A stretch of 64,000 bases of DNA, from contig CABIXY010000004.1 in NCBI GenBank assembly GCA_902362805.1, forward strand, positions 434,001 to 498,000, in the 5' to 3' direction. This document shows, in pieces, positions 1 through 64,000 of the stretch (position 1 is the first letter of the stretch; every line of letters begins with the position of its first letter). The DNA comes from Eubacteriaceae bacterium (lineage in GTDB: Bacteria > Bacillota > Clostridia > Peptostreptococcales > Anaerovoracaceae). Under the pieces are notes generated by a model. It was given only the letters and a program-made list of their open reading frames with translations. It was not told the origin of the DNA and did not search any database. The translations under genes were made by a program, and so were the position numbers.

Positions 1-822
1 CTCCGCAGGATCGGCTAAGGCTTTGTTAGCTGCCCCCAAGTAATACCACAGAGGCCACCAGGTGTTGAATCGTTCGTCATCCATATATTCCTGCAAGATA
101 CGCAGACCTTCTTCGTAGCGTCCACTGAGGACGTGATTATAGCCTTCTTCAATTTTGACAGGCTCCTCCAGCTTGTCCAGCCAGCCGCGCACTTCTTCCT
201 TTTGCTCCTGATGCTCAGAAAGCTTCATGAAACTTTCCCAAGTCAGCTTCGCTTTGACGTACAGGCCCAGGTTCAGATACCCATATCCCAGGAAATAATA
301 ACCCATGTCGAAATCAGGTTCTTTTATGGTCAGTTTTTCAAAGGCCTCCAGAGACTCGGCTTTGTAGCGGCCCACATATTCCTCTCCTTCGCCGACCTCG
401 TAGGAGTCCTTGCAGGCCCTGCCATAGCAATACAGTGCGTCCGCCGAATCGGGATCGATCAAAAGCGCTCCGCGGAAGCAGATGCAGGCGTAGTCAAAGT
501 CGTTTTTAGCTGCCGCCTCCACGCCCTCGTTGATCAAAGGTTTTGCGAACTCCCTGGTAAAGGTTCTGAGAATGTAGGCGATGTAGTTATCTCTGTATTT
601 GAAATTCACATCACAGCCGATGATAAAGGCCATATTCTGAGCGATGACCAAAGTAGAAAGGTTCGCCATGGAGGTCTTGCGAATAGGCACCGGTACGCCG
701 GTGAGAATGTCTGCAATCCCTGCCTTTTCCAAATAGCTGTCCGATAACTCGTCAAAGACGAATTCCTCCACGTGAGGTATCAGGTACTCGCCGATTCTGT
801 CTTGTATTTCTTTGTTTTCCAT
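1..822 (-). CDS. TPR-repeat protein, partial (C-terminus beyond window)
   Basis: An open frame runs from the ATG at 822 to base 1 without a stop, giving 274 residues; the 3' end lies outside the window. The middle and end carry tetratricopeptide-like helices, with the typical small/aromatic spacing of ALLIDPDSADALYCYGRA and GYYFLGYGYLNLGLY, so it probably binds other proteins. The first 60 residues are acidic and match no fold I recognise. Its ATG shares one base with the stop of the radical SAM gene upstream (TAATG), so it is likely translated by coupling. No signal peptide or membrane segment is visible. The precise role is unknown; the link to two radical SAM enzymes is positional only. 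Confidence 0.8.
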   Translation of the reverse strand, partial: MENKEIQDRIGEYLIPHVEEFVFDELSDSYLEKAGIADILTGVPVPIRKTSMANLSTLVIAQNMAFIIGCDVNFKYRDNYIAYILRTFTREFAKPLINEGVEAAAKNDFDYACICFRGALLIDPDSADALYCYGRACKDSYEVGEGEEYVGRYKAESLEAFEKLTIKEPDFDMGYYFLGYGYLNLGLYVKAKLTWESFMKLSEHQEQKEEVRGWLDKLEEPVKIEEGYNHVLSGRYEEGLRILQEYMDDERFNTWWPLWYYLGAANKALADPAE

Positions 823-2318
823 TATATCTCCCATCCTTTTTTGTGGAATTTTTTCACTGCATCAAAATTCATGGTCCGCGAAAGATCTTCTGTCAGAAAA
901 ATTTCCGCACCTTCCCCCAAATCTTTGCTCTCCGCAAACTTTAACAAGATCCGGTAAAGATCTTCTTTCTTATGGGATCTGTGCTGATAACCTTTGGAGA
1001 AGAAAAAGTCTGCCAGCTGTTCGTAAAAATAAAAAGGATCGCCGCCCAAAGATTTCAACAGATACTTTAATCCCATTTCAAAACCGCCTTTATTGGCGTA
1101 GAGATCCAGCACCGTCTCCACCATCTTCAGCTTGACCAACTCCACAGCAGAAAGACTCTGATTTGAAACCACTTCATAAGGGGCGATTTCTCGATAAACG
1201 TAACCGTATTTTGCAGCCGTCTCTCGAATCTTTGTCCCTTTCAGCAGCTTCAGAAAGCCTAACTGCAAATTATCCGCACCTAGTTCATAGACTTTGTTAA
1301 AAGATCTGGCAAAAGACTTGTAGTCCTCAAAGGGGAGACCGGCGATCAAATCTACATGGATGTGAATATTCCCCAAAGCCAGTAATTTCTCTGTATTATG
1401 TAAAATCGAAAAAATGCTCTCTTTCCTGTCTACTGCTGCGAGAGCGTCAGGATTGGCGCTTTGAATACCGATTTCAAATTGAAATAACCCCTGCCGCGCT
1501 TTTGACAAGAGATCGAAAAGCCTGTCGTTAAGCAGTTCTCCGCAGATTTCAAAATGAAAATTCGTTACTCCGTTGTCATTTTCTATCAGATAACGCCAGA
1601 TTTCATAGGCTCTGTCCTGATCATAATTGAAGGTCCTGTCGATAAACTTGACCTGTTTGACCTTCTTATACAGAAAATAACCTAAGTCCCGTCGTGCCCG
1701 TTCAAGAGACAACGGCCTGATTGTCTTCTCCAGTGACGACAGACAGTAACTGCAGCGGTACGGACAGCCCCTCGACGACTCATAATATACCACCTTATCA
1801 GGCTCCAAAGGCAATCTCTCATAGGGAAAGGGAATGGTGTCCATATCCAGCAGTGGTCCGTCTTTCGTCTGCAAAATCCTTCCATTCTCTCGATAGGTCA
1901 GGCTGCTGACTTTGGAAAAATCGTTTTCATTCAGCACCAGTTCTTTACAAAATTGGAAGAAGGGGTACTCCCCTTCTCCACGAATGATATAGTCCGCCCA
2001 ACTGTTCTCTTCCATGAAAAGTGTCGTCTCGTAGCTGACCTCAGGTCCGCCAAGCAGGATTTTCATCTGCGGGCAGGCTTTCTTGATGTCAGCAGCCAGC
2101 GCTTTGATCTTCTCAATATTCCAGATATAGCAGGAGAAGCAGACGTAGTCATAGCCGCCCCTGACAATCTCTGTATAGATGTAGTTCATGTCGTTATTGA
2201 TGGTGAACTCCCAAAGCTCTATGTCCAGGTCTGAACCTTCGGCCACACTGTAGAGATATTTCAGTGCCAAATTGGAGTGCACATATTTAGAATTTAAGGT
2301 GGTCAGTAAAATCCTCAT
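822..2318 (-). CDS. B12-binding-domain radical SAM protein (DUF4080 type)
   Basis: The 498-residue protein has an N-terminal cobalamin-binding-like domain (about residues 1-130, with the LLGGPEVSYE stretch typical of the family) and a radical SAM core with C185-x3-C189-x2-C192 for the 4Fe-4S cluster. A C-terminal extension (about 370-498) fits the DUF4080 group. Such proteins use S-adenosylmethionine, often with cobalamin, for radical chemistry; the substrate is not known. It follows the second radical SAM gene after two bases and overlaps the TPR gene by one base, so the three are probably one transcript. Family call is firm; reaction is not known. Confidence 0.88.
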   Translation of the reverse strand: MRILLTTLNSKYVHSNLALKYLYSVAEGSDLDIELWEFTINNDMNYIYTEIVRGGYDYVCFSCYIWNIEKIKALAADIKKACPQMKILLGGPEVSYETTLFMEENSWADYIIRGEGEYPFFQFCKELVLNENDFSKVSSLTYRENGRILQTKDGPLLDMDTIPFPYERLPLEPDKVVYYESSRGCPYRCSYCLSSLEKTIRPLSLERARRDLGYFLYKKVKQVKFIDRTFNYDQDRAYEIWRYLIENDNGVTNFHFEICGELLNDRLFDLLSKARQGLFQFEIGIQSANPDALAAVDRKESIFSILHNTEKLLALGNIHIHVDLIAGLPFEDYKSFARSFNKVYELGADNLQLGFLKLLKGTKIRETAAKYGYVYREIAPYEVVSNQSLSAVELVKLKMVETVLDLYANKGGFEMGLKYLLKSLGGDPFYFYEQLADFFFSKGYQHRSHKKEDLYRILLKFAESKDLGEGAEIFLTEDLSRTMNFDAVKKFHKKGWEI

Positions 2319-2320
2319 AA

Positions 2321-3193
2321 TTATAACATCCTGAATCTTTCGTCCTTTAATAAGCCTCGATCTTCCATGGCTCGCTGCAGCTGCGCCATCATTCTCGGTT
2401 TGTCAGATGGCAGGTTGCCACGCAGAGAAACATAGTTCGAGGCGTGATTGCTTCTGAACACGCAAGTCTCTGTCGGATTTGCATGTTTAAGCATCAGATA
2501 GGTCTCTGCAACCACTTCTTCGCCAGATAGCAGCGTCAATTGGCCAGCGTCAATCTGCTTCGTAATCGGTGCGCGGGGATCCAGCATCAAAGTCAGCAGC
2601 CCCACGTAGGAGGCGTTCATCTCACTGATCATCTTTCCTGTTTCGATAGCGTGTTCTTCCCATCCCGCCTTGCCTGCAAGGCCGGAAATAAAGGTAACGG
2701 ACGCTTTGATGCCAGAGTCCTCTATCTTGTGCACCGCTTCGATCATCTGCTCACGTGTGACACCTTTGCAGATAGCATCCAGCACTTTCTGACTGCCCGA
2801 CTCTGCACCCAGATAAATCATGCCGATGCCTGCATTCCGCAGCTGCACCAGTTCCTCCGTCGTCTTTCTCAGAACGTCTTTTGCCGATCCGTAGACACCG
2901 ACTCGTTTGCACTCAGGAAACAATTCCCTGATTTTGTCTAATATCACCATCAGCTTTTGATTGGCAAGGCAGAGAGCATCACCATCACACAAGAAGATTT
3001 TCTCCACCCTGCGATAGGTCTTCCTCGCTGTTTCCAGATCCTCTAGAACTTCACTCACTTCTCTCACTCTGAACTTTTTGTCCTTGAACATACTGCAAAA
3101 AGTGCATTTGTTGTGAGAGCAGCCGATGGTCACCTGAATCAACAAGCTGTAGGCCTCACTGGGAGGCCTGTAAATATCACCTTCATATCTCAT
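2321..3193 (-). CDS. Radical SAM protein (Elp3/MiaB-like core)
   Basis: The 290-residue protein has its cluster ligands close to the N-terminus: C25, C30 and C33, in the order C-x4-C-x2-C. This spacing differs by one residue from the usual C-x3-C-x2-C and is seen in a group of small clostridial radical SAM proteins. YLGAESGSQKVLD fits the SAM-binding part of the barrel. It is the first gene of a three-gene run with the B12 radical SAM and TPR genes (gaps of two bases and an overlap of one). Upstream there is no gene for 700 bases, so its promoter should lie there, though I see no convincing one. Substrate unknown. Confidence 0.85.
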   Translation of the reverse strand: MRYEGDIYRPPSEAYSLLIQVTIGCSHNKCTFCSMFKDKKFRVREVSEVLEDLETARKTYRRVEKIFLCDGDALCLANQKLMVILDKIRELFPECKRVGVYGSAKDVLRKTTEELVQLRNAGIGMIYLGAESGSQKVLDAICKGVTREQMIEAVHKIEDSGIKASVTFISGLAGKAGWEEHAIETGKMISEMNASYVGLLTLMLDPRAPITKQIDAGQLTLLSGEEVVAETYLMLKHANPTETCVFRSNHASNYVSLRGNLPSDKPRMMAQLQRAMEDRGLLKDERFRML

Positions 3194-3709
3194 AAATCAG
3201 AATATCCTTTCATTCTCTCGCTAACCACTCCGGGGCAAAACCGGCAAGGCCTCTCCTCCGTACAATAAAGTTAGGCTTTTTGAGACGTTCCGTCCCCTCT
3301 CGCATAACGAAAACAGTCTGCCAGGACTTCTCGAAGTCTGCCAGGTCATTCGCCAGCTGGTCAAGTTACTTTTTCCTCAATTTAGTTGCCCATTATGCCT
3401 TTAAATTTCTTCAAAAATAACCAACTTCCAAAATAATACATAATTTTCAATCAGTCTGCCTTGAACTCCCGAGAAACAAGCCTTTTCAGTCCGATCGGTT
3501 ACGCCAAATTTTACTACATCCTTCAAAAAGCATAACTTTATTGTAATGCATACCCCCCTCCCCTAGCAGACGAGGGCAGGCGTGAGCTATCAGTTGTGCA
3601 GATTGGCAAATTTTCTGCCATTCAGCTTAACTTTTCTAATCTTTCAAACGGAATCTGCGTAATGTGGCCGCCCGGAGGTTAAATAAAGTAAACCCAGACA
3701 GCTTTCCGC
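3194..3709. other. Gene-free region upstream of the radical SAM operon
   Basis: There is no credible gene in these 516 bases. Short open frames overlapping it have no ribosome site and unlike composition. The left part must contain the start signals of the radical SAM operon, but I could not place a clear -35/-10 pair. A short partial repeat (GTCTGCCAGG twice, near 3316 and 3337) is the only other pattern. The region borders the inverted-repeat element at 3710. Confidence 0.5.
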
Positions 3710-3908
3710 AGCGCAGGGCAGGGATTTTCGCCAATGATTTCGCAGAAAACAGATGCAGCCGCAAAATGCGTTTTCCGTGTGTTCTCTGGCTGAGCCGGTT
3801 GTCTGAGCCGTCAGGCAAGTTCCGGCGAAGCCTTGAGAAGGCGAAAACGCATTTCTATGAGGGTGGCTGTTTCCTGCGTGAAATGGGTGAAATTCCCCTG
3901 CCTGCGCT
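3710..3908. repeat. Imperfect long inverted repeat (about 199 bp) ending in the argS stop
   Basis: The left arm starts AGCGCAGGGCAGGGATTTTC at 3710 and reads inwards to AATGCGTTTTCC near 3775. The complement of the right arm, starting at 3908, reads AGCGCAGGCAGGGGAATTTC and likewise runs to AATGCGTTTTCGC near 3850. Both arms share GCAG(A/G)AAACAG in between. Each arm is roughly 75-80 bases with small insertions and deletions. Read as RNA downstream of argS it would form one long hairpin. Its outer end coincides with the argS TAG (3907-3909). It has the form of a miniature inverted-repeat element, or of a large 3' hairpin of the argS transcript; no transposase is seen. Confidence 0.7.
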
Positions 3909-5631
3909 ACATTCTTTCCGGTGCTTTCATGCCCAGCAATGCCAGACCATTCTTGATGGCATCTTTTGCCGCGATAACCAGGGCAACTTTGGCAATCTTC
4001 TCTTCTTCATTATCTGTCAAAATGTGCTCATCGTGGTAGAATCTATTGAAACCCTGTGCCATATCTACAATATGTCTGGTTACAATGGATGGTTCATATT
4101 TGTCACCGGCATCTACGATAACCGCCGGGAACTTATATAATAATTTGGCTAACTCGTATGCACTTTCACTGCACAGATATTTACAGTCCACACCGTTAAG
4201 CGCAGCTGCTTTCTTTACGATTGTCTCGCCTGCCTTACGCAGTACGGAAGCGCACCTCGCATGGGTATACTGCACATATGGGCCGGTCTCTCCGTCAAAG
4301 TTGAGCACCTTATCCCACTTGAAGACGTAATCTTTGATTCGGTTGTTGGACAACTCCTGGAAGATAACGGCACCGATACCCACCGCTTTGGCAATATCGT
4401 CTACATCTTCTTCTGATGCATCGGCGTTCTTCTCTTTGATGATTTCTCTCGTCTTATCTACTGCTTTATTGAGCACGTCTTCCAGGAAGACCACTCTGCC
4501 CTCTCTGGTGGACATGGTGCCGTCTTCCAGGCTGACAAGACCGAATGGGATGTGCACACAGTCTCTTGCCCATTCGTAGCCCAAAAGCTCTACAATCTGA
4601 ATCCACTGCTGGAAGTGCAGGTTCTGCTGGGAAGCGACTACATAGATGTTCTTGTAGAAATCGTAAGTTTCTTTTCTGTAAACGGCAGCCGCAATGTCTC
4701 TTGTGATATAGAGTGTGGAACCGTCTGATTTTGTAACCAGTGCAGCACCCAGACCATAAGGCTCCAGGTCGACAATCTGCGCGCCCTGAGACGCTTCCAG
4801 CAGCCCTTTGTCCTTCAGTTCCTGTACGAATCTAGGCATCTTGTCGGAGTAAAAGCTTTCGCCGGCGTAGGAATCAAAGGAGATGCCCAGCATGTCGTAA
4901 ACTCTGGTGAATTCTTTCAGAGACTCGTCTCTGAACCACTGCCAGAGCTCCACTTCTTCCTTTTCGCCATGCTCTAATTTCGTAAAGATTTCTCTCGCTT
5001 CGTCGTCCAACTCCGGATGTGTTTCTACTTCAACATGGAACTTGGTATAATAACTGAGCAGAGTTTTAATCGGCTCCTTGATGACGTCTTCCTTGTTCCC
5101 CCAATGTCTGTAAGCGCAGATCATCTTGCCGAACTGGGTGCCATAGTCGCCCAGGTGGTTGATTCTCACGACGTCATACCCCAGCGCATCGTAAATCTTA
5201 TAGATGGAGTTTCCGATGACCGTACTTCTGATATGTCCGATATGGAACGGCTTTGCAATGTTAGGGGAGGAATACTCGACGATCACTTTTTTACCGGCGC
5301 CGATATCCGTTTTGCCGAAATCATCGCCCTTGGCCAGAACTTCTGTCAAAGTGTCCTTCACAAACTCCTCTCTAGAGATGAACATGTTAACATAAGCGTT
5401 GACCTGTTCCACCTTTTCGAACAGCGGCGCATCCGCGATTGACTCTGCAATGCCCTTGGCGATAAGCGGCGGTGCCTTACGAAGCACCTTTGCCAGTTTG
5501 AAACATGGGAACGCGTAGTCTCCCATCTTTGCATCCTGTGGAACTTCAATCATGTCCTGAATCTCCGAAAGCTCGAGGCCTTCTACCTTCTGCGCAATTA
5601 GTTTTGCGATTTCATCTTTAAAATTTACCAT
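3907..5631 (-). CDS. argS: Arginyl-tRNA synthetase
   Basis: This class I synthetase (574 residues, a normal length) charges tRNA-Arg with arginine in the cytoplasm. The HIGH signature is at residues 130-133, preceded by SSPNIAKPF, and the second signature appears as MSTREG. The N-terminal additional domain and the C-terminal anticodon-binding helical domain (DALR type, from about 450) are present. Its start overlaps the 3' end of the DUF523 gene by 14 bases, so the two are co-transcribed. The stop codon lies in the outer end of an inverted repeat, so the last codons may have been set by an insertion. No T-box leader is seen. Confidence 0.97.
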   Translation of the reverse strand: MVNFKDEIAKLIAQKVEGLELSEIQDMIEVPQDAKMGDYAFPCFKLAKVLRKAPPLIAKGIAESIADAPLFEKVEQVNAYVNMFISREEFVKDTLTEVLAKGDDFGKTDIGAGKKVIVEYSSPNIAKPFHIGHIRSTVIGNSIYKIYDALGYDVVRINHLGDYGTQFGKMICAYRHWGNKEDVIKEPIKTLLSYYTKFHVEVETHPELDDEAREIFTKLEHGEKEEVELWQWFRDESLKEFTRVYDMLGISFDSYAGESFYSDKMPRFVQELKDKGLLEASQGAQIVDLEPYGLGAALVTKSDGSTLYITRDIAAAVYRKETYDFYKNIYVVASQQNLHFQQWIQIVELLGYEWARDCVHIPFGLVSLEDGTMSTREGRVVFLEDVLNKAVDKTREIIKEKNADASEEDVDDIAKAVGIGAVIFQELSNNRIKDYVFKWDKVLNFDGETGPYVQYTHARCASVLRKAGETIVKKAAALNGVDCKYLCSESAYELAKLLYKFPAVIVDAGDKYEPSIVTRHIVDMAQGFNRFYHDEHILTDNEEEKIAKVALVIAAKDAIKNGLALLGMKAPERM

Positions 5632-6064
5632 TGTTTATCTCCTTCTCTGAAATTACTTTGATTCCCCGCTCCTTGAGCTTTGTCGTAAGACAACCGTCTC
5701 CCTGAACCAGCCTGCCGGAAAAAGTTCCGTCATAGATCTGGCCGCTGCCGCAAGACGGGCTGTTTGCCTTGAGAATCGCTCCCTCTATATCTTCGCCCCG
5801 TTTGTCGGCCTCACGAAAAGCCCGCTCTACAGATAGGGCCGCCCCCCGCTCAAAGGCTTCAGTCACGTCCACGCCTTCCTTATCCAAAATCCGTCCGCCC
5901 ACATACTCAGCCGGCGGCCTAGGCGTCGGCAGTCCGCTGACGCCTTCCGGACAGACGATGCAGTATTGGTGTGACTTGCAAAAATCGACTACTTCCTGAT
6001 TAAAATTGTTGCCTCCGTTATACTTGCAGTTGTGTCCCAGGAGACATCCGCTGATTAAATACAT
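5618..6064 (-). CDS. DUF523 family protein
   Basis: This compact protein (148 residues) belongs to DUF523. Conserved cysteines are visible in SGCLLG (Cys7), in VCPEG (Cys38) and in NSPSCGSG (Cys105). Some family members are reported to be 2-thiouracil desulfidases that bind an Fe-S cluster through such cysteines; whether this copy does the same is inference. It sits between mutS2 (six-base gap) and argS (14-base overlap), suggesting shared transcription rather than a shared pathway. Confidence 0.85.
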   Translation of the reverse strand: MYLISGCLLGHNCKYNGGNNFNQEVVDFCKSHQYCIVCPEGVSGLPTPRPPAEYVGGRILDKEGVDVTEAFERGAALSVERAFREADKRGEDIEGAILKANSPSCGSGQIYDGTFSGRLVQGDGCLTTKLKERGIKVISEKEINNGKF

Positions 6065-6069
6065 ATAGA

Positions 6070-8448
6070 TTACTCCGTTTTCATCTTCACAATGGTGACA
6101 CCGTCACCGCCTTCATTATAATTGCCTTTTCTAAATGATGCAACGTGCTTATGCCTCTTGCACATGTCTCTGATACCGGATTTAAGAATACCTTCCCCCC
6201 GTCCGTGTATGACAGTGACTTCCTTGAGACCCGCTACGTAAGCATCGTCCAGATATTTATCCACATCCATCACCGCATCGTCCAGACTTTCGCCCTGTAC
6301 GTTGATGGAAATAGAAACGTTTTGTGCCTTCACTTTATAAAGCTGACCATATTTTGCAGACTTCTGCGTCTTCTTTTTGTTCGTACCGTCATTGATCAGC
6401 ATCAAGTCGTCCAGGCTCAGGTTGGCCTTCATGATGCCTACCTTGACCAGCAGATTTCCTTTGTCGTCAGGCAGAGAGAGAATTTCCCCGTTCTGATCGA
6501 GGGAGAGAACCTTGACCCGATCCCCTACCTTGATTTCCGAAGCCTGCACCGGGTTGTTGTTGACCTGTCTGATCAGCCTTTCCGCGTATTTACCCTCTGT
6601 TTCTTTCAGCTTCCGTCTGCTCTTATCAAAGCGCTTATTCCTTTCGCCCATGCTCTCCAATTTGGACAGTTCCTTCAGTTCTTTCTGCACCTCACTGGCC
6701 GTTTCTCTAGCATCTCTGAGTATTTCCCGCGCCTCTTCTCTCGCTTCAGCGATGATTTTTTCTTTCTTCTTTGCAAGGTCAGCCAGTCTTCGATCAACCT
6801 CTTCCTGCTTTTTCTTCATAGCCAGATTAATTGTGATGGCTTCATCTCGCTCTTCTTCCGCCTTCTTTTTATCTTGTTCGATGGCGCTGATGATATCCTC
6901 AAACTCGATATCGCCCCGCTCGATGAGCTGCCCGGCTCTGTCGATCAAAGTCTCTGACAGCCCCAGCTTCTTGGATATCTCAAAAGCGTTGGATTTGCCG
7001 GGAATGCCGATGGAAAGACGATAGGTGGGGCTCAAGGTCTCCACGTTAAACTCCATAGAGGCGTTTTCAACCCCATCTGTGGACAAAGCGTATTTCTTGA
7101 TTTCATTGTAGTGGGTGGTAGCCGCCGTCATGGCTCCCCTCTTGTACAGCGCTTCTAATATAGCGATGGCGAGAGCAGCGCCCTCCGTCGGGTCCGTACC
7201 TGCCCCTAACTCATCGAGGAGCACAAGGGAATTTCCGTCAGCTTCCTCTACAATTCTAACGATGTTTTTCATATGAGAGGAGAAGGTTGACAGGCTCTGT
7301 TCGATGCTCTGTTCGTCTCCAATGTCAGCAAAGACATCGTCAAAGATTGGAATCTGACTCTGACTCGATGCCGGAATGTGCAGGCCGCTCTGTGCCATGA
7401 GAGCCAGAAGTCCTATGGTCTTGAGGGTTACCGTCTTGCCGCCTGTATTGGGACCGGTAACCACCAGGGTGCGGTATTCCCTGCCGATAGACACATTGAT
7501 AGGCACTGCTTTTTTTTCGTCTATCAAAGGGTGGCGTCCTTCCTTGATATGGAGGAAGCCTTCCTCATTGATATGCGGTGCCGCCCCTTTCATCTTACAG
7601 GAAAATTTTCCCTTTGCCATGATAACATCCAGCTGGATGAGAATTTCCTGGTTATTTTTGATGTCGTGGAAATGCTCCGCTACCCCGGCTGACAACTCCA
7701 TCAGAATTCTGGCAATTTCCGCCTCTTCAGCCATCTCCAGTTCTCTCAATTCGTTGTTCAGGTTTACGATCACCTGGGGTTCCACGAAGAGCGTCGCCCC
7801 AGCTTTAGACTGATCATGGACGATGCCCGGAAATCTAGCCCGGTGTTCCTGCTTGACAGGGATGACATATCTGCCGTCTCTCATAGTCACGATGGAATCC
7901 TGCAGATACGTTCTGTTATCAGATGAATTCAAGATGTGATTCAACTTGTTTTTGATGGCTTCGTTCTGTCTGCCGATATTGCGCCTAATGCTGCGCAGTT
8001 CCGAAGAAGCGTTGTCACTCATCTCATCCTCTGAGAGGATGCACCTGTCGATGTTTTCTGCCAGCCGCGGCATGGTCACGATCAATTCTGTCATAGAGTT
8101 GATCAGAGGCAACGGTGGAAGATCGCTTTTCATAAAACTGACAATCCGTTCTGCAATGCGCAAGTTATAGTGAACCTGCAGCAGCTGCTTCATCGACAAA
8201 GTGCCGCCTTTCCTTGCAAATCCAAGGCTTTGGCCGATATCGTAGATACCGCCTATCGGCAGTGCCCCTTTACGCACAATAAGGTCAACCGCTTCAGTGG
8301 TTGACCTTAGTTCTTCTGAAATTACATGCACGTCAGTGTAGGGCATCAGTTCGGAAACGATTTTTTTTGACATTTCCGAACTTGCCTCTTCTTTCAGAAG
8401 TTCAATAATTTTTTTATACTCTAACACATCTAGTGCTTTTTTGTTCAT
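6070..8448 (-). CDS. mutS2: MutS2 ATPase with Smr nuclease domain
   Basis: The 792-residue protein has the MutS2 plan: core helices, then an ATPase with Walker A GPNTGGKT (about 337), Walker B LVLLDELGAGTDPTE (about 405), a long charged coiled coil (about 515-620), a KOW-like segment, and a C-terminal Smr domain with the HGRGEG signature. It lacks the mismatch-recognition domain of MutS. Family members suppress homologous recombination or, in Bacillus, act on collided ribosomes; which applies here cannot be told from sequence. It lies between zapA (11-base gap) and the DUF523 gene. Confidence 0.96.
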   Translation of the reverse strand: MNKKALDVLEYKKIIELLKEEASSEMSKKIVSELMPYTDVHVISEELRSTTEAVDLIVRKGALPIGGIYDIGQSLGFARKGGTLSMKQLLQVHYNLRIAERIVSFMKSDLPPLPLINSMTELIVTMPRLAENIDRCILSEDEMSDNASSELRSIRRNIGRQNEAIKNKLNHILNSSDNRTYLQDSIVTMRDGRYVIPVKQEHRARFPGIVHDQSKAGATLFVEPQVIVNLNNELRELEMAEEAEIARILMELSAGVAEHFHDIKNNQEILIQLDVIMAKGKFSCKMKGAAPHINEEGFLHIKEGRHPLIDEKKAVPINVSIGREYRTLVVTGPNTGGKTVTLKTIGLLALMAQSGLHIPASSQSQIPIFDDVFADIGDEQSIEQSLSTFSSHMKNIVRIVEEADGNSLVLLDELGAGTDPTEGAALAIAILEALYKRGAMTAATTHYNEIKKYALSTDGVENASMEFNVETLSPTYRLSIGIPGKSNAFEISKKLGLSETLIDRAGQLIERGDIEFEDIISAIEQDKKKAEEERDEAITINLAMKKKQEEVDRRLADLAKKKEKIIAEAREEAREILRDARETASEVQKELKELSKLESMGERNKRFDKSRRKLKETEGKYAERLIRQVNNNPVQASEIKVGDRVKVLSLDQNGEILSLPDDKGNLLVKVGIMKANLSLDDLMLINDGTNKKKTQKSAKYGQLYKVKAQNVSISINVQGESLDDAVMDVDKYLDDAYVAGLKEVTVIHGRGEGILKSGIRDMCKRHKHVASFRKGNYNEGGDGVTIVKMKTE

Positions 8449-8459
8449 TATGATTTCCT

Positions 8460-8924
8460 CTATCCATTGTTTTTCAGTTTTTCTAACTCGCTTTTCAACT
8501 GGATATTTTCCATCTGTAGATCAAAAAAGGAATTTTCATATTCGCTGCACTTCGCCTGCAGTTCTTTGAATCTCTCATCATTTTCTTTTTTCTGATTTTT
8601 GATTTCGGACATGTTATCCTTATACTGCATGAAGTTCTGTTTCGCATCTTCCCACATCTTCAAGTAGTACTTGGAATCATTTTCGAGCTGCGTTTTAGAG
8701 ATTTTCAGCTGTTCAATCTGGTTCAGAGCGTCAAAATATTCCTCTGCAACATTGATGGCAGACAATATAGCGATACTGCCCTGGCCGGAATCTCCGGCAA
8801 CTCTGCTGATCAGTCGCATCTTGTTGTCCACATATTCTGCTATTTTTTCAATCTCTTCCGCAGGCTTATCGCCAGCAATCGTGTATTCCTGTCCAAAAAT
8901 CTTTACAGTTACTTTGCTCTCCAT
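8460..8924 (-). CDS. zapA: Cell division protein ZapA with extended coiled coil
   Basis: ZapA binds FtsZ and bundles its filaments at the division site. The first 90 residues match the family (VKIFGQEYTI, then the AEYVDNKM helix and SIAILSAINVAEEY). The remaining part of the 154 residues is a long charged coiled coil, longer than in the smallest ZapA proteins. The ribosome site AGGAG is placed directly after a strong hairpin (8940-8979) that is duplicated upstream of murG. The gene lies between pheT and mutS2, which is a common place for it in clostridia. Confidence 0.92.
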   Translation of the reverse strand: MESKVTVKIFGQEYTIAGDKPAEEIEKIAEYVDNKMRLISRVAGDSGQGSIAILSAINVAEEYFDALNQIEQLKISKTQLENDSKYYLKMWEDAKQNFMQYKDNMSEIKNQKKENDERFKELQAKCSEYENSFFDLQMENIQLKSELEKLKNNG

Positions 8925-8933
8925 ACCATTTCT

Positions 8934-8989
8934 CCTAATGGAGCTTCCCCAATTTGCAATGCAAATTGCCGGGAGCTCCTTATGCTTTT
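8934..8989 (-). promoter_or_regulatory. Hairpin with adjacent ribosome site, copy 1 (zapA leader)
   Basis: On the minus strand the order is GCATAA, a 40-base hairpin (8940-8979, arms GGAGCT/AGCTCC, then CCC/GGG and GCAAATTG/CAATTTGC), ATTA, then AGGAG and the zapA ATG. The same arrangement and the same 40-base length occur before murG at 17002-17056. Many differences between the copies keep the pairing (GGAGCT/AGCTCC becomes GGAGTT/AACTCC; GCAAATTG/CAATTTGC becomes GTAAATTG/CAATTTAC), which points to selection for RNA structure. The 3' arm ends CTCC-ATTA-GGAG, so it could instead fold back on the ribosome site. Confidence 0.7.
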
Positions 8990-9050
8990 AATCCCCCAAG
9001 AGAACAAGCCATAGGGCACAGTTCGATCGGATGGATTAAGTCGTATCGTC

Positions 9051-11498
9051 CTAGTTATCTCTAATCACTGCACCGAACTTTTCTTTCAGAAGACCGACAA
9101 CCTTGCCGTGAATCTGATCAACTTCTTCGTCGGTCAGAGTCTTGTCATCGTGTCTGTAAGTCAAGCTGAAGGCAACACTCTTTTTGCCCTCCTCAACTTG
9201 TTCGCCTCTGTAAACGTCGAACAGTTTGACTCCTCTGAGAATTTCAGTACCCGCTTCTCTAATTGCCTTTTCCATATCTCCCACCTGCAGTTCTTCGCCA
9301 ACAATCATGGCCACGTCTCTGGATGTGGAAGGGTATTTCGGCGGCTGGTGATACTGAATTTCCTTGTCGGATAACTCGACAATCAGATCGAAGAACAGTT
9401 CGCAAATATAACTGCGTATTCCAATTCCATAATTCTCTGCTACATCAGGATGTACCTCACCCATGATACCCAGTTCAATGGTTTCACCGTTTTTATCTTT
9501 TGTAAGAATTCTTGCACATCTGCCAGGATGATATACCTTGTAATCGGACTCTGCTGTAAATTCCAGATCTTCGATTCCAAGTCTCTCGAGCAGAGTTATC
9601 ATCATGCCTTTCAGTGTGAAGAAATCTTCTTCTTTGCCATAGAGGCCTATGGTCAAATTATAGGATTCCACTGGCAATGCCTGCGCATCCACCAGGTTTT
9701 TCATGTATGTCAATCCGATTTCGTACGCTCTTACGCTTTCCTGATTTCTCGCATAGTTTCTGCCCAGGACTTCTAACATTCCCGGCGTCAGAATGGTTCT
9801 CATCGCAGAGGTTTCTTCGCCCATCGGGTTGATGATATCAACAAAATTTCTCTCCCAAGAGTCTTCTTCGATTCCAATGCCGTCCAAGATCTTGTTGTTT
9901 GAGAAGGAGTAAGTTTGGATTTCGTTGGCACCCATGCCGCAGAGCAGGCTTCTGGTCATATCTCGCAGTTCCCAGCTCTTGCTTACGGTTCCAACTGTAT
10001 CCGCGCTAGGTAAAGTCATCGGCAGGTTGTCATAGCCATATAATCTGGCGATTTCTTCCACACAGTCGATTTCTTCCTTCATGTCCTGGCGCACCGTCGG
10101 CGGTGTTACCAGCAGGCAATCGTCTTCTGCTTCTACTTTCATATCCAGTCTTTCCAGATAGCCGACCATCTCGTCTCTGCCGATTTCAGTACCGAGAATC
10201 TTGTTGACTCTGCTCACTCTGCATTTGATCGTCGGGGCGGTCTCTGGATTATGATAGACGTCAACGCTGCCGTTTAAGACCTTGCCACAACCCAGCATCT
10301 CTACCAGTTTGCAGACTCTGTCTGCAGCGGCTTCGCAAAGGTTCGGGTCCAGCCCTCTTTCATATCTGGCGGCAGCTTCAGTCTTCAGACCTAATTTCTT
10401 AATAGAGCGGTGAACACAGGTCTTGTCAAAGCATGCGGATTCCACAACGACGGTGTTGGTATCATCGACGATTTCGGAATCCAAACCACCCATGATGCCT
10501 GCAATACCGATCGGTTTTTCGGCATCGTTGATCATCAGTGTATCTGCATAAACATCTCTTTCCTGGCCGTCCAGAGTGACAAACTTATCTCCGTCTTCCG
10601 CCATATCTACGACGATGTGGCTGCCAGCGATACTCCTGATATCGAAAGCGTGCAGCGGCTGACCGTATTCCATCATGACAAAGTTAGTAATATCTACCAT
10701 ATTGTTGATCGGTCTCATACCTGCAGCCATCAATCGTTTCTGCAGCCACCAAGGAGACTGTTCAATCTTCACGTCTTTGATAATTCTGGCTGTATAGCGT
10801 TTGCAGTTGTCATTTTTGACCTCTACACTGATATAGTCTGACGCATTTTCGTCGGTTTTTTCACATTCTGTATCAGGATAAGTCATCTTTTCTTCAAATA
10901 CTGCGGCAGCTTCTTTTGCCATACCCATCATGCAGAGACAGTCCGGGCGGTTAGGCGTGATGCAGAAGTCCACCACATAATCGTGGAGACCCAGCGCCTC
11001 TGTGAAGTCTTTGCCCAGATCTTCATCCCAGTTGCCTGGCAGCATCCAGATACCGTCTTTGGAAACGTAAGGTGCGATCTTGTCGTCATACCCCAGTTCC
11101 TGCGGTCCGCAGAGCATGCCGTTAGAGACAACGCCGCGCAGTTCGCCTTTGGTAATCTCCACGCCGCCTTCTACCTTCGGCTGTCCGTGAAGCGGTCCTG
11201 GAATATGGCTGTTGTGCTTAGCTACAGGCACATAACCGCCTTCGTAAATATTTGTTGCCCCGGTGACAATCTGCAGAGGTTCTTCTTCGCCTACATTGAT
11301 CTGGCATACCACCAGCTTATTTGCATCGGGATGTTGTTCTATTTTATCGATTCTGCCTACTACGACGCCGCTGATACCAGTACCGATTTCATCGCAGGTC
11401 TCCATGTCGGAGCCGCTCATAATCATACGGTCACAGAATTCGTCTACGGGCACATTGACGTCTGTGTAATCTTTTAACCATTGTAATGATACTAACAT
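9051..11498 (-). CDS. pheT: Phenylalanyl-tRNA synthetase beta subunit
   Basis: Beta chain (815 residues) of the alpha2-beta2 enzyme that charges tRNA-Phe. It shows the OB-fold tRNA-binding domain (about 40-150, with KIEQHPDANKLVVCQINVG), the B3/B4 editing domain (about 210-390), B5 (about 405-475) and the C-terminal anticodon-binding ferredoxin-like domain (from about 720, PPKYPSTSRDVAMIV). A ribosome site AGGAG lies seven bases before the ATG. It follows pheS by 24 bases. All domains are present, with no frameshift. Confidence 0.97.
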   Translation of the reverse strand: MLVSLQWLKDYTDVNVPVDEFCDRMIMSGSDMETCDEIGTGISGVVVGRIDKIEQHPDANKLVVCQINVGEEEPLQIVTGATNIYEGGYVPVAKHNSHIPGPLHGQPKVEGGVEITKGELRGVVSNGMLCGPQELGYDDKIAPYVSKDGIWMLPGNWDEDLGKDFTEALGLHDYVVDFCITPNRPDCLCMMGMAKEAAAVFEEKMTYPDTECEKTDENASDYISVEVKNDNCKRYTARIIKDVKIEQSPWWLQKRLMAAGMRPINNMVDITNFVMMEYGQPLHAFDIRSIAGSHIVVDMAEDGDKFVTLDGQERDVYADTLMINDAEKPIGIAGIMGGLDSEIVDDTNTVVVESACFDKTCVHRSIKKLGLKTEAAARYERGLDPNLCEAAADRVCKLVEMLGCGKVLNGSVDVYHNPETAPTIKCRVSRVNKILGTEIGRDEMVGYLERLDMKVEAEDDCLLVTPPTVRQDMKEEIDCVEEIARLYGYDNLPMTLPSADTVGTVSKSWELRDMTRSLLCGMGANEIQTYSFSNNKILDGIGIEEDSWERNFVDIINPMGEETSAMRTILTPGMLEVLGRNYARNQESVRAYEIGLTYMKNLVDAQALPVESYNLTIGLYGKEEDFFTLKGMMITLLERLGIEDLEFTAESDYKVYHPGRCARILTKDKNGETIELGIMGEVHPDVAENYGIGIRSYICELFFDLIVELSDKEIQYHQPPKYPSTSRDVAMIVGEELQVGDMEKAIREAGTEILRGVKLFDVYRGEQVEEGKKSVAFSLTYRHDDKTLTDEEVDQIHGKVVGLLKEKFGAVIRDN

Positions 11499-11522
11499 TT
11501 ATTTTTCTCCTATATATCTAGA

Positions 11523-12545
11523 CTATTTGAATTGTTCGATGAATCTCATATCGTTTTCGTAGAGGAAACGAATATCGTCGATGCCGTATTTCAGCATAGC
11601 GATTCTCTCTACGCCCATACCTACTGCAAAGCCAGTATATTTTTCGATATCGATACCACCTGCTTGATGTACGTGCGGATGGGTCATGCCACAGCCAAGG
11701 ATTTCAATCCAACCGCTTCCCTTGCAAACCGGACAGCCTTTGCCGCCGCATTTGAAACAAGAAACGTCCATTTCGGCGCTCGGTTCAGTGAACGGGAAAT
11801 GACTCGGGCGGAACTTGGTTCTCGTTTCCGGTCCAAAAAGTCTCTTTGCCATGTGATCCAAAGAACCCTTCAGATCTCCCATAGTGATATCTTCGCCTAT
11901 GACCATCATCTCAATCTGGTGGAAAGTCGGAGAATGGGTCGCATCCGGCGTATCTACTCTGTAGCATCTGCCCGGAATCAGCACCTTGTATGGCAGAGGC
12001 AGTTCCAGTTCTGCTCTGATCTCCGCCGATGAGGTATGTGGTCTCAGTACCATGTCCTCGTTAATGTAAAAAGTATCTGTCATATCTCTGGCCGGATGGT
12101 TTTCCGGAGAGTTCAATGCATCAAAAGTGTTGTAGACTGTGTCTACGTCTGGTCCTTCGTAAACCGCATAACCCATAGATTTGAAAATTTCTACAACTTC
12201 GTCAATCGTCTGTGTAATCGGGTGTTTTACGCCATAGGCGATTTCTTTCCCTGGCTCTGTAACGTCGATTTTCTCTGCCTTGAATTTCGCTTCCTTTGCT
12301 TTTGCTTTTACCTCGGCAGCCTTTTCGGCGAGCAGCTGTTCAAACTCAGCCTTAACCTTATTTGCTGCCATTCCCAGCGCTTTCTTTTCTTCCGGCGGCA
12401 GTTTTCCCATGGAGCGAAGGATTTCTGTCAACTGTCCCTTCTTACCGAGGACTTTGACTCTGATTTCTTCTGTGTCAGCCAGTGAAGCCGCTTTGTTTAA
12501 CTGTTCTTTGGCTTCTTCCAGCATCTTGCTTAATTTCTCTTGCAT
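11523..12545 (-). CDS. pheS: Phenylalanyl-tRNA synthetase alpha subunit
   Basis: Catalytic chain (340 residues) of the enzyme. The N-terminal coiled coil (about 1-85) binds tRNA; class II motif 2 is seen in HTSSAEIRAELE, a cysteine cluster CFKCGGKGCPVCKG lies at about 265, and motif 3 is GMGVERIAMLKYG near the end. The cysteine cluster is found in a subset of bacterial PheS proteins and may bind a metal. It lies 27 bases after the methyltransferase gene and directly before pheT. I looked for a T-box leader and found none, so control may differ from that of many Bacillota. Confidence 0.97.
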   Translation of the reverse strand: MQEKLSKMLEEAKEQLNKAASLADTEEIRVKVLGKKGQLTEILRSMGKLPPEEKKALGMAANKVKAEFEQLLAEKAAEVKAKAKEAKFKAEKIDVTEPGKEIAYGVKHPITQTIDEVVEIFKSMGYAVYEGPDVDTVYNTFDALNSPENHPARDMTDTFYINEDMVLRPHTSSAEIRAELELPLPYKVLIPGRCYRVDTPDATHSPTFHQIEMMVIGEDITMGDLKGSLDHMAKRLFGPETRTKFRPSHFPFTEPSAEMDVSCFKCGGKGCPVCKGSGWIEILGCGMTHPHVHQAGGIDIEKYTGFAVGMGVERIAMLKYGIDDIRFLYENDMRFIEQFK

Positions 12546-12572
12546 TTTATTGTAACCTCACTTAAATGTTGT

Positions 12573-13355
12573 TTATTGATCGTTTCTATACCTCTGCGCC
12601 TCGTACATCAAAATACCTGCGGCCACAGAAGCGTTCAGGGATTCCAGGCGGCCTGCCATAGGAATCCTGATTTTGACATCTGCCATTTCCAGTAATTCCT
12701 CTGATACACCGTTGCCCTCGTTGCCGATGACTAAAGCGATCCCTCTGGAAAGATCTGCGTCAAAATAGTTGTTGTCGCCCATAAGGCTTGTGACGACCAG
12801 CTTTTTTTCCAAGTCGCCTGCAAGCACTTTTAATTCCCTATTATCCTCGACATGAATAATAGGGATCCTAAAGACTGATCCGGCCGCTGCCCTGATGGTC
12901 TTCGGCGAGAAGATATCAGCAGTGCCTTTGAGGGCGAAGACAGCGGCATATCCAGCACCTTCGGCCGTTCTGATGATCGTGCCGATGTTGCCCGGATCCT
13001 GCAGCCGGTCTAAGACGACCACGTTGCCGTCTCCCTTGCATCTCTCTGCCAGCTCTTCAAATTCGTACATCCTTTTATGGACTACAGCGATGATACCCTG
13101 ACTGGTCTCCGTCTGGGCAATGCGTTCAAAGAGACTGTGCTTCACGCGATAGATGTCTCCCTCAAAAGAAATACGAGAAGCCTTTTCCTCATCGAAAAGC
13201 AAATAGTCGATTGGGGCACCCTGACTGATCGCCTCCTCGACTAGATTATGTCCTTCGATCAAGTAGCGGCTTTCTTTGTCTCTGTACTTCTTTAAAGAGA
13301 GTCTCTGACACTCTTTCAATATTCGGTTGTCTTTTGAATTGATTTCTTTAATCAT
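12573..13355 (-). CDS. TrmH/SpoU-family RNA 2'-O-methyltransferase
   Basis: The 260-residue protein has the three SPOUT signatures: LDRLQDPGNIGTIIRTAEG (about 125), VIGNEGNGVSEE (about 207) and RIPMAGRLESLNASVAA (about 229), which form the knotted SAM site. The N-terminal 100 residues resemble the substrate-binding domain of RlmB/YsgA-like proteins. It should methylate a ribose in rRNA or tRNA; the exact target cannot be assigned. It is often found just before pheST, as here, and is the first gene of the run that continues to argS. Confidence 0.9.
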   Translation of the reverse strand: MIKEINSKDNRILKECQRLSLKKYRDKESRYLIEGHNLVEEAISQGAPIDYLLFDEEKASRISFEGDIYRVKHSLFERIAQTETSQGIIAVVHKRMYEFEELAERCKGDGNVVVLDRLQDPGNIGTIIRTAEGAGYAAVFALKGTADIFSPKTIRAAAGSVFRIPIIHVEDNRELKVLAGDLEKKLVVTSLMGDNNYFDADLSRGIALVIGNEGNGVSEELLEMADVKIRIPMAGRLESLNASVAAGILMYEAQRYRNDQ

Positions 13356-13448
13356 AAAACTTCCAAATCTTTATCTATTTTTCCAGATGGTCTCCGTCAA
13401 ATCGACGAAGCCAAATGTTTTTTAACTAAAATCGTCCTACTCGTTGCC

Positions 13449-13554
13449 TTTGAGTATAAAAAAGATGGGAATATTAGCTTTTTCTCGCTTAAAAGAGCCT
13501 TTTTACTATCCTTTTTGGCAATATTCCATTATCATACATTTTATTATACTCAAA
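13449..13554. repeat. 106-bp inverted-repeat element (MITE-like)
   Basis: The ends are TTTGAGTATAA at 13449 and, in inverse, TTATACTCAAA ending at 13554. Further in, GGGAATATT and AATATTCC also face each other. The arms are imperfect and the centre is T-rich. No target duplication is clear, and no second copy was noticed in the window. It could be a small non-autonomous element or a strong bidirectional hairpin. Confidence 0.5.
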
Positions 13555-13711
13555 TCTGCTGAATCGGCTCCAAAAAGTTAAAACTGTAAAGTGACAAACT
13601 CCTGAGGGCGGCAACGTTCCTATCGGAACTCCTCCAGACAGCAGCCTACAGCCGTCTGCTGTCTTTCGCTGTCCTGATTTACATTACAGGCAAAGCCTGT
13701 GTAAATCAGGC

Positions 13712-13748
13712 GAGGGGATGCTCCCCTCTGCACACCTCTCTTTTTCGT
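13712..13748. repeat. 37-bp direct repeat, copy 1
   Basis: This unit starts GAGGGGATGCTCC and ends CTCTCTTTTTCGT. It recurs at 13816-13852 with two base differences. Each copy is preceded at some distance by a CTCCTGAGGGCG motif (13599 and 13802), suggesting that a larger block of about 105-200 bases was duplicated. Confidence 0.7.
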
Positions 13749-13815
13749 ATGTCGGCGCACAGCTGAAACCACGAAAATTCTTGCTACGCAGGCTGAGCAC
13801 CCTCCTGAGGGCGAC

Positions 13816-13852
13816 GAGGGGATACTCCTCTCTGCACACCTCTCTTTTTCGT
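13816..13852. repeat. 37-bp direct repeat, copy 2
   Basis: Second copy of the unit at 13712-13748. It runs straight into a perfect hairpin (13845-13885) with a GGGGC/GCCCC inner stem, which in turn shares its A-run with the ftsZ terminator. Confidence 0.7.
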
Positions 13853-13880
13853 GGTTTTGGGGCGTTGCCCCGAAACCACG

Positions 13881-13910
13881 AAAAAGCCGGTCGCAATTCT
13901 ACCGGCTTTT
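13881..13910 (-). terminator. Rho-independent terminator after ftsZ
   Basis: On the minus strand the stem AAAGCCGGT/ACCGGCTTT, with a 9-base loop, is followed by a run of five T. It lies 16 bases after the ftsZ stop and would end the mraZ-ftsZ transcript. The T-run is also the start of the neighbouring 13845-13885 hairpin. Confidence 0.85.
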
Positions 13911-13925
13911 AAACTAAGCTAAACT

Positions 13926-15050
13926 CTATTTGTTATTCAAAAATGACGGGATGCCAAACCTGGAATCCGAATCCTTTTCGTCCTTGGTTTCGTCAAAAAT
14001 TTCTCCAAGTGTTACACTTCTGCCTCGTAATCCATCTTCTGTCACAACCTCTTGGGATTTTTTGTCGAAATTGCCATAACTGTTCTCAGGTGCTAAACCT
14101 GCTTCAAAGCCTGTTGCTATTACGGTAATTGCTACTTCATCATTCATATTTTCGCTGACAGCCGCACCGAAAATCAGGATGGCTTCTCTATCCGCCTGTT
14201 CTTCAACCAAACTTGCAATTTCGTTCACTTCTAACATACCCAGGTCATAGCCGCCGGATACGTAAAGCAAGATCGCTTTTGCGCCTCCGATGGTCGTCTC
14301 GAGAAGCGGACTTTCGATGGCAGATTTCACTGCATCTTTCGCTCTGTTCTCTCCACTTCCATGGCCTGTACCCATATGTGCGATGCCTCTGTCCGTCATG
14401 ACTGACTTGACATCGGCGAAGTCCACGTTGATCAACGCAAAATCGGAGATCAAGTCGGAAATGCCCTGGACACCCTGCCGCAGTACGTCATCAGCCATAG
14501 TAAAGGCATCCAGCATCGAAGTGTTCTTCTCACAATTCTGCAGTAGTTTGTCGTTTGGTACTACTACCAGTGAATCTACATATTTTTTTAAAAAGCTGAG
14601 ACCAAGCTCCGCCTGATCTTTTCTCTTCTTGCCTTCAAACGAAAACGGCTTCGTCACTACACCTACTGTAAGGATTCCAAGGTCCTTGGACGCCTTAGCA
14701 ATAATCGGTGCAGCACCTGTGCCTGTACCGCCTCCCATTCCTGCGGTTATAAAGACCATATCTGATCCTTCTAATAAATCTGTTATCTCATCAAGCGTTT
14801 CCTCAGCAGATCTCTGTCCAACTTCTGGATTACCGCCTGCGCCTAGTCCTCTTGTCAGTTTCTCACCAATCTGAACTTTCGTCTCTGCCTTACATCTATT
14901 CAGAGCTTGTTTATCTGTATTGACCGCGATAAACTGCACTCCCTTTAAATCAGCCTCCATCATTCTGTTGACTGCGTTACAGCCGCCGCCGCCAACGCCG
15001 ATGACTTTGATGACTGCTGAATTATCTTGGCCTGTCTCAAATTGCAGCAT
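13926..15050 (-). CDS. ftsZ: Cell division GTPase FtsZ
   Basis: FtsZ polymerises into the cytokinetic ring. The GTP-binding T-loop GGGTGTG is at about 105, preceded by VFITAGM, and the N-terminus carries [16 protein letters not shown]. The T7 loop [11 protein letters not shown] is also intact. The variable linker (about 320-365) is short and acidic. The protein of 374 residues is a normal length. It is the last gene of the cluster; ftsA, usually just before it, is missing here, so another membrane anchor must be used or ftsA lies elsewhere. The ribosome site GGAGG is strong. Confidence 0.98.
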
Positions 15051-15125
15051 TATAAATAGCCTCCTTGCATCCCATAATATAATCTATTCTATCACAAAAA
15101 TTATCCCTTTGCATCATTTTTTTAA

Positions 15126-15899
15126 TCAAATTCCTGGTGAAAACGACAAATACTTATGATCTCCGAGGTTTATCGTCCCTCTAGTGATATCCTTCTTAAA
15201 TAAATCATTGACAACAATCTGTAATTTGCCGCTGTCAATGGCCTTCATCATCTGTTTCGGTGTCCCTTTGACGATGAGAGTGTCGTAGATATAAGCTTTG
15301 ATCACGACTCTGGACACGTCGATCTTCTTAAAATAAATATCCCCTTCCTTCATGGAGGCCAGCATCTTCAAAGTAGTTTCCAAAGTAGATGTCTCTTCTG
15401 CCCCTACCGTTTCGCCCACATTGAGTTTATTGATAGTAAGACCGGTAAGCAGCGTCACTTTCGGGTCCACTTCGCTCTTACGAAGAACTGTACCTTCTTC
15501 ATCAATTACAACATACTTGTCCCCGTAAACGATAGCGGCGATTTGCGCTCGCTCTTTCAGTTCGATCACCAATGTGGACGGCAGTTTCCGCTTCACCTTG
15601 ACATCCGAGAAATAAGGGTTTTTCCCTAAATTCTCTTTGATCTGTGAATCTCCTGCCTCCCAGAACAAATTGACCCCAAGGGTCGCATCCGCCAGATTGA
15701 TCACCTCACCGTCGGTATAATACTTGTTTCCCTCCACCTCTATGTTCTGAATGTCGAAGAAACTAGAAGACAAGAAAAGCGCCACAGCTGCCAGACAGGC
15801 AAAAAATACCAATATTCTCACCAGATAGTTCTTTTTTTTCCTGGTCTTTTTTTGCCGCTCTATTTCCTTAAATTCTATGTCGTCTCTGTGTTCACTCAT
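15126..15899 (-). CDS. ftsQ: Divisome protein FtsQ/DivIB
   Basis: The 257-residue protein has a basic cytoplasmic tail (KKTRKKKN), one membrane segment (about 28-47) and an extracellular POTRA domain that starts FDIQNIEVEGNKYYT, followed by the FtsQ/DivIB beta domain. It links early and late division proteins in the FtsQ-FtsL-FtsB complex. Its ATG overlaps the murG end by eight bases. A gap of about 75 bases separates it from ftsZ, where a separate ftsZ promoter could lie. Confidence 0.9.
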   Translation of the reverse strand: MSEHRDDIEFKEIERQKKTRKKKNYLVRILVFFACLAAVALFLSSSFFDIQNIEVEGNKYYTDGEVINLADATLGVNLFWEAGDSQIKENLGKNPYFSDVKVKRKLPSTLVIELKERAQIAAIVYGDKYVVIDEEGTVLRKSEVDPKVTLLTGLTINKLNVGETVGAEETSTLETTLKMLASMKEGDIYFKKIDVSRVVIKAYIYDTLIVKGTPKQMMKAIDSGKLQIVVNDLFKKDITRGTINLGDHKYLSFSPGI

Positions 15900-16992
15900 C
15901 CTTTTTTATCTCCGAATATATCAGTTCAGTAGCATCAATCGGTGCGCTTTCCCTGCTGGCTCTGCACATTTTCCGCAATAGCCCGGGATTGTTCTTTAAT
16001 CTCATGACCTCCTCAATCAGCAGTTCGGAGGTCAGATCCTTCTCTTCGATGAGGATTGCCCCGCCTTTGTCAGCAACTGATTTAGCATTGAAATATTGAT
16101 GGTTGCCAGTTACATTTGGCGAAGGAATCAAGATAGCAGCTTTTCCACAGACAGTCGTCTCTGCTACAGACAGGGCACCCGCCCTGCTGATAATCAGATC
16201 TGCAGCACCTAAGTAGTTCTGCATATCGTTTATGTACGACTTGATTCTGATGTTAGGCTGGATTTCGATATTCCGCTTCTCTGCCTTGTCCAAAATGGCA
16301 TCGTAATACTGACTGCCTGTGCCAAAGATAAAGGTCACTCCTTTGTGCCCGTTGATGGCGTCCATCAAATCGAAGGCGACTTGATTGATCATTTCTGCGC
16401 CTTGACTGCCTCCGAAGGAAAAGACCACAAAATCGTCCTTATCGATGGAAAGGTTGGCCCTGGCTTCAGCAGTTTCCACATCGTAGAATCGCTTTCTCAC
16501 CGGGTTGCCCACGTTAACGTGCTTCTCAGGTTCTCTGAAATATTGACTGGCTTCCGGAAAACCTAAGAACACCTTGCTGGCGAATTTTTCTAACGATTTG
16601 TTCGCCACCCCCGGAAAAGCATTCTGCTCATGGAGATAACACTTCGCACCATATCTGTGGCCGGCGAACATGACCGGAACACAGACGAAGCCGCCCGTCC
16701 CGATAACCACATCAGGTTTAAATTTCTTCATAATCCGCAGAGCCTGCCAAACTCCCTTCATGGTAGAAAATCCTGTGTCAAAGATTTTGAAGATGTTCCT
16801 GCGATCCAGCCATTTTGCGGACACCAACTTCATGGGATAACCTGTGGCTGGCACGATATCCTTCTCCAGACCGATATCGTTGCCGATATACAAAATCTCA
16901 GATTGTGGTTCCTTCTCTTTTATTTTATCGGCGATGGCGATGGCCGGGTAAATATGACCGCCAGAACCTCCGCCAGTTACAATCACTCTCAT
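15892..16992 (-). CDS. murG: UDP-GlcNAc:lipid I N-acetylglucosaminyltransferase MurG
   Basis: MurG makes lipid II from lipid I at the inner face of the membrane. The GT28 glycine loop GGGSGGHIYPA is at residues 7-17 and a second G-loop (FSFGGSQGAEMIN) at about 194. GALSVAE near 277 fits the donor-binding site. Length (366) is normal. The ATG follows AGGAGG placed just after the hairpin copy at 17002-17056, so its translation may be controlled separately from the upstream ftsW. Confidence 0.97.
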   Translation of the reverse strand: MRVIVTGGGSGGHIYPAIAIADKIKEKEPQSEILYIGNDIGLEKDIVPATGYPMKLVSAKWLDRRNIFKIFDTGFSTMKGVWQALRIMKKFKPDVVIGTGGFVCVPVMFAGHRYGAKCYLHEQNAFPGVANKSLEKFASKVFLGFPEASQYFREPEKHVNVGNPVRKRFYDVETAEARANLSIDKDDFVVFSFGGSQGAEMINQVAFDLMDAINGHKGVTFIFGTGSQYYDAILDKAEKRNIEIQPNIRIKSYINDMQNYLGAADLIISRAGALSVAETTVCGKAAILIPSPNVTGNHQYFNAKSVADKGGAILIEEKDLTSELLIEEVMRLKNNPGLLRKMCRASRESAPIDATELIYSEIKKDE

Positions 16993-17001
16993 ACCTTTCC
17001 T

Positions 17002-17056
17002 CCTAATGGAGTTGCCCCAATTTACGAAGTAAATTGTTGGGAACTCCTTATGCTTT
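17002..17056 (-). promoter_or_regulatory. Hairpin with adjacent ribosome site, copy 2 (murG leader)
   Basis: Second copy of the element described before zapA. The 40-base hairpin is at 17008-17047 (GGAGTT/AACTCC and GTAAATTG/CAATTTAC arms closing on an AAG/CTT loop). It is followed by ATTA and AGGAGG, then the murG ATG. The flanks GCATAAGGAG and CTCCATTAGGAG are identical in both copies, while the stems differ by pair-preserving changes. Confidence 0.7.
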
Positions 17057-17190
17057 GGGAGACCTAACCCGATTCAGCGAAGCGGAATCGCTGGCAGGTC
17101 CCCGCTCAAGAGTGCAGGAGCTATGCTCCGTGGCACTCGACGGCCACGCCCCGCAAGCGATTGCGAGCGGCACTCAGGCGGCTAGCCTTA
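17057..17190. repeat. Chain of hairpins between ftsW and murG
   Basis: Three consecutive inverted repeats are visible: CGATTC/GAATCG inside GACCT/AGGTC (17061-17100), GAGTGC/GCACTC enclosing GGAGC/GCTCC (17107-17141), and CGCAA/TTGCG (about 17155-17168). It may attenuate reading from ftsW into murG or stabilise mRNA ends. There is no T-run, so it is not a classical terminator. Confidence 0.55.
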
Positions 17191-17194
17191 ATAT

Positions 17195-18346
17195 CTATTG
17201 TGTCTGCGTCGTAATACTTTGCCTTGAAATATTTAACATGATCCCTGCAGATCCCATGAACAGCCAGAGTGCATTTCCTCCATAGCTGACAAACGGAAGG
17301 GTGATTCCTGTCGCCGGCATAGATGACGTGACGACAGCTACATTGATCAAGAGCTGCAGACCGATCATAATCGTAATGCCGCCAGAGAGGAGCATGCCGA
17401 ATCGATCCGGTGCGTTGAGGCAGATGTGGAAGCATCGCCAAATCAGCACTGCATAGACGAGAAACAAAACCAGAATTCCCACCAGCCCCAGTTCTTCGCC
17501 GATGATGGCCAGAATAAAGTCATTCTGCGGTTCTGGCAGATACAGGTTCTTCTGTATACTCTTTCCGAGGCCAAGACCGAAAAGTCCGCCTGTTCCCAGA
17601 GCCAGAAGGGACTGCACCACCTGGAATCCTTCACCTAAAGGATCTGCAAAAGGGTCCAGGAAACTGGTGATTCTGTCTTTCCAGTGGGCCGCGCCGATCT
17701 TGTCGCCGATCAGTATCAAGCCGCCGACGCCTGCACTGCCAAAGATGGCTGCTCCGACTACGTATTTCCACTGCAGCCCTGCTAAAAACATGATGCCGGC
17801 GATAATGCCGCAAACAGTAATCGCTGTAGATAGGTTTGGCTGCTTGATGATCAAACCGCCAAAAACGCCCATGAGCAGCAGAAGCGGCAAAATTCCTTTT
17901 CGGAATGAGAGAATCAGCTTCGGTTCGCTGGCCAAAAAAGCTGCTGTAAAAATAATTACTGCAATCTTAGCGATTTCACCAGGCATGATAGTCATCGGAC
18001 CGATGAGAATCCATCTGGTGGCGTTGTTGATCGTCTCTACAAAAGGCAGCCCGGGAAAGAGCAGCAGCACCAGCAAGAAGAAGCTTACGGCCAGAATGAT
18101 GATGGACCATCTTCTGTAAAGATGATAGTCCAGCTGGGTGCAGATAGCCATGAGCACAAATCCTGCAACTGCAAAGAGTCCCTGTTTCTTCAGATACCCG
18201 TAGGGCGATCCTGTATTGTTGATGGAGTAGTAGTAGCTGGCGCTGAACACCATGACTACGCCAAATATGACAAGCGCTGTTACCAGCAAGACGATAACAA
18301 AGTCGCTCGCTCTTAAATTTTGTCTGCCTTTTAGTTTTAAATTCAT
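17195..18346 (-). CDS. ftsW: SEDS-family peptidoglycan polymerase FtsW
   Basis: The 383-residue protein has about ten membrane segments and the SEDS signatures (FSASYYYS near the N-terminus, LGLGKSIQK, and SSMPATGITLPFVSYGGNA near the end). FtsW polymerises glycan strands together with its partner PBP at the septum. It shares one base with the stop of murD (TAATG). It could alternatively be called SpoVE, since clostridia carry both; position in the dcw cluster favours FtsW. Confidence 0.92.
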   Translation of the reverse strand: MNLKLKGRQNLRASDFVIVLLVTALVIFGVVMVFSASYYYSINNTGSPYGYLKKQGLFAVAGFVLMAICTQLDYHLYRRWSIIILAVSFFLLVLLLFPGLPFVETINNATRWILIGPMTIMPGEIAKIAVIIFTAAFLASEPKLILSFRKGILPLLLLMGVFGGLIIKQPNLSTAITVCGIIAGIMFLAGLQWKYVVGAAIFGSAGVGGLILIGDKIGAAHWKDRITSFLDPFADPLGEGFQVVQSLLALGTGGLFGLGLGKSIQKNLYLPEPQNDFILAIIGEELGLVGILVLFLVYAVLIWRCFHICLNAPDRFGMLLSGGITIMIGLQLLINVAVVTSSMPATGITLPFVSYGGNALWLFMGSAGIMLNISRQSITTQTQ

Positions 18347-19722
18347 TATTCCTCTAACCTGCTAACACAATTTTTAAAGTGTTCTCCCCTTTGTTCAAAA
18401 TTATCATACATATCCCAGCTGGCACAAGCAGGAGAAAGAAGTACGTTGTCTCCCGGTTCAGCCAGTTCATATGCCTTGCGCACACAATCATCCATATCCC
18501 TGCAGAAGACATAATCGCCAAATCCCTTTCTGTCCGCCGCTTCCTGAATGAGATGGGCATCTCTGCCAAGAAGAATCATCTTCTTTACGCTCCCCCCAAA
18601 ATGTTCTAAAAACTCGTCGAAATCCTGCCCTTTGGCATCTCCTCCGGCGATGAGAATGATGTTCTTCTCAATGGCCGCGAGCGCCGTCACCGCCGCGTCG
18701 ATATTCGTTCCCTTTGAATCATTATAATATCTGACGCCTTCGATTTCACCTGCAAATTCCAGTCTATGTTCTACGCCGCCAAAGGCAGCGATGGTTTTAC
18801 CGATGGTCTCTCCGTCGATGCCGGCAAAGTAAGCGATCGCCGCTGCTGCCAAAGCATTCTCCAGATTGTGATCACCGATTATTTTTAAATCTTCTCTGCC
18901 GCAGATGTCTGTGATTTTACCGTCTTCCCCTTTGATGACGATGCGGTCATCTTTGACAAATGCGCCGAAGTCCAATTGATTTTTCCTGCTGAAAGGGACA
19001 ACCTTCGCCTTGCAGCCCGCTGCCAGCCTATAACACTCCTTATCGTCATAGTTGATGACCAGGTAGCCATCTGCACTTTGATTGGCAAAAACCTTCGCCT
19101 TGGCATCGCCATAGGCTTTCATGGTATGATGTCTGTTGAGATGATCTGGCGTCAGATTGAGAATGGCTGATACCACCGGTTTGAAATATTTTGTCGTTTC
19201 CAATTGGAAGCTGCTGGTCTCCGTCACCAGCCAGTCGTCCGCTCCGGCGTCGATGGATGCGGAGATGACGGCTACGCCGATATTTCCCACCACATAAGTC
19301 TTTCTTCTAGCGCTTTTAAAAATCTCTCCTACCAGTGTCGTCGTCGTGGTTTTTCCATTGGTGCCTGTGATGGCGATGTAATTTCCACTGCCGATTCGAT
19401 AGGCGATTTCCAGTTCGCCGATGATTTCTGCGCCCTTTTCTTTTGCTTCCAAAATGAAAGGCAGTTCAGGGCTCACCCCCGGACTGACGATGAGCAGATC
19501 AAATACCCCCATATCCGGCGGAATCTGATTAAAATAGCAGGTCACACCTCGTCCCCGCAAAAAAGAAATCAGCTGCGCATCAACGGTGTCCTCTTTTTTC
19601 GAATCCTGTATATATACTTCTGCTTCCAGTCTGATCATGGCCTGTGCAGCGGCAATACCCGATTTGCCCATGCCTACGATCAGGACTTTCTTGTTCTTCA
19701 TATTATTTAAATTTGCTTTCAT
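18346..19722 (-). CDS. murD: UDP-MurNAc-L-Ala:D-Glu ligase MurD
   Basis: MurD adds D-glutamate to UDP-MurNAc-L-alanine. The N-terminal Rossmann fold starts KKVLIVGMGKSG, the ATP loop is GTNGKTTTT (about 120) and the C-terminal domain contains NDSKGTN and AGGDAKGQDF. Length (458) is normal. It follows mraY by 26 bases and is coupled to ftsW by a one-base overlap. Confidence 0.97.
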   Translation of the reverse strand: MKANLNNMKNKKVLIVGMGKSGIAAAQAMIRLEAEVYIQDSKKEDTVDAQLISFLRGRGVTCYFNQIPPDMGVFDLLIVSPGVSPELPFILEAKEKGAEIIGELEIAYRIGSGNYIAITGTNGKTTTTTLVGEIFKSARRKTYVVGNIGVAVISASIDAGADDWLVTETSSFQLETTKYFKPVVSAILNLTPDHLNRHHTMKAYGDAKAKVFANQSADGYLVINYDDKECYRLAAGCKAKVVPFSRKNQLDFGAFVKDDRIVIKGEDGKITDICGREDLKIIGDHNLENALAAAAIAYFAGIDGETIGKTIAAFGGVEHRLEFAGEIEGVRYYNDSKGTNIDAAVTALAAIEKNIILIAGGDAKGQDFDEFLEHFGGSVKKMILLGRDAHLIQEAADRKGFGDYVFCRDMDDCVRKAYELAEPGDNVLLSPACASWDMYDNFEQRGEHFKNCVSRLEE

Positions 19723-19748
19723 ATCTCCACCCTACTTATTTTCTAATT

Positions 19749-20714
19749 TTAAATCGACATAATGATATATGCTAGTACGCAGCAGACGAGGGCGATGAAC
19801 CAAAACATGACAACCACGTTCTTTTCTTTCATACCGCCTACCTCAAAGTGATGATGCAGCGGCGCCATACGAAAGAAGCGTTTTCCCCCCGTGGCTTTAA
19901 AGTACAGCACCTGAATGACAACAGACAGCGCCTCCAGCACGTATATCAGTCCTGCAACGGGAAGGAGCAGTTCTGCCTTCATCATGATGGCCGCGGCTGC
20001 CAATGCGCCGCCCAGTGCCATGGACCCTGTATCGCCCATGAACAGTTTTGCCGGAAATCTGTTGTATACCAGAAACCCAAGGCAAGCACCAGAAAGGGCA
20101 CAGCAAAAAACCGTAGCAGCGTCGTGTCCGAACTGCATGCCCACGATGGCGAAGAAAAATGCCACCAAAGCTGTCACACCAGAAGACAGACCATCTAATC
20201 CATCGGTCAGATTCACTGCATTAGCCATAGAAACGACCACAAATGCCACGAATGGAATATACAGCCAGCCGAAATCAATATATCTGTTGATAAACGGAAT
20301 CCAGACATCAGTCCCGTAACCGGAGAATTTAGCCATATAGACAGCCAGCCCCACTGCAAACAAGATCTGCAGCACCAGTTTCTGCCAAGCTGTCAGTCCC
20401 AAGTTATGCTTTTTTGCCACTTTGATATAATCATCAAAGAATCCGATCAATGCGAAGAGGAATGTAACCACCAACATGACTACAGAGTCCGTGGTAAAAT
20501 TCCCACCCACAATCGTCACCAAAAGAAGCGCAGCACAGATGGCAATTCCGCCCATGGTCGGTGTCCCCTCTTTTGAAAGGTGAGACTTCGGACCCTCTTC
20601 TCTGATAAACTGCTGAAACTGCTTGTGCTTCAGAATGGGAATTTCCACTCCGGTGAAAATGGCCGATGCCGCCAGACCCATAAGTGCTACAATAATTAGT
20701 TGAAAAATCTGCAT
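19749..20714 (-). CDS. mraY: Phospho-MurNAc-pentapeptide transferase MraY
   Basis: An integral membrane enzyme (321 residues, about ten membrane segments) that transfers phospho-MurNAc-pentapeptide to undecaprenyl phosphate to give lipid I. The catalytic motifs FFDDY (about 115), NLTDGLDGLS (about 167) and MGDTGSMALG (about 226) are intact, and the APLHHHFE motif is present near 285. It lies between murF and murD with short gaps. Confidence 0.97.
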   Translation of the reverse strand: MQIFQLIIVALMGLAASAIFTGVEIPILKHKQFQQFIREEGPKSHLSKEGTPTMGGIAICAALLLVTIVGGNFTTDSVVMLVVTFLFALIGFFDDYIKVAKKHNLGLTAWQKLVLQILFAVGLAVYMAKFSGYGTDVWIPFINRYIDFGWLYIPFVAFVVVSMANAVNLTDGLDGLSSGVTALVAFFFAIVGMQFGHDAATVFCCALSGACLGFLVYNRFPAKLFMGDTGSMALGGALAAAAIMMKAELLLPVAGLIYVLEALSVVIQVLYFKATGGKRFFRMAPLHHHFEVGGMKEKNVVVMFWFIALVCCVLAYIIMSI

Positions 20715-20725
20715 AACTCTTACTC

Positions 20726-22099
20726 CTATTTCTCCATTATTCTTTCTACGACTTGTTCCATTTCCATACTTCTGGAGGCCTTGACGATAATGATATCCCC
20801 TTCTGCAAACATGTTGTCTAGCTGCTCGTATAACTGTTCTTTCGTATCAAAATGCATGACTTTCTTCCGTTCCAAAGTTTCCATGCCGCCTTTTGCAATA
20901 TCTCTTGCCTTTTCTCCAACTGTAATCAGTAAGTCAATCTTCTTCTCTCCAGCGTACCTTCCCACCTCCTGATGATAAATCGGTGAGTCCGGTCCAAGTT
21001 CGTTCATACCGCCTAAAATCGCGATTTTTCTAGTCCCGCTGGTATTCACCAGGGTATTGATCGCCGATTTCATAGAATCCGGCGCCGCGTTGTAAGTATC
21101 GTCGATAATTTTGATGCCCCGAATTTCTCTAATCGTCAGCCTGTTATCCGTCAATTGGATTTTGGCAAGTCCGGCGATTCCCTCTTCTATAGTAACGCCC
21201 ACTTTGACTGCTGCAGCCAAGGCCAACGCTGAATTGACCGCATTGTGGGCGCCCGGTATGCCCAGTTTGATTTTGTAATCCTTTCCGTCCGCTGTCAGAT
21301 CGTAACAAATCCCCGCCTCGCCGTAGTCTTCGACATCGTGCACGTAGAATTGAGCCTCTTCCTCAAGGCCGACCCGCAGGACGGTATAAGTATCCGGCAG
21401 TGCGGCAGACCCCAGCATGTCGTTAGACTGGTTGATGACAAGGGTATTGCCAGCGTCAAAGTAATCTGCGATTTCCAGTTTCGCCTGCAGAATGCCTTCT
21501 CTGCTGCCCAGATTCTCAATATGTGAAATTCCTACATTTGTTATTATGCCAATATCTGGCCTGATTATATCCACCAGTCTGTGAATTTCTCCCGCATGAT
21601 CCATACCCACTTCGAGAACCGCCGCTTCCATAGAATCATCGAAGCTGAAAATCGTCAAAGGAACACCGATATCATTATTAAAATTTCCTGCCGTTTTCCC
21701 CGTTCTGTATTTTTCACTGAGCACATAGTAGACCATATCACGGGTGCTGGTCTTGCCCACACTGCCAGTCACAGCAATTTTTTTCAGTTTCAGTTTTTCC
21801 AGATAGTAACTGGCTAACGCCTGGATGGCTTTGGTGGTATCTTCCACCAGAACTACATCGCAGCCTTCCCAGGACGCTGCCGATTCTTCTGCTGTGAGCA
21901 ATGCCCCGCATCCTTTTTCTATTACCTGTGGGATGAATTTGTGTGCGTCGTGTACTTCTCCGACAATAGGAACAAAAAGGTCTCCCTCTCTCGCCTTTCG
22001 TGAATCTGTACAGACATTGTTGATCCGATGGTCTCTGCATCCTGCAATCAACGTTCCACAAGTAGCTTTTTCAATTTCTGCTATGGTAATCTCGTTCAT
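20726..22099 (-). CDS. murF: UDP-MurNAc-tripeptide:D-Ala-D-Ala ligase MurF
   Basis: MurF adds D-Ala-D-Ala to complete the cytoplasmic precursor. The ATP loop is VTGSVGKTSTRD (about 110), followed by NNDIGVPLT and, later, DDTYNAAPDSM of the C-terminal domain. The 457 residues are a normal length. The start overlaps the murE end by 29 bases; a ribosome site AAAGGTG lies four bases before the ATG, inside murE. Confidence 0.96.
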   Translation of the reverse strand: MNEITIAEIEKATCGTLIAGCRDHRINNVCTDSRKAREGDLFVPIVGEVHDAHKFIPQVIEKGCGALLTAEESAASWEGCDVVLVEDTTKAIQALASYYLEKLKLKKIAVTGSVGKTSTRDMVYYVLSEKYRTGKTAGNFNNDIGVPLTIFSFDDSMEAAVLEVGMDHAGEIHRLVDIIRPDIGIITNVGISHIENLGSREGILQAKLEIADYFDAGNTLVINQSNDMLGSAALPDTYTVLRVGLEEEAQFYVHDVEDYGEAGICYDLTADGKDYKIKLGIPGAHNAVNSALALAAAVKVGVTIEEGIAGLAKIQLTDNRLTIREIRGIKIIDDTYNAAPDSMKSAINTLVNTSGTRKIAILGGMNELGPDSPIYHQEVGRYAGEKKIDLLITVGEKARDIAKGGMETLERKKVMHFDTKEQLYEQLDNMFAEGDIIIVKASRSMEMEQVVERIMEK

Positions 22100-23558
22100 T
22101 CTTCACCTTTTCTATTGATGCCAGGACTTCATCCCTGTCATCAAAATGTAATACTGTATCTCCAACAATCTGATACGTCTCATGGCCTTTTCCGGCTATG
22201 ACGACGATTTCTCCCTGTATGCAGTGAGAAACTGCATATGCAATGGCCTCTCTCCTGTCCGCAATGACCGTATAAGCGCCGCCAGCAGCCTCTATCTCTG
22301 TCGTGATGTCGTCAATAATGGCTAGAGGAGGTTCCTTTCGCGGGTTATCGCTGGTTATGACGGAAAAGTCAGCCAGCTTTGCCGCAGCCTCTCCCATCTT
22401 GAACCTTCTGTTCCGGTCCCTCTCGCCGCCGCAGCCAAATACGCAGGTCAATTTCTTTGGTTTGTAGTCCCGCAGTGCTGTCAGCAGGCAGCGCAGAGCC
22501 GTGCCATTATGTGCATAGTCTACCATAATCACTTTGTCGTTTCCTGCCGAAAACATTTCCTGTCTGCCTGGAACCGATATTTTTTTCAATGCTCTTTGGA
22601 TTTCTTCACCAGTGACATCAAAATGCCGGCAAACCGCCATAGCCGCCATGGCGTTATAGCAGGTAAATTTTCCAGGAATACAAGCAACTAAATCTATATT
22701 ATAGCTTCCTTTCACTCGAAATTCCACACCTAATTTGCCCGGAAGCCTTACATGGTAAAAATTACCTGCCTGCAAATCACTTCCATCATCGAATCCATAG
22801 GTTTCAATATCACAAGTATGTCCCTTTAGAATCAAATCCTTACATGGATCATCATGATTTATGATGCCAATTTTACATTTTTGAAACAAGGTGGATTTCC
22901 AGTAAGCATATTCTGCAAAACTCTTATGTTCTCTTGGTCCAATATGGTCTTCTTCTAAATTGGTAAAGACGCCGTAGTCGAATTCAATTGCTTCTACCCG
23001 TCCGAGCATCAGGGCCTGAGAGGAAACTTCAATGACAGCGGCCTTACAGCCAGCTTCCTTCATTTCCCACAGATAGCGCTGTATCTCTAAGGATTCCGGT
23101 GTCGTGTGTTCACTTTCTATAATGCGCGCCCCTGTGTCTATGTGAATTGTACCGATCAATCCAGTTTTCATGCCGGCTTCTTCCAACATCGCCTTGATCA
23201 TATAGGTAGTTGTCGTCTTCCCCTTTGTCCCTGTAACCCCGATCATTTTCATCGCTTCGGCCGGTTTGCCGTAAAAAGCTGCGGCCATCGACGCCAGTGC
23301 TTTTTTCGTGTCCTCCACTTTGATCACTGTGACAGACGGGGGAACGTCAACGCCATCGCTGCATACGATAGCTGCCGCCCCGCCGGTTACAGCTTCTGAG
23401 GCGTAGAGGTGTCCGTCTGTCAATGCGCCTTTGATACAGACGAACACGGAGGCCTCACTTGCTTTCTCGGAATCTAAGATTATCTTACTGACCTGCAGGG
23501 TTTCATCCCCCTGCAGGCATTGGTAAGTCACGTCATTTAATAATTCATAAAGTTTCAG
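22071..23558 (-). CDS. murE: UDP-MurNAc-dipeptide:meso-DAP ligase MurE, probable non-ATG start
   Basis: MurE adds the third amino acid of the stem peptide. The ATP loop is GVTGTKGKTTTT (about 115) and the C-terminal domain holds the DNPR motif typical of enzymes that use meso-diaminopimelate. The only ATG/GTG start (GTG at 23531) lacks a ribosome site and cuts off a conserved start. In frame upstream, the codon CTG at 23558 begins KLYELLNDVTYQC, which fits the MurE N-terminus, with GAGAGG six bases before it; ATT at 23564 is an alternative. I therefore place the start at 23558 (495 residues). Downstream it overlaps murF. Confidence 0.9.
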   Translation of the reverse strand: MKLYELLNDVTYQCLQGDETLQVSKIILDSEKASEASVFVCIKGALTDGHLYASEAVTGGAAAIVCSDGVDVPPSVTVIKVEDTKKALASMAAAFYGKPAEAMKMIGVTGTKGKTTTTYMIKAMLEEAGMKTGLIGTIHIDTGARIIESEHTTPESLEIQRYLWEMKEAGCKAAVIEVSSQALMLGRVEAIEFDYGVFTNLEEDHIGPREHKSFAEYAYWKSTLFQKCKIGIINHDDPCKDLILKGHTCDIETYGFDDGSDLQAGNFYHVRLPGKLGVEFRVKGSYNIDLVACIPGKFTCYNAMAAMAVCRHFDVTGEEIQRALKKISVPGRQEMFSAGNDKVIMVDYAHNGTALRCLLTALRDYKPKKLTCVFGCGGERDRNRRFKMGEAAAKLADFSVITSDNPRKEPPLAIIDDITTEIEAAGGAYTVIADRREAIAYAVSHCIQGEIVVIAGKGHETYQIVGDTVLHFDDRDEVLASIEKVKNERDYHSRN

Positions 23559-23586
23559 TTTAATCCTCTCGATTCTATATTTCTGT

Positions 23587-25575
23587 CTATTCTCTATACA
23601 AGTATACTTTTCCGCCTTTTTTTATCTTCTTGCCTTTCTTCGGATACTGGTCGACGACAGTGAAGTCTTTTTTGCTCTTGGTCTTCGGCGCTATTTCATA
23701 TTCCAATCCGTAGCTTCCCAAGATGCCGATGGCATCACTGAGGGTCTTACCAGTTACGTCGGGTACATAGGCGTATTCTGATTTTAGTTCTTTGGATTCC
23801 TCATCTGTATACTTTGGTGTGACGTTGAGGTATGGCAGAGCGTTCTCTAAGAATTCTTTTGCAATCGGCGCTGCCGTAGCACTTCCGAACTGTACGCCTG
23901 TAGGGCTGTCGACCACAACCAGAACTACCATCTGCGGATCGTCCATCGGCGCCATGCCGATGAAGGAAGAATAGGTATCGCTGCCGTACTTTCCATCTAC
24001 TACTTTATCTGCAGTACCAGTTTTACCGCCGATTCGAAAACCTGCAATCTTGGCGTTGCCGCCGCCACCTTCAGATACGACGTATTCCATAATTTTTCTC
24101 ATTTCGCTAGCCGTTTTGGAGGAAATGACTTTTCTGACTTCTTTCGTATCAAAGTTTTTGACTACGTTGCCGTCGGAATCCGTCAATTCTTTCACCATTC
24201 TCGGCTGCATCAGTACGCCATCGTTGCCGATAGCGCAGACTGCTGTCACCAGCTGAATCGGTGTCACCGCAATACCCTGGCCGTAAGCCATGGTAGCCAG
24301 CTCTACTTTTCCGATGACATCTTTGTTCTGTATCTGAGCGGAACTTTCTGCCGGAAGATCTACATTGGTCTTCTGGGTAATGCCGAACATCTCCAGGTAA
24401 TCGTAATATCTGTCTTTCCCCATTTTCAGAGCCAGCTGAATCTGCACCGGGTTGCAGGAATTTCCTACTGCCTCGATGAGGTTTTCGGAGCCGTGACCCC
24501 TGGTATTCCAACAGTGAAGGGTAACTCCTGTTCCTGGGACGGTATAACCCACGTTGCAGAAGTACCTGGTGTTCAGCGTGGTTACTCCTTCTTCCAGAGC
24601 AGAAGAAGTGGTGACCAGTTTAAAGGTAGAACCTGGTTCATATGTATCACTGACGATGGGGTTTCTCCACATTTTGCTCAAATACTCAGACTGTTCCTTG
24701 GCAGACATCTTCTCAAAGGCCGCCTGTTCTGATTTGCTCTGCGGTTCTGTTGCGTCATTAGGATTGAACGCCGGATTGGTAGCCATGGCCAGAATATCTC
24801 CGGTCTTTGGATCCATGACCAGGCACATGATCCGGTTGGCTTTAGTCTCCTTCATGCCGTTTTCCAATGCTTTTTCTGCATAGTGCTGCAGTACCTCATC
24901 TAAGGTCAGCACTACGTTGAGTCCATCCTCCGCCTGGTAATACTGCTCTTCTCCATAGGCAAGGGCGTTTCCGTTGACGTCAGTATTCTTGATCCATCTG
25001 CCTGCCACACCGCTGAGGTACTCGTTATATTCCTGTTCGATGCCGCTTCTGCCTTCGTTATCATCGTTGACACTTCCCAATAGATGGGCGGCAGAATCTC
25101 CCAGCGGGTAGTACCGCTTGGTGTTTTCGGCGATTTCGATGCCTGTAATGTCCAGATCCTTGACTTTATCAGAAGTCTCCTTATCCAGATACTTGGCAAT
25201 TTTAATCAACGCCTGTTGTTTCTTCAGTTTATCTTTGACTTCGCTGGCATCCATGTCCAGGAGCACTGCCAGTTCATTGCTTTTCTTGGTAATCTGTTCA
25301 TCAGTATAGTTTTCTTTTATCTGTGACGGCCTTGCCCATACTGTATAGCACGCCGCACTGGTGGCCAGTTCTTCTCCGTTTTTGTCGTAGATAGAACCCC
25401 TCTTTGCTTCCAGCGGAATATCGCTGGTCTGCTGATCGATGGCGATTTCACTGTATTCTTCCGCTTTCACGACTTGTATCCACGCCAGCCGAAAAGCCAG
25501 AAGTACCAGTAAAAGGCACACGATGCCAAAGGTTATGATGATTCTCTTCTTGTTTTTCCCACTTACTTTTGCCAT
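23587..25575 (-). CDS. Class B penicillin-binding protein with PASTA domain (FtsI/SpoVD type)
   Basis: This septal transpeptidase partners FtsW. It has one N-terminal membrane segment (about 13-32), a dimerisation domain, and a transpeptidase domain with the active site STFK (about 315), the SCN triad and KTGTA (about 515). One PASTA domain (about 600-662, YVPDVTGKTL) follows. The annotated TTG at 25590 overlaps the ribosome site; the ATG at 25575, nine bases after GGAG, is the better start (662 residues). It is the only division PBP in the cluster. Whether it is the vegetative PBP2b or a SpoVD-like protein cannot be decided. Confidence 0.92.
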   Translation of the reverse strand: MAKVSGKNKKRIIITFGIVCLLLVLLAFRLAWIQVVKAEEYSEIAIDQQTSDIPLEAKRGSIYDKNGEELATSAACYTVWARPSQIKENYTDEQITKKSNELAVLLDMDASEVKDKLKKQQALIKIAKYLDKETSDKVKDLDITGIEIAENTKRYYPLGDSAAHLLGSVNDDNEGRSGIEQEYNEYLSGVAGRWIKNTDVNGNALAYGEEQYYQAEDGLNVVLTLDEVLQHYAEKALENGMKETKANRIMCLVMDPKTGDILAMATNPAFNPNDATEPQSKSEQAAFEKMSAKEQSEYLSKMWRNPIVSDTYEPGSTFKLVTTSSALEEGVTTLNTRYFCNVGYTVPGTGVTLHCWNTRGHGSENLIEAVGNSCNPVQIQLALKMGKDRYYDYLEMFGITQKTNVDLPAESSAQIQNKDVIGKVELATMAYGQGIAVTPIQLVTAVCAIGNDGVLMQPRMVKELTDSDGNVVKNFDTKEVRKVISSKTASEMRKIMEYVVSEGGGGNAKIAGFRIGGKTGTADKVVDGKYGSDTYSSFIGMAPMDDPQMVVLVVVDSPTGVQFGSATAAPIAKEFLENALPYLNVTPKYTDEESKELKSEYAYVPDVTGKTLSDAIGILGSYGLEYEIAPKTKSKKDFTVVDQYPKKGKKIKKGGKVYLYRE

Positions 25576-25600
25576 TATTTTCTTCTCCAAAATGAAAAGC

Positions 25601-25631
25601 CAGACAAGGTTTTCTTATTTAGTTGTCTGGC
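25601..25631 (-). other. Hairpin in the leader of the PBP gene
   Basis: An 8-bp inverted repeat (CCAGACAA/TTGTCTGG with a 15-base loop) lies in the 150-base gap between the ftsL-like gene and the PBP gene, just before the ribosome site. No T-run follows. It could be an mRNA processing or control element, but there is no further support. Confidence 0.35.
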
Positions 25632-25725
25632 TGCCTCTTCTATGAAATTTATAGCGGAGCCCACCGTCTATAACGGCGTGGACATCCGGCATCTGTTATT
25701 ACGGAACTATTATACGTTTGTGTTA

Positions 25726-26052
25726 TTAGTTATATGCCTGTTCTTTGATTACCATGGCAAAATTGCCCTTCGGCGCATCATCGTCTGACACATACACACA
25801 TTCGCCTTCGCTAGGATAAACCATTCCCAGCTTTCCCGTCGCTATTTTTTCAATATGATCAATATTGTTCGCACTTTTAATTTTTACACTGAGCGTATCA
25901 ATTTCGCCTTGCAGTGCTTCATTGGAATTGATCAGACTGTTGTTTTCAACTCGCAGTTCTGCCGCATAAGCGGCCAGCACCACCATAATAATACAGATGA
26001 AGCCGATGATGACTGTCGCAGTCAGCACGCGCTTCTTATCTTGATTTCTCAT
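25726..26052 (-). CDS. FtsL/DivIC-like septum protein
   Basis: A small bitopic protein of 108 residues: a basic start (RNQDKKR), one membrane segment (about 10-30) and an extracellular coiled coil with heptad-like spacing (ENNSLINSNEALQGEIDTLS). This architecture and its place between rsmH and the PBP gene mark it as the FtsL of the FtsQLB complex, although sequence similarity in this family is weak and DivIC is possible. Confidence 0.8.
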   Translation of the reverse strand: MRNQDKKRVLTATVIIGFICIIMVVLAAYAAELRVENNSLINSNEALQGEIDTLSVKIKSANNIDHIEKIATGKLGMVYPSEGECVYVSDDDAPKGNFAMVIKEQAYN

Positions 26053-26111
26053 TCATCCTACCTCACAAACTACACAAACTCTTTTTCCTAAAACTTTTTC
26101 CTGATGATTTT

Positions 26112-27047
26112 TCAAATTTTCTCGCAGACCCGCAGTTTTGCGCTGCGAGATCTAGGATTTTCCGCCAGTTCTTCCACTGATGGAAGAATGGGTTTTTTTG
26201 ATATCTTTCTGATATCCGCTGTCTTGCCACATATGCAGACGGGGAATTCCTTCGGGCAGGTGCAAGGATTGACTCGTCTGTTGATGACATCTTTCACAAT
26301 TCTGTCTTCTAAAGAATGGAAGGATATCACACACAATCTTCCTTCCGGATGGAGCACGTCGCAGAATTCTTCCATGGCCCGCTCAAGCTGTCCCAGTTCG
26401 TCATTGACTTCGATTCTAATCGCCTGGAACGTTCGTTTCGCTGGATGAGGACCATCTCTTCTAGCTGCTGCCGGTATGGCCGCTTTGATCGTATCCACCA
26501 GTTCAAAAGTGCTCTCTATAGGCTTGTCCTCTCTCTTCTTGATGATGAAAGAGGCGATTCGTGAAGCCCATTTTTCTTCTCCATATTTGGATATGATATC
26601 AGTCAGCTCTTTTTGGTCATATCCGTTGACGATTTCATAAGCTGTAAAACCGTCATCCTGGCTCATCCTCATGTCTAGAGGCGCGTCATGCATATAAGAG
26701 AAGCCTCTTTCTGCGTTGTCCAGTTGAAAGGAAGAAACGCCCAGATCGAGAAGGGCGCCATCCACGCCGTCAATTTCTAACTCTTCAAGAACAGATTTAA
26801 TGTCTGAATAATTGCTCTGCACGAATAACTTTCGGCATGCGTATTGTTCCAATCTTGCTGAAGCAGCTTCCAGAGCGTCCTGGTCGCGGTCGATTCCAAT
26901 CAATGTCCCTCTCTCAGATAGGTGTTCGCAAATTTTCGAGGAATGACCTCCCCCACCCAAAGTCCCATCTACATAAATGCCGTCGGGATTGATTTTCAAG
27001 TTTTCTATGCATTCTTCCAGCAATACGGAAGTGTGTTTAAATTCCAT
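26112..27047 (-). CDS. rsmH: 16S rRNA (cytosine-1402 N4) methyltransferase
   Basis: RsmH methylates C1402 in the decoding centre of 16S rRNA. The SAM-binding loop [12 protein letters not shown] is at about 25-36, [10 protein letters not shown] at about 102 and [11 protein letters not shown] at about 244. The 311 residues match the family length. It is the second gene of the dcw cluster, eight bases after mraZ. Confidence 0.96.
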
Positions 27048-27055
27048 AAATACCC

Positions 27056-27487
27056 CTAAAAATGATACTGCGTCAAAGTGTCAGCAAACTCGTCAGCATC
27101 CATCTTGTTATCGTTGTCCGGTGCATCCCAAACTTCCTTGCTCCAGACTTCGATTTTCTTCATGGCGCCCATTGTCACCAGTTCCTTATCAATGCCGGCA
27201 TACTCCTTCAGTTCCGCCGGGATGACGATTCGTCCCTGCTTATCAAAGTCGCATTCCAGCGCGTTGGCGCAGACGTGTCTGATGTATCCCCTTACTTTGG
27301 GATCAGACTCCGGCAGTACGGCAATCTTTTCCAGCTGTTTCTCCCAATCCGGCAATGAATAAATGTACAAACATCTATCCATTCCCTTTGTGATTACACA
27401 TTTACCGCCAAGCTGATCTCTGTGCTTGGAGGGCACAATCATTCTGTTCTTGGCATCTATTGAATTGTAATATGTGCCCATGAACAT
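27056..27487 (-). CDS. mraZ: Transcriptional regulator MraZ
   Basis: MraZ is a DNA-binding protein that represses (or in some species activates) its own dcw operon. The 143 residues comprise two AbrB-like halves, each with the DxKxR / DKQGRIVIP signature ([16 protein letters not shown] and [17 protein letters not shown]). The ATG at 27487 is nine bases after GGAGG; an ATG two codons later is also possible. Its promoter holds repeated AGTGG boxes as expected for autoregulation. Confidence 0.96.
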
Positions 27488-27525
27488 ATGACGCTACCTC
27501 CACTTCTTGCATTGTATTTTCCTCC

Positions 27526-27554
27526 ATTCTACACCACTCTTCACCACTTTTCAA
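27526..27554 (-). promoter_or_regulatory. Promoter of the dcw cluster with MraZ-type boxes
   Basis: A sigma-A promoter reads TTGAAA (27549-27554), 17 bases, TAGAAT (27526-27531). The spacer contains two AGTGG boxes exactly ten bases apart (27534-27538 and 27544-27548), and a third lies at 27586-27590, about four helical turns away. Direct repeats of TGG-containing pentamers with a ten-base period are the known MraZ operators. Binding here would cover the promoter and so probably represses it. Confidence 0.85.
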
Positions 27555-27615
27555 GAATTCTTTGGCAGTTTTTTTAAAAAACACCCCACTTTTTTACACT
27601 ATGCCACCCCTGCCT

Positions 27616-27667
27616 GTACAAAAAAATAAAGCGACACAATATCTTGTGCCGCTTTATTTTTTTGTAC
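27616..27667. terminator. Bidirectional terminator-like hairpin
   Basis: A near-perfect palindrome (GTACAAAAAAATAAAGCG against CGCTTTATTTTTTTGTAC, with CACAA/TTGTG inside) has a T-run on either strand. It separates mraZ from the divergent cysteine-rich gene. No gene reads into it from the left on plus, so it may insulate the dcw promoter. Confidence 0.7.
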
Positions 27668-27873
27668 CCAAATTTGGCTTTCTGCATAGTATATAGTATC
27701 TCACTTCATATAGCCCCTGACCCAATTTGATTAGAAAAACAAAATGGGAAAAAATTCGCAGGAATGCACTGCATTACATAGCCAGAAGGCTATTTTACAT
27801 ACATTCTGTCAGGCGAACTCCAGTGGATTGTCAGGCAGAATGTTGTATTTAAAATAAAGTGAGGTAATGTAAT
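27668..27873 (+). promoter_or_regulatory. Upstream region of the cysteine-rich gene
   Basis: These 206 bases carry the start signals of the 27874 gene. ACATTCTG (27799) and CAGAATGT (27836) form an inverted pair around two TGTCAGGC direct repeats, a possible operator. A CATACATT sequence (27797) resembles the -10 of sporulation sigma factors E/K, but I find no matching -35, and TTGTCA/TAAAAT (16-base spacing) would leave almost no leader. GTGAGG is the ribosome site. Confidence 0.4.
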
Positions 27874-28923
27874 ATGAATAACGAATCCATGGTCTATCTG
27901 ACTAAGGTTTTCTCGGATCTTCAGGCAAAATCCTGTCCTCTGATGACTGAAATTAGCGCTAATGCAGATAATTTCAACCAGCAGCTGACTTTCTTCGATA
28001 ACTGCGGCGGAAGCAACGGATGCAGCAATAATTGCGGATGTGGATGCAATTGCAACTGCGGATGCGGATGCGGCACTAGCGGCGTTGAAATAGATGAAGA
28101 CGCAAACTTTGCAATTGAAACAACAGAAGTCATCATAAGCGATTTTGACCTGGTATGCCCGCAGGAACTGGATGCCTGCAATGTAACTGTCGACGGAATG
28201 CCAGTTGACGGACTGGACTTTTTCAATGAAAGATACATGGCAGGAACAAACGACCTAATGACTCGCATCTCCGATTGCACTTGCATGGAAAGAGGATTAC
28301 CTACAAAGGGATACTTCCTCATCTGCAATGCAGGCCCTTGGAAAGCAAAGCTTACAATCGCCGTAACAGGTACCGTCTTCGGATGTGGCGGCAGCAGAAG
28401 ATTTAAACTCTGCATGACCACAAAGAACGAAGTCTATGTCAACATACCTGGTACCAGCACATTTGCTGCATCTTCCATCTGCCTGCCTTGCACTACGGGA
28501 GGCATCGCTCCAGTAATCAACTTCTCATTTGGTGCAGAAGGAAGCCTGTTAAATCCATGTCTGACTACTGACCCTTGTGGACAGTGTAACTTGATGTTGA
28601 CAGGTTGCTTAGTTGTAGAACCAGAAGTAGACGTTCAGGTAACTCGCCAGACGCTGTTCAGAACATCAGCAGAAACTGTCAATGTACCTTGCGACGATAT
28701 CGCAAGATGCAGAACATGCGGAGACGGGAACGGTAATGCCGTCGCTGTAGCAAATAAGTGCTGCGGTGATGAACGTGACCAGGATGACGGATGCGGTTGT
28801 GACAACGATTGCAGGCATGAGGAACCATCTTGCGGATGCTGTGGCGGAAGTTCGGCTTCTAACCAGAACAGAGGAAGAGGAATCTCCTGCCAGTTCAACG
28901 GTTACAACGGTTGCAATTTCTAG
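27874..28923 (+). CDS. Cysteine-rich protein of unknown function
   Basis: I do not recognise a family. The 349 residues have a helical start, then a GC/NC tract (residues 44-66, nine cysteines in 23 residues), a middle region (about 70-280) predicted to be beta-rich with scattered cysteines, and a second cysteine cluster (about 285-330) with CGCD and CGCCGG motifs, ending NGYNGCNF. There is no signal peptide. Spore-coat and other cross-linked envelope proteins can look like this, but that is inference. The gene stands alone on plus between mraZ and a pseudogene, with its own ribosome site GTGAGG. Confidence 0.8.
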   Translation: MNNESMVYLTKVFSDLQAKSCPLMTEISANADNFNQQLTFFDNCGGSNGCSNNCGCGCNCNCGCGCGTSGVEIDEDANFAIETTEVIISDFDLVCPQELDACNVTVDGMPVDGLDFFNERYMAGTNDLMTRISDCTCMERGLPTKGYFLICNAGPWKAKLTIAVTGTVFGCGGSRRFKLCMTTKNEVYVNIPGTSTFAASSICLPCTTGGIAPVINFSFGAEGSLLNPCLTTDPCGQCNLMLTGCLVVEPEVDVQVTRQTLFRTSAETVNVPCDDIARCRTCGDGNGNAVAVANKCCGDERDQDDGCGCDNDCRHEEPSCGCCGGSSASNQNRGRGISCQFNGYNGCNF

Positions 28924-29098
28924 GATGACGCGCCGCCTGGATTATGGGGCGGCTTGAGAGCACGTGATAACTTAAGCACAAAAAAAATAGAGGCTATCCT
29001 GTGTGGATAGCCTCTATGAGAGTGCGAAAGAAAGTCTGTAAATTGATATTAAAATCGATAGTCTTTTATGATAGAATTATCAAAGGGGGCTATTTAAA
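28924..29098. other. Spacer with GC-rich hairpin after the cysteine-rich gene
   Basis: GCCGCC/GGCGGC (about 28931-28953) forms a hairpin just after the stop on plus; it lacks a good T-run but may end the transcript. The rest holds a terminator facing left and, near 29070, TTAAAA-17-TAGAAT, a weak plus-strand promoter for what follows. Confidence 0.45.
28979..29017 (-). terminator. Strong leftward terminator
   Basis: A perfect 13-bp stem (ATAGAGGCTATCC/GGATAGCCTCTAT, 5-base loop) is followed on the minus strand by a run of seven T. The only coding remnant ahead of it on minus is the AAA ATPase pseudogene, so it is probably that gene's old terminator. Confidence 0.75.
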
Positions 29099-29257
29099 AT
29101 GGTAAAAAGAGACGAGCCTGACCCGGTTTGGATTTTCAGGTTTGTCTCTTTCTCTTTTAGAATGTTCTTTTTCTATTCGTTAGTCAATCCTGCTCGCGCA
29201 GCGCCAGCGCAAGACCAATACCTGGGAATCACTTCAAATTGCGTAACTAACGTTTGA
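29099..29257 (+). CDS. Possible 52-residue small protein / hairpin RNA
   Basis: An ATG nine bases after GGGGG opens a frame of 52 codons (MVKRDEPDPVWIF...), with an FRFVSFSFRMFFF hydrophobic centre. However the first 60 bases also form a strong hairpin (AAAGAGACGAGCCTGA against TCAGGTTTGTCTCTTT with G-U pairs) followed by TCTCTTTT, i.e. a plus-strand terminator. So this is either a small gene or, more likely, a short RNA ending at about 29160 from the TTAAAA/TAGAAT promoter at about 29055-29080. Confidence 0.3.
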   Translation: MVKRDEPDPVWIFRFVSFSFRMFFFYSLVNPARAAPAQDQYLGITSNCVTNV

Positions 29258-29482
29258 ATACATAGTTCTCAGTTAATGCTCCCTTAAACTCTGTAAACAA
29301 ACGATTTCCTTCACCAAAAGCAGTCGGAGCCAGCATTGCCAGCAATGACCTGCACAGGCGATATGATACTTAGGAGCATTTTCGCAAAAGTATTTCATGG
29401 AATTGATAGCTATGGGACAGTCCTTGTATTTCATCAAAATTAAAATAGGCGCTTCAAAATCAGCCGTTCCATATCCGCCCAA
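29247..29482 (-). pseudogene. Relic of an AAA ATPase with DUF4143 domain
   Basis: Pieces in different frames match the common AAA/DUF4143 family. FDEIQ (Walker B, in frame with TTTGATGAAATACAA) is followed after a one-base shift by DCP.AINSMKYFCENAPKYHIACAG. After another shift comes LLAMLAP..GEGNRLFTEFKGALTENYVF, which ends at the TAG at 29247. In an intact protein these blocks lie far apart, so most of the middle, as well as both ends, is deleted. The 69-residue open frame across it is not a gene. Confidence 0.75.
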
Positions 29483-29550
29483 CTCCTTTCACACTTTTAT
29501 TATATTCACGTGTATTGCAAAAGCAATCGTTCATTACGTTTATGCAAACG

Positions 29551-29599
29551 AAAAGCGGCCTGCACTTGGGAGGGAGAATTTCTCAAGTGCGTGCCGCTT
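29551..29599 (-). terminator. Terminator after the VanZ gene
   Basis: On minus, AAGCGGC.CGCACTTG pairs with CAAGTGCAGGCCGCTT (one mismatch region) and is followed by TTTTCG. It starts just inside the 3' side of the VanZ gene. Confidence 0.75.
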
Positions 29600-29612
29600 C
29601 GGCTTATCCGTT

Positions 29613-30089
29613 TTATCTGGTTCGCTGTCGCTGCCCTGCTTTCGCGAAAAAATGCCATGCAATCCACGCCAGCAAAATCCCCAGGGCGCTCCCCGACCAG
29701 TCTTTTGCCAGATCGATCAATTCGAAAGCCCTGCCCTCGGAAAAGAATTCCTGATGAATCTCGTCAAAAACCGCGTACCCTGCGCACAGAGCCACCGCGG
29801 CAAAGACAGGCCTCTTCATTTTGGCGCTGGCAAAGAAGCCAAAGCTAAAAATGCCCAGCACCAGGAATATGCCAAAATGAGCAAAGCTTCGCACCGTCTC
29901 ATTAAACGAGGCCATCGCCGCCAGCCGCTGGTCAGCGGGTAAATCCTCGTAGTCCGTCAGCCCTATTAAAATTTTCTCCGCGATACCACGGCTGACCGCA
30001 TCAGAAGTCTGCGCCACCTGCTCAGAGAACAGGAAGATCGCGATGATGCAAGCGCAGGTTAAAATGAAAAAAGTTGTTTTTTTGAACAT
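29613..30089 (-). CDS. VanZ-family membrane protein
   Basis: The 158-residue protein has four membrane segments and the family signatures FAHFGIFLVLG (about 88) and DEIHQEFFSEGRAFELIDLAKDWSG (about 123-147). VanZ-like proteins are widespread in Bacillota; some affect teicoplanin resistance, and most have no known reaction. It is followed by a clear terminator. It marks the left border of the glycan locus and need not belong to it. Confidence 0.9.
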   Translation of the reverse strand: MFKKTTFFILTCACIIAIFLFSEQVAQTSDAVSRGIAEKILIGLTDYEDLPADQRLAAMASFNETVRSFAHFGIFLVLGIFSFGFFASAKMKRPVFAAVALCAGYAVFDEIHQEFFSEGRAFELIDLAKDWSGSALGILLAWIAWHFFAKAGQRQRTR

Positions 30090-30166
30090 GTCTGATCGCT
30101 TTCTACTGCAATTCTCTTTTACTTACTCAACAATGCAATCTCTATATGATAATATCTTATTCATTT

Positions 30167-30901
30167 TCATAGTTTCACTTCATCCATAATCTCATCTAAA
30201 TTAGTAATATTTTCTTTCATCGCCTGATAGCGATCGTGATTTCCGCTGAGAACAAATTGTTCTACGGAGGTCCTTAGATCCAACTCTTCCTCGTTATACC
30301 AGAACGCATGGGTCAAAATATGCAGCTTGTCATACTCTCCAGAAGTAATAATATTCTCTACATCTTCTCGCCATCTCCGCCTGCTGTCAGACACATACTT
30401 GAATTCTTTGAAAAACTCCATTCCGTAAGAATTGATGATTCCATCGATTTTGTAATCTGCTTCCAGTGTTTCTTTTGATGGCCTGTGCATGGAAACTGTT
30501 TTGATCTGCCCTGCCCCAATAATCCTTGACATGATCTCCGCTTCGGTTTTAATAGCGTCAATCACATCCGGCATTGTTCCACTAGCGAGAGTGTACTTCA
30601 TTTCGTCAAAATGAAGGCCGATTTCATGTCCACATTCCATAATGGTTCTGATCTTGTCCACCGAATGTTTAGACGAGACGTTATAAAAATCCGTAGAAAG
30701 AAGGAGAAAGTATGTAGATGAGATTCCTTCTTCCTGCTCAATTTTGGCAAGGCTTACAGCCTTGTCCAAAGAATTGTCAACATCGTGACGCATAATTACA
30801 GGCATATCGTATTGCTTGTAATTATGATAGTTTGCAAAAGAAAATCCGTGTTCCTTTAATTGATTGATTAAGTTTCTATATGATTTATATGTAAAATTCA
30901 T
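30167..30901 (-). CDS. Polysaccharide-deacetylase-like protein (WbmS type)
   Basis: The start is the ATG at 30901, seven bases after GGAG; a longer frame from 31003 runs into the wecB relic and has no ribosome site. The 244-residue protein has RHDVDNS (about 36-42), the first metal/catalytic motif of NodB-type deacetylases, and GHEIGLHFDE (about 90-99) as the second. It probably removes an N- or O-acyl group from a sugar of the surface glycan. It is the last gene of the locus. Confidence 0.75.
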   Translation of the reverse strand: MNFTYKSYRNLINQLKEHGFSFANYHNYKQYDMPVIMRHDVDNSLDKAVSLAKIEQEEGISSTYFLLLSTDFYNVSSKHSVDKIRTIMECGHEIGLHFDEMKYTLASGTMPDVIDAIKTEAEIMSRIIGAGQIKTVSMHRPSKETLEADYKIDGIINSYGMEFFKEFKYVSDSRRRWREDVENIITSGEYDKLHILTHAFWYNEEELDLRTSVEQFVLSGNHDRYQAMKENITNLDEIMDEVKL

Positions 30902-30932
30902 TTCGTTACTCCAATATAATACTTCTAATGTC

Positions 30933-31320
30933 CTATAGTATTTTTGACAAGATTTCAGCAATCCGTTTACTCGCAGATCCATCGCCATATAGATTATTTG
31001 CACGAGACATTTCTTTATATGCTTCTTTGTTGTCTAGTAATTCTTTGCAATTCTTGAAAATTGCATCCTCATCCATACCAACAAGCTTTAAGGTTCCGGC
31101 AGCAACACCTTGGGACGTTCTGTTGTATCCCGCATAACAAGAACAGGTTTTCCTAAACTCGGAGCCTCTTCCTGAATTCCTCCGAAGTCAGTAAGGATGA
31201 GATATGATCTATCCATAATATTATGGCAATCAAATACATCAATAGGATCAATGATATGAATACTACTAAGTCCGTCTAACTCTTCTTCCGCTGCTTCACG
31301 AACCGCAGGATTCATATGGA
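30933..31320 (-). pseudogene. 3' fragment of a UDP-GlcNAc 2-epimerase gene (wecB-like)
   Basis: HMNPAVREAAEE, SYLILTDFGGIQEEAPSLGKPVLVMRDTTERP and, after a one-base deletion in the next codon, GVAAGTLKLVGMDEDAIF to the final SKIL match the last 130 residues of WecB. The expected GAA after RP is AA, shifting the frame. The first two thirds of the gene are absent. A full wecB lies at 41056, but the two sequences differ, so this is a leftover of an older locus or of recombination. Confidence 0.85.
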
Positions 31321-31389
31321 TTCTTCAGAGCGTGGATAGTAACAGCTACTGGGCTAATAACATAATAATTAAGCGTTATTTTCACAGAT

Positions 31390-32865
31390 TCAAGCTTCTT
31401 TATTATTTTTCTTTTTCCTCCACTGCCTTAACAACGTTATGACATACAATTTTCCATATCTTAAAATCAGTAAAAACTCTCTTTTATAAATAAATAAAAT
31501 TGCAATAAAAGCAGATAGTAATATTGAGTATTTTATTAATCTATCAGATAAAATGTAATTACTTAATCCACAAATTGATAGAAAAATCATACCAATAATT
31601 AGTTTTTTATAATTATCACTACATTCATAATATTTTTCTCCAAAATAAGCTTTTGTAATTAACATAGCCATAGAAGAAATACCCGCAGCCAGTGCTGCAC
31701 CGACTACTCCATATTTTGGCAATAATACCACGCAGCTAATATAATTAATAATAATATCTATAATATAAACTGGCAATTTTAAATATGTTTTAGTTGATAA
31801 TTCTATTCCTATTCCTAAAGTCTCAGAAATTGTACTGCAAACTGGCGAAATAAGCAATATTGCAAAAAGTCCCTTGCTTTCCCAATATTGTTTATTAACT
31901 AAGAGATTATATATTGGGTTTTGGCAGAACATTAATATAATTGCAAACTCGATCATACATAAAGATATTACATGATGTACTAATTGTAACTTTTTTTGTT
32001 CTGTTTTGTAATATTCGTAAACAAATGGAATCCAAAATGAATTAAGACCAGATTGAATTACTATAATTATTCCAGCAATTGTCACTGCATTAGAATAAAT
32101 TCCAATTGCTTCATAGTCTACATACTTTTTCAGCATAATCTGAGGAAGTGAGCTATTAAGCATTACAAGAAAGGTTGTTGGAAATAAGGGAATAGAAAAA
32201 TGATAAAGTTTCATTAAAAGAGTCTTACTTAATTTCATCTTTTTTCCTGATCCATTTTTGATAAATATCGCTAAGAAAATCAGCGCAATAACGCAATACA
32301 TTATACTTCTAAAAATAATTGCATATTCTGCAACAGGCTTAACTATAACAATGATTATAAAGGAAATCTTTGTAATTATCGTTATGGTTATACTTTGTAT
32401 AGTGAACATACCTATGTTATTTTCCATTCTTGATACCAAACTCATATATCTCATAATATATACTCCGAACAAAAAAACAATAACGCTAATCGCTAAAGCT
32501 AAGTTATTATACCCTATTATTTTTGCAGATAGTTCTTTCCAATTATATAATATTATTATAGAAATTATTATATATATAAATGATGATTGACAAATACATA
32601 TTTTGCAAAATGAATATGTATCATTTTCCTTCATAGGCTCGTTAAAATAGCGCACAAAGGCTTGATCAATCCCCATATAAATAAAAGGGAATATTATATT
32701 TGTGTAAGACAAAAATAAGTTTATTTGTCCTAACTCTTCCGGTGGGAATAGTGCTGTGATTATAGGTGTTGCAATAAAACTAATAAGGCAATTCACCCAA
32801 GACGAAAGTGAAAATCCCAAAATTCGGTTAACAATGTCGCTTTTCTTATTATTCATAATATTCAT
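31390..32865 (-). CDS. Wzx-type polysaccharide flippase
   Basis: The 491-residue protein has about 12-14 membrane segments over its whole length and starts NRILGFSLSSWVNCLISFIATPII, typical of the Wzx/MurJ-like exporter superfamily. It should move undecaprenyl-linked glycan units across the membrane. Base composition is markedly AT-rich compared with the housekeeping part, a common sign of a transferred glycan locus. It lies just after a glycosyltransferase gene. Confidence 0.88.
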   Translation of the reverse strand: MNIMNNKKSDIVNRILGFSLSSWVNCLISFIATPIITALFPPEELGQINLFLSYTNIIFPFIYMGIDQAFVRYFNEPMKENDTYSFCKICICQSSFIYIIISIIILYNWKELSAKIIGYNNLALAISVIVFLFGVYIMRYMSLVSRMENNIGMFTIQSITITIITKISFIIIVIVKPVAEYAIIFRSIMYCVIALIFLAIFIKNGSGKKMKLSKTLLMKLYHFSIPLFPTTFLVMLNSSLPQIMLKKYVDYEAIGIYSNAVTIAGIIIVIQSGLNSFWIPFVYEYYKTEQKKLQLVHHVISLCMIEFAIILMFCQNPIYNLLVNKQYWESKGLFAILLISPVCSTISETLGIGIELSTKTYLKLPVYIIDIIINYISCVVLLPKYGVVGAALAAGISSMAMLITKAYFGEKYYECSDNYKKLIIGMIFLSICGLSNYILSDRLIKYSILLSAFIAILFIYKREFLLILRYGKLYVITLLRQWRKKKNNKEA

Positions 32866-32882
32866 ATCCTTAACATCTACAA

Positions 32883-34073
32883 TTATTTCCCTTGTTTATT
32901 TTCCAAAATTACTCTTTTATACATTTGTTCATGTATACTAACAAATGCATTAAGACCATATTTTTCTATACAACGTTTAGAAATTTCTTCATTATCAAAT
33001 TTGTCGATTTCCTTTACAATTTTCTTCATACCGTAAGCAAATGTGTTAACATCACATTGCTCAAGTAAAATCCCATTATGAGGAATATCCATTTGTGCAT
33101 TCCCTATATTATCGCATGTCAATATCGGTAAACCACATGCCATTGCTTCTATATTGACAACACCAAATGTTTCATATTTACTTGCAAATACAAAAGCATG
33201 GCTCTCTTTCATTTTCTTTGCTACTTCGCTTCTAGGCAGTTGTCCGCAAAGAAATATCTGTGAAGTTCTATTATTTGCATATATTAATTTTTTCAAATTT
33301 TCTTTACAAGAACCATCTCCAATTATTGTAAGTTGAACGTTATCATTTTGTGTAAAAGCTTTACAAAATGCACGAATTAAAATGTCCATTCCTTTTGATT
33401 CAATTAAATTCCCTACTGAAATAAATTGAAAATGATCATTGGTCTTTTTCGCAGCTGCATCATAATTAAATATTGGATTTACTAAGTTTGCAACCGTTTC
33501 GACTTTATTCTTAATGCCCGTAATACCTTCTATGCTAATTCTTAGCCCATCAGATACAGCTAAAAACAAAGATGCATTATTTACGGATTTTTTCAAAATC
33601 TTTTTATAATATTTTGATAGATTCTTAGTAAGAACTTTAGAAGAATGTTCAGTAATAATCACTGGAATATTATCGACGTGGCCTATGTTAACAGCGCAAT
33701 ACCCTGCAGTAAACGAATGGGCATGTATTATATCTGGGACACCATATAATCTTTTAGCCTCATGATAAACCGTTAGAAAGTTCCTATAGGTACATTCCAT
33801 TGCCCATATTTGAAAAAATCTTGCTCTACCAAAACTTGGACGTGTATAAGAAAAGCTTTCACATGTTTGAAAGCAATGTTGCAAACGATAGTTAGCTTTA
33901 CATTTTATCCCTGTTCTATCTGTTAACCCCCCATTTAAAAGGATTACTCTATTCTCGGTGTTTTTATTGATTGCCTCTGCCTGTTCTAAAAAGAAATTAT
34001 CGTTCAACTTCCCATTATCCTTCGGTGTATACCATGACTGCATAAGAAAAATCAACATAAATACTCCTTTCAA
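32883..34073 (-). CDS. GT4-type glycosyltransferase
   Basis: The 396 residues show the GT-B fold: DIIHAHSFTAGYCA in the acceptor half, SVGNLIESKGMDILIRAF at the domain border, and the donor-site motif FVFASKYETFGVVNIEAMACGLPI (E-x7-E pattern) near 310. It adds one sugar of the repeat unit; the linkage is unknown. AT-rich like its neighbours. The IS3 relic lies directly upstream. Confidence 0.88.
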   Translation of the reverse strand: MKGVFMLIFLMQSWYTPKDNGKLNDNFFLEQAEAINKNTENRVILLNGGLTDRTGIKCKANYRLQHCFQTCESFSYTRPSFGRARFFQIWAMECTYRNFLTVYHEAKRLYGVPDIIHAHSFTAGYCAVNIGHVDNIPVIITEHSSKVLTKNLSKYYKKILKKSVNNASLFLAVSDGLRISIEGITGIKNKVETVANLVNPIFNYDAAAKKTNDHFQFISVGNLIESKGMDILIRAFCKAFTQNDNVQLTIIGDGSCKENLKKLIYANNRTSQIFLCGQLPRSEVAKKMKESHAFVFASKYETFGVVNIEAMACGLPILTCDNIGNAQMDIPHNGILLEQCDVNTFAYGMKKIVKEIDKFDNEEISKRCIEKYGLNAFVSIHEQMYKRVILENKQGK

Positions 34074-34139
34074 AATTACAAATAAGCTAGTTCTGTTCTA
34101 ATCAGGCAAAATTGTAACAAATTGTTCACTTTATTCTAA

Positions 34140-34736
34140 ATAACTTTTGCCAGTGGAAGACCGTCGTTGTAAGTGTGCGGACGAACGTTGTTGTACCAGG
34201 CATAGGCATAGTAAAGAAAATTCGCATAGAGCGTTTCCTCATCCTATATTCACGCTGGTAAATCAGCTCGCACATTAGCGCGTTAAATTATGTACCTATC
34301 GGCGCATTATCATACGGCCAGCCCGCACGACTCATGCTCCAGAGCACACCCTTTCATCGCAGGTAGAGGCCTTCGTCGCCACGACCTCCCCTCATCCTCC
34401 TGAGGAGCCATGTCACCCCGAATTCCTCCCCATACAGATCGATGAACCTGTATTTCGCTCTGCTCTCCTTCGCAAAGAATGCCGCCACTTTTTTAGAAAT
34501 TCCGCCTCCTTGCGGGTTTCATCAAGGTCACCCTTCAGTTTCCTGTTCTCTTCCATCAGTCCGAGGTTCTCTTTTTTATACTGGTTCTCCTGGCATTCTT
34601 TGCGGAATTTCCCGACCCAGTCTGAGATGACCCTGATGGAGCAACCATATTCGGCTGAAAGGCTACGGTATATACGCCCTTTTTTAATATGTCCTTTTAT
34701 GATGACTTCTTTCGGTTCGTCTGATACATACACCAT
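34140..34736 (-). mobile_element. Eroded IS3-family (IS150-like) insertion sequence
   Basis: The 5' part (34736-34413) encodes an OrfA-like protein: helix-turn-helix (GRIYRSLSAEYGCSIRVISDWV) and leucine-zipper-like coil ending EAEFLKK. A one-base shift then gives VAAFFAKESRAKYRFIDLY, the start of OrfB. The OrfB middle is missing; its end is seen as SRAGWPYDNAPIG, then MCELIYQ and LYANFLYYAYAWYNNVRPHTYN in other frames with stops between. No terminal repeats were recognised. It is inactive and splits the glycan locus. Confidence 0.85.
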
Positions 34737-34823
34737 GTTCTTGTTTCTTTTTTCTATTGTATCAAACTGAACAAGTCATTACAATCTTAGTATAGCATGT
34801 CATTCACATATTCATATTCATAT

Positions 34824-36092
34824 TTATATGTATATTTTATTACTATAAAAAGCATATATAATTCCCCACCAACACCACATAAATTCGCATCCTATTAATG
34901 AACTTGGAACAACACTTAATATAATAAACACAATCAGAAACCCAAGAAACCCTTTAGAAATGGCCTCATTTTCAGAATTATAATCTTTTTTATATAATTT
35001 AAATAAATTATAAGTTATATCAATATACAAATATACATATATGAGAAAAAACAATATACCATACTCCAATAATATTTGAAACCACCAGTTATGTACTGAT
35101 ATTATGCCCCCTGTATTATATATTGCATTATGTGAATTCATATAATGCGCACTCTGTCCTGCACCTACTCCGAAACCACAACTATCAATTGTTCCCTGTA
35201 TGGAATTTTTTATTAGATTCATTCTAGTAATATCGTTAAAATAACTACTATCACTGGTAATGAACGAATTATCACTAATTACCAAGTATGCTGATATGAC
35301 TACCAATACAAAAACAGCATTCATAATAATTTTTCTTTTAATATTATTTTGTAGAATTATATAGAATACTATTATAACTGCAAGTCCTAAAATGCATCCT
35401 CTAGATTCCCCTATAATAATCAAACCGGCGGATGATATTAGTGTAAAAAAAGAAATAGTTTTCCATCTTTTTTCAACAAATATATGCAGACAAATATAAC
35501 ATACCGTTACACTTAAAATCATCAAGCAAGCAAAATCATTTTCATTTGACATAGTAGAAATGGGATGACGAATACCTGTGCTATCATAAAATTTTAGAAA
35601 TATCTGGTTTTCCAAAAATAGATAACGACCGGTAAATATCTCAAAATAGCCAATCAGATTATGAAATATCATCGCAACAAGCATTGATTTAAATGCTTGT
35701 TTGAAATCATCTGAAGTTTTAAAAAATATTAGAAAAACAAAGTAAAACAAAAATCCTTCAATTAATAAAAAAATGTCTTGACTCCATGCATTCTTATCAT
35801 TCGCCCATATTATAGAGATAATCCCCCATGAAATCCATATACTCCAAAGAAGGTACAAGTTATAGCTTTTCTTATTGTATACTATCTTCCAATCATACAT
35901 TGACATATTATATAATGCAAAACCAATCAACACTAATAATACGCATCTTACAAGAGATAGGTTGAACCCCAAAATTCTAATTGAAAAATGATTACCACTT
36001 CCTAATGTAGAGGCAATAATCATTATGCAAATCATAATATTTATAAAATTATGATTTGCTGTTCTATTTGAAGGAATCTTTTTTATAATCAT
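34824..36092 (-). CDS. O-antigen polymerase/ligase-like membrane protein
   Basis: About ten to twelve membrane segments and a long outer loop with HNAIYNTGGIISVHNWWFQILLEYG fit the Wzy/WaaL family; the histidine-rich loop is typical. It would join repeat units. I place the start at the ATG at 36092 (AGG six bases before it; 422 residues) rather than 36140, which has no ribosome site. Strongly AT-rich. Confidence 0.8.
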   Translation of the reverse strand: MIIKKIPSNRTANHNFINIMICIMIIASTLGSGNHFSIRILGFNLSLVRCVLLVLIGFALYNMSMYDWKIVYNKKSYNLYLLWSIWISWGIISIIWANDKNAWSQDIFLLIEGFLFYFVFLIFFKTSDDFKQAFKSMLVAMIFHNLIGYFEIFTGRYLFLENQIFLKFYDSTGIRHPISTMSNENDFACLMILSVTVCYICLHIFVEKRWKTISFFTLISSAGLIIIGESRGCILGLAVIIVFYIILQNNIKRKIIMNAVFVLVVISAYLVISDNSFITSDSSYFNDITRMNLIKNSIQGTIDSCGFGVGAGQSAHYMNSHNAIYNTGGIISVHNWWFQILLEYGILFFLIYVYLYIDITYNLFKLYKKDYNSENEAISKGFLGFLIVFIILSVVPSSLIGCEFMWCWWGIIYAFYSNKIYI

Positions 36093-36219
36093 ATCAAACC
36101 TATAATCCTTGATCAAATGGAAATACATATAGGAAAACATTCTATATTTCTAATAAAATATTTTCTTGAAGATTAATTTATTTCAACTGTATAGTGTATA
36201 TATTTATTTTCAATAGTAT

Positions 36220-37815
36220 TTATTCTAGATATTCCATAAGTAAAAGTATATGTAATGATGCTGCCAATACTCCATAATCGACTGTATCAATATTCACATC
36301 ATCCCTTAGAATATTTTTATCTTTGCAATACTCTATCGCTCTTTCTGATATTGGTAACTCTCTTACCTTATCCATAATATCCCATGTTTCAACCCCACCT
36401 ACAAAGAATGTTTTTTTCAAAAACTTTCTTCCTAAGTATCTAAGTGCGCGTACCATATATTGCTCCAGAAAACCAAAGACATCTAATAACTTGTATTTCA
36501 ATTGCGATGAGGATGTCATATGATAGACCGTTTTAACTTTAGCAATATCAGGATTGCATTTTGTAATCACATCTCTCATATAAATATTAAAGAACCTTTT
36601 CCTCCGTGGCAATGCATACGCATATTTAACAAGTTCACGTTCCCAAAGAGGGAAATATGCTGTGACATATTTTGAAGCACTATTTATTGCAATTTTAACA
36701 ATCCCAGAGTTTAATGTAAAACCAAAAGCATCATAGGACTGAGTGTTTAAGGGCTTCTTCATAAAACTTAGTTGCTTTATAAAGTTATCCTTCATTAAGT
36801 GATATTCTTGCATCATATTATCGGAAAATGGATACACTTTTTTAACAATTTCTACTTGTTGCGTATAATATCGTGAAAGATTAGTTTTCTTCATCCTATA
36901 AAAAGGGAAGTCTTGAATCCAGTTCCAATCTTTGTGCCTTGGACCTCCATCCCCCGTTAAATAATAATTATATCCCTGTTTTGACTTGTATTCTAAAAAA
37001 GCCTTAATTCTAACTTGTCCTTTAGAAAAGTAATCTTTTGTACCATTACTAAATGCAAACATTTCTCTAAGAAACTGCTCTGTAACTGCCGGTTTTTCTA
37101 CTTTGATGATATCTAATTTTTTGTTGCCAGCATTAGCAGTTAAATTTGCTTGTTTTATATCTGGATCATTTATATTGTCTCCACTAATAAAAACATCTAA
37201 ATCTAATTTTCTGCTCAATGCAGCAAATACCATTCTGCTATCATATCCTCCTGTTAGAGACTGCGTTACCGTTTCATCCTGAAGGGCGAATGCAATATCA
37301 TCGAAAAAATCCACAACATTCGTTATCGAAGAAGGTGTATCAATATCTCCAATTTCTTTACTGAATGTTTCGATTCTACTATTTTTTATTATATAATAGT
37401 TATTTGAATCTGATAAAAAGATATCTTGTAATAAAGTTTTGTTAAAATATACAGTCCCAATTGTAATCATTTCACAAACGCTTTCCAGATTCAAAGTTTT
37501 ATTTTCGGTTTCTTTTGCCAGCAGTAGGAAATCATCAGACACTCCTTCAGATGCAATGAAAAAACTTCCCATATTACTATTATCAGTAAAAAGTACATAT
37601 TGCTCACCATTATTAATAATTAATACAAATGAACCAAATAAATCACCGAATGGAATGCATTTATTTTCTTTATAGATTTGATCTAACTTTTTAATTGAAT
37701 CATACCCCGCCCTTTCACCTCTAAAAAACATTCCACCCTTAAGATAGTACTGTTTTTCACCAAGTAAATATTTTGTGAATCCGGAAAATTCTTCTTTTTT
37801 ATTTGCAATGATCAT
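36220..37815 (-). CDS. Asparagine-synthase-like protein without glutaminase cysteine
   Basis: The C-terminal half holds the PP-loop SLTGGYDSRMVFAAL (about 190), the ATP-pyrophosphatase signature of AsnB-like enzymes, and YFSKGQ/HKDWNW stretches typical of polysaccharide-locus members. The N-terminal half resembles the class II amidotransferase fold, but the protein starts MIIANKKEE and lacks the Cys2 nucleophile, so it probably does not use glutamine. The ATG at 37815 with AAAGGG before it is preferred over 37830 (531 residues). Related enzymes amidate uronic acids; that role here is inference. Confidence 0.75.
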   Translation of the reverse strand: MIIANKKEEFSGFTKYLLGEKQYYLKGGMFFRGERAGYDSIKKLDQIYKENKCIPFGDLFGSFVLIINNGEQYVLFTDNSNMGSFFIASEGVSDDFLLLAKETENKTLNLESVCEMITIGTVYFNKTLLQDIFLSDSNNYYIIKNSRIETFSKEIGDIDTPSSITNVVDFFDDIAFALQDETVTQSLTGGYDSRMVFAALSRKLDLDVFISGDNINDPDIKQANLTANAGNKKLDIIKVEKPAVTEQFLREMFAFSNGTKDYFSKGQVRIKAFLEYKSKQGYNYYLTGDGGPRHKDWNWIQDFPFYRMKKTNLSRYYTQQVEIVKKVYPFSDNMMQEYHLMKDNFIKQLSFMKKPLNTQSYDAFGFTLNSGIVKIAINSASKYVTAYFPLWERELVKYAYALPRRKRFFNIYMRDVITKCNPDIAKVKTVYHMTSSSQLKYKLLDVFGFLEQYMVRALRYLGRKFLKKTFFVGGVETWDIMDKVRELPISERAIEYCKDKNILRDDVNIDTVDYGVLAASLHILLLMEYLE

Positions 37816-37857
37816 ATTTTTCCCTTTCATATAAAGTGCAAGGCAAATCTATTAAGT

Positions 37858-38976
37858 TTAACTTATATGCTCATACAATTCTAAGAGTATAGTCTCTTGA
37901 CTTTTCCAGTTAAACCTTTCGATTACTGCTTCTTTACCATTCTCCCCCATTTTAACGGCTAGGTCCTCATCATTAATTAAAGTACAGATTGCATCTCTTA
38001 TTTCCTCGACAGAATCCGGAGATACACAAATTCCACATTTATGCCCTTCAATGATCTCTTTCCACAAAACAAAATCAGTGGCAATAACAGGCAATCCCGC
38101 CTGCATTTCTTCAAAGAGCTTGGTATTACCTAGTGTACCTAACCTACCCCCAGCATTACTTCCATATCTAGAGATTGCAACTCCAATATCTGCCTCCACT
38201 AATGCTCGCTTAACTTTTTCGTGCTCCGTTTGACCCCAAAATACGACTTTATCCCACCCTTTTTCCTGTTTCAATTCCTCTAAGTAAGAAACTGCAGCTG
38301 TACCATATATGTGGTATTCTACGTTTTCAATCGGTTCTATTGCTCGTAAAATATTACGATGGCGCCAATCTTCTGAGATACCACCAGCAAAAATTATTTT
38401 ATGTACTGAATTAACATTTTTATTCTTTTCAACTTGAATTTTCTGCTCTTCACGAATAATGGGATAATTTGTAATCAAATAGCACATGGGGTTAAACTTC
38501 ACTAAATCGTCACGGCAATGCGGGGTTACTGCAACCACTGCAGAACAACTTGAAACCACACTTTTAAAATATTTTGTAAATAATTGTATGAACTGCTTTC
38601 GTATGATTTTCGGAATATAGTTCTTTTCGCTCAATGAGCCTAATACGTCTTCATGACTATCAAAGATGACTTTCTTATTTTTCTTTATATATTTTCTTAC
38701 ATATTGCAATAATTCTGGATCGTGTAGATGGTAAATATCAGCATCTATTTTTAAGCTTGTTTTAAATGCCTTTCTTGAATGTATGATCATTCTTTTTAAT
38801 CTGCTACCAGGACGTGCACCGATTCCAACAATCGTTACATTCTTATATTTTTTTGACTCACCACTTGCGACTAGGTAAACTTCATTCTCCGATTTCTTAG
38901 CTAATGAAACACATTGCTTTTCAAGTATTCTAATGTCATTATTTTTATGTGCACTAGTAACGTGACAAATTTTCAT
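37858..38976 (-). CDS. GT4-type glycosyltransferase
   Basis: The 372 residues show a GT-B fold with VDADIYHLHDPELLQY in the N-terminal half and HKIIFAGGISEDWRHRNIL at the interdomain border, then LFEEMQAGLPVIATDF as the donor-site motif. It builds part of the repeat unit. A gap of 16 bases separates it from the aminotransferase gene upstream. The substrate cannot be read from sequence. Confidence 0.88.
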   Translation of the reverse strand: MKICHVTSAHKNNDIRILEKQCVSLAKKSENEVYLVASGESKKYKNVTIVGIGARPGSRLKRMIIHSRKAFKTSLKIDADIYHLHDPELLQYVRKYIKKNKKVIFDSHEDVLGSLSEKNYIPKIIRKQFIQLFTKYFKSVVSSCSAVVAVTPHCRDDLVKFNPMCYLITNYPIIREEQKIQVEKNKNVNSVHKIIFAGGISEDWRHRNILRAIEPIENVEYHIYGTAAVSYLEELKQEKGWDKVVFWGQTEHEKVKRALVEADIGVAISRYGSNAGGRLGTLGNTKLFEEMQAGLPVIATDFVLWKEIIEGHKCGICVSPDSVEEIRDAICTLINDEDLAVKMGENGKEAVIERFNWKSQETILLELYEHIS

Positions 38977-38992
38977 GGTGTCTCCTTGTTCT

Positions 38993-40135
38993 CTATATAT
39001 CTTTTCTTCGATTTAAATACTTTTTAATTAGCTTGGTAGATTCTTCAATATCTTTAGCAGATAGGTACGGATGCATTGGTAGTGACAACACCGTATCGCA
39101 AAGCTCCCATGCATTGGCGAAATCATCATCACAGTATCCCAAATTTTTAAAGGCACCCTGCATATGCATGGGTTTCTGATAATATATCATCGAAGGGATA
39201 CTTTGTTCTTTCAATGCGGTCTGCAACTCGTCTCTTTGTTCTTTGTTTTCCAGCCTGATCGTATATTGCGCCCAACTGGAATAGTATCCTTTTTCAATCT
39301 TTGGAACCTCTACAAATCCATCCAATTCTGCAGTATATCTGTCAGCCACAGAGTTCACTGCTGTAAGTTCGTATTCCTTGAATGCTTTCAATTTAACCAG
39401 CAAAATCGCAGCTTGTATAGTATCTAAGCGGGAATTCAAACCAATTCTGATATTGTCGTACTTGTTTTCCCCTTTGCCGTGTACTTTAAGGGATTCAATC
39501 AATACCGCAGCCTGATTATTATCCGTAAATACTGCGCCCCCATCGCCATAACAGCCCAAGGGTTTTGCCGGGAAAAATGAAGTTATACTGATATCTCCGA
39601 AAGAGCAGGCTTTCTTGCCATAAATTGAGCCGCCAAAGCCTTGTGCACCATCTTCTAGCACCTTTAAGTTATACTTCTGAGCAATCTTATTGATTGCATC
39701 AAACTCCGCAGGTAATCCAAACAGATCAACCGCTATAACTACTTTGGGTGTAAATTTACCTTCGTCGATTACTTTTTGAATCTGTAGTTCTAAGCTGCAT
39801 GGGTCAATATTGAAGGTTTCCTTTTTGACATCCGTAAAAACAGGAGCTGCACCCACTAGAGAGACGACTTCAGCCGAAGCAAAGAATGTAAAATCTGGCA
39901 CAAACACTGCGTCGCCTTTGCCTACCCCCCACGCCATCAGCGCAAGCGTGAGAGCATCGGTTCCATTGGCGCAGGTGATACAATGTTTTACGCCGACATA
40001 CTCCGCAAGTTCTGTCTCTAGTTGTTTTACCTGCATACCTCCAATAAAGTTACAGCCTTCAGCAACTTTTAGCATAGCCATATCTATATCCTTTTTTAAG
40101 GCTTGATATTGTCTTTGTAAATCTCTAAATTGCAT
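38993..40135 (-). CDS. DegT/DnrJ/EryC1 sugar aminotransferase (WbpE-like)
   Basis: PLP-dependent fold I enzyme of 380 residues. The lysine-bearing stretch is SFFPAKPLGCYGDGGA (Lys near 185), and the pocket motif EDGAQGFGG lies about 25 residues before it. It transfers an amino group from glutamate to a keto-sugar nucleotide. With the Gfo/Idh, acetyltransferase, epimerase and 6-dehydrogenase of this locus it completes the set for 2,3-diamino-2,3-dideoxy uronic acids (WbpE role); this assignment comes from context. Confidence 0.88.
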   Translation of the reverse strand: MQFRDLQRQYQALKKDIDMAMLKVAEGCNFIGGMQVKQLETELAEYVGVKHCITCANGTDALTLALMAWGVGKGDAVFVPDFTFFASAEVVSLVGAAPVFTDVKKETFNIDPCSLELQIQKVIDEGKFTPKVVIAVDLFGLPAEFDAINKIAQKYNLKVLEDGAQGFGGSIYGKKACSFGDISITSFFPAKPLGCYGDGGAVFTDNNQAAVLIESLKVHGKGENKYDNIRIGLNSRLDTIQAAILLVKLKAFKEYELTAVNSVADRYTAELDGFVEVPKIEKGYYSSWAQYTIRLENKEQRDELQTALKEQSIPSMIYYQKPMHMQGAFKNLGYCDDDFANAWELCDTVLSLPMHPYLSAKDIEESTKLIKKYLNRRKDI

Positions 40136-40165
40136 CTTCTTTCCTTTTCATTAACCAACCTAACG

Positions 40166-41059
40166 CTATCTAACCTTGTTAAAAGGTCTAGCCGGGACGC
40201 CAACTACAGTTGTATTCTCGTCCACATTTTTAGTAACAACGCTGCCAAGACCAATAAAAGCATTATCACCAATAACTGCCTGATTCCTAATTGTTGAACT
40301 GACAATATACGCATTTTTTCCTACTGTAGTAGACCCATGTAGGGTGCTGACTATCACCGCGGAGTCTTCACCGACTATTGTATTATGTGATATAAAGCTA
40401 TTTCCGCTAATTTTACATCCTCTTTTTATTGTAGTATCGTCAATTGCGCCATTTTGAATCGTTGTGTTCACGCCGACTAAAACATCGTCTTCAATCTTGA
40501 CTCCTCCATATTGATGAACCATGAATTTCTTGTGATGCTCATCTTCAACATAAGCATATCCTTCATCTCCAATCATGACGCCCGACTGAATCACGCAATT
40601 TTTTCCTATATTAACTTTATTCATAATTGAGACATTATTAAAAATTATAGTATCATCACCAATAATGATTTCTCCATCAATGGTGCAGTTATGTCCAACT
40701 CGTACATTGTTACCTAATTTCACTTCAGGAGAAATATATGTGAACTTTCCAATCTGCATTTTTTCTTTGTCCTGATGAAAAAATTTTTCCAATATTGCAT
40801 AAAATGTTTTCTTTGCTTCTTTCGTTACAATAGTATTCTGTGCTAATACATCTACGCCTTCCTGGCAAATCAATAATTTTATTTTATCTAACGATATTTC
40901 GTTAGATAAAGATTCTGAACTCTTTAACCAACTAACAGTATTTAGCTTATATTGCTTCAAAGAGGAAAACCCATTTACATTTTCTTCTTTATTCCCATAA
41001 AACTGATATTTTAAATTAATAGAGTTTAAATACTCCAGAATATCTTTAATCTTTATCAT
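40166..41059 (-). CDS. LpxD-like left-handed beta-helix acyltransferase, copy 2
   Basis: The 297-residue protein has an N-terminal non-repetitive domain (1-110) and then about eight hexapeptide coils (from GNNVRVGHNCTIDGEIIIG to GDNAFIGLGSVV). Organisation is that of LpxD, which transfers 3-hydroxyacyl chains to an amino sugar nucleotide, but this bacterium has no lipid A genes in view. It overlaps wecB by four bases. Probable task: N-acylation of a sugar nucleotide of the glycan. Confidence 0.82.
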   Translation of the reverse strand: MIKIKDILEYLNSINLKYQFYGNKEENVNGFSSLKQYKLNTVSWLKSSESLSNEISLDKIKLLICQEGVDVLAQNTIVTKEAKKTFYAILEKFFHQDKEKMQIGKFTYISPEVKLGNNVRVGHNCTIDGEIIIGDDTIIFNNVSIMNKVNIGKNCVIQSGVMIGDEGYAYVEDEHHKKFMVHQYGGVKIEDDVLVGVNTTIQNGAIDDTTIKRGCKISGNSFISHNTIVGEDSAVIVSTLHGSTTVGKNAYIVSSTIRNQAVIGDNAFIGLGSVVTKNVDENTTVVGVPARPFNKVR

Positions 41060-42150
41060 CTTAGATACCGTTCTTTCAAAATAGCGATAATTTTTTCTGC
41101 TGCATGGCTGTCACCAAATGGCATATCATAATCATCAAACGTAACATTTCTGCTCAGCTTGTTCAAAATATCCGATTTCATTGGTTTGGCTAATTGATTC
41201 CTATTTTTCACCATTGTTTCTGGCCAAGCGACATAATCGAATACTGTAACACACTGTTTTTTTGCAAAATATGCCTCTCTTTGCAGTCCACCTGAATCTG
41301 TGATAATTTTTTCTGCATGTTTCGTTAAATATATTGACATCAGATAGCCTACTGGCTGTACAAACATCACATTCATATAATCTCTACTGCTGCATATTTC
41401 TTTCACTTTTCCAGAATTACGTGGATGTACAGGATATACGCATGGCTTGTCTAAAGATTCCATAGCATCTAAAATATTCAGCTGTTTTTCCTCTATATCT
41501 GTATTCTCCTGCCTGTGACAAGTGAGATAATAGAATTCATTTGGACAAGTAATAAGCGTGCCGTCTAATTTGATTAGTTTTTCTGGACAGTTGTCACCTA
41601 CATTCCCGGAATAATATCGAAAGGCATCATACATAGGGTCTCCAACTAAATACGCTTTTTCTAGCAAACCTTCTTTTTTTAAAAAATCCATAGCAGATGC
41701 TGTACATGCAAATAAAGTCGAAGATACATGATCCGTTATAATCCTATTTATTTCTTCTGGGTTACTCATAGTTCCAAGTCTGCCACCTGCTTCTACATGT
41801 GCAATAGGAATATTCAGTTTACTTGTGGCAATTGCACCTGCTAAAGTAGAATTTGTGTCACCATACAGAAGAATCATATCCGGTTTTTCCTTTAATACTA
41901 TTTCTTCAATGCAAATAATCATTTCTCCCGTCATTTTCCCATGGCTTCCACCAGAAATCCCAAGATTATATTTTGGTTTCGGTATTGCCAGTTCTTGAAA
42001 AAAGACATCTGACATATTTGAATCATAATGTTGTCCTGTATGTATGATAACTTCGTCAAAGCTACTATCCTTTTCAAATATACGCGATAACACAGCCGCC
42101 TTTATAAACTGCGGACGTGCTCCGACAATTGTAACAATTTTCATGATCAT
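41056..42150 (-). CDS. wecB: UDP-GlcNAc(-type) 2-epimerase
   Basis: The 364-residue epimerase starts KIVTIVGARPQFIKAAVL, with the catalytic-site stretches HTGQHYD (about 43) and HVEAGGRLG (about 120), and the UDP-binding ITDSGGLQREAYF (about 287). It inverts C2 of a UDP-N-acetylglucosamine-type sugar. In this locus the substrate may be the 2,3-diacetamido uronic acid (WbpI role), giving the manno form. It is full length, unlike the fragment at 30933. Confidence 0.92.
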   Translation of the reverse strand: MIMKIVTIVGARPQFIKAAVLSRIFEKDSSFDEVIIHTGQHYDSNMSDVFFQELAIPKPKYNLGISGGSHGKMTGEMIICIEEIVLKEKPDMILLYGDTNSTLAGAIATSKLNIPIAHVEAGGRLGTMSNPEEINRIITDHVSSTLFACTASAMDFLKKEGLLEKAYLVGDPMYDAFRYYSGNVGDNCPEKLIKLDGTLITCPNEFYYLTCHRQENTDIEEKQLNILDAMESLDKPCVYPVHPRNSGKVKEICSSRDYMNVMFVQPVGYLMSIYLTKHAEKIITDSGGLQREAYFAKKQCVTVFDYVAWPETMVKNRNQLAKPMKSDILNKLSRNVTFDDYDMPFGDSHAAEKIIAILKERYLR

Positions 42151-42159
42151 TCTCCCCAG

Positions 42160-42597
42160 TTAGACTAACTTACATAATACTCTCGTCTTACCTTGCATTA
42201 CCACTAGGTCACACTGATTCTTGCAAATAAAACCGACTTCAAGTCTTTTTTTCTCACTGTTAACTGATAAAATTCTCACTGTTGCAGTGATCTCATCATC
42301 AATATATACAGGCCTTACATAGCGAACCTCTTCATCAATAAATATTGCGCCTTGTCCAGGCATCACTGTACCAACTAAGTAAGAAATCATACCCATACAA
42401 AACAATCCATGCATCATACGTCCATCAAATCCGAGGGTCTTTGCGTACTGGTCATCAAAATGAACCGGATTATAATCACCAGATACCTGTCCATATTTTT
42501 CAACTAACATTGTCGTTGCTTTCTGCGTTATTGATGCACTGTCTCCTACTTTCAATTCCATGCTTTTGTCTATAATCAATGAATTACTTAATCCCAT
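42160..42597 (-). CDS. MaoC-like (R)-hydratase
   Basis: A single hot-dog domain of 145 residues with the hydratase signature YGQVSGDYNPVHFDDQYAKTLGF (Asp and His of the catalytic pair, about 34-46) and GRMMHGLFCMG. Such enzymes hydrate crotonyl-CoA and similar thioesters to (R)-3-hydroxyacyl-CoA. In a glycan locus it is unexpected; lying between two LpxD-like genes (one-base overlap with one) it may supply their acyl donor. That link is inference. Confidence 0.85.
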   Translation of the reverse strand: MGLSNSLIIDKSMELKVGDSASITQKATTMLVEKYGQVSGDYNPVHFDDQYAKTLGFDGRMMHGLFCMGMISYLVGTVMPGQGAIFIDEEVRYVRPVYIDDEITATVRILSVNSEKKRLEVGFICKNQCDLVVMQGKTRVLCKLV

Positions 42598-43498
42598 TAT
42601 TTAATTCCATTCCTTAGCACCTTCAAATTTCCAATAAATACAGAATGATCAATTGCAAAGTTCCCTGTAACCGACTTGTTTTCTGCAACATCTCGAGTGG
42701 TCACGGAGCCAATGTTCACTCGGGCGTTATCGCCAACATGTATCCCATTAATTAACGTAACTCCTGGGCCAATCCAAACATCGTTACCCATTGTCACCCT
42801 GCCAGCAATACAAGTATGCGCTGCAACAAATACTCTTTCACCCATTTTCATACCATGAGCAATGTGCACAATATTATCTGTTTTGCAATAATTACCTATA
42901 ATTGTATCATCCCAAGGATAAATCGCTTTATCAACCGTATTGTTTTGTTGCAATTCCACTTCGCTACCAATGACAACCCCACCAGCATGCTTTACTGATA
43001 ACACTACACCTTCCGTTCGTTTCTGTTCAAATCCTTCTCCACCAACGATTGTACCGGCACGTATAATGGAACAATCACCAATAACCGTATTTTCTTTTAT
43101 AGACACAAATTCCTCGATTATGACATTCTTTCCAATCTCCACATTGTTTTTTGCAATGCTTGCAAGTGGACTTATCTTTGCTGTGGTGTCAATAATACTT
43201 TTAAAGCTTGGCCTTGCATATTCTTTGGATGCTGCAAGATGGTTATGAACCATAAAAAAGGCTAATCTTGGGTTTTCTACAATGCACAAATTATAATGCT
43301 CTTGTAACTCTCTGCAAGTTTCAGTTACCAATAATAGGCACACACTTTCTGCTATATTTCTTTCATATTTTCTATCAATCAAGAATGAACACAAATTTTT
43401 CCTTCCCGGCTTTCAACTAAGCCCAGCGATTCAAAACTGTCATCCCCAATGATTTCAAAAGGAATTGCCAACGTTTCTGGTATTGATCCTAATTTCAT
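42597..43498 (-). pseudogene. LpxD-like acyltransferase, copy 1, frameshifted near the start
   Basis: From an ATG at 43498 with GAAAGG before it, a frame gives IPETLAIPFEIIGDDSFESLG...REGKI and stops at 43379. The rest continues in another frame from about 43394 as CSFLIDRKYERN and a full beta-helix to 42597. Joined, they match LpxD (the second part alone starts at TTG and lacks the domain start). Adding one A to the A5 run at 43396-43400 restores one frame of about 300 residues. This may be a real mutation, a reversible slip, or an assembly error. Confidence 0.8.
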
Positions 43499-43603
43499 CT
43501 AATTTACCTTTCTGCTGATCCTGTTGTAAAGAACACTTACAACACCATATCAAAATTGCTATTTATACTATTTTAAGCAGTTATATCAGCAAAAAGAGAT
43601 TGT

Positions 43604-44155
43604 TTATATTCCTTTTAGAAAAGGATAATCTCTATCACAATTCTTGCAAGACAGATTTATATCTAAAACTGCACCACATTCACAAACCCAACCAATCTGT
43701 TTTGCCGGTACACCTGCCATCAGTCCATAATCAGGCACATCTGTTACAGCAACTGCTCCTGCAGCGATCATTGCATACTTTCCAACAGTATGTCCACAAA
43801 CTATTGTAGCATTTGCACCTATCGAAGCACCCCTCCCCACTATAGTTTTTTGATACTTCGCGCGGCCTTTTGGATATTTTGCTCTAGGCGTCAAATCATT
43901 GGTAAATACCATTGATGGTCCACAGAATACGTCATTTTCTAACTCTACGCCCTCATATATAGAAACGTTGTTCTGAATCTTGCAGCCATCGCCTATTTTC
44001 ACGTTATTTCCAACATTAACGTTTTGACCCAACGAACAATTTGCGCCGATTTTTGCTCCGCTGAGTATGTGACTGAAATGCCATATTTTTGTTTCTTCTC
44101 CAATTTCAACGTTATCGTCTATGTAACTCGATTCATGTACAAAGTAATCTGTCAT
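43604..44155 (-). CDS. Beta-helix N-acetyltransferase (WbpD/WlbB type)
   Basis: The 183 residues form a left-handed beta-helix from GEETKIWHFSHILSGAKIG on, with the loop ENDVFCGPSMVFTNDLTPRAKYPKG typical of the enzymes that acetylate the 3-amino group of UDP-2-acetamido-3-amino-uronic acid. A C-terminal CxC...CxxC set (CECGAVLDINLSCKNCDRD) could bind zinc; such a tail occurs in part of the family. It shares one base with the Gfo/Idh gene, which would make the previous intermediate. Confidence 0.9.
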   Translation of the reverse strand: MTDYFVHESSYIDDNVEIGEETKIWHFSHILSGAKIGANCSLGQNVNVGNNVKIGDGCKIQNNVSIYEGVELENDVFCGPSMVFTNDLTPRAKYPKGRAKYQKTIVGRGASIGANATIVCGHTVGKYAMIAAGAVAVTDVPDYGLMAGVPAKQIGWVCECGAVLDINLSCKNCDRDYPFLKGI

Positions 44156-45228
44156 TAAAATTCTCCTCGCATATCTATACTTGCAAAATTTTGTAGCGGC
44201 ATTCTCACCGGCATACCGGTTTTCTGGCTCTGATAAATTGCTAATACAATTTCCAGAGCATTTCTGCCCGCGATAGCATCAACGTATGGCTTTCTGTCGT
44301 TTTCAATCGCATCAATCATATCTGCAAATAAACTGGTGTGTCCATTCCCATACACATTGCTAGTTGTTTCTTTCAAGCCCTTTTTGATGTTGTCAGATTC
44401 TGTTTCGTCAGCAAAATTCCAAACATCTATGTTATTCGTGGAAGTTCCGCCAATTTTTACTGTTCCCTTTTCCCCAAAGACGCACAAGGTTTCTTCAAGA
44501 TTCTTTGGATAAACATTGGTCGTGCCTTCAATGGTCGCAATCGCGCCGTTTTTAAACTTTAACACTGCCATGCCGACATCTTCTGCCTCTAAGTAATCAT
44601 GAAATTGCTGCCGCGTTGCACCGTAGACTTCCATCACTTCATCGCCAAGCATCCATCTTAGCAAATCAATGCCGTGAATGCATTGATTCATCAGACAGCC
44701 ACCATCCTGTGTCCATGTTCCGCGCCAAGGAGCCTGGGCGTAATAGTCTTTGTTTCTATTCCACCTGACATGAATAGAACCATGTGAGATTTTGCCAAAA
44801 CGATCTTTCTCAACAGCCCGTCTCAATTCCTGTATTGCAACATTGAAACGGTTTTGGTGACAGGCAGATACTTTGACCCCCTTACGCTTCGATTCTTCAA
44901 TAATGCTCTCTGCATCTGCCATACTCATAGCGATTGGTTTTTCTATAATGACGTTAATGCCGCGGGCTATACAGTAAAGTGCAATCTCTGCATGATTCCC
45001 GCTTTCGGTAGCTATGCTTACGAGCTCCGGTTTTTCTTTCTCTAACATTTTTTTATAATCGATATATTTATGTATGTTCATATCTTCTTGCAAGCTATGC
45101 TTGGTCAAAAGATTTTTCATCGCTTCCGGCAACAGATCGCATACTGCAAGAATGTCCAAACTGTTATTGATTGCCGCTTTTATGTGGTTCGTCGCAATGC
45201 GCCCACAGCCAATTAATGCGTACTTCAT
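44155..45228 (-). CDS. Gfo/Idh/MocA dehydrogenase (WbpB/WlbA type)
   Basis: The true start is the ATG at 45228 (GAAAGGG before it; 357 residues); the longer frame from 45258 has no ribosome site. KYALIGCGRIATNH is the NAD-binding start, EKPIAMSMADAE carries the conserved EKP, and NQCIHGIDLLRW the active-site histidine. It oxidises C3 of UDP-GlcNAcA-like sugar before amination. It begins ten bases after the upstream transferase gene. Confidence 0.9.
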   Translation of the reverse strand: MKYALIGCGRIATNHIKAAINNSLDILAVCDLLPEAMKNLLTKHSLQEDMNIHKYIDYKKMLEKEKPELVSIATESGNHAEIALYCIARGINVIIEKPIAMSMADAESIIEESKRKGVKVSACHQNRFNVAIQELRRAVEKDRFGKISHGSIHVRWNRNKDYYAQAPWRGTWTQDGGCLMNQCIHGIDLLRWMLGDEVMEVYGATRQQFHDYLEAEDVGMAVLKFKNGAIATIEGTTNVYPKNLEETLCVFGEKGTVKIGGTSTNNIDVWNFADETESDNIKKGLKETTSNVYGNGHTSLFADMIDAIENDRKPYVDAIAGRNALEIVLAIYQSQKTGMPVRMPLQNFASIDMRGEF

Positions 45229-45238
45229 ATTTTCCCTT

Positions 45239-46522
45239 TCAATTCGCAGTATTTTCAATTATTTCCTTTAGAACCTCTGTTAAATATTTGAAATCAAATT
45301 GCTCTGCAACGTGCAACGAATTACTGCAATATCTTTCATATGCATCTTCTCTTAATGTTTCAAAATACGAAATACCTTCGCAGATTCCCTGCGTACTATA
45401 ATCTATAATAGTTCGTCCGGCTTCGTTAGCTCTTATTAAGTCATATTTTTGCGAAACTCTGATATCTGAAAGCACCGGTTTACCCGCAGCAAAATATTTA
45501 AATAATTTATTTGGACTCAGACCATATTTTGTAACTTTCTCCGTTTGATGGCTCCCATGTAAAATAACGATTGAAGATTTTGATAATATCGCAGGGATAT
45601 ATTTTTCTTCCAGATGCCCTTTGAATACTATATTAGTTAATCCCTTTTTTTTGCAACATTCTTCTATTTCCGTTTTTTGGTTACCGTCACCAAATATCAA
45701 AATTCTGATATCACGGCTTCCAAGTTCCATCAATTTCTCAGCTACGCTGACCAATGGGTTTAAATTATTCACTCTCCGTATCGATCCAGTATAGACAACT
45801 TTAAATAAGGATGTGTTATCCAAATCTGGATCTGGATAGTCGTACTGTTGAAGGTTGTGATAGTAAGATTCCAAATCTACTCCGTTATTAATATAGTGCA
45901 CTTTATTTAAATCAATTTTTCCACCAGAAACCTGATCCCAACCTTGTTCAATAATATAGTCTTTCCCACCTTCCATAGTAAAAATCAAAGCATCCGCACG
46001 CTCATATATCCACCTCTCGCCCCTATACAGGAACTTAACAAACAAGTTTTTTTTACTTAATTTTTCGCTATATGCAACGATACTTTCCGGCCATAAATCT
46101 CTCACTTCACAAATACATGGAATCTTATATTTTTTTCCAAACCTTATTCCGGCAATTAAAGTAAGCGGGTGTACACTGGAAGCTAAAATGACATCTGGCA
46201 CTCCATCTCGTTGTGCTATTTTTTTGGCAGCTTTTTGCACATTATGATAAAATGACATCATGTTTAATATGCGGCTGATTCCATTCCCTTTGTATGCTCT
46301 CACTTTTACAAAAACATAATCAATATCTTCGGAAATATCTTCTTTATAAAGTGCACCCTCCAGTTGGATGTCATCGTCTCTGCCGTGCTGCGTAGACGCA
46401 CAGAATATTTTCACCTTATAGTCCATACGTTTTAAATATTTTGCGAACCAATGATGACGCCCGCCTTGTTGAAAGAACATTTCTGTTGCATAATGATTCC
46501 AGAACCAAATGGTTTTCGACAT
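45239..46522 (-). CDS. GT4-type glycosyltransferase
   Basis: The 427-residue protein starts KTIWFWNHYATEMFFQQGGRHH and has a GT-B fold with DVILASSVHPLTLI and IPCICEVRDLWPESIVAY in the N-terminal half, FKVVYTGSIRRVNN at the border and GLSPNKLFKYFAAGKPVLSD in the donor half. It resembles the WlbH/WbuB group. By position after PglC/PglD-type genes it may add the second sugar. AT-rich to intermediate composition. Confidence 0.88.
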   Translation of the reverse strand: MSKTIWFWNHYATEMFFQQGGRHHWFAKYLKRMDYKVKIFCASTQHGRDDDIQLEGALYKEDISEDIDYVFVKVRAYKGNGISRILNMMSFYHNVQKAAKKIAQRDGVPDVILASSVHPLTLIAGIRFGKKYKIPCICEVRDLWPESIVAYSEKLSKKNLFVKFLYRGERWIYERADALIFTMEGGKDYIIEQGWDQVSGGKIDLNKVHYINNGVDLESYYHNLQQYDYPDPDLDNTSLFKVVYTGSIRRVNNLNPLVSVAEKLMELGSRDIRILIFGDGNQKTEIEECCKKKGLTNIVFKGHLEEKYIPAILSKSSIVILHGSHQTEKVTKYGLSPNKLFKYFAAGKPVLSDIRVSQKYDLIRANEAGRTIIDYSTQGICEGISYFETLREDAYERYCSNSLHVAEQFDFKYLTEVLKEIIENTAN

Positions 46523-46535
46523 ATCAACTCCTATA

Positions 46536-47183
46536 TCATTTATTTTTTCTGATTACTTTTGCAGGGTTTCCATATGCAATGACATCTTTAGGAATATCAT
46601 GGGTCACCACCGCACCCGCGCCAACAATTGAATTTGATCCGATACATTTTCCAAGACTTACGATGACACCATCATCAAGAAGTGTATTTTCTTCTATTCT
46701 CACATTACCTGATAATACAACTCCAGACGCAATATATACATGGTCTTCTATAACATTATCATGATTTACTTGCGACCCAGTGTTTATTACAACATTATTT
46801 CCAATGATGGGATTTGGCGTGATCAAACATCCGCATTCAACCAAGACTCCATTTCCCAATCTTGCCTTTGGTGATATGACGGCTTGCGGATGAATGATAT
46901 TTACCGCCTCCCAACCTTGGGAAATGAACTTGTCATATACCTCTCTTCGGTATTTCATATTACCAAAAGCCACAAAAAACTTGTTTGTATTGTATCTTCG
47001 TCTATACTGTTCCAATTCTTCATAAGTTCCTACAACTTCAATATCATTAACTTTTTCGCCAATTTTACGTGAATCGGAATCTAACATGCAGACAACATCA
47101 TACCTATTTTGTTCTTTAATGTTATACATCACGACTCTTGCATGTTGTCCACTGCCAATTAAAATTAACTTTTCCTTGTTCAT
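46536..47183 (-). CDS. PglD/NeuD-type sugar N-acetyltransferase
   Basis: The 215-residue enzyme has the PglD plan: a Rossmann-like N-terminal domain (LILIGSGQHARVV, 1-80) and a beta-helix with GSQVNHDNVIED (catalytic His near 136) and a C-terminal ITHDIPKDVIAYGNPAKVI. It acetylates the 4-amino group of a UDP-amino-dideoxy sugar, giving UDP-di-N-acetylbacillosamine in PglD. It shares one base with the PglC-type gene. Confidence 0.88.
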   Translation of the reverse strand: MNKEKLILIGSGQHARVVMYNIKEQNRYDVVCMLDSDSRKIGEKVNDIEVVGTYEELEQYRRRYNTNKFFVAFGNMKYRREVYDKFISQGWEAVNIIHPQAVISPKARLGNGVLVECGCLITPNPIIGNNVVINTGSQVNHDNVIEDHVYIASGVVLSGNVRIEENTLLDDGVIVSLGKCIGSNSIVGAGAVVTHDIPKDVIAYGNPAKVIRKNK

Positions 47184-47812
47184 TATGTCCCTGTTCCTTT
47201 GAAATTTTCCATTGTTGCGTTAGTCCGCGAATTAATATCTTCATGTCGTAAAACGGTGAATATTGTTTTAAATACGATCGTTGTATCACATAGTAAAGAC
47301 ATTTTTCTAATATAATTTACATCATAAAGAAAGCGTTCTTCCCAGGTAAGCAAATTTCTCCCCTTTACCTGCGCACTGCCACTAAGGCCTGGTTTTACTG
47401 AATGTCTTCTCCTCTGAAAATCACTGTACAAAGGCAGATACTCCACGAGCAGCGGCCTTGGTCCTACGACGCTCATATCGCCTTTCAGGATATTCCATAG
47501 TTCCGGCAGTTCATCCAAACTCGTAGATCTGAGTATCCTGCCAAACTTCGTCAATCGAACGTCATCAGACAAGAGATTCCCTTCTGCGTCTTTTTCATCT
47601 GTCATGCTGCGAAACTTATACAGAGTAAAAATTTTCTCGTTCTTTCCCGGTCTTTGCTGTTTGAAGATAACCGGACTGCCCAGCTTGATTCTCACAAGCA
47701 GTGCAACGATTAGCAGCACCGGGCTTAGAGCGATCAGCGCACACAATGATAGTAGAATATCAAGCAAACGCTTTATGTATTTAGCATAGAAACTATCTTT
47801 TCCTTTTTTCAA
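47183..47812 (-). CDS. PglC-type initiating phosphoglycosyl transferase
   Basis: A 209-residue monotopic enzyme with one N-terminal re-entrant hydrophobic helix (about 12-38), the KFRSM motif (about 68), and LDELPELWNILKGDMSVVGPRPLL (about 98-121). Its short form, without extra membrane domains, matches PglC rather than WcaJ. It links the first sugar phosphate to undecaprenyl phosphate. Found with PglD-, PglE- and PglF-type genes, the sugar is probably di-N-acetylbacillosamine. Confidence 0.92.
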   Translation of the reverse strand: MKKGKDSFYAKYIKRLLDILLSLCALIALSPVLLIVALLVRIKLGSPVIFKQQRPGKNEKIFTLYKFRSMTDEKDAEGNLLSDDVRLTKFGRILRSTSLDELPELWNILKGDMSVVGPRPLLVEYLPLYSDFQRRRHSVKPGLSGSAQVKGRNLLTWEERFLYDVNYIRKMSLLCDTTIVFKTIFTVLRHEDINSRTNATMENFKGTGT

Positions 47813-47814
47813 TT

Positions 47815-48945
47815 TCAGAACATTCCTCTCACAATTTCAATCACTTCTATCTGCTGTTCTCTGCTCATCTTCGTATCCGACGGCAGGCAGACCCCTCTGT
47901 TAAACAAATCCTCAGCAATGCCGCAGTTATCTATATAGTCATAATCCGCAAAGAAAGGTTGCAGATGCATCGGCTTCCAAACCAGTCTGGATTCGATATT
48001 TTCTTGCTCAAGCGCTAACATAATATCTAATGGCTTCACTATGGATTCAGGTTTCAGCGTCATGACTGAAAGCCAGCAGTTGCATCTCTGTCCCCCGAAA
48101 TCTACGGGCATCATCTCAATATCATCAATTTCTGAAAATGCATCCCTGTAAAACTCGAAAATCTGCCGTTTCTGGTTCACACGTTTTTCCAGAACTCGCA
48201 GCTGACCTCTTCCAATCCCGGCGCAGATGTTGCTCATTCTATAGTTATAGCCCAGTTCTTTATGTTCGTAATGGCGTACTGGCTCTCTTGACTGAGTTGA
48301 CCAAAACCTGGCTTTCTGTATTCTCTCCTCAGCGTCCGCTTTGTTCCCCGCGAGGATCCCTCCGCCGGAAGTCGTGATGATCTTATTGCCGTTAAAACTG
48401 AAAACACCGTAATCGCCAAAGGTTCCTGTATATTTGTTCCCATACAAAGTTCCCAGACTTTCCGCAGCATCCTCTATCAATACTGCATCATGCGCTTTGC
48501 AAATTCGCTGTATCTCTGTCATATTTGCTGCAATGCCATACAGATGTACTGGCACTACAATCCTGCAGTCCGGATATTTCTGAAAGGCCCTTTCCAAGGC
48601 GGCAGGCGACATGTTCCATGTTTCGTAATCGCTGTCGATAAACACCGGTTCTGCTCCAGTATACAGGATGGCATTTGCCGTTGCCGAAAAAGTAAGAGAC
48701 TGACAAAACACCTTCTCCTCTGGCTTTGCTCCGGCCAGCTTCAAGGCTAAGTGTAAAGCCGCCGTTCCAGAAGACAGTGCCGTAGCCGCCCGATTTCCAC
48801 TGAGCTGACAAAATTCCTTTTCAAGTCCATCCACGTTGGCTCCAAGAGGCGCAATCCAATTGGTGTCAAACGCTTCTTTTATATATGATTTTTCATATCC
48901 TTCTTCACTCATATGGGGAGAAGCTAAAAAAATTCTATCTTTCAC
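47815..48945 (-). CDS. PglE-type sugar aminotransferase (DegT/DnrJ family)
   Basis: The 376-residue PLP enzyme starts RIFLASPHMSEEGYE, with ALSSGTAALHLALKLAG (about 57), EDAAESLGTLY (about 160) and FSFNGNKIITTSGGG bearing the PLP lysine (about 187). The N-residue before K instead of T/H is usual in the PglE group. It aminates C4 of the 4-keto-6-deoxy sugar made by the CapD/PglF-type dehydratase. It follows the nucleotide-sugar dehydrogenase by 16 bases. Confidence 0.92.
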   Translation of the reverse strand: MKDRIFLASPHMSEEGYEKSYIKEAFDTNWIAPLGANVDGLEKEFCQLSGNRAATALSSGTAALHLALKLAGAKPEEKVFCQSLTFSATANAILYTGAEPVFIDSDYETWNMSPAALERAFQKYPDCRIVVPVHLYGIAANMTEIQRICKAHDAVLIEDAAESLGTLYGNKYTGTFGDYGVFSFNGNKIITTSGGGILAGNKADAEERIQKARFWSTQSREPVRHYEHKELGYNYRMSNICAGIGRGQLRVLEKRVNQKRQIFEFYRDAFSEIDDIEMMPVDFGGQRCNCWLSVMTLKPESIVKPLDIMLALEQENIESRLVWKPMHLQPFFADYDYIDNCGIAEDLFNRGVCLPSDTKMSREQQIEVIEIVRGMF

Positions 48946-48961
48946 GATTCATAAATCCTCA

Positions 48962-50278
48962 TTACAGCACTTCTATATTATCTCTGTGCTTTACATCCTT
49001 CATCACATTCTTGGTATCAAAGATGGCCTTAGCACTTTGCTGGACCATCTCATAATCCACATTGGTATGGGCTGTCGTCACCATCACCAGGTCATAGCGG
49101 GAAACGATTTCCTTACTAATTTTCTCAAGGCCCCGCTTCGCTTTATCTTTATAATGATATACCGAGATAAATGGATCAAAATAGTCAACCTTGGCACCTG
49201 ATCGTCCCAAAACTTCGATCACGCGGATTGCCGGACTCTCTCTGTAGTCGTCAATATCCTGCTTATAGGCAACCCCCAGGATCAAAACCTTTGAACCGTT
49301 TAAAGATTTGCCATAGTGGTTCAAAATTCTCGATGCCCTGTCCACACAATACTCCGGCATCTTGTCATTGACCATCATGGAGCTTTCAATCATCGAAGTA
49401 TGAAAACCATACTCCCTGGCCTTCCATGACAGGTAATAAGGATCCAGTGGGATGCAATGGCCGCCTAAGCCCGGTCCCGGATAAAATGGCTGAAAACCAT
49501 AAGGTTTTGACTTTGCGGCTTCCACCACTTCCCAATAGTTGATGCCCATCCTGTCGCAGAGGATTGCCATTTCGTTGGCAAGTCCGATATTGATGTTTCT
49601 ATAGGTATTCTCCAGTATCTTTTCCATCTCTGCAATAGCCGGGCTGGACACTTCGTAAACCTCGCCTTCCAATACGGATCTGTACATGGCAGCAATGACT
49701 TCTCTGGCATCATCACCGATAGCTCCAACCACCTTCGGTGTATTTTTTGTTTTGAACTCCCTATTGCCAGGGTCAACTCGCTCCGGTGAAAATCCCAGAT
49801 AAAAGTCGTCCCCGCATTTGAAACCAGAGCCCTCTTCCAAAATCGGTTTAAGGAGTTCTTCTGTCGTCCCTGGATAGGTCGTTGATTCAAGGACAATCAT
49901 CATTCCCTTTTTCATATATTTTGCGATTTTTTCGGCTGAGTCCCTGACACAACTGATATCCGGCTGCTGATGTATGTCGAGAGGCGTAGGTACACAGATT
50001 GCCACAAAATCGGTTTCGGCAATTCTGCTAAAATCATCTGTAGCACAGAGTCTTCCAGTCTCAACTAATTGATTCAATTCTATGTCAACAATATCACCGA
50101 TATAGTTTTGACCGCTATTCACCATTTCGACCTTTTTTTGTCTGATGTCAAAACCCATTGTCCTATAGCCGGCCTTTGCCTTTTCTACTGCAAGAGGAAG
50201 CCCTACATAGCCTAGTCCGACCACGCCGACTACAATTTCTTTATTACGAATCTTTCTTAGTAACGTTTCTTTCAACAC
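48962..50278 (-). CDS. UDP-sugar 6-dehydrogenase (WbpA/UDP-GlcNAc type)
   Basis: The 438-residue enzyme oxidises C6 of a UDP-sugar to the uronic acid in two NAD-dependent steps. The NAD loop is GVVGLGYVGLPLA (about 17-29), ESTTYPGTTEE lies at about 130, and the catalytic cysteine is in GPGLGGHCIPLDPYYL (about 270). The C-terminal third is the UDP-binding domain. It is the first step (WbpA role) for the diamino uronic acid made by the WbpB/E/D/I-type genes. Confidence 0.92.
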   Translation of the reverse strand: MLKETLLRKIRNKEIVVGVVGLGYVGLPLAVEKAKAGYRTMGFDIRQKKVEMVNSGQNYIGDIVDIELNQLVETGRLCATDDFSRIAETDFVAICVPTPLDIHQQPDISCVRDSAEKIAKYMKKGMMIVLESTTYPGTTEELLKPILEEGSGFKCGDDFYLGFSPERVDPGNREFKTKNTPKVVGAIGDDAREVIAAMYRSVLEGEVYEVSSPAIAEMEKILENTYRNINIGLANEMAILCDRMGINYWEVVEAAKSKPYGFQPFYPGPGLGGHCIPLDPYYLSWKAREYGFHTSMIESSMMVNDKMPEYCVDRASRILNHYGKSLNGSKVLILGVAYKQDIDDYRESPAIRVIEVLGRSGAKVDYFDPFISVYHYKDKAKRGLEKISKEIVSRYDLVMVTTAHTNVDYEMVQQSAKAIFDTKNVMKDVKHRDNIEVL

Positions 50279-50285
50279 ATTCTCC

Positions 50286-52274
50286 TTACGCGATTCCTAC
50301 TGCTTTCTCCCCTTTGCCCAAGAATTCTCCAGTTGCTAAAGGCGCTTCTTCCTCCAAGATTTCGACACTGTTCAAGTCACCACTTACTACTAGTCCTCTA
50401 TCTTCAACAAAATCTAGGTTTTCGTTCTCAGCCAGGCTCTTCTCATTATTCTCTGTAATCACATATCCAGGACACATCTGTGCCACCCTTTCCTTGATCT
50501 GGGAATCGTTTTGGAAGGCAGCTTCAATCAGAGCGTCCAAGTCTATCCTGAACCTGCCAGCATCCATCGGAATCGGTCTGCCGATATGAATCAGCTCATT
50601 TTCCGTGCGGTGAAGGCCTTCCTCATCCATGAGGATTTCCTCGTGGAGCTTTTCACCGGGACGGAGGCCTACGATTTTAATTTCGATGTCTCTGTCAGGC
50701 GTATAACCCTGCATGCGGATCAGACTCTCTGCCAGATCGTAGATCCGAACCGGCTTTCCCATATCCAAAACGAAGATCTCGCCGCCGCAAGCATAGAGGC
50801 TGGCCTGGAGCACCAGGGACACGGCCTCGGGGATGGTCATGAAAAATCGAGTGATGTCGCGGTGGGTGACGGTCACAGGCCCTCCCTCCTCAATCTGTTT
50901 CAGAAACAAAGGTACCACGGAGCCGCTGCTCCCCAGCACGTTTCCGAACCTGACCGCGGCAAAGTGAGTCACCGACTTTCTCGCGTAGCACTGAACGATC
51001 ATCTCGCAGATGCGTTTTGTTGCCCCCATGACGTTAGTCGGTCTGACCGCCTTGTCCGTGGAGATTAGGACAAAATCCTTCGCCTTGTACTCATCCGCCA
51101 GTCTGGCTGCATTGAGGGTTCCCAGACAGTTGTTCTTCACCGCCTCACAGGGCGAATCCTCCATCAGCGGTACGTGTTTATGCGCCGCCGCATGGTAAAC
51201 GATGGCAGGCCGATATTCTTCAAAAACGGCTTTCAGCTTATCGTAATCACGTACGGAACCGATCAGCACACGCAGCCTGTCCGTGCCGTATTTTCGTCCC
51301 AACTCCTGCTGCAGGTCATAAGCATTGTTTTCGTAAATATCAAAAACAACCAGCTGTTTTGGCCCCTGTGCCATGACCTGCCTGCAAAGCTCTGACCCGA
51401 TAGAGCCTCCTCCTCCAGTAACTAGCACCACTTCGCCTGCAATGAAGGATTGGATGCCTTCCTCATTGACCTTGACCGATTCTCTTCCGATCAGATCCTG
51501 CAGATTGACTTCTCGCAGGTTCTGGCTCATCATACCCGTCAGAGTAGAGGAAATTTCCGGCAGAATCCGCACACGGCAACGGGTGCCGCTGCAAAGCCCG
51601 ATGATTTCGCTCTTGTCCTGTGGCTTTGCCGATGGGATGGCGATGATGATTTCCTCGATTTCATATTCCTTGATGGCTTCTTTGATCATCCACCTGTCAC
51701 CGATGATTTTGATGCCGCCTATGTACTTATTCTTTTTGTCCACATTGTCGTCAATGACACAGACCACTTTGTTATCGCAGTGCTTGTTGCGATACAACTC
51801 ATGAATCAAAATATTTCCCGCAGAGCCGGCACCGATGATCATAGTTCGTCTTTGATCCTTTGGGCAAAGAAAACGGCTCCGATAATAGTTAAACACCCTC
51901 AGAGACATCCTGGAGCCGACTGCCAGCACAAACAAGAAAAGCATGTTGAGCAAGTAATAGCTTCTTGGCATGTTAACCTGCAGCATCAGCTTATAGAAAG
52001 TCTCAACTAAATTGACCACCACCACGGCTTCCATGGCTCTGACTACATCAGATATGGATACAAACGTCCATACGCCGTGATATAGGTGAAAGAGTCTGAA
52101 GATACACACGGTAAGCAGCATGTCCAGCGGCATAAAGCGCAGCATAGTATCCAGGTAGCCCATCGGTATCTGGGTGATATCAAAACGCATAGCCAGTGCA
52201 CAAAGCCCGCTGATAAGGACGATCATCATATCGATTGTAATCAAAATACAGCGTTTCATTCTCTGTCTGGTCAC
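50286..52274 (-). CDS. CapD/PglF-type membrane nucleotide-sugar 4,6-dehydratase
   Basis: Four to five N-terminal membrane segments (about 5-125) are followed by a Rossmann-like domain and a dehydratase domain with VTGGGGSIGSELCRQV and KDFVLISTDKAVRPTNVMGATKR. It makes UDP-4-keto-6-deoxy-GlcNAc from UDP-GlcNAc. The long frame from 52445 overlaps the kinase gene; the GTG at 52274, nine bases after GGAG, is the likely start (662 residues). The C-terminal tail (last 45 residues) is acidic and variable. Confidence 0.88.
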   Translation of the reverse strand: MTRQRMKRCILITIDMMIVLISGLCALAMRFDITQIPMGYLDTMLRFMPLDMLLTVCIFRLFHLYHGVWTFVSISDVVRAMEAVVVVNLVETFYKLMLQVNMPRSYYLLNMLFLFVLAVGSRMSLRVFNYYRSRFLCPKDQRRTMIIGAGSAGNILIHELYRNKHCDNKVVCVIDDNVDKKNKYIGGIKIIGDRWMIKEAIKEYEIEEIIIAIPSAKPQDKSEIIGLCSGTRCRVRILPEISSTLTGMMSQNLREVNLQDLIGRESVKVNEEGIQSFIAGEVVLVTGGGGSIGSELCRQVMAQGPKQLVVFDIYENNAYDLQQELGRKYGTDRLRVLIGSVRDYDKLKAVFEEYRPAIVYHAAAHKHVPLMEDSPCEAVKNNCLGTLNAARLADEYKAKDFVLISTDKAVRPTNVMGATKRICEMIVQCYARKSVTHFAAVRFGNVLGSSGSVVPLFLKQIEEGGPVTVTHRDITRFFMTIPEAVSLVLQASLYACGGEIFVLDMGKPVRIYDLAESLIRMQGYTPDRDIEIKIVGLRPGEKLHEEILMDEEGLHRTENELIHIGRPIPMDAGRFRIDLDALIEAAFQNDSQIKERVAQMCPGYVITENNEKSLAENENLDFVEDRGLVVSGDLNSVEILEEEAPLATGEFLGKGEKAVGIA

Positions 52275-52308
52275 AAGCACACACTCCTTCCACACACGTC
52301 GCAGAGTA

Positions 52309-53010
52309 TTATTTATACGCTCCGTACTTACCTTTTTTGTAATACCCTTTATAGTATTTGCCGCCGCCCAAATCCACCTTGTTGAGCACCGTGCCCAAAA
52401 TGCGGCAATCCGCAAACTCCAGCTGCTTCTTGACTTCCAAGGCATATCGGTAACTGATCATATCGCTTTCAATGACGATGATTGCCCCGTCACAGCAGTG
52501 TGCCATGACCACTGTATCGATGACCATGCCTAGAGGCGGTGAGTCGATGAGCACTATGTCATAGGTTTCCCTAGCCTTCCGGATAAGATTTTCAAAGCGT
52601 TCACCGCCTAGAAGTTCCGTCGGATTTGGCGCTGTGGGACCTGCCACCACCAGATCCAGACCCTTGACATCAGTCTGATAGATGACATCCTCCATCATGC
52701 ATTGACCGGAAAGATAGTGGGATAAGCCCATGATCTGTCCATCTGCACGGAGTTTGTTAGCGCCGATAAATACCGACTTTCGCAGGTCAGCGTCAATGAG
52801 CAAAACCTTCTTTCCGTCCTCGGTAAAAGAAAATGACAAATTCAGAGCAGTCGTACTCTTGCCTTCGTTTTCAGTACAACTGGTCAGAGCCACAACCCTG
52901 ATGTCGTCACCGCAGAACTTCAGATTGGTTCTGAGGGAATTAAATGCCTCCTTTGTGGCATAGTCCGTCTCCTGAGGCTTACCGAATTTCGCCGTCTTCT
53001 TCAAACTCAT
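52309..53010 (-). CDS. CpsD-type tyrosine autokinase
   Basis: BY-kinase of 233 residues that controls capsule chain length by autophosphorylation. Walker A is SCTENEGKSTTALN (about 45), Walker A' LLIDADLRKS (about 75), Walker B VLIDSPPLG, and the C-terminus carries a tyrosine cluster, YYKGYYKKGKYGAYK. It overlaps the CpsC-type gene by four bases, as usual for this pair of kinase and membrane activator. Confidence 0.93.
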   Translation of the reverse strand: MSLKKTAKFGKPQETDYATKEAFNSLRTNLKFCGDDIRVVALTSCTENEGKSTTALNLSFSFTEDGKKVLLIDADLRKSVFIGANKLRADGQIMGLSHYLSGQCMMEDVIYQTDVKGLDLVVAGPTAPNPTELLGGERFENLIRKARETYDIVLIDSPPLGMVIDTVVMAHCCDGAIIVIESDMISYRYALEVKKQLEFADCRILGTVLNKVDLGGGKYYKGYYKKGKYGAYK

Positions 53011-53765
53011 GCCTTTCCTCCCCTTCGTTTTACGTTTTTATTCTGTTTCCTGTGTCTAGCTCTTTTCTGTTTCTCCTCACCAGCTTTCATCGGAATCACA
53101 GCCAGGGTGTTGAGTTTCAGATACTTCTCCACATCATCCTGTGTCTTGATGGTATCGTCCATCAGGTGCAGTACGATGATTACCAACATGGACAGGAATG
53201 CCCCCAAGAGGAACCCGATCAAAATGTTCATCTTCTTGTTGGGGCTGACCGGTTGGTCTGCCAGATGGGCTTTTTCCACGATGCTCGGCTCTTCTGTCTT
53301 CATAATCTCCGAAATCTGCTTGCGAGATACGGAAGCAAACTCGTCTGCGATGACCATGGCCATTCTCGGATCGTGATCCTTGACGATAATCTTTAGAATA
53401 CGCGTATCTGTGGGCGTTTCCACCGTCAATTCACCAAGGAGTTCCTCATAATTCATGTCCAGATCCAGGTTCTTGATGACTTTTTCCACCACTGGCCTGC
53501 TCTTGATCAGTTCCATATAATCCGACGTTAGCGAGGAACCCAGCTGTATATCCGCCAAAGACGTAATAGAAGTCGACTGGGTCAAAATATAGACCTTGGA
53601 TGTAGACGAGTACATCGGTTCTACGATGAAAAAGCTGAAAATCCCAGCGGCAATAGCGCCAATCAGCGCTGTAACAATGATCACGACGATCTTTGCTCTG
53701 AGTACCAGGAATATTTCCTTTAAATCAATCTCCAACTCGTCAGAATAGTGCTGCTCTTCTTGCAT
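53007..53765 (-). CDS. CpsC-type chain-length regulator (Wzz family)
   Basis: A 252-residue membrane protein with two segments (about 24-45 and 178-200) enclosing an extracellular Wzz domain. The proline-rich PxxP-like stretch before the second segment (DQPVSPNKKMNILIGFLLG) is typical. It activates the CpsD kinase through its cytoplasmic tail, here basic (RARHRKQNKNVKRR). Confidence 0.92.
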   Translation of the reverse strand: MQEEQHYSDELEIDLKEIFLVLRAKIVVIIVTALIGAIAAGIFSFFIVEPMYSSTSKVYILTQSTSITSLADIQLGSSLTSDYMELIKSRPVVEKVIKNLDLDMNYEELLGELTVETPTDTRILKIIVKDHDPRMAMVIADEFASVSRKQISEIMKTEEPSIVEKAHLADQPVSPNKKMNILIGFLLGAFLSMLVIIVLHLMDDTIKTQDDVEKYLKLNTLAVIPMKAGEEKQKRARHRKQNKNVKRRGGKA

Positions 53766-53782
53766 CGAATTTCTCCTTTAAA

Positions 53783-54514
53783 TTAAATATATTTATCTTC
53801 CAAAAGCCTCTGGGGGTTAAAATACAAGATTCGCGCTGCGTCATCATCACCAATTTTCTGCACCAGCTTTTGTACAGCCGCTTCCATCATTGGGCCGCGC
53901 TCATCCATATTGTGGCTGTCATCAGCGATAAAGTGGACGCAGCGATTTTGTAAAAGCCGGTTGGCCCAGGAGGTGGCTCGATTCATCCGGCTTCCCAAGA
54001 TGCTTCGGCAATTAACCTGTATGTAAGCTCCTAGATAAATCAAGTCTTCGATTCGATCTATTTTCTTGTACAACGCGTCATAACGTTCCACATGGGCGAT
54101 GATCGGCGAATAACCTGCCTCAACCAAATTCTTCAAGCCTTCGTAAATCGAGCTATAGTCCTCTGCTGTGCGGAATTCTACCAAAACATACCGGCTGTTT
54201 CCTAGAGTCAGTGCCTCGCCTTTTTCAAGTGCCTCCAGTATACTAGGGGTGTACAAAATCTCGTTGCCCAGATACAAAGTCATATCATCGTAGAATTCCC
54301 CGCATCTCCTCTGCAATTGTCCAAAATGCACCTGCATTGTCTTCAAGTCGTAATCATTTCCCCCATAGCTATAATGGGGCGTAAGATAGATGGTGCGGAT
54401 ACCCTCGTCTCTTGCCGCTGCAATCATGGCTTCGCTTTCCTCAAGGGTCTGTGCGCCATCGTCAACACCAAACAGAATGTGACAGTGTATATCTGTATAA
54501 AATTTCCCTTCCAT
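53783..54514 (-). CDS. CpsB-type PHP phosphotyrosine phosphatase
   Basis: The PHP domain starts YTDIHCHILFGVDDGAQT, with the metal-binding HxH near residue 9, and later STIYLTPHYS-like and IIAHVERYD motifs. The 243 residues are a normal size. It dephosphorylates the CpsD tyrosine tail with manganese or similar metals. It lies 17 bases before cpsC and eight bases after the unknown membrane protein, joining the sortase module and the glycan locus in one direction. Confidence 0.92.
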   Translation of the reverse strand: MEGKFYTDIHCHILFGVDDGAQTLEESEAMIAAARDEGIRTIYLTPHYSYGGNDYDLKTMQVHFGQLQRRCGEFYDDMTLYLGNEILYTPSILEALEKGEALTLGNSRYVLVEFRTAEDYSSIYEGLKNLVEAGYSPIIAHVERYDALYKKIDRIEDLIYLGAYIQVNCRSILGSRMNRATSWANRLLQNRCVHFIADDSHNMDERGPMMEAAVQKLVQKIGDDDAARILYFNPQRLLEDKYI

Positions 54515-54519
54515 ACTTC

Positions 54520-55371
54520 TCAGCTCACTTTCCCGGCAAACTTATGCCTGTTTGCAAATAAAGCAGTAATGAGGAACAGGACAATTCCTACTGTCGTGAT
54601 GACAGCAGCTGCGTACATTCCGCTCCTCAGATAGTCATTGCTGAATTCCAAGTAATAGGCGGTTTCGACGCCTTTATTGACTCTGTCAAAGAAGAAAAGC
54701 TTTACCCATATGACCAGATTAGCCAATATTGCTGAGAAAAGGCCATAGGATAGATACCGAAATCCCCTGTGCCTGAACTTTTGAATTTTGATCAAAACCA
54801 AGGATGTCAATCCTGTCAAAACAGCCAGCAGCGGAATTGCAATAGGTGATACCCTGTCCAAATTTTTGTGCAGGGGATAGAAGAATTCTCCAAAGCGAAA
54901 CTGGACACAGCTTTTGTAATAGCCGGACACAGTTTGTACAATTTCTTCCCGTGCAATTATGATGTCGTCATCTTTGATGATGCCATGTTCATTAAAATAC
55001 TGATTGATATTTCGCCGCAAAGACTTCTCCAAGTCTGTTGTATCCACCTGGCAGGACTGGCCGCCAAGAGCCGCTTTGATAGATTTGCTGCTATCTACAT
55101 AGAATCTCTCCTTCGTGACTGCTTTGGTCACGATTTTCGCAGGCATACTTCTTTCTTTGATATAGGCCTTGGACTTAGCCAGCACTTCTCTGTAAGCCTC
55201 CTGGGTGTAGTCGCTATTGTTTATGCTGTTCTTCAGATTTTGACTGCTTCCCAGTCCCAGATTCAACTGAATGAGAAAAAGCAGCGACAATACGAGTACT
55301 GCTAAAAAAAATGTCAAAATAAAGCTAATTCCACGAGCATAAGCGCTCTTTTTATTTTTTCTTTCTGTCAT
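54520..55371 (-). CDS. Unknown four-segment membrane protein of the sortase module
   Basis: I recognise no family. The 283 residues have a membrane segment near the start (about 15-37), an extracytoplasmic part (about 38-175) and three segments at the end (about 178-198, 207-230, 245-268), with a short basic tail. The overlap of four bases with the sortase gene and its position before cpsB suggest a role in envelope assembly, perhaps helping the sortase or linking it to the glycan. Confidence 0.75.
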   Translation of the reverse strand: MTERKNKKSAYARGISFILTFFLAVLVLSLLFLIQLNLGLGSSQNLKNSINNSDYTQEAYREVLAKSKAYIKERSMPAKIVTKAVTKERFYVDSSKSIKAALGGQSCQVDTTDLEKSLRRNINQYFNEHGIIKDDDIIIAREEIVQTVSGYYKSCVQFRFGEFFYPLHKNLDRVSPIAIPLLAVLTGLTSLVLIKIQKFRHRGFRYLSYGLFSAILANLVIWVKLFFFDRVNKGVETAYYLEFSNDYLRSGMYAAAVITTVGIVLFLITALFANRHKFAGKVS

Positions 55372-55967
55372 AGAGCCTCCTGCACCTCACGGCCTGAAAT
55401 TTTGTCGCAGTAAACTACGAATCTCCGGCTTCTGTCCCCAAGGATTAATCCAAACGGATAACAGGTATACAGAATCAAAGACTCTTTTTCTTCCTGTTGG
55501 TACAGGTCAGGGTCGGCAGCCTTTAACACTTTGATATCTTTTACTTTATATTTGTACAGACCATAGGTTGTCTCAATCTCTATAACCTGATTTTTTTTGA
55601 TTTTCTCTAATGGTTTGAAAAAGGTCATATCGTGGGCTCCGATTAAAATGGACCGTCCTTCTCCCGGCATACCGCTGAGGCTGTACTGTCCGGCACCTTT
55701 TTCTAGTATTTCTTCACTGTCCCCATAATATAATGGGACTTCTAACTCAATCTCTTTGCAGCGTATACTTCCGTATCGGCTGCCGACTGCCGGTCTTGTG
55801 AACTGCTGATAATCCATCGTTACTGCATACTGGAAATTTGGGGACCCCATCGTGAACGCAGAAGTCAGCTGCGCTGAAAGTAAATGCTCTGCCGGCATTG
55901 CACCTGCTATGATGAGGACAGACACAATGGCTGTAAAAATCATAGCCGTGTATTTTTTATTCTTCAT
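55368..55967 (-). CDS. Class D-like sortase
   Basis: The 199-residue transpeptidase has an N-terminal membrane anchor (about 8-28), the histidine motif SILIGAHDM, the catalytic cysteine in LILYTCYPF and the arginine in DRSRRFVVYC. Sortases cut a C-terminal sorting signal of a surface protein and link it to the peptidoglycan. The size and motif spacing fit class D. It overlaps the upstream small protein gene by 11 bases and the downstream membrane protein gene by four, an operon arrangement. Confidence 0.9.
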   Translation of the reverse strand: MKNKKYTAMIFTAIVSVLIIAGAMPAEHLLSAQLTSAFTMGSPNFQYAVTMDYQQFTRPAVGSRYGSIRCKEIELEVPLYYGDSEEILEKGAGQYSLSGMPGEGRSILIGAHDMTFFKPLEKIKKNQVIEIETTYGLYKYKVKDIKVLKAADPDLYQQEEKESLILYTCYPFGLILGDRSRRFVVYCDKISGREVQEAL

Positions 55968-56508
55968 GTTTTAATAGTTTTAATTTGTATATACCTATCA
56001 GACTGGCTGCCGCTCCTGCTGCCGCCGCTATGCATATCATCAATGTAAAGTTTAACGAAAATCCGGTGTTTTTTACCGGCATAGAAGCGCTGAAGATGAT
56101 TTTTCCATCCTTCTCTACTTCTATTGTTCCTTTTGTCAGGTTCGTTTTGCCGGATAGCTGCTCTCCTCCATCCGTTTTTTCTTTGGATGTGGTCGTATCT
56201 CCGCTGCCGTTTACTGGCACGATGTATCCTTCTTCCACGCCTGCCTGAACATTGTTCAGCATAGTGGAAATTGCTTCATCCGCTTGTTCGGCGGTAAGAT
56301 TGATGTCGTCTCTTGACAGATACGCCTGCAATGAGCCCAGCGATTCCTGTGAAGAAACGTAACTTTTCCCCTCGTATGTAAAGGTTCCCGAAGCCGCGCT
56401 GAAGACTCTCGCCTCGTTACCGTTGATACTTCCGGCAAAGACCACGACACACTGACAAAAAAGAAACAGAAATGCCAATCCAATGATACAAACTATTTTT
56501 CTTGACAT
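55957..56508 (-). CDS. Secreted protein, probable sortase substrate
   Basis: No known family. A signal peptide (about 1-27, ending VVFAG) is followed by an exported domain of about 115 residues, rich in Thr/Ser/Gly. The C-terminus is PVKNTGF (about 144-150), a hydrophobic segment (about 152-173) and KLKLLKHEE, the plan of a cell-wall sorting signal with an irregular motif (NTG in place of LPxTG). The overlap with the sortase gene supports this. The segment may also be a simple membrane anchor. Confidence 0.7.
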   Translation of the reverse strand: MSRKIVCIIGLAFLFLFCQCVVVFAGSINGNEARVFSAASGTFTYEGKSYVSSQESLGSLQAYLSRDDINLTAEQADEAISTMLNNVQAGVEEGYIVPVNGSGDTTTSKEKTDGGEQLSGKTNLTKGTIEVEKDGKIIFSASMPVKNTGFSLNFTLMICIAAAAGAAASLIGIYKLKLLKHEE

Positions 56509-56551
56509 CCCTGCCCCTCCTGCATTACTTTATAACTGTTCTTGACCTGCC

Positions 56552-58264
56552 TTATTTTGCAGTTCTGATTGCTTTGCTTGACCACTTAGTGAAGACTTTT
56601 GCTCCATCAACCACTCTGACACCTCTTACCTTGTAGTAATATCTGGTACCTTTCTTCACCTGCTTCGTATTCTTGTACGACATCTGCTTTCCACTCTTGG
56701 TCGTGTAGAATGCTTTTGTTCCATATCCACTGTTCTTCTTCGTGGATCTAAATACTTGATAATAATCTACTTTGAAGCCTGCAGATTTCTTCCACTTGAT
56801 CGTGATGGAACCCTTCTTCGCTGTTGAAGATGCTTTGATCGTCGTAGCTTTCACGCCAGCCTTGATCCTTGCCGCCTTTGACTTTTCGGTAGCAGCTACA
56901 GCAGCGTCTACCGTTGCCTTGTCTGCCAGGGCATAGTAAGAGAAATGCCCTGTTGTGAACTGGTAGCACTTCTTGCCGTTCACGGTCACTACCTGTCCCT
57001 GCACCTCTTCGGCTTCACCTTTGTCATTGATGAACATCACTTTGGCATCATCGCCTAAGCCTGCTGGAAGCTCCACGCTGATGGTTGCACTGCCGCCGTT
57101 AAAATTGCTGACTTTGCCCGCTGCTGTCTCCAGTGTCAGGTCCAGTACCAACGTCTTGTCATCCACTTTGTCCTTGATGGCTTCCGGAAGGGCATCCTGT
57201 GCTACTTTTTCTACGGTCAGTTTGACCGTGCCGTCTGCCGCCTGGCCCGCTACGGCTGCCAGTGCCTTGTTGTCAAGGGTGACCTCGCCTGCCGGCGTGG
57301 TGACCTTCAAATCTGCCGAGGTCTCGGTTGCGATTTTCTTCACAGCGTCAGCCGGAAGGGTCGTCTCCACCTTGGTTGCTGTAGCTGGTGCTGAGGATTC
57401 GATGGATACTGTGGTGTTCACATCCTTTGCTCCTGCCGCCGTGGCTGCCTTCTCCGCTGCCTTGGCCTGCTCTACCAGCTTGTCCGCCGCTGCCTTTGGA
57501 ACTTCTGCAGTTGCAGTACTTCCAGTGGTGGTCACTTTTGCAGACGCAGATACCTCTGCCTCTGCAGTAATCTGTCCATCCTTGTCCTTCGTAACTTCCG
57601 TTACAGTTTCAACGCCAGTAGCCTTGTCCGTCGTCGTTGTCGTTGTTACAGTGCTGCCATCCGGCTTCGTGACAGTGTCAGTTTTGCTGTCATCTGTAGT
57701 TGGCGGAGTGACTGTGCCGCCGCCGCTGCTAACTGGGGTGAAAACTACCTCGATAGTACCGCTGCTCATAGGCATTTTGTTAATTCCCTTTGCTAAATAC
57801 TGCACAAACTCAGTATTACCTATAGTCTTGGTTGGAATATTATATGAACCTGTATCCAAGTTGATTGTAACCGTCGCATTATGCGTCAACGTATACTGTG
57901 TCCCTCCAATGACGTAAGATGATCCCGCAGGGATATATGCAGTAAGCACTTTGCCAGCTGCTTTAACTGTAGCTCCGCTTGCAAGCGCTTGGATTGATCC
58001 TGCAGCTTTGGTCGTATATCCAGTAGCAATTGCAGCCCAAGTTTCCGCTGCACCGCTTTCTGCTGTAAGTCCATCTGTTGTTGTAGTATAGGCAGCAGTT
58101 TTTCCTGCAGCATTGACCGTAATTGTCTTTCCGGCAGTAACGCCAGTTGCGGTCACATTATAACTCTCGTCGATGCTAAATGTCTCTCCTGCCGCAAACG
58201 CCATCGTCGGCATGAAGCAGAGAATCATGGCAACGATCAGAAATGTGCTCAATAATTTCTTCAT
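56552..58264 (-). CDS. Secreted Thr/Ala-rich surface protein with C-terminal FN3-like domain
   Basis: The ATG at 58264 with AAGGAGG (58282 has no such site) gives 570 residues. A signal peptide (1-26, ending MAFA) is followed by a region rich in T, A and G (about 27-190), a linker TVTPPTTDD, a T/E/K-rich part, a beta-rich part ending HFSYYALAD, and a C-terminal FN3-like module (about 470-570, [10 protein letters not shown]...[10 protein letters not shown]). There is no sorting signal. It is probably non-covalently bound or released. Promoter and leader show unusual features, listed separately. It heads the sortase module. Confidence 0.85.
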
Positions 58265-58283
58265 TATCTTCCTCCTTAACATT

Positions 58284-58401
58284 AAGACATACTAAAAATA
58301 TGTCTTTCCTTAGGAAAACACCCCTGTGAGGTTCGGGCAGCTATCCATCACCACACAAGAGATGTTTTCGAGGGGATTGTGTTTATTTGTATATCCTGCC
58401 C
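58284..58401 (-). promoter_or_regulatory. Structured leader with pseudoknot potential
   Basis: Read on minus: GGGCAG (58401-58396) pairs with CTGCCC (58340-58335); inside it ACACAA (58382-58377) pairs with TTGTGT (58358-58353, written in order of the RNA). The loop CCCCT (58375-58371) can pair with AGGGG (58325-58321), outside the first stem, giving a pseudoknot. The AGGGG can instead form ACCTC-ACA-GGGGT. Near the ribosome site AAGACATA/TATGTCTT is another stem. I could not match it to a riboswitch class I know. Confidence 0.55.
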
Positions 58402-58434
58402 TTCGACAAGTTTATACCTACTTTTTTCTCTTAT

Positions 58435-58465
58435 AGTATAACCCCCCCCCCATGCAGTTTTTCAA
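58435..58465 (-). promoter_or_regulatory. Promoter with a G10 run in its spacer
   Basis: On minus TTGAAA (58460-58465) and TATACT (58435-58440) are separated by 19 bases, of which ten are an unbroken G run (58442-58451). Transcription would start near 58428, giving a leader of about 165 bases that contains the pseudoknot-like structure. Change of the run length by slippage would change spacer length and so promoter strength, as known for Neisseria porA. Confidence 0.7.
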
Positions 58466-58703
58466 GTACTTTTTTACAAAAATACATTACTTTCATAATT
58501 ATCTCAATCTGTGTTCAGGGACTGGGGGTGGGGGTTATTTCCTTAATCTTTAGAAAATTCCACGCTCTGCGATAGCACCTGCACGGAATCAAATCCTTCC
58601 AGCGACTTGCTTTGACTTGACTTCCAAACGGAAATGTATAAAGCACTCTTTACTCAGAAGTTGAAGTTCAGCCCTTTAGCGCCTAACATATGGTTTACTC
58701 ATA
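58466..58703. other. Spacer between nucleotidase terminator and surface-protein promoter
   Basis: No gene is seen. It holds a G-rich stretch on plus (two G5 runs, 58524-58534 region) and AT-rich parts. The C10/G10 run and promoter lie at its left border. Confidence 0.5.
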
Positions 58704-58731
58704 CAAAAAGAGCGCCCAACAGGGGCGCTCC
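58704..58731 (-). terminator. Terminator after the 5'-nucleotidase gene
   Basis: On minus a perfect 8-bp GC-rich stem (GAGCGCCC/GGGCGCTC with a 5-base loop) is followed by TTTTT. It is 36 bases after the stop. Confidence 0.9.
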
Positions 58732-58766
58732 ATCAATATGCGATATGCGCAATATATGTTTTTTTC

Positions 58767-60698
58767 TTACCGCCTTGAAAACATCATGTCTTTCTTACGA
58801 ATCGTCCCTTTTCCGTAGCGAATCCTTCTGACAAGTTTGACAATCAGAATGATGATCAGCGCCAGCACTGACAGCACCAGTGCCACAGCAGCGATGATGA
58901 TCCAGAAGAATTTGTTGGGACTCTTGAGGAGATTTATCGGGCTCCAGCTGTCCTCCAGCACTTTGCGGCCTTCCGCCTGGCTGTATTTCTCCGGCACCTG
59001 GCCGCCCTTAAAGTCATCCAGATAGGATGCCAGCGCATACCACTCCTTCAGTTCACTTCCATTTTTATTATATATGATGTAATCCTCAAAATTTTCAATT
59101 TCGTTGCCGTCTTTGTCCTTAGGCATTACCGACAGCAGGCCGTAGGACATAGAATTGACCGTTCCCAACATCTGAGCGGAATACAGATCTGCTACCACCC
59201 GGTACAGTTTGTCGTCCTCAGGTTCTGTCAGCTTGCCGTCTTTATCTGCAATCATAATGTCATAAGCCCGATTCAGAATCAGCCTGTGCGGATTATAGGC
59301 ATAGTGTAATCCACTGAAGTAAAGTCTGGCAGGCTCCATGATATTAGATACAGAGATGTCAATTTCCGCCGCCAGCTTCAGTTCCGCTCCAGTCAAATAC
59401 ACGCTGACCAAAGGGTAGCCGGCAATGCCGTCTTTTCCTGTACCCAGAGACAAGGCGTTAAAAGCATCGGCAGCCGTAATCCGGCCTTTATCAAAGGATC
59501 CTCTGATGACACCTGCAGGAGCCACAGCCACATCGACCGTTTCATAATCCTGTCCTTCCGCCTGTTTGACTCCATAGATGTAGGAATCAGCGATGAGATT
59601 GCCCAGAGTGTCTTCTCCCTGCTCTGCACCGAAGGTGTCAATTCCCGTAAAGTCTATCGTGTTGCGGGTCAAAACGCTGTCCCACCTGTAGCCGAACTTT
59701 GAGAAGTATTCCTCATCGACAGAATCCTTAAATTCTTCTTCTAGGGCGAGCATGGCTTTGTCGTCTTTTACGTTCTTATCTAAAGGAAGCAATTTATATT
59801 TGTTCATCTGGTACTTTCCGTCTTTGTATTCAAAAGTGACGCTGCCCAGATTGTCATTGTATTGTCCCGCTGAAGCGATGACCGTATCGCCCACTACAAT
59901 TGGCTCAGGCAATTCTGTGTGACTGTGCCCGCTGATAATCAAATCGATGCCGTCAACTTCTCGCGCCAGAATTTCATCTTCAGACTTGTCAGGGTCGTTT
60001 TCGTTTGTTCCGCTGTGTGAGACGCAGACAATCATGTCGACCTTCTCGTGAGCCTTGATATCATCTACCACCTGCTTTGCTGTGTCAACAGGGTCCTCAA
60101 AATAGGTTCCGCTTTCCGGCGCATAGCTGGCAGATTCTTTTCCAAAGATACCGAAGACCGCGATCTTCGCGCCGCCTCTTTCTACTACGGTGTAGTCCTG
60201 ATATCCGTAATTTTCTAAAGCTGCTTTTAAGTTTTCTCCATCCTCCTTCAGATCAGAGTCCGCCAAAGTCTTCTTCCAGTCGATATTCGCGATGACCATC
60301 TCAGGGAGCTTCTCTTTCGATTTCTTTGCCTGGTTCAGCATCTGCGCCAGACCCTTTGACCGATAATCGAACTCGTGATTGCCCAGTGTCGTCACGTCAA
60401 ATCCTGCGGCGCCCATCATTCGGAGCTCTGATGCCTGCGATGTAAAAATCGTCTGATAAGGTGTTCCCATAGAGAAATCACCCGCATCCAAAACAAAGGT
60501 CGCTTTGTCTTGCTTTTTCTTCTCTTTCACCACAGTCCTGATCTTGGGAAATTTTTCAAGATGGGAGTGCATGTCGTGGGAAAACACGATGGAAATCGTC
60601 TGCTTGCCTGTAATCCCTGTATCAGCCATAACAGCAGATGGCACCACTGCCATCAAGACCATGCAGCAGATTAAAATCTTCGTCCATATCTTTTTCAA
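58767..60698 (-). CDS. Membrane-anchored metallophosphatase / 5'-nucleotidase
   Basis: Two-domain enzyme: metallophosphatase (about 30-290, with FSHDMHSHL, GDFSMG, GNHEFDY and SGHSHTE metal motifs) and 5'-nucleotidase C-terminal domain (about 335-540). A C-terminal membrane segment (about 600-625) with a basic tail anchors it outside. It probably frees phosphate and nucleosides from nucleotides. The TTG at 60698, eight bases after GAGG, starts a normal signal peptide (KKIWTKILICCMV), better than the ATG at 60725 without a ribosome site (643 residues). Confidence 0.9.
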   Translation of the reverse strand: MKKIWTKILICCMVLMAVVPSAVMADTGITGKQTISIVFSHDMHSHLEKFPKIRTVVKEKKKQDKATFVLDAGDFSMGTPYQTIFTSQASELRMMGAAGFDVTTLGNHEFDYRSKGLAQMLNQAKKSKEKLPEMVIANIDWKKTLADSDLKEDGENLKAALENYGYQDYTVVERGGAKIAVFGIFGKESASYAPESGTYFEDPVDTAKQVVDDIKAHEKVDMIVCVSHSGTNENDPDKSEDEILAREVDGIDLIISGHSHTELPEPIVVGDTVIASAGQYNDNLGSVTFEYKDGKYQMNKYKLLPLDKNVKDDKAMLALEEEFKDSVDEEYFSKFGYRWDSVLTRNTIDFTGIDTFGAEQGEDTLGNLIADSYIYGVKQAEGQDYETVDVAVAPAGVIRGSFDKGRITAADAFNALSLGTGKDGIAGYPLVSVYLTGAELKLAAEIDISVSNIMEPARLYFSGLHYAYNPHRLILNRAYDIMIADKDGKLTEPEDDKLYRVVADLYSAQMLGTVNSMSYGLLSVMPKDKDGNEIENFEDYIIYNKNGSELKEWYALASYLDDFKGGQVPEKYSQAEGRKVLEDSWSPINLLKSPNKFFWIIIAAVALVLSVLALIIILIVKLVRRIRYGKGTIRKKDMMFSRR

Positions 60699-60738
60699 CT
60701 TCTCATCCTCACTTCTATTCCTCATTTCTTAAATTTTA

Positions 60739-60990
60739 TCATAATTTGGCGAACTCTGCCACAAGTAGTTCCTTCCTTTTCTTCGAAAGTCGCTTTAGGG
60801 CGGCTTCTCGCCGCATGGCCTCTTCCTTTGTGTCAAATTCTTCAAAGTATACCAGTATCACAGGAAGGCGCGGTTTTGTATACTTAGCGCCTTTTTTTTC
60901 ATTGTGGCATTTTATTCTTTTTTCCAGGTCATTAGTCCAGCCAGTGTAAAGACTTCCATCGGCACAGCGGACCATATATGTGTAGTTCAT
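60739..60990 (-). CDS. GIY-YIG domain protein (UPF0213 type)
   Basis: The 83-residue protein is a lone GIY-YIG nuclease domain with YMVRCADGSLYTGWTNDLEKRIKCHN, in which the GIY and YIG are replaced by YMV and YTG as is usual in this subgroup, and a conserved Arg and Glu (RREAALKR). A strong ribosome site GAGGAGG precedes the ATG. Its function is unknown; relatives are common single genes in bacteria. It is divergent from the MFS-like gene. Confidence 0.9.
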   Translation of the reverse strand: MNYTYMVRCADGSLYTGWTNDLEKRIKCHNEKKGAKYTKPRLPVILVYFEEFDTKEEAMRREAALKRLSKKRKELLVAEFAKL

Positions 60991-61091
60991 CGAAAGACCT
61001 CCTCGGTCACGTAAATTTTAAAAACACTCCGTATAATTTCAACGGGAAAAATAGACAATATAAACGAGATATATGTTAGAAGGAGATTTTT

Positions 61092-61898
61092 ATGTTCGAT
61101 TACTTATTTTTTATTGCGGCTCTCGCAATCCCGTTCTTTATAGGCGGTCTCAAAACTTATCGCAAGGGTCTGGTGACAGGTCTGATGATTTCTCTGCTCT
61201 ATTGGGGAAAGATTCTTCCTATTTTAATGATCGTGCCCCTGGGAGCAGCCGCCTGTATTTATTTCGCTGCCCATCAATCAAGGGAAACAAAAGAGGAGGT
61301 CCTCCACGTAAAGAATCCAGCCCTTCCTATGCTGGCGGTTTTTGTCGTCTGCATGGCTATTTTCTGCGCCTTCGAAGATTCCTTTGCCCTCTACGGCAGC
61401 TACGTAGGCCTCCGCAGTCAGACTCTGCTCCTCAGCAGAGACCTGGACAAAGTTTCCTTTTTAATCGGACCGATTATCTTTGGCAACTGGTGTGATCGAA
61501 AAGGTCCTTTCAGCGCCGCTATCTTTCTCACATTTTTGGCTGAAATCTCAGTCTGGTGTGCTGCCAATACGCAGAATTTTACAAGTCTCTTCATTACAGG
61601 GAGTTTACTTGTGCACCTGTGCACCTCCGGTTTTTTCGTGGTGCTCCCCGTCATCGTCCATACCCTTTTCGGCAAAAGCCACTTCTATCGCATGTACCCT
61701 GCCATGGCTTTAATCGCCGCCACAGCCTGGGTCAGCAGCAGACTGCTCTATCTGCGCAGCTGGTCACCGTCGACCAACCCCGGCAGTTTCCTGATCAGTC
61801 TCACTCTGCTGACCATCGTATCCGCCTTCTTCATCTATGTGGCCTGGAGACGCCGCCTGTCATTGGTCACAGAAGATCATCTGCAAAAGACCAGCTAA
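61092..61898 (+). CDS. Short MFS-like membrane protein
   Basis: The 268 residues contain about seven or eight membrane segments. GPIIFGNWCDRKGPFSAAIF resembles the loop 2-3 signature of the major facilitator superfamily (G-x3-D-R-x-G), but it lies in the middle, and only about two thirds of a transporter are present. Either it is a degenerate member missing part of one half, or a different fold. AGAAGGAG and a TATAAT (61032-61037) lie upstream. It converges with the sigma-54 regulator with a gap of three bases. Confidence 0.6.
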   Translation: MFDYLFFIAALAIPFFIGGLKTYRKGLVTGLMISLLYWGKILPILMIVPLGAAACIYFAAHQSRETKEEVLHVKNPALPMLAVFVVCMAIFCAFEDSFALYGSYVGLRSQTLLLSRDLDKVSFLIGPIIFGNWCDRKGPFSAAIFLTFLAEISVWCAANTQNFTSLFITGSLLVHLCTSGFFVVLPVIVHTLFGKSHFYRMYPAMALIAATAWVSSRLLYLRSWSPSTNPGSFLISLTLLTIVSAFFIYVAWRRRLSLVTEDHLQKTS

Positions 61899-61901
61899 GG
61901 T

Positions 61902-63968
61902 TCACAATTGATATTTTTTCTTGATCCGCATCAGCTTTGCCTGGGTGATTCCCAAGGAGTCCGCCGCCTTGCGCGTGGTTCCCTCCTTCTTCAGAGCATA
62001 AGAGATCAGTTTCTTTTCCTGCTCTTCTATCACCCGCTCAAAGTCGATTTTTCCGTCTCGACGAAATTTGCCTTTGGCGTCCAAAATATTGTCCTCGTAA
62101 ATATTCTGGTTGAGCAGGGATTCGATGTCTAAGCCTGTGATTAAGTTTTCCATGCTGCTGACGACCATTCGATGGACGGTGTTCTCCAACTCTCTTACGT
62201 TACCCGGCCAGTCATAACTCTGCAGGGCAGCGTATCCGTTCTCGTCGATCTCTTTCAATACGCCATACTTTTTATTATATCTGGACAAAAACTCTTTTGT
62301 CAGTACGTAGATATCCTCTTTACGATCTCGCAGCGGCGGCACATTGATTTTGCAGATGTTGAGCCGGTAATAGAGGTCCTCTCGAAAGCGGTTTGTTTCG
62401 ACCAGCTTCATCAAAGGAATGTTGTTAGCGCAGATCACCCGCACATTGACGTTGATCTGTTTGGTTCCGCCCACTCTGTAAAATTGATTTTCCTGCAGGA
62501 CACGCAGCAGCTTTGACTGCATGGAAAGAGACAGCGTGCCTATCTCATCCAAGAATAAGATGCCATTGTTGGCAAGCTCAAAATATCCTTTTTTGCCACT
62601 GGACTGGGCACCCGTAAAGGCACCCGCCTCATATCCGAAGAATTCCGATTCTGCCAGGTTTTCCTGTATGGTCGCACAGTTTACTTTGATACACGGTTTG
62701 TCATTGCGCGCACTATTCTTGTGAATCAGCTGCATGACCTTTTCTTTGCCGACGCCGGTCTCACCTTGAATGATGACATTACAGTCGTACTTTGAGATAT
62801 TGATGATTTCTTCCAGCATGGCTTTCGTCACATGACTGGCGTAGATGAAATCATCCACCTGGCTGGTTTCAAATTGCGAAAAGACGCCTGCCATGCGCGC
62901 ACTGTGATCTTGTCTGAAGGAATACTTGCTGTATAGCTGGTCCACCAAATCCAGTTCTCTTCTGACCTTTTTCAGAATGGAAATGGTAAAAGAAATCTCA
63001 TCGGCCGAATACTGGTCCAAATCCACCGCATGAATCTTTTTGCGGATGCTCTCCGCCACAAGGATGCCTTTGATATATCCGTTGGCAAGTCCGGTGAAAT
63101 AAACCGTCCCCCTGTTCTTGCACATGAAGATGCTCAGAGTCTCTGCGCCCAGTTTGTCGATGCAGTTAATCGCCAAATCCATCTGCCCAATGGTCTTGAC
63201 GACTTCGATATAACTGTCCACCGGACTGCGGACGTCCACAAAGACCACCTCATCGGCATATTCCATCAGCACCTGCCTCACCTCTTCCTCAGGAATGCAG
63301 CCGTAAGCCTCGTTGTCCATCACCATCAGCAAATGGCAGCGGCTCCCCAGCTTATCACGAATAGCACCGCTGTACAGCATGGCCGTCAAAAGGTCTTTCC
63401 CTAAGATCGCGATGCTCATATCCTGCTCTACGCGGCGTGAGATCCCGTAAAAAGCGCCGCCTTCTTGCAAAGCAGTCAATATATAGCGAAGGTCTTCATC
63501 AAAGTGGCTGTCAAAATACATGGTGTCCTCAAAGACGATGGCATGACCTTTGACGATCAGTTGTCCATAGTTAAAATCTACCTTTTCGATAGACTCTATA
63601 TAGAGAGGCAACGCAGTCAGCGTTACCAGGCAGAGATATTCGTCGCCCACCTGATAGTCGCATGCCTGCGCCAGACGGCTGCCGATTTCTTCCACGCGGC
63701 CGTACAGCATTCCACCGCTGTCGGTGAAAGGATTGTGCAATTTTCCCCGCTTATCGATGATGTCCAAAATCCGTTGAATCACTTTCGATTCATCATATTC
63801 GCACTGACTGCAGATTTGTTGAAAGCTATCCAGTTCAATGTGAATTCTCTCCACCCTGATTCTCGCTTCGTCAGGCGAAATTTTCCTGCTATTGTCTACT
63901 CTCCAGGCTGTCACAGGCACGGCTCCCCGCGGCTGCAGGACTCTTTGTACTCCAAAAGTATCTCTCAT
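61902..63968 (-). CDS. Sigma-54-dependent activator with a dehydrogenase-like sensor domain
   Basis: The 688-residue protein has three parts. Residues 1-about 330 (FGVQRVLQPRGAVPV, KLHNPFTDSGGMLYGRVEEIG, VYFTGLANGY) resemble L-erythro-3,5-diaminohexanoate dehydrogenase of lysine fermentation, including a Rossmann region. Residues about 365-600 are the AAA+ domain with Walker A GETGVGKEK, GAFTGA and FLDEIGTLS. The end (about 640-688) is a Fis-type helix-turn-helix. It should activate sigma-54 promoters in response to a lysine-derived metabolite or NAD(P)H; this is inference. GGAGG precedes the ATG. Confidence 0.88.
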   Translation of the reverse strand: MRDTFGVQRVLQPRGAVPVTAWRVDNSRKISPDEARIRVERIHIELDSFQQICSQCEYDESKVIQRILDIIDKRGKLHNPFTDSGGMLYGRVEEIGSRLAQACDYQVGDEYLCLVTLTALPLYIESIEKVDFNYGQLIVKGHAIVFEDTMYFDSHFDEDLRYILTALQEGGAFYGISRRVEQDMSIAILGKDLLTAMLYSGAIRDKLGSRCHLLMVMDNEAYGCIPEEEVRQVLMEYADEVVFVDVRSPVDSYIEVVKTIGQMDLAINCIDKLGAETLSIFMCKNRGTVYFTGLANGYIKGILVAESIRKKIHAVDLDQYSADEISFTISILKKVRRELDLVDQLYSKYSFRQDHSARMAGVFSQFETSQVDDFIYASHVTKAMLEEIINISKYDCNVIIQGETGVGKEKVMQLIHKNSARNDKPCIKVNCATIQENLAESEFFGYEAGAFTGAQSSGKKGYFELANNGILFLDEIGTLSLSMQSKLLRVLQENQFYRVGGTKQINVNVRVICANNIPLMKLVETNRFREDLYYRLNICKINVPPLRDRKEDIYVLTKEFLSRYNKKYGVLKEIDENGYAALQSYDWPGNVRELENTVHRMVVSSMENLITGLDIESLLNQNIYEDNILDAKGKFRRDGKIDFERVIEEQEKKLISYALKKEGTTRKAADSLGITQAKLMRIKKKYQL

Positions 63969-64000
63969 GGTCTATCCTCCATGTACTGATTCCGCTGCAT

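Follow-up and report, generated by a model that had tools for sequence, protein, structure and literature searches.

Does a run of ten G between the -35 and -10 boxes of a clostridial promoter act as a switch for the surface genes behind it? The promoter lies on the minus strand of the window (the whole 64-kb stretch of DNA analysed here), and we consider it likely that slippage in the G run changes the spacer length and so produces porA-like phase variation of a surface-protein, sortase and capsule operon. More specifically, a sigma-A-type promoter would carry a hypermutable G run in its spacer, slipped-strand copying would gain or lose single Gs, and the -35/-10 distance would shift over about 17 to 20 nt, raising or lowering transcription. 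In the 19-nt form that was sequenced, the promoter would be of weak or intermediate strength; losing one or two Gs would shorten the spacer to 18 or 17 nt, which we infer to be the lengths of the on state. In general, sigma-70 promoters are expected to be stronger with a spacer of 17-18 nt than with one of 19 nt (see also PMC7864442). The promoter would drive a secreted surface protein and probably, judging by the operon structure, the downstream sortase and capsule genes, and individual cells would come to differ in surface make-up. It would also be one of a family-wide set in the Anaerovoracaceae.

A G tract in the spacer of a surface-protein promoter

The initial annotation placed TTGAAA and TATACT 19 bases apart on the minus strand with ten of the spacer bases forming one G run, and this reading is exact. 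The -35 box TTGAAA lies at 58460..58465, the -10 box TATACT at 58435..58440 and the intergenic G10 tract, the proposed slippage site, at 58442..58451, inside the 19-nt spacer 58441-58459. Read on the minus strand, the order is CTTGAAA AACTGCAT GGGGGGGGGG T TATACT, and transcription would be expected to start about 7 nt past TATACT, near 58428. The promoter is missing from simple promoter scans because its spacer is 19 nt and the scans take spacers of 16-18 nt only. Such a scan gives a weaker minus-strand candidate just upstream (58507-58479, TTGAGA-17-TATTTT, 9/12), and promoter-like matches in 56-60 kb show no excess (5 versus 4.8 in shuffles).

By itself the G run is only moderately unusual. 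Among the G or C runs of the window, none has a length of 7, 8 or 9, and length 10 is found just once; a G10 or C10 arose by chance in 52/1000 simulated windows (first-order Markov), and the 3 overlapping G8 matches of the window were equalled or exceeded in 14/100 shuffles. The full pattern TTGA-N8..16-G7-N0..5-TATANT appeared in 0/1000 windows simulated in the same way. Runs of ten G had been called rare in non-coding DNA of genomes of this kind. Rarity holds for Emergencia timonensis, whose 4.7 Mb contain six tracts of G9 or longer, two of which belong to poly-G promoters, but not of the family at large, where 106/197 genomes contain at least one G9 and some contain many. Two family genomes (G028 and G104) carry 302 and 180 overlapping G9 matches, yet no place that matches the promoter pattern.

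The porA promoter of Neisseria meningitidis, reportedly described by van der Ende in 1995, resembles that of the window in having poly-G in the spacer and, presumably, in its surface product, and differs in its Gram-negative host. We know of no sortase or capsule operon, riboswitch or inverted upstream tract at porA. In porA the G run lies between the -35 and -10 boxes and, through its length, determines a spacer of around 17 nt (PMC7864442); porA and opc promoters are also treated in PMC5084427. The window promoter has its homopolymer in the porA position, between -35 and -10. The earlier likening of the locus to the Neisseria porA/opc switches thus stands for porA and is loose for opc, where a poly-C tract includes the -35 region and does not lie in the spacer (PMC7864442). 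In the window, TTGAAA and the G run are 8 nt apart and an opc-type overlap with the -35 box is absent; the likeness to opc would be the control of a surface-protein promoter by homopolymer length.

Similar layouts have been described in other bacteria. In Treponema pallidum tp0126, a poly-G tract lies between -35 and -10 and expression is best at 17 nt (PMC7864442); the poly-G spacer is as in the window, whereas the host is a spirochaete and the product an outer-membrane protein. Within isolates, the tract of T. pallidum tprL showed lengths of 7 to 11 G (PMC7864442), so tracts of such length slip in at least one bacterium. Closer in cell type is PPA1880 of Cutibacterium (Propionibacterium) acnes, a secreted putative adhesin with a G run in its putative promoter spacer: three strains carry 11, 13 and 15 G, with spacers given as 18, 20 and 23 nt, and its authors also consider a tract within the coding part (PMC3224659). 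As described there, this case shares with the window a Gram-positive host, a G run in the spacer and a secreted product, and differs in being a single gene of an actinobacterium.

Within the clostridia, stochastic surface switching has a precedent of another kind. To our knowledge, clostridial phase variation is mainly known through DNA inversion, as in C. difficile. There, stochastic switching of surface and motility functions is tied to c-di-GMP (PMC9286219, PMC6837544); C. difficile is like the source of the window in being a clostridium and in the stochastic surface switching proposed here, and unlike it in using DNA inversion instead of a homopolymer. Among the matches listed in our literature search, with subscription journals mostly outside its scope, no poly-G spacer promoter was reported for Clostridia or Anaerovoracaceae, and no paper named both Anaerovoracaceae and phase variation. 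The mechanism is known in Neisseria and Treponema and has been proposed in an actinobacterium; for Clostridia no report was found among the matches listed.

Recurrence of poly-G promoters across the Anaerovoracaceae

Comparisons were centred on E. timonensis (Clostridia, Peptostreptococcales, Anaerovoracaceae), the nearest named relative; the product of the gene upstream of the window promoter is 86% identical to an E. timonensis protein, in agreement with the clostridial origin proposed from the sequence. A poly-G promoter pattern requiring at least 7 G was found at 51 places in 28/349 family genomes. As a control, the same pattern read backwards gave 2 places in these 349 genomes, and the pattern with C for G gave 7 places in 7/349. 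In the genus set, 6 of 13 genomes had at least one place, 10 places in all. The phylum sample (398 genomes) contained 17 places in 15 genomes, E. timonensis being one of these, versus 13 reversed, and the order sample had a match in 14/277 genomes. When the 185 order-sample genomes outside the family set of 349 were counted separately, 3 had a match versus 4 with a reversed match. Since counts outside the Anaerovoracaceae are near background, the excess of poly-G promoters is a property of this family. E. timonensis has a second poly-G promoter, with TTGCAA as its -35 box, that is not counted in the 51.

The 51 places represent 44 distinct sequences, in which the spacers cluster at 18-19 nt (33/44) though the pattern permitted 13-26 nt: 15 nt (2 sites), 16 (3), 17 (2), 18 (14), 19 (19), 20 (3) and 24 (1). 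The -35 box is TTGACA at 23 sites, TTGAAA at 12 and another sequence at 9; the -10 box is TATAAT at 32 and TATACT at 12. The longest G run is G7 at 11 sites, G8 at 9, G9 at 12, G10 at 11 and G11 at 1. With its G10, 19-nt spacer, TTGAAA and TATACT, the window promoter fits this set. Stricter TTGACA-Gn-TATAAT patterns also occur in three viral contigs (L192-L194), with spacers of 14, 21 and 15 nt.

Family promoters of this kind tend to precede genes for secreted products. A signal-peptide-like protein lies downstream of 27/39 poly-G promoters versus 8/38 other canonical promoters (Fisher p = 3e-5), in a comparison that takes only promoters with a callable ORF, draws its controls mostly from neighbours of poly-G loci and uses a crude signal-peptide rule that some membrane proteins and transporters also pass. 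With repeated ORF starts removed, the counts are 26/38 versus 8/38 (p = 7e-5). Transporter-like genes follow the poly-G promoters of two genomes, G056 and G128.

Tract length varies between homologous promoters. Among 41 sites compared, 27 pairs had at least 62% of 70 flanking bases matching, and tract length was unequal in 8 of these pairs and equal in 19; the pairs are not independent, most coming from one gene array, and they compare species or paralogs, not members of one clone. In the cleanest pair, G056 versus G128, a G8 faces a G7 within flanks that are 69/70 identical. One genome (G168) carries five tandem paralogous surface genes, each with its own poly-G promoter (G9/G9/G8/G9/G9), and two more are present in G195.

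The porA-like phase-variation reading put forward in the initial annotation is thus supported by the excess over the reversed pattern, the clustering at 18-19 nt, the signal-peptide bias and the tract differences between near-identical promoters, as well as by the aptamer positions described below. The recurrence of the layout across the Anaerovoracaceae suggests that copying errors in G runs randomly switch surface genes up or down.

At the G168 and G195 arrays (L130, G168:C46 30275-41345; L132, G195:C34), the genes encode signal-peptide paralogs of 528 to 649 aa as read. With near-identical G8/G9 promoters in tandem, they are a candidate antigen-switching array. In another genome (G070; C62 21040-22164, C41 and C76; L179-L181), short ORFs of 83-97 aa starting with MRKVE stand behind G8 promoters; on C62 three poly-G promoters are in tandem, with ORFs listed for two. 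These ORFs possibly encode phase-variable small peptides.

Several poly-G promoters of relatives are coupled to c-di-GMP-I riboswitches. Rfam scans covered 35 loci (L130 and smaller loci were left out), and c-di-GMP-I aptamers were searched for in seven genomes selected for their poly-G promoters, with up to 150 candidates scored in each, yielding at least 30 aptamers. An aptamer (RF01051) lies downstream of six poly-G promoters: one behind each of the E. timonensis promoters G001:C8:743062 and G001:C8:1570729, and others at G006:C29, G006:C74, G007:C28 and G349:C61. Both G006 promoters (L177, L183) and the G007 promoter (L137) are followed by tandem double aptamers. At five promoters in 4 relatives the aptamer starts 7-10 nt past the -10 box and is therefore an independent element placed where the transcript should begin; at the sixth (G001:C8:1570729) it starts 127 nt past the tract. 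Ahead of the aptamers at G006:C60, G006:C18 and G001:C8:1123279, an interrupted G tract occupies the same spacer position, and these promoter-like sites look like locked versions of poly-G promoters. Apart from the second aptamer of G007:C28, the remaining aptamers have no G run of at least 7 within 170 nt upstream. No aptamer follows immediately after the poly-G promoters of G002, G004 and G013, and the Rfam search found no RF01051 aptamer downstream of the G10 promoter in the window. A further locus (L182, G004:C10) was dropped as a promoter-riboswitch pair, its aptamer lying about 1.2 kb upstream of the promoter.

An inverted upstream tract and competing explanations

Simple slippage leaves one feature of the locus unaccounted for. 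Upstream of the promoter, GGGGTGGGGGTTAT (58525..58538, plus strand) forms an imperfect inverted repeat with 58438-58451; the arms are 14 nt long, 93% complementary and 73 nt apart, and the upstream one mirrors the G tract plus the beginning of the -10 box. Relative to the G run, the C tract starts at -83 in the window and at -81 and -78 at the E. timonensis promoters, and the arm junction co-varies with the promoter (ATAAC/GTTAT in the window, ATAC/GTAT at both E. timonensis promoters). In the 300 nt upstream, 4/52 poly-G sites had a C-rich stretch (C at 9 of 10 positions), namely the window, both E. timonensis promoters and one site where it lies at -242; across the 52 sites there was no G-rich stretch upstream and no C- or G-rich stretch downstream. 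In 12/13 genus genomes, a C-tract/50-80 nt/G-tract pattern occurred at two places, exactly the two E. timonensis promoters, and 0 times reversed. In the sample examined, only the window and E. timonensis carry the upstream inverted tract. It might provide recombination arms, form a looped regulator site or act as a template from which the tract is repaired.

Taken as recombination arms, the C tract and the G run with the first -10 bases would make the promoter invertible, a recombinase flipping the -35-bearing segment to face the operon in one orientation and away from it in the other. We regard this as improbable. The 93% complementary arms of the window, the same layout with a co-varying junction at both E. 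timonensis promoters, the restriction of the paired-tract pattern to these promoters within the genus genomes and the invertible sequences upstream of genes in C. difficile (PMC9286219, PMC7446863) all speak for it, but the arms match imperfectly, with G10 facing G5TG5, and are of low complexity, the segment is short, and all three loci are in the same orientation, with no flipped copy among them. Moreover, the C-rich stretch is absent at 48/52 sites and placed elsewhere at one more, which means that inversion cannot account for the set as a whole across the family. A single factor could also bind the paired tracts, which lie about 80 nt from each other in the window and E. timonensis; this would agree with the G run being a fixed structural or regulator-binding element that does not switch in length (for instance a pair of G5NG5 sites joined by a dimeric regulator). 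That tracts keep to G7-G11, under a pattern that needed at least 7 G, and that spacers stay near 18-19 nt would fit such an element, which is nevertheless unlikely given that tract length differs where flanks barely do (the G8/G7 pair) and that the tprL tract varies within isolates of T. pallidum (PMC7864442).

Slippage must also be set against chance: the G run could have arisen at random beside promoter-like hexamers, or it could be an artefact of assembly. Such an origin would be credible for the tract alone, as a G10 or C10 recurs among simulated windows and the G8 matches lie within the range of shuffles; for the whole arrangement it is very improbable, with the full pattern absent from 1000 simulations, 51 family places against 2 reversed, clustered spacers and a signal-peptide bias at the family sites. 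Slippage-driven change of spacer length in the G10 promoter, affecting its transcription, remains the explanation that we prefer.

A wider reading is possible, and we put it forward tentatively, at somewhat less than even confidence. Throughout the Anaerovoracaceae, poly-G slippage promoters may form a shared set acting on surface proteins, capsules and small peptides, joined in several lineages by one or two c-di-GMP riboswitches in series, such that a random switch would gate a sensed one; in Emergencia the poly-G tract, as a repeat arm, may provide a second mode of switching by inversion or templated repair. If true, the surface and capsule diversity of these clostridia could be predicted from sequence and measured through G counts in metagenome reads that already exist, and a slippage promoter in series with a c-di-GMP riboswitch would be a natural test of random and sensed control combined.

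The leader and gene run downstream of the promoter

The gene upstream of the promoter (58767-60725) is 5'-nucleotidase-like. On its 3' side, a terminator-like hairpin of 9 pairs (7 of them G-C) with a T tail lies at 58709..58731 on the minus strand and would insulate the G10 promoter from this gene. Past the promoter, fold calculation gives a structured 5' leader (58283..58428, minus strand); the fold over 58260-58435 reaches -49 kcal/mol (z = -3.9), with 0/200 shuffles as good. In Rfam, no family reached gathering score for the window leader, and a search over 52-64 kb returned no match for it at E up to 1. A known riboswitch was rejected as an identity for the leader: searched alone, it gave a best E of 3.1, to unrelated families and below gathering score. 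A ribosome-binding site, AAGGAGG (58271..58277, minus strand), stands 6 nt ahead of the likely start ATG at 58264; the mechanically listed ORF begins at 58282.

The first gene (56552..58264, minus strand) encodes the secreted surface protein, which has a signal peptide, a variable N-terminal part and a conserved C-terminal part and is presumably located at the cell surface. It has no Pfam match at E 0.001, and the closest proteins (P0003-P0005) are 69-82% identical. Fold comparison returned local matches of fibronectin and cytokine-receptor type (TM 0.12-0.18 over the query in the rows shown), which were set aside, and a phage-cargo origin of the gene was rejected, as protein alignment gave no relative in viral contigs.

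The genes that follow, all on the minus strand, combine a sortase with capsule functions. A 183-aa protein (55957..56508) with a signal peptide and a C-terminal PVKNTG-hydrophobic-KLLKHEE (basic) tail has no match in Pfam or NCBIfam; adjoining the sortase, it is possibly a sortase substrate with an unusual sorting motif. The sortase (55368..55967) scores above cut-off for Pfam Sortase and TIGR01076, and class D models are its top-scoring ones, yet under their own cut-offs. Behind it are a 283-aa membrane protein (54520..55371) with no family match in Pfam or NCBIfam, a CpsB/CapC-type capsule protein (53783..54514; Pfam above cut-off), a Wzz/CpsC chain-length protein (53007..53765; Pfam above cut-off, NCBIfam below) and a CpsD-type tyrosine autokinase (52309..53010; TIGR01007 above cut-off). 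Eight more genes of the run (43604..52445), annotated from Pfam, NCBIfam and the ORF list, include a polysaccharide dehydratase, a nucleotide-sugar dehydrogenase, a LegC-like aminotransferase, a PglD-like hexapeptide protein, a glycosyltransferase, a GFO/IDH/MocA oxidoreductase, a hexapeptide transferase and a gene at 47183-47812 taken from the ORF list.

From 58282 to 43604, the ORF list thus gives 15 genes on one strand, no gap between them exceeding 43 bp, and no strong terminator is listed inside this run. Over 42000-58900, terminator-like matches are not above shuffles (10 versus 13.5), whereas promoter-like matches on both strands are (49 versus 33.3). With terminators at shuffle level and promoter-like matches in excess, one transcript is plausible and internal promoters are possible. 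The suggestion that the promoter drives the whole sortase and cps module therefore agrees with the close-packed run and is qualified by the internal promoter-like matches. Control of the sortase and cps genes by the G10 promoter, through read-through of the operon, is plausible from this gene arrangement.

In E. timonensis, the same nucleotidase gene is followed by one other gene and then by genes matching 23.6-27.5 kb of the window, with synteny judged by gene order and lengths only. Given this match in order and lengths, the sortase/cps stretch constitutes an insertion-like difference: comparison of about 28000-58500 of the window with the E. timonensis locus (L026) finds the stretch absent at the equivalent place. 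This absence and a drop in GC to 32-39% at 32-48 kb of the window suggest that the sortase/cps stretch is an acquired capsule island.
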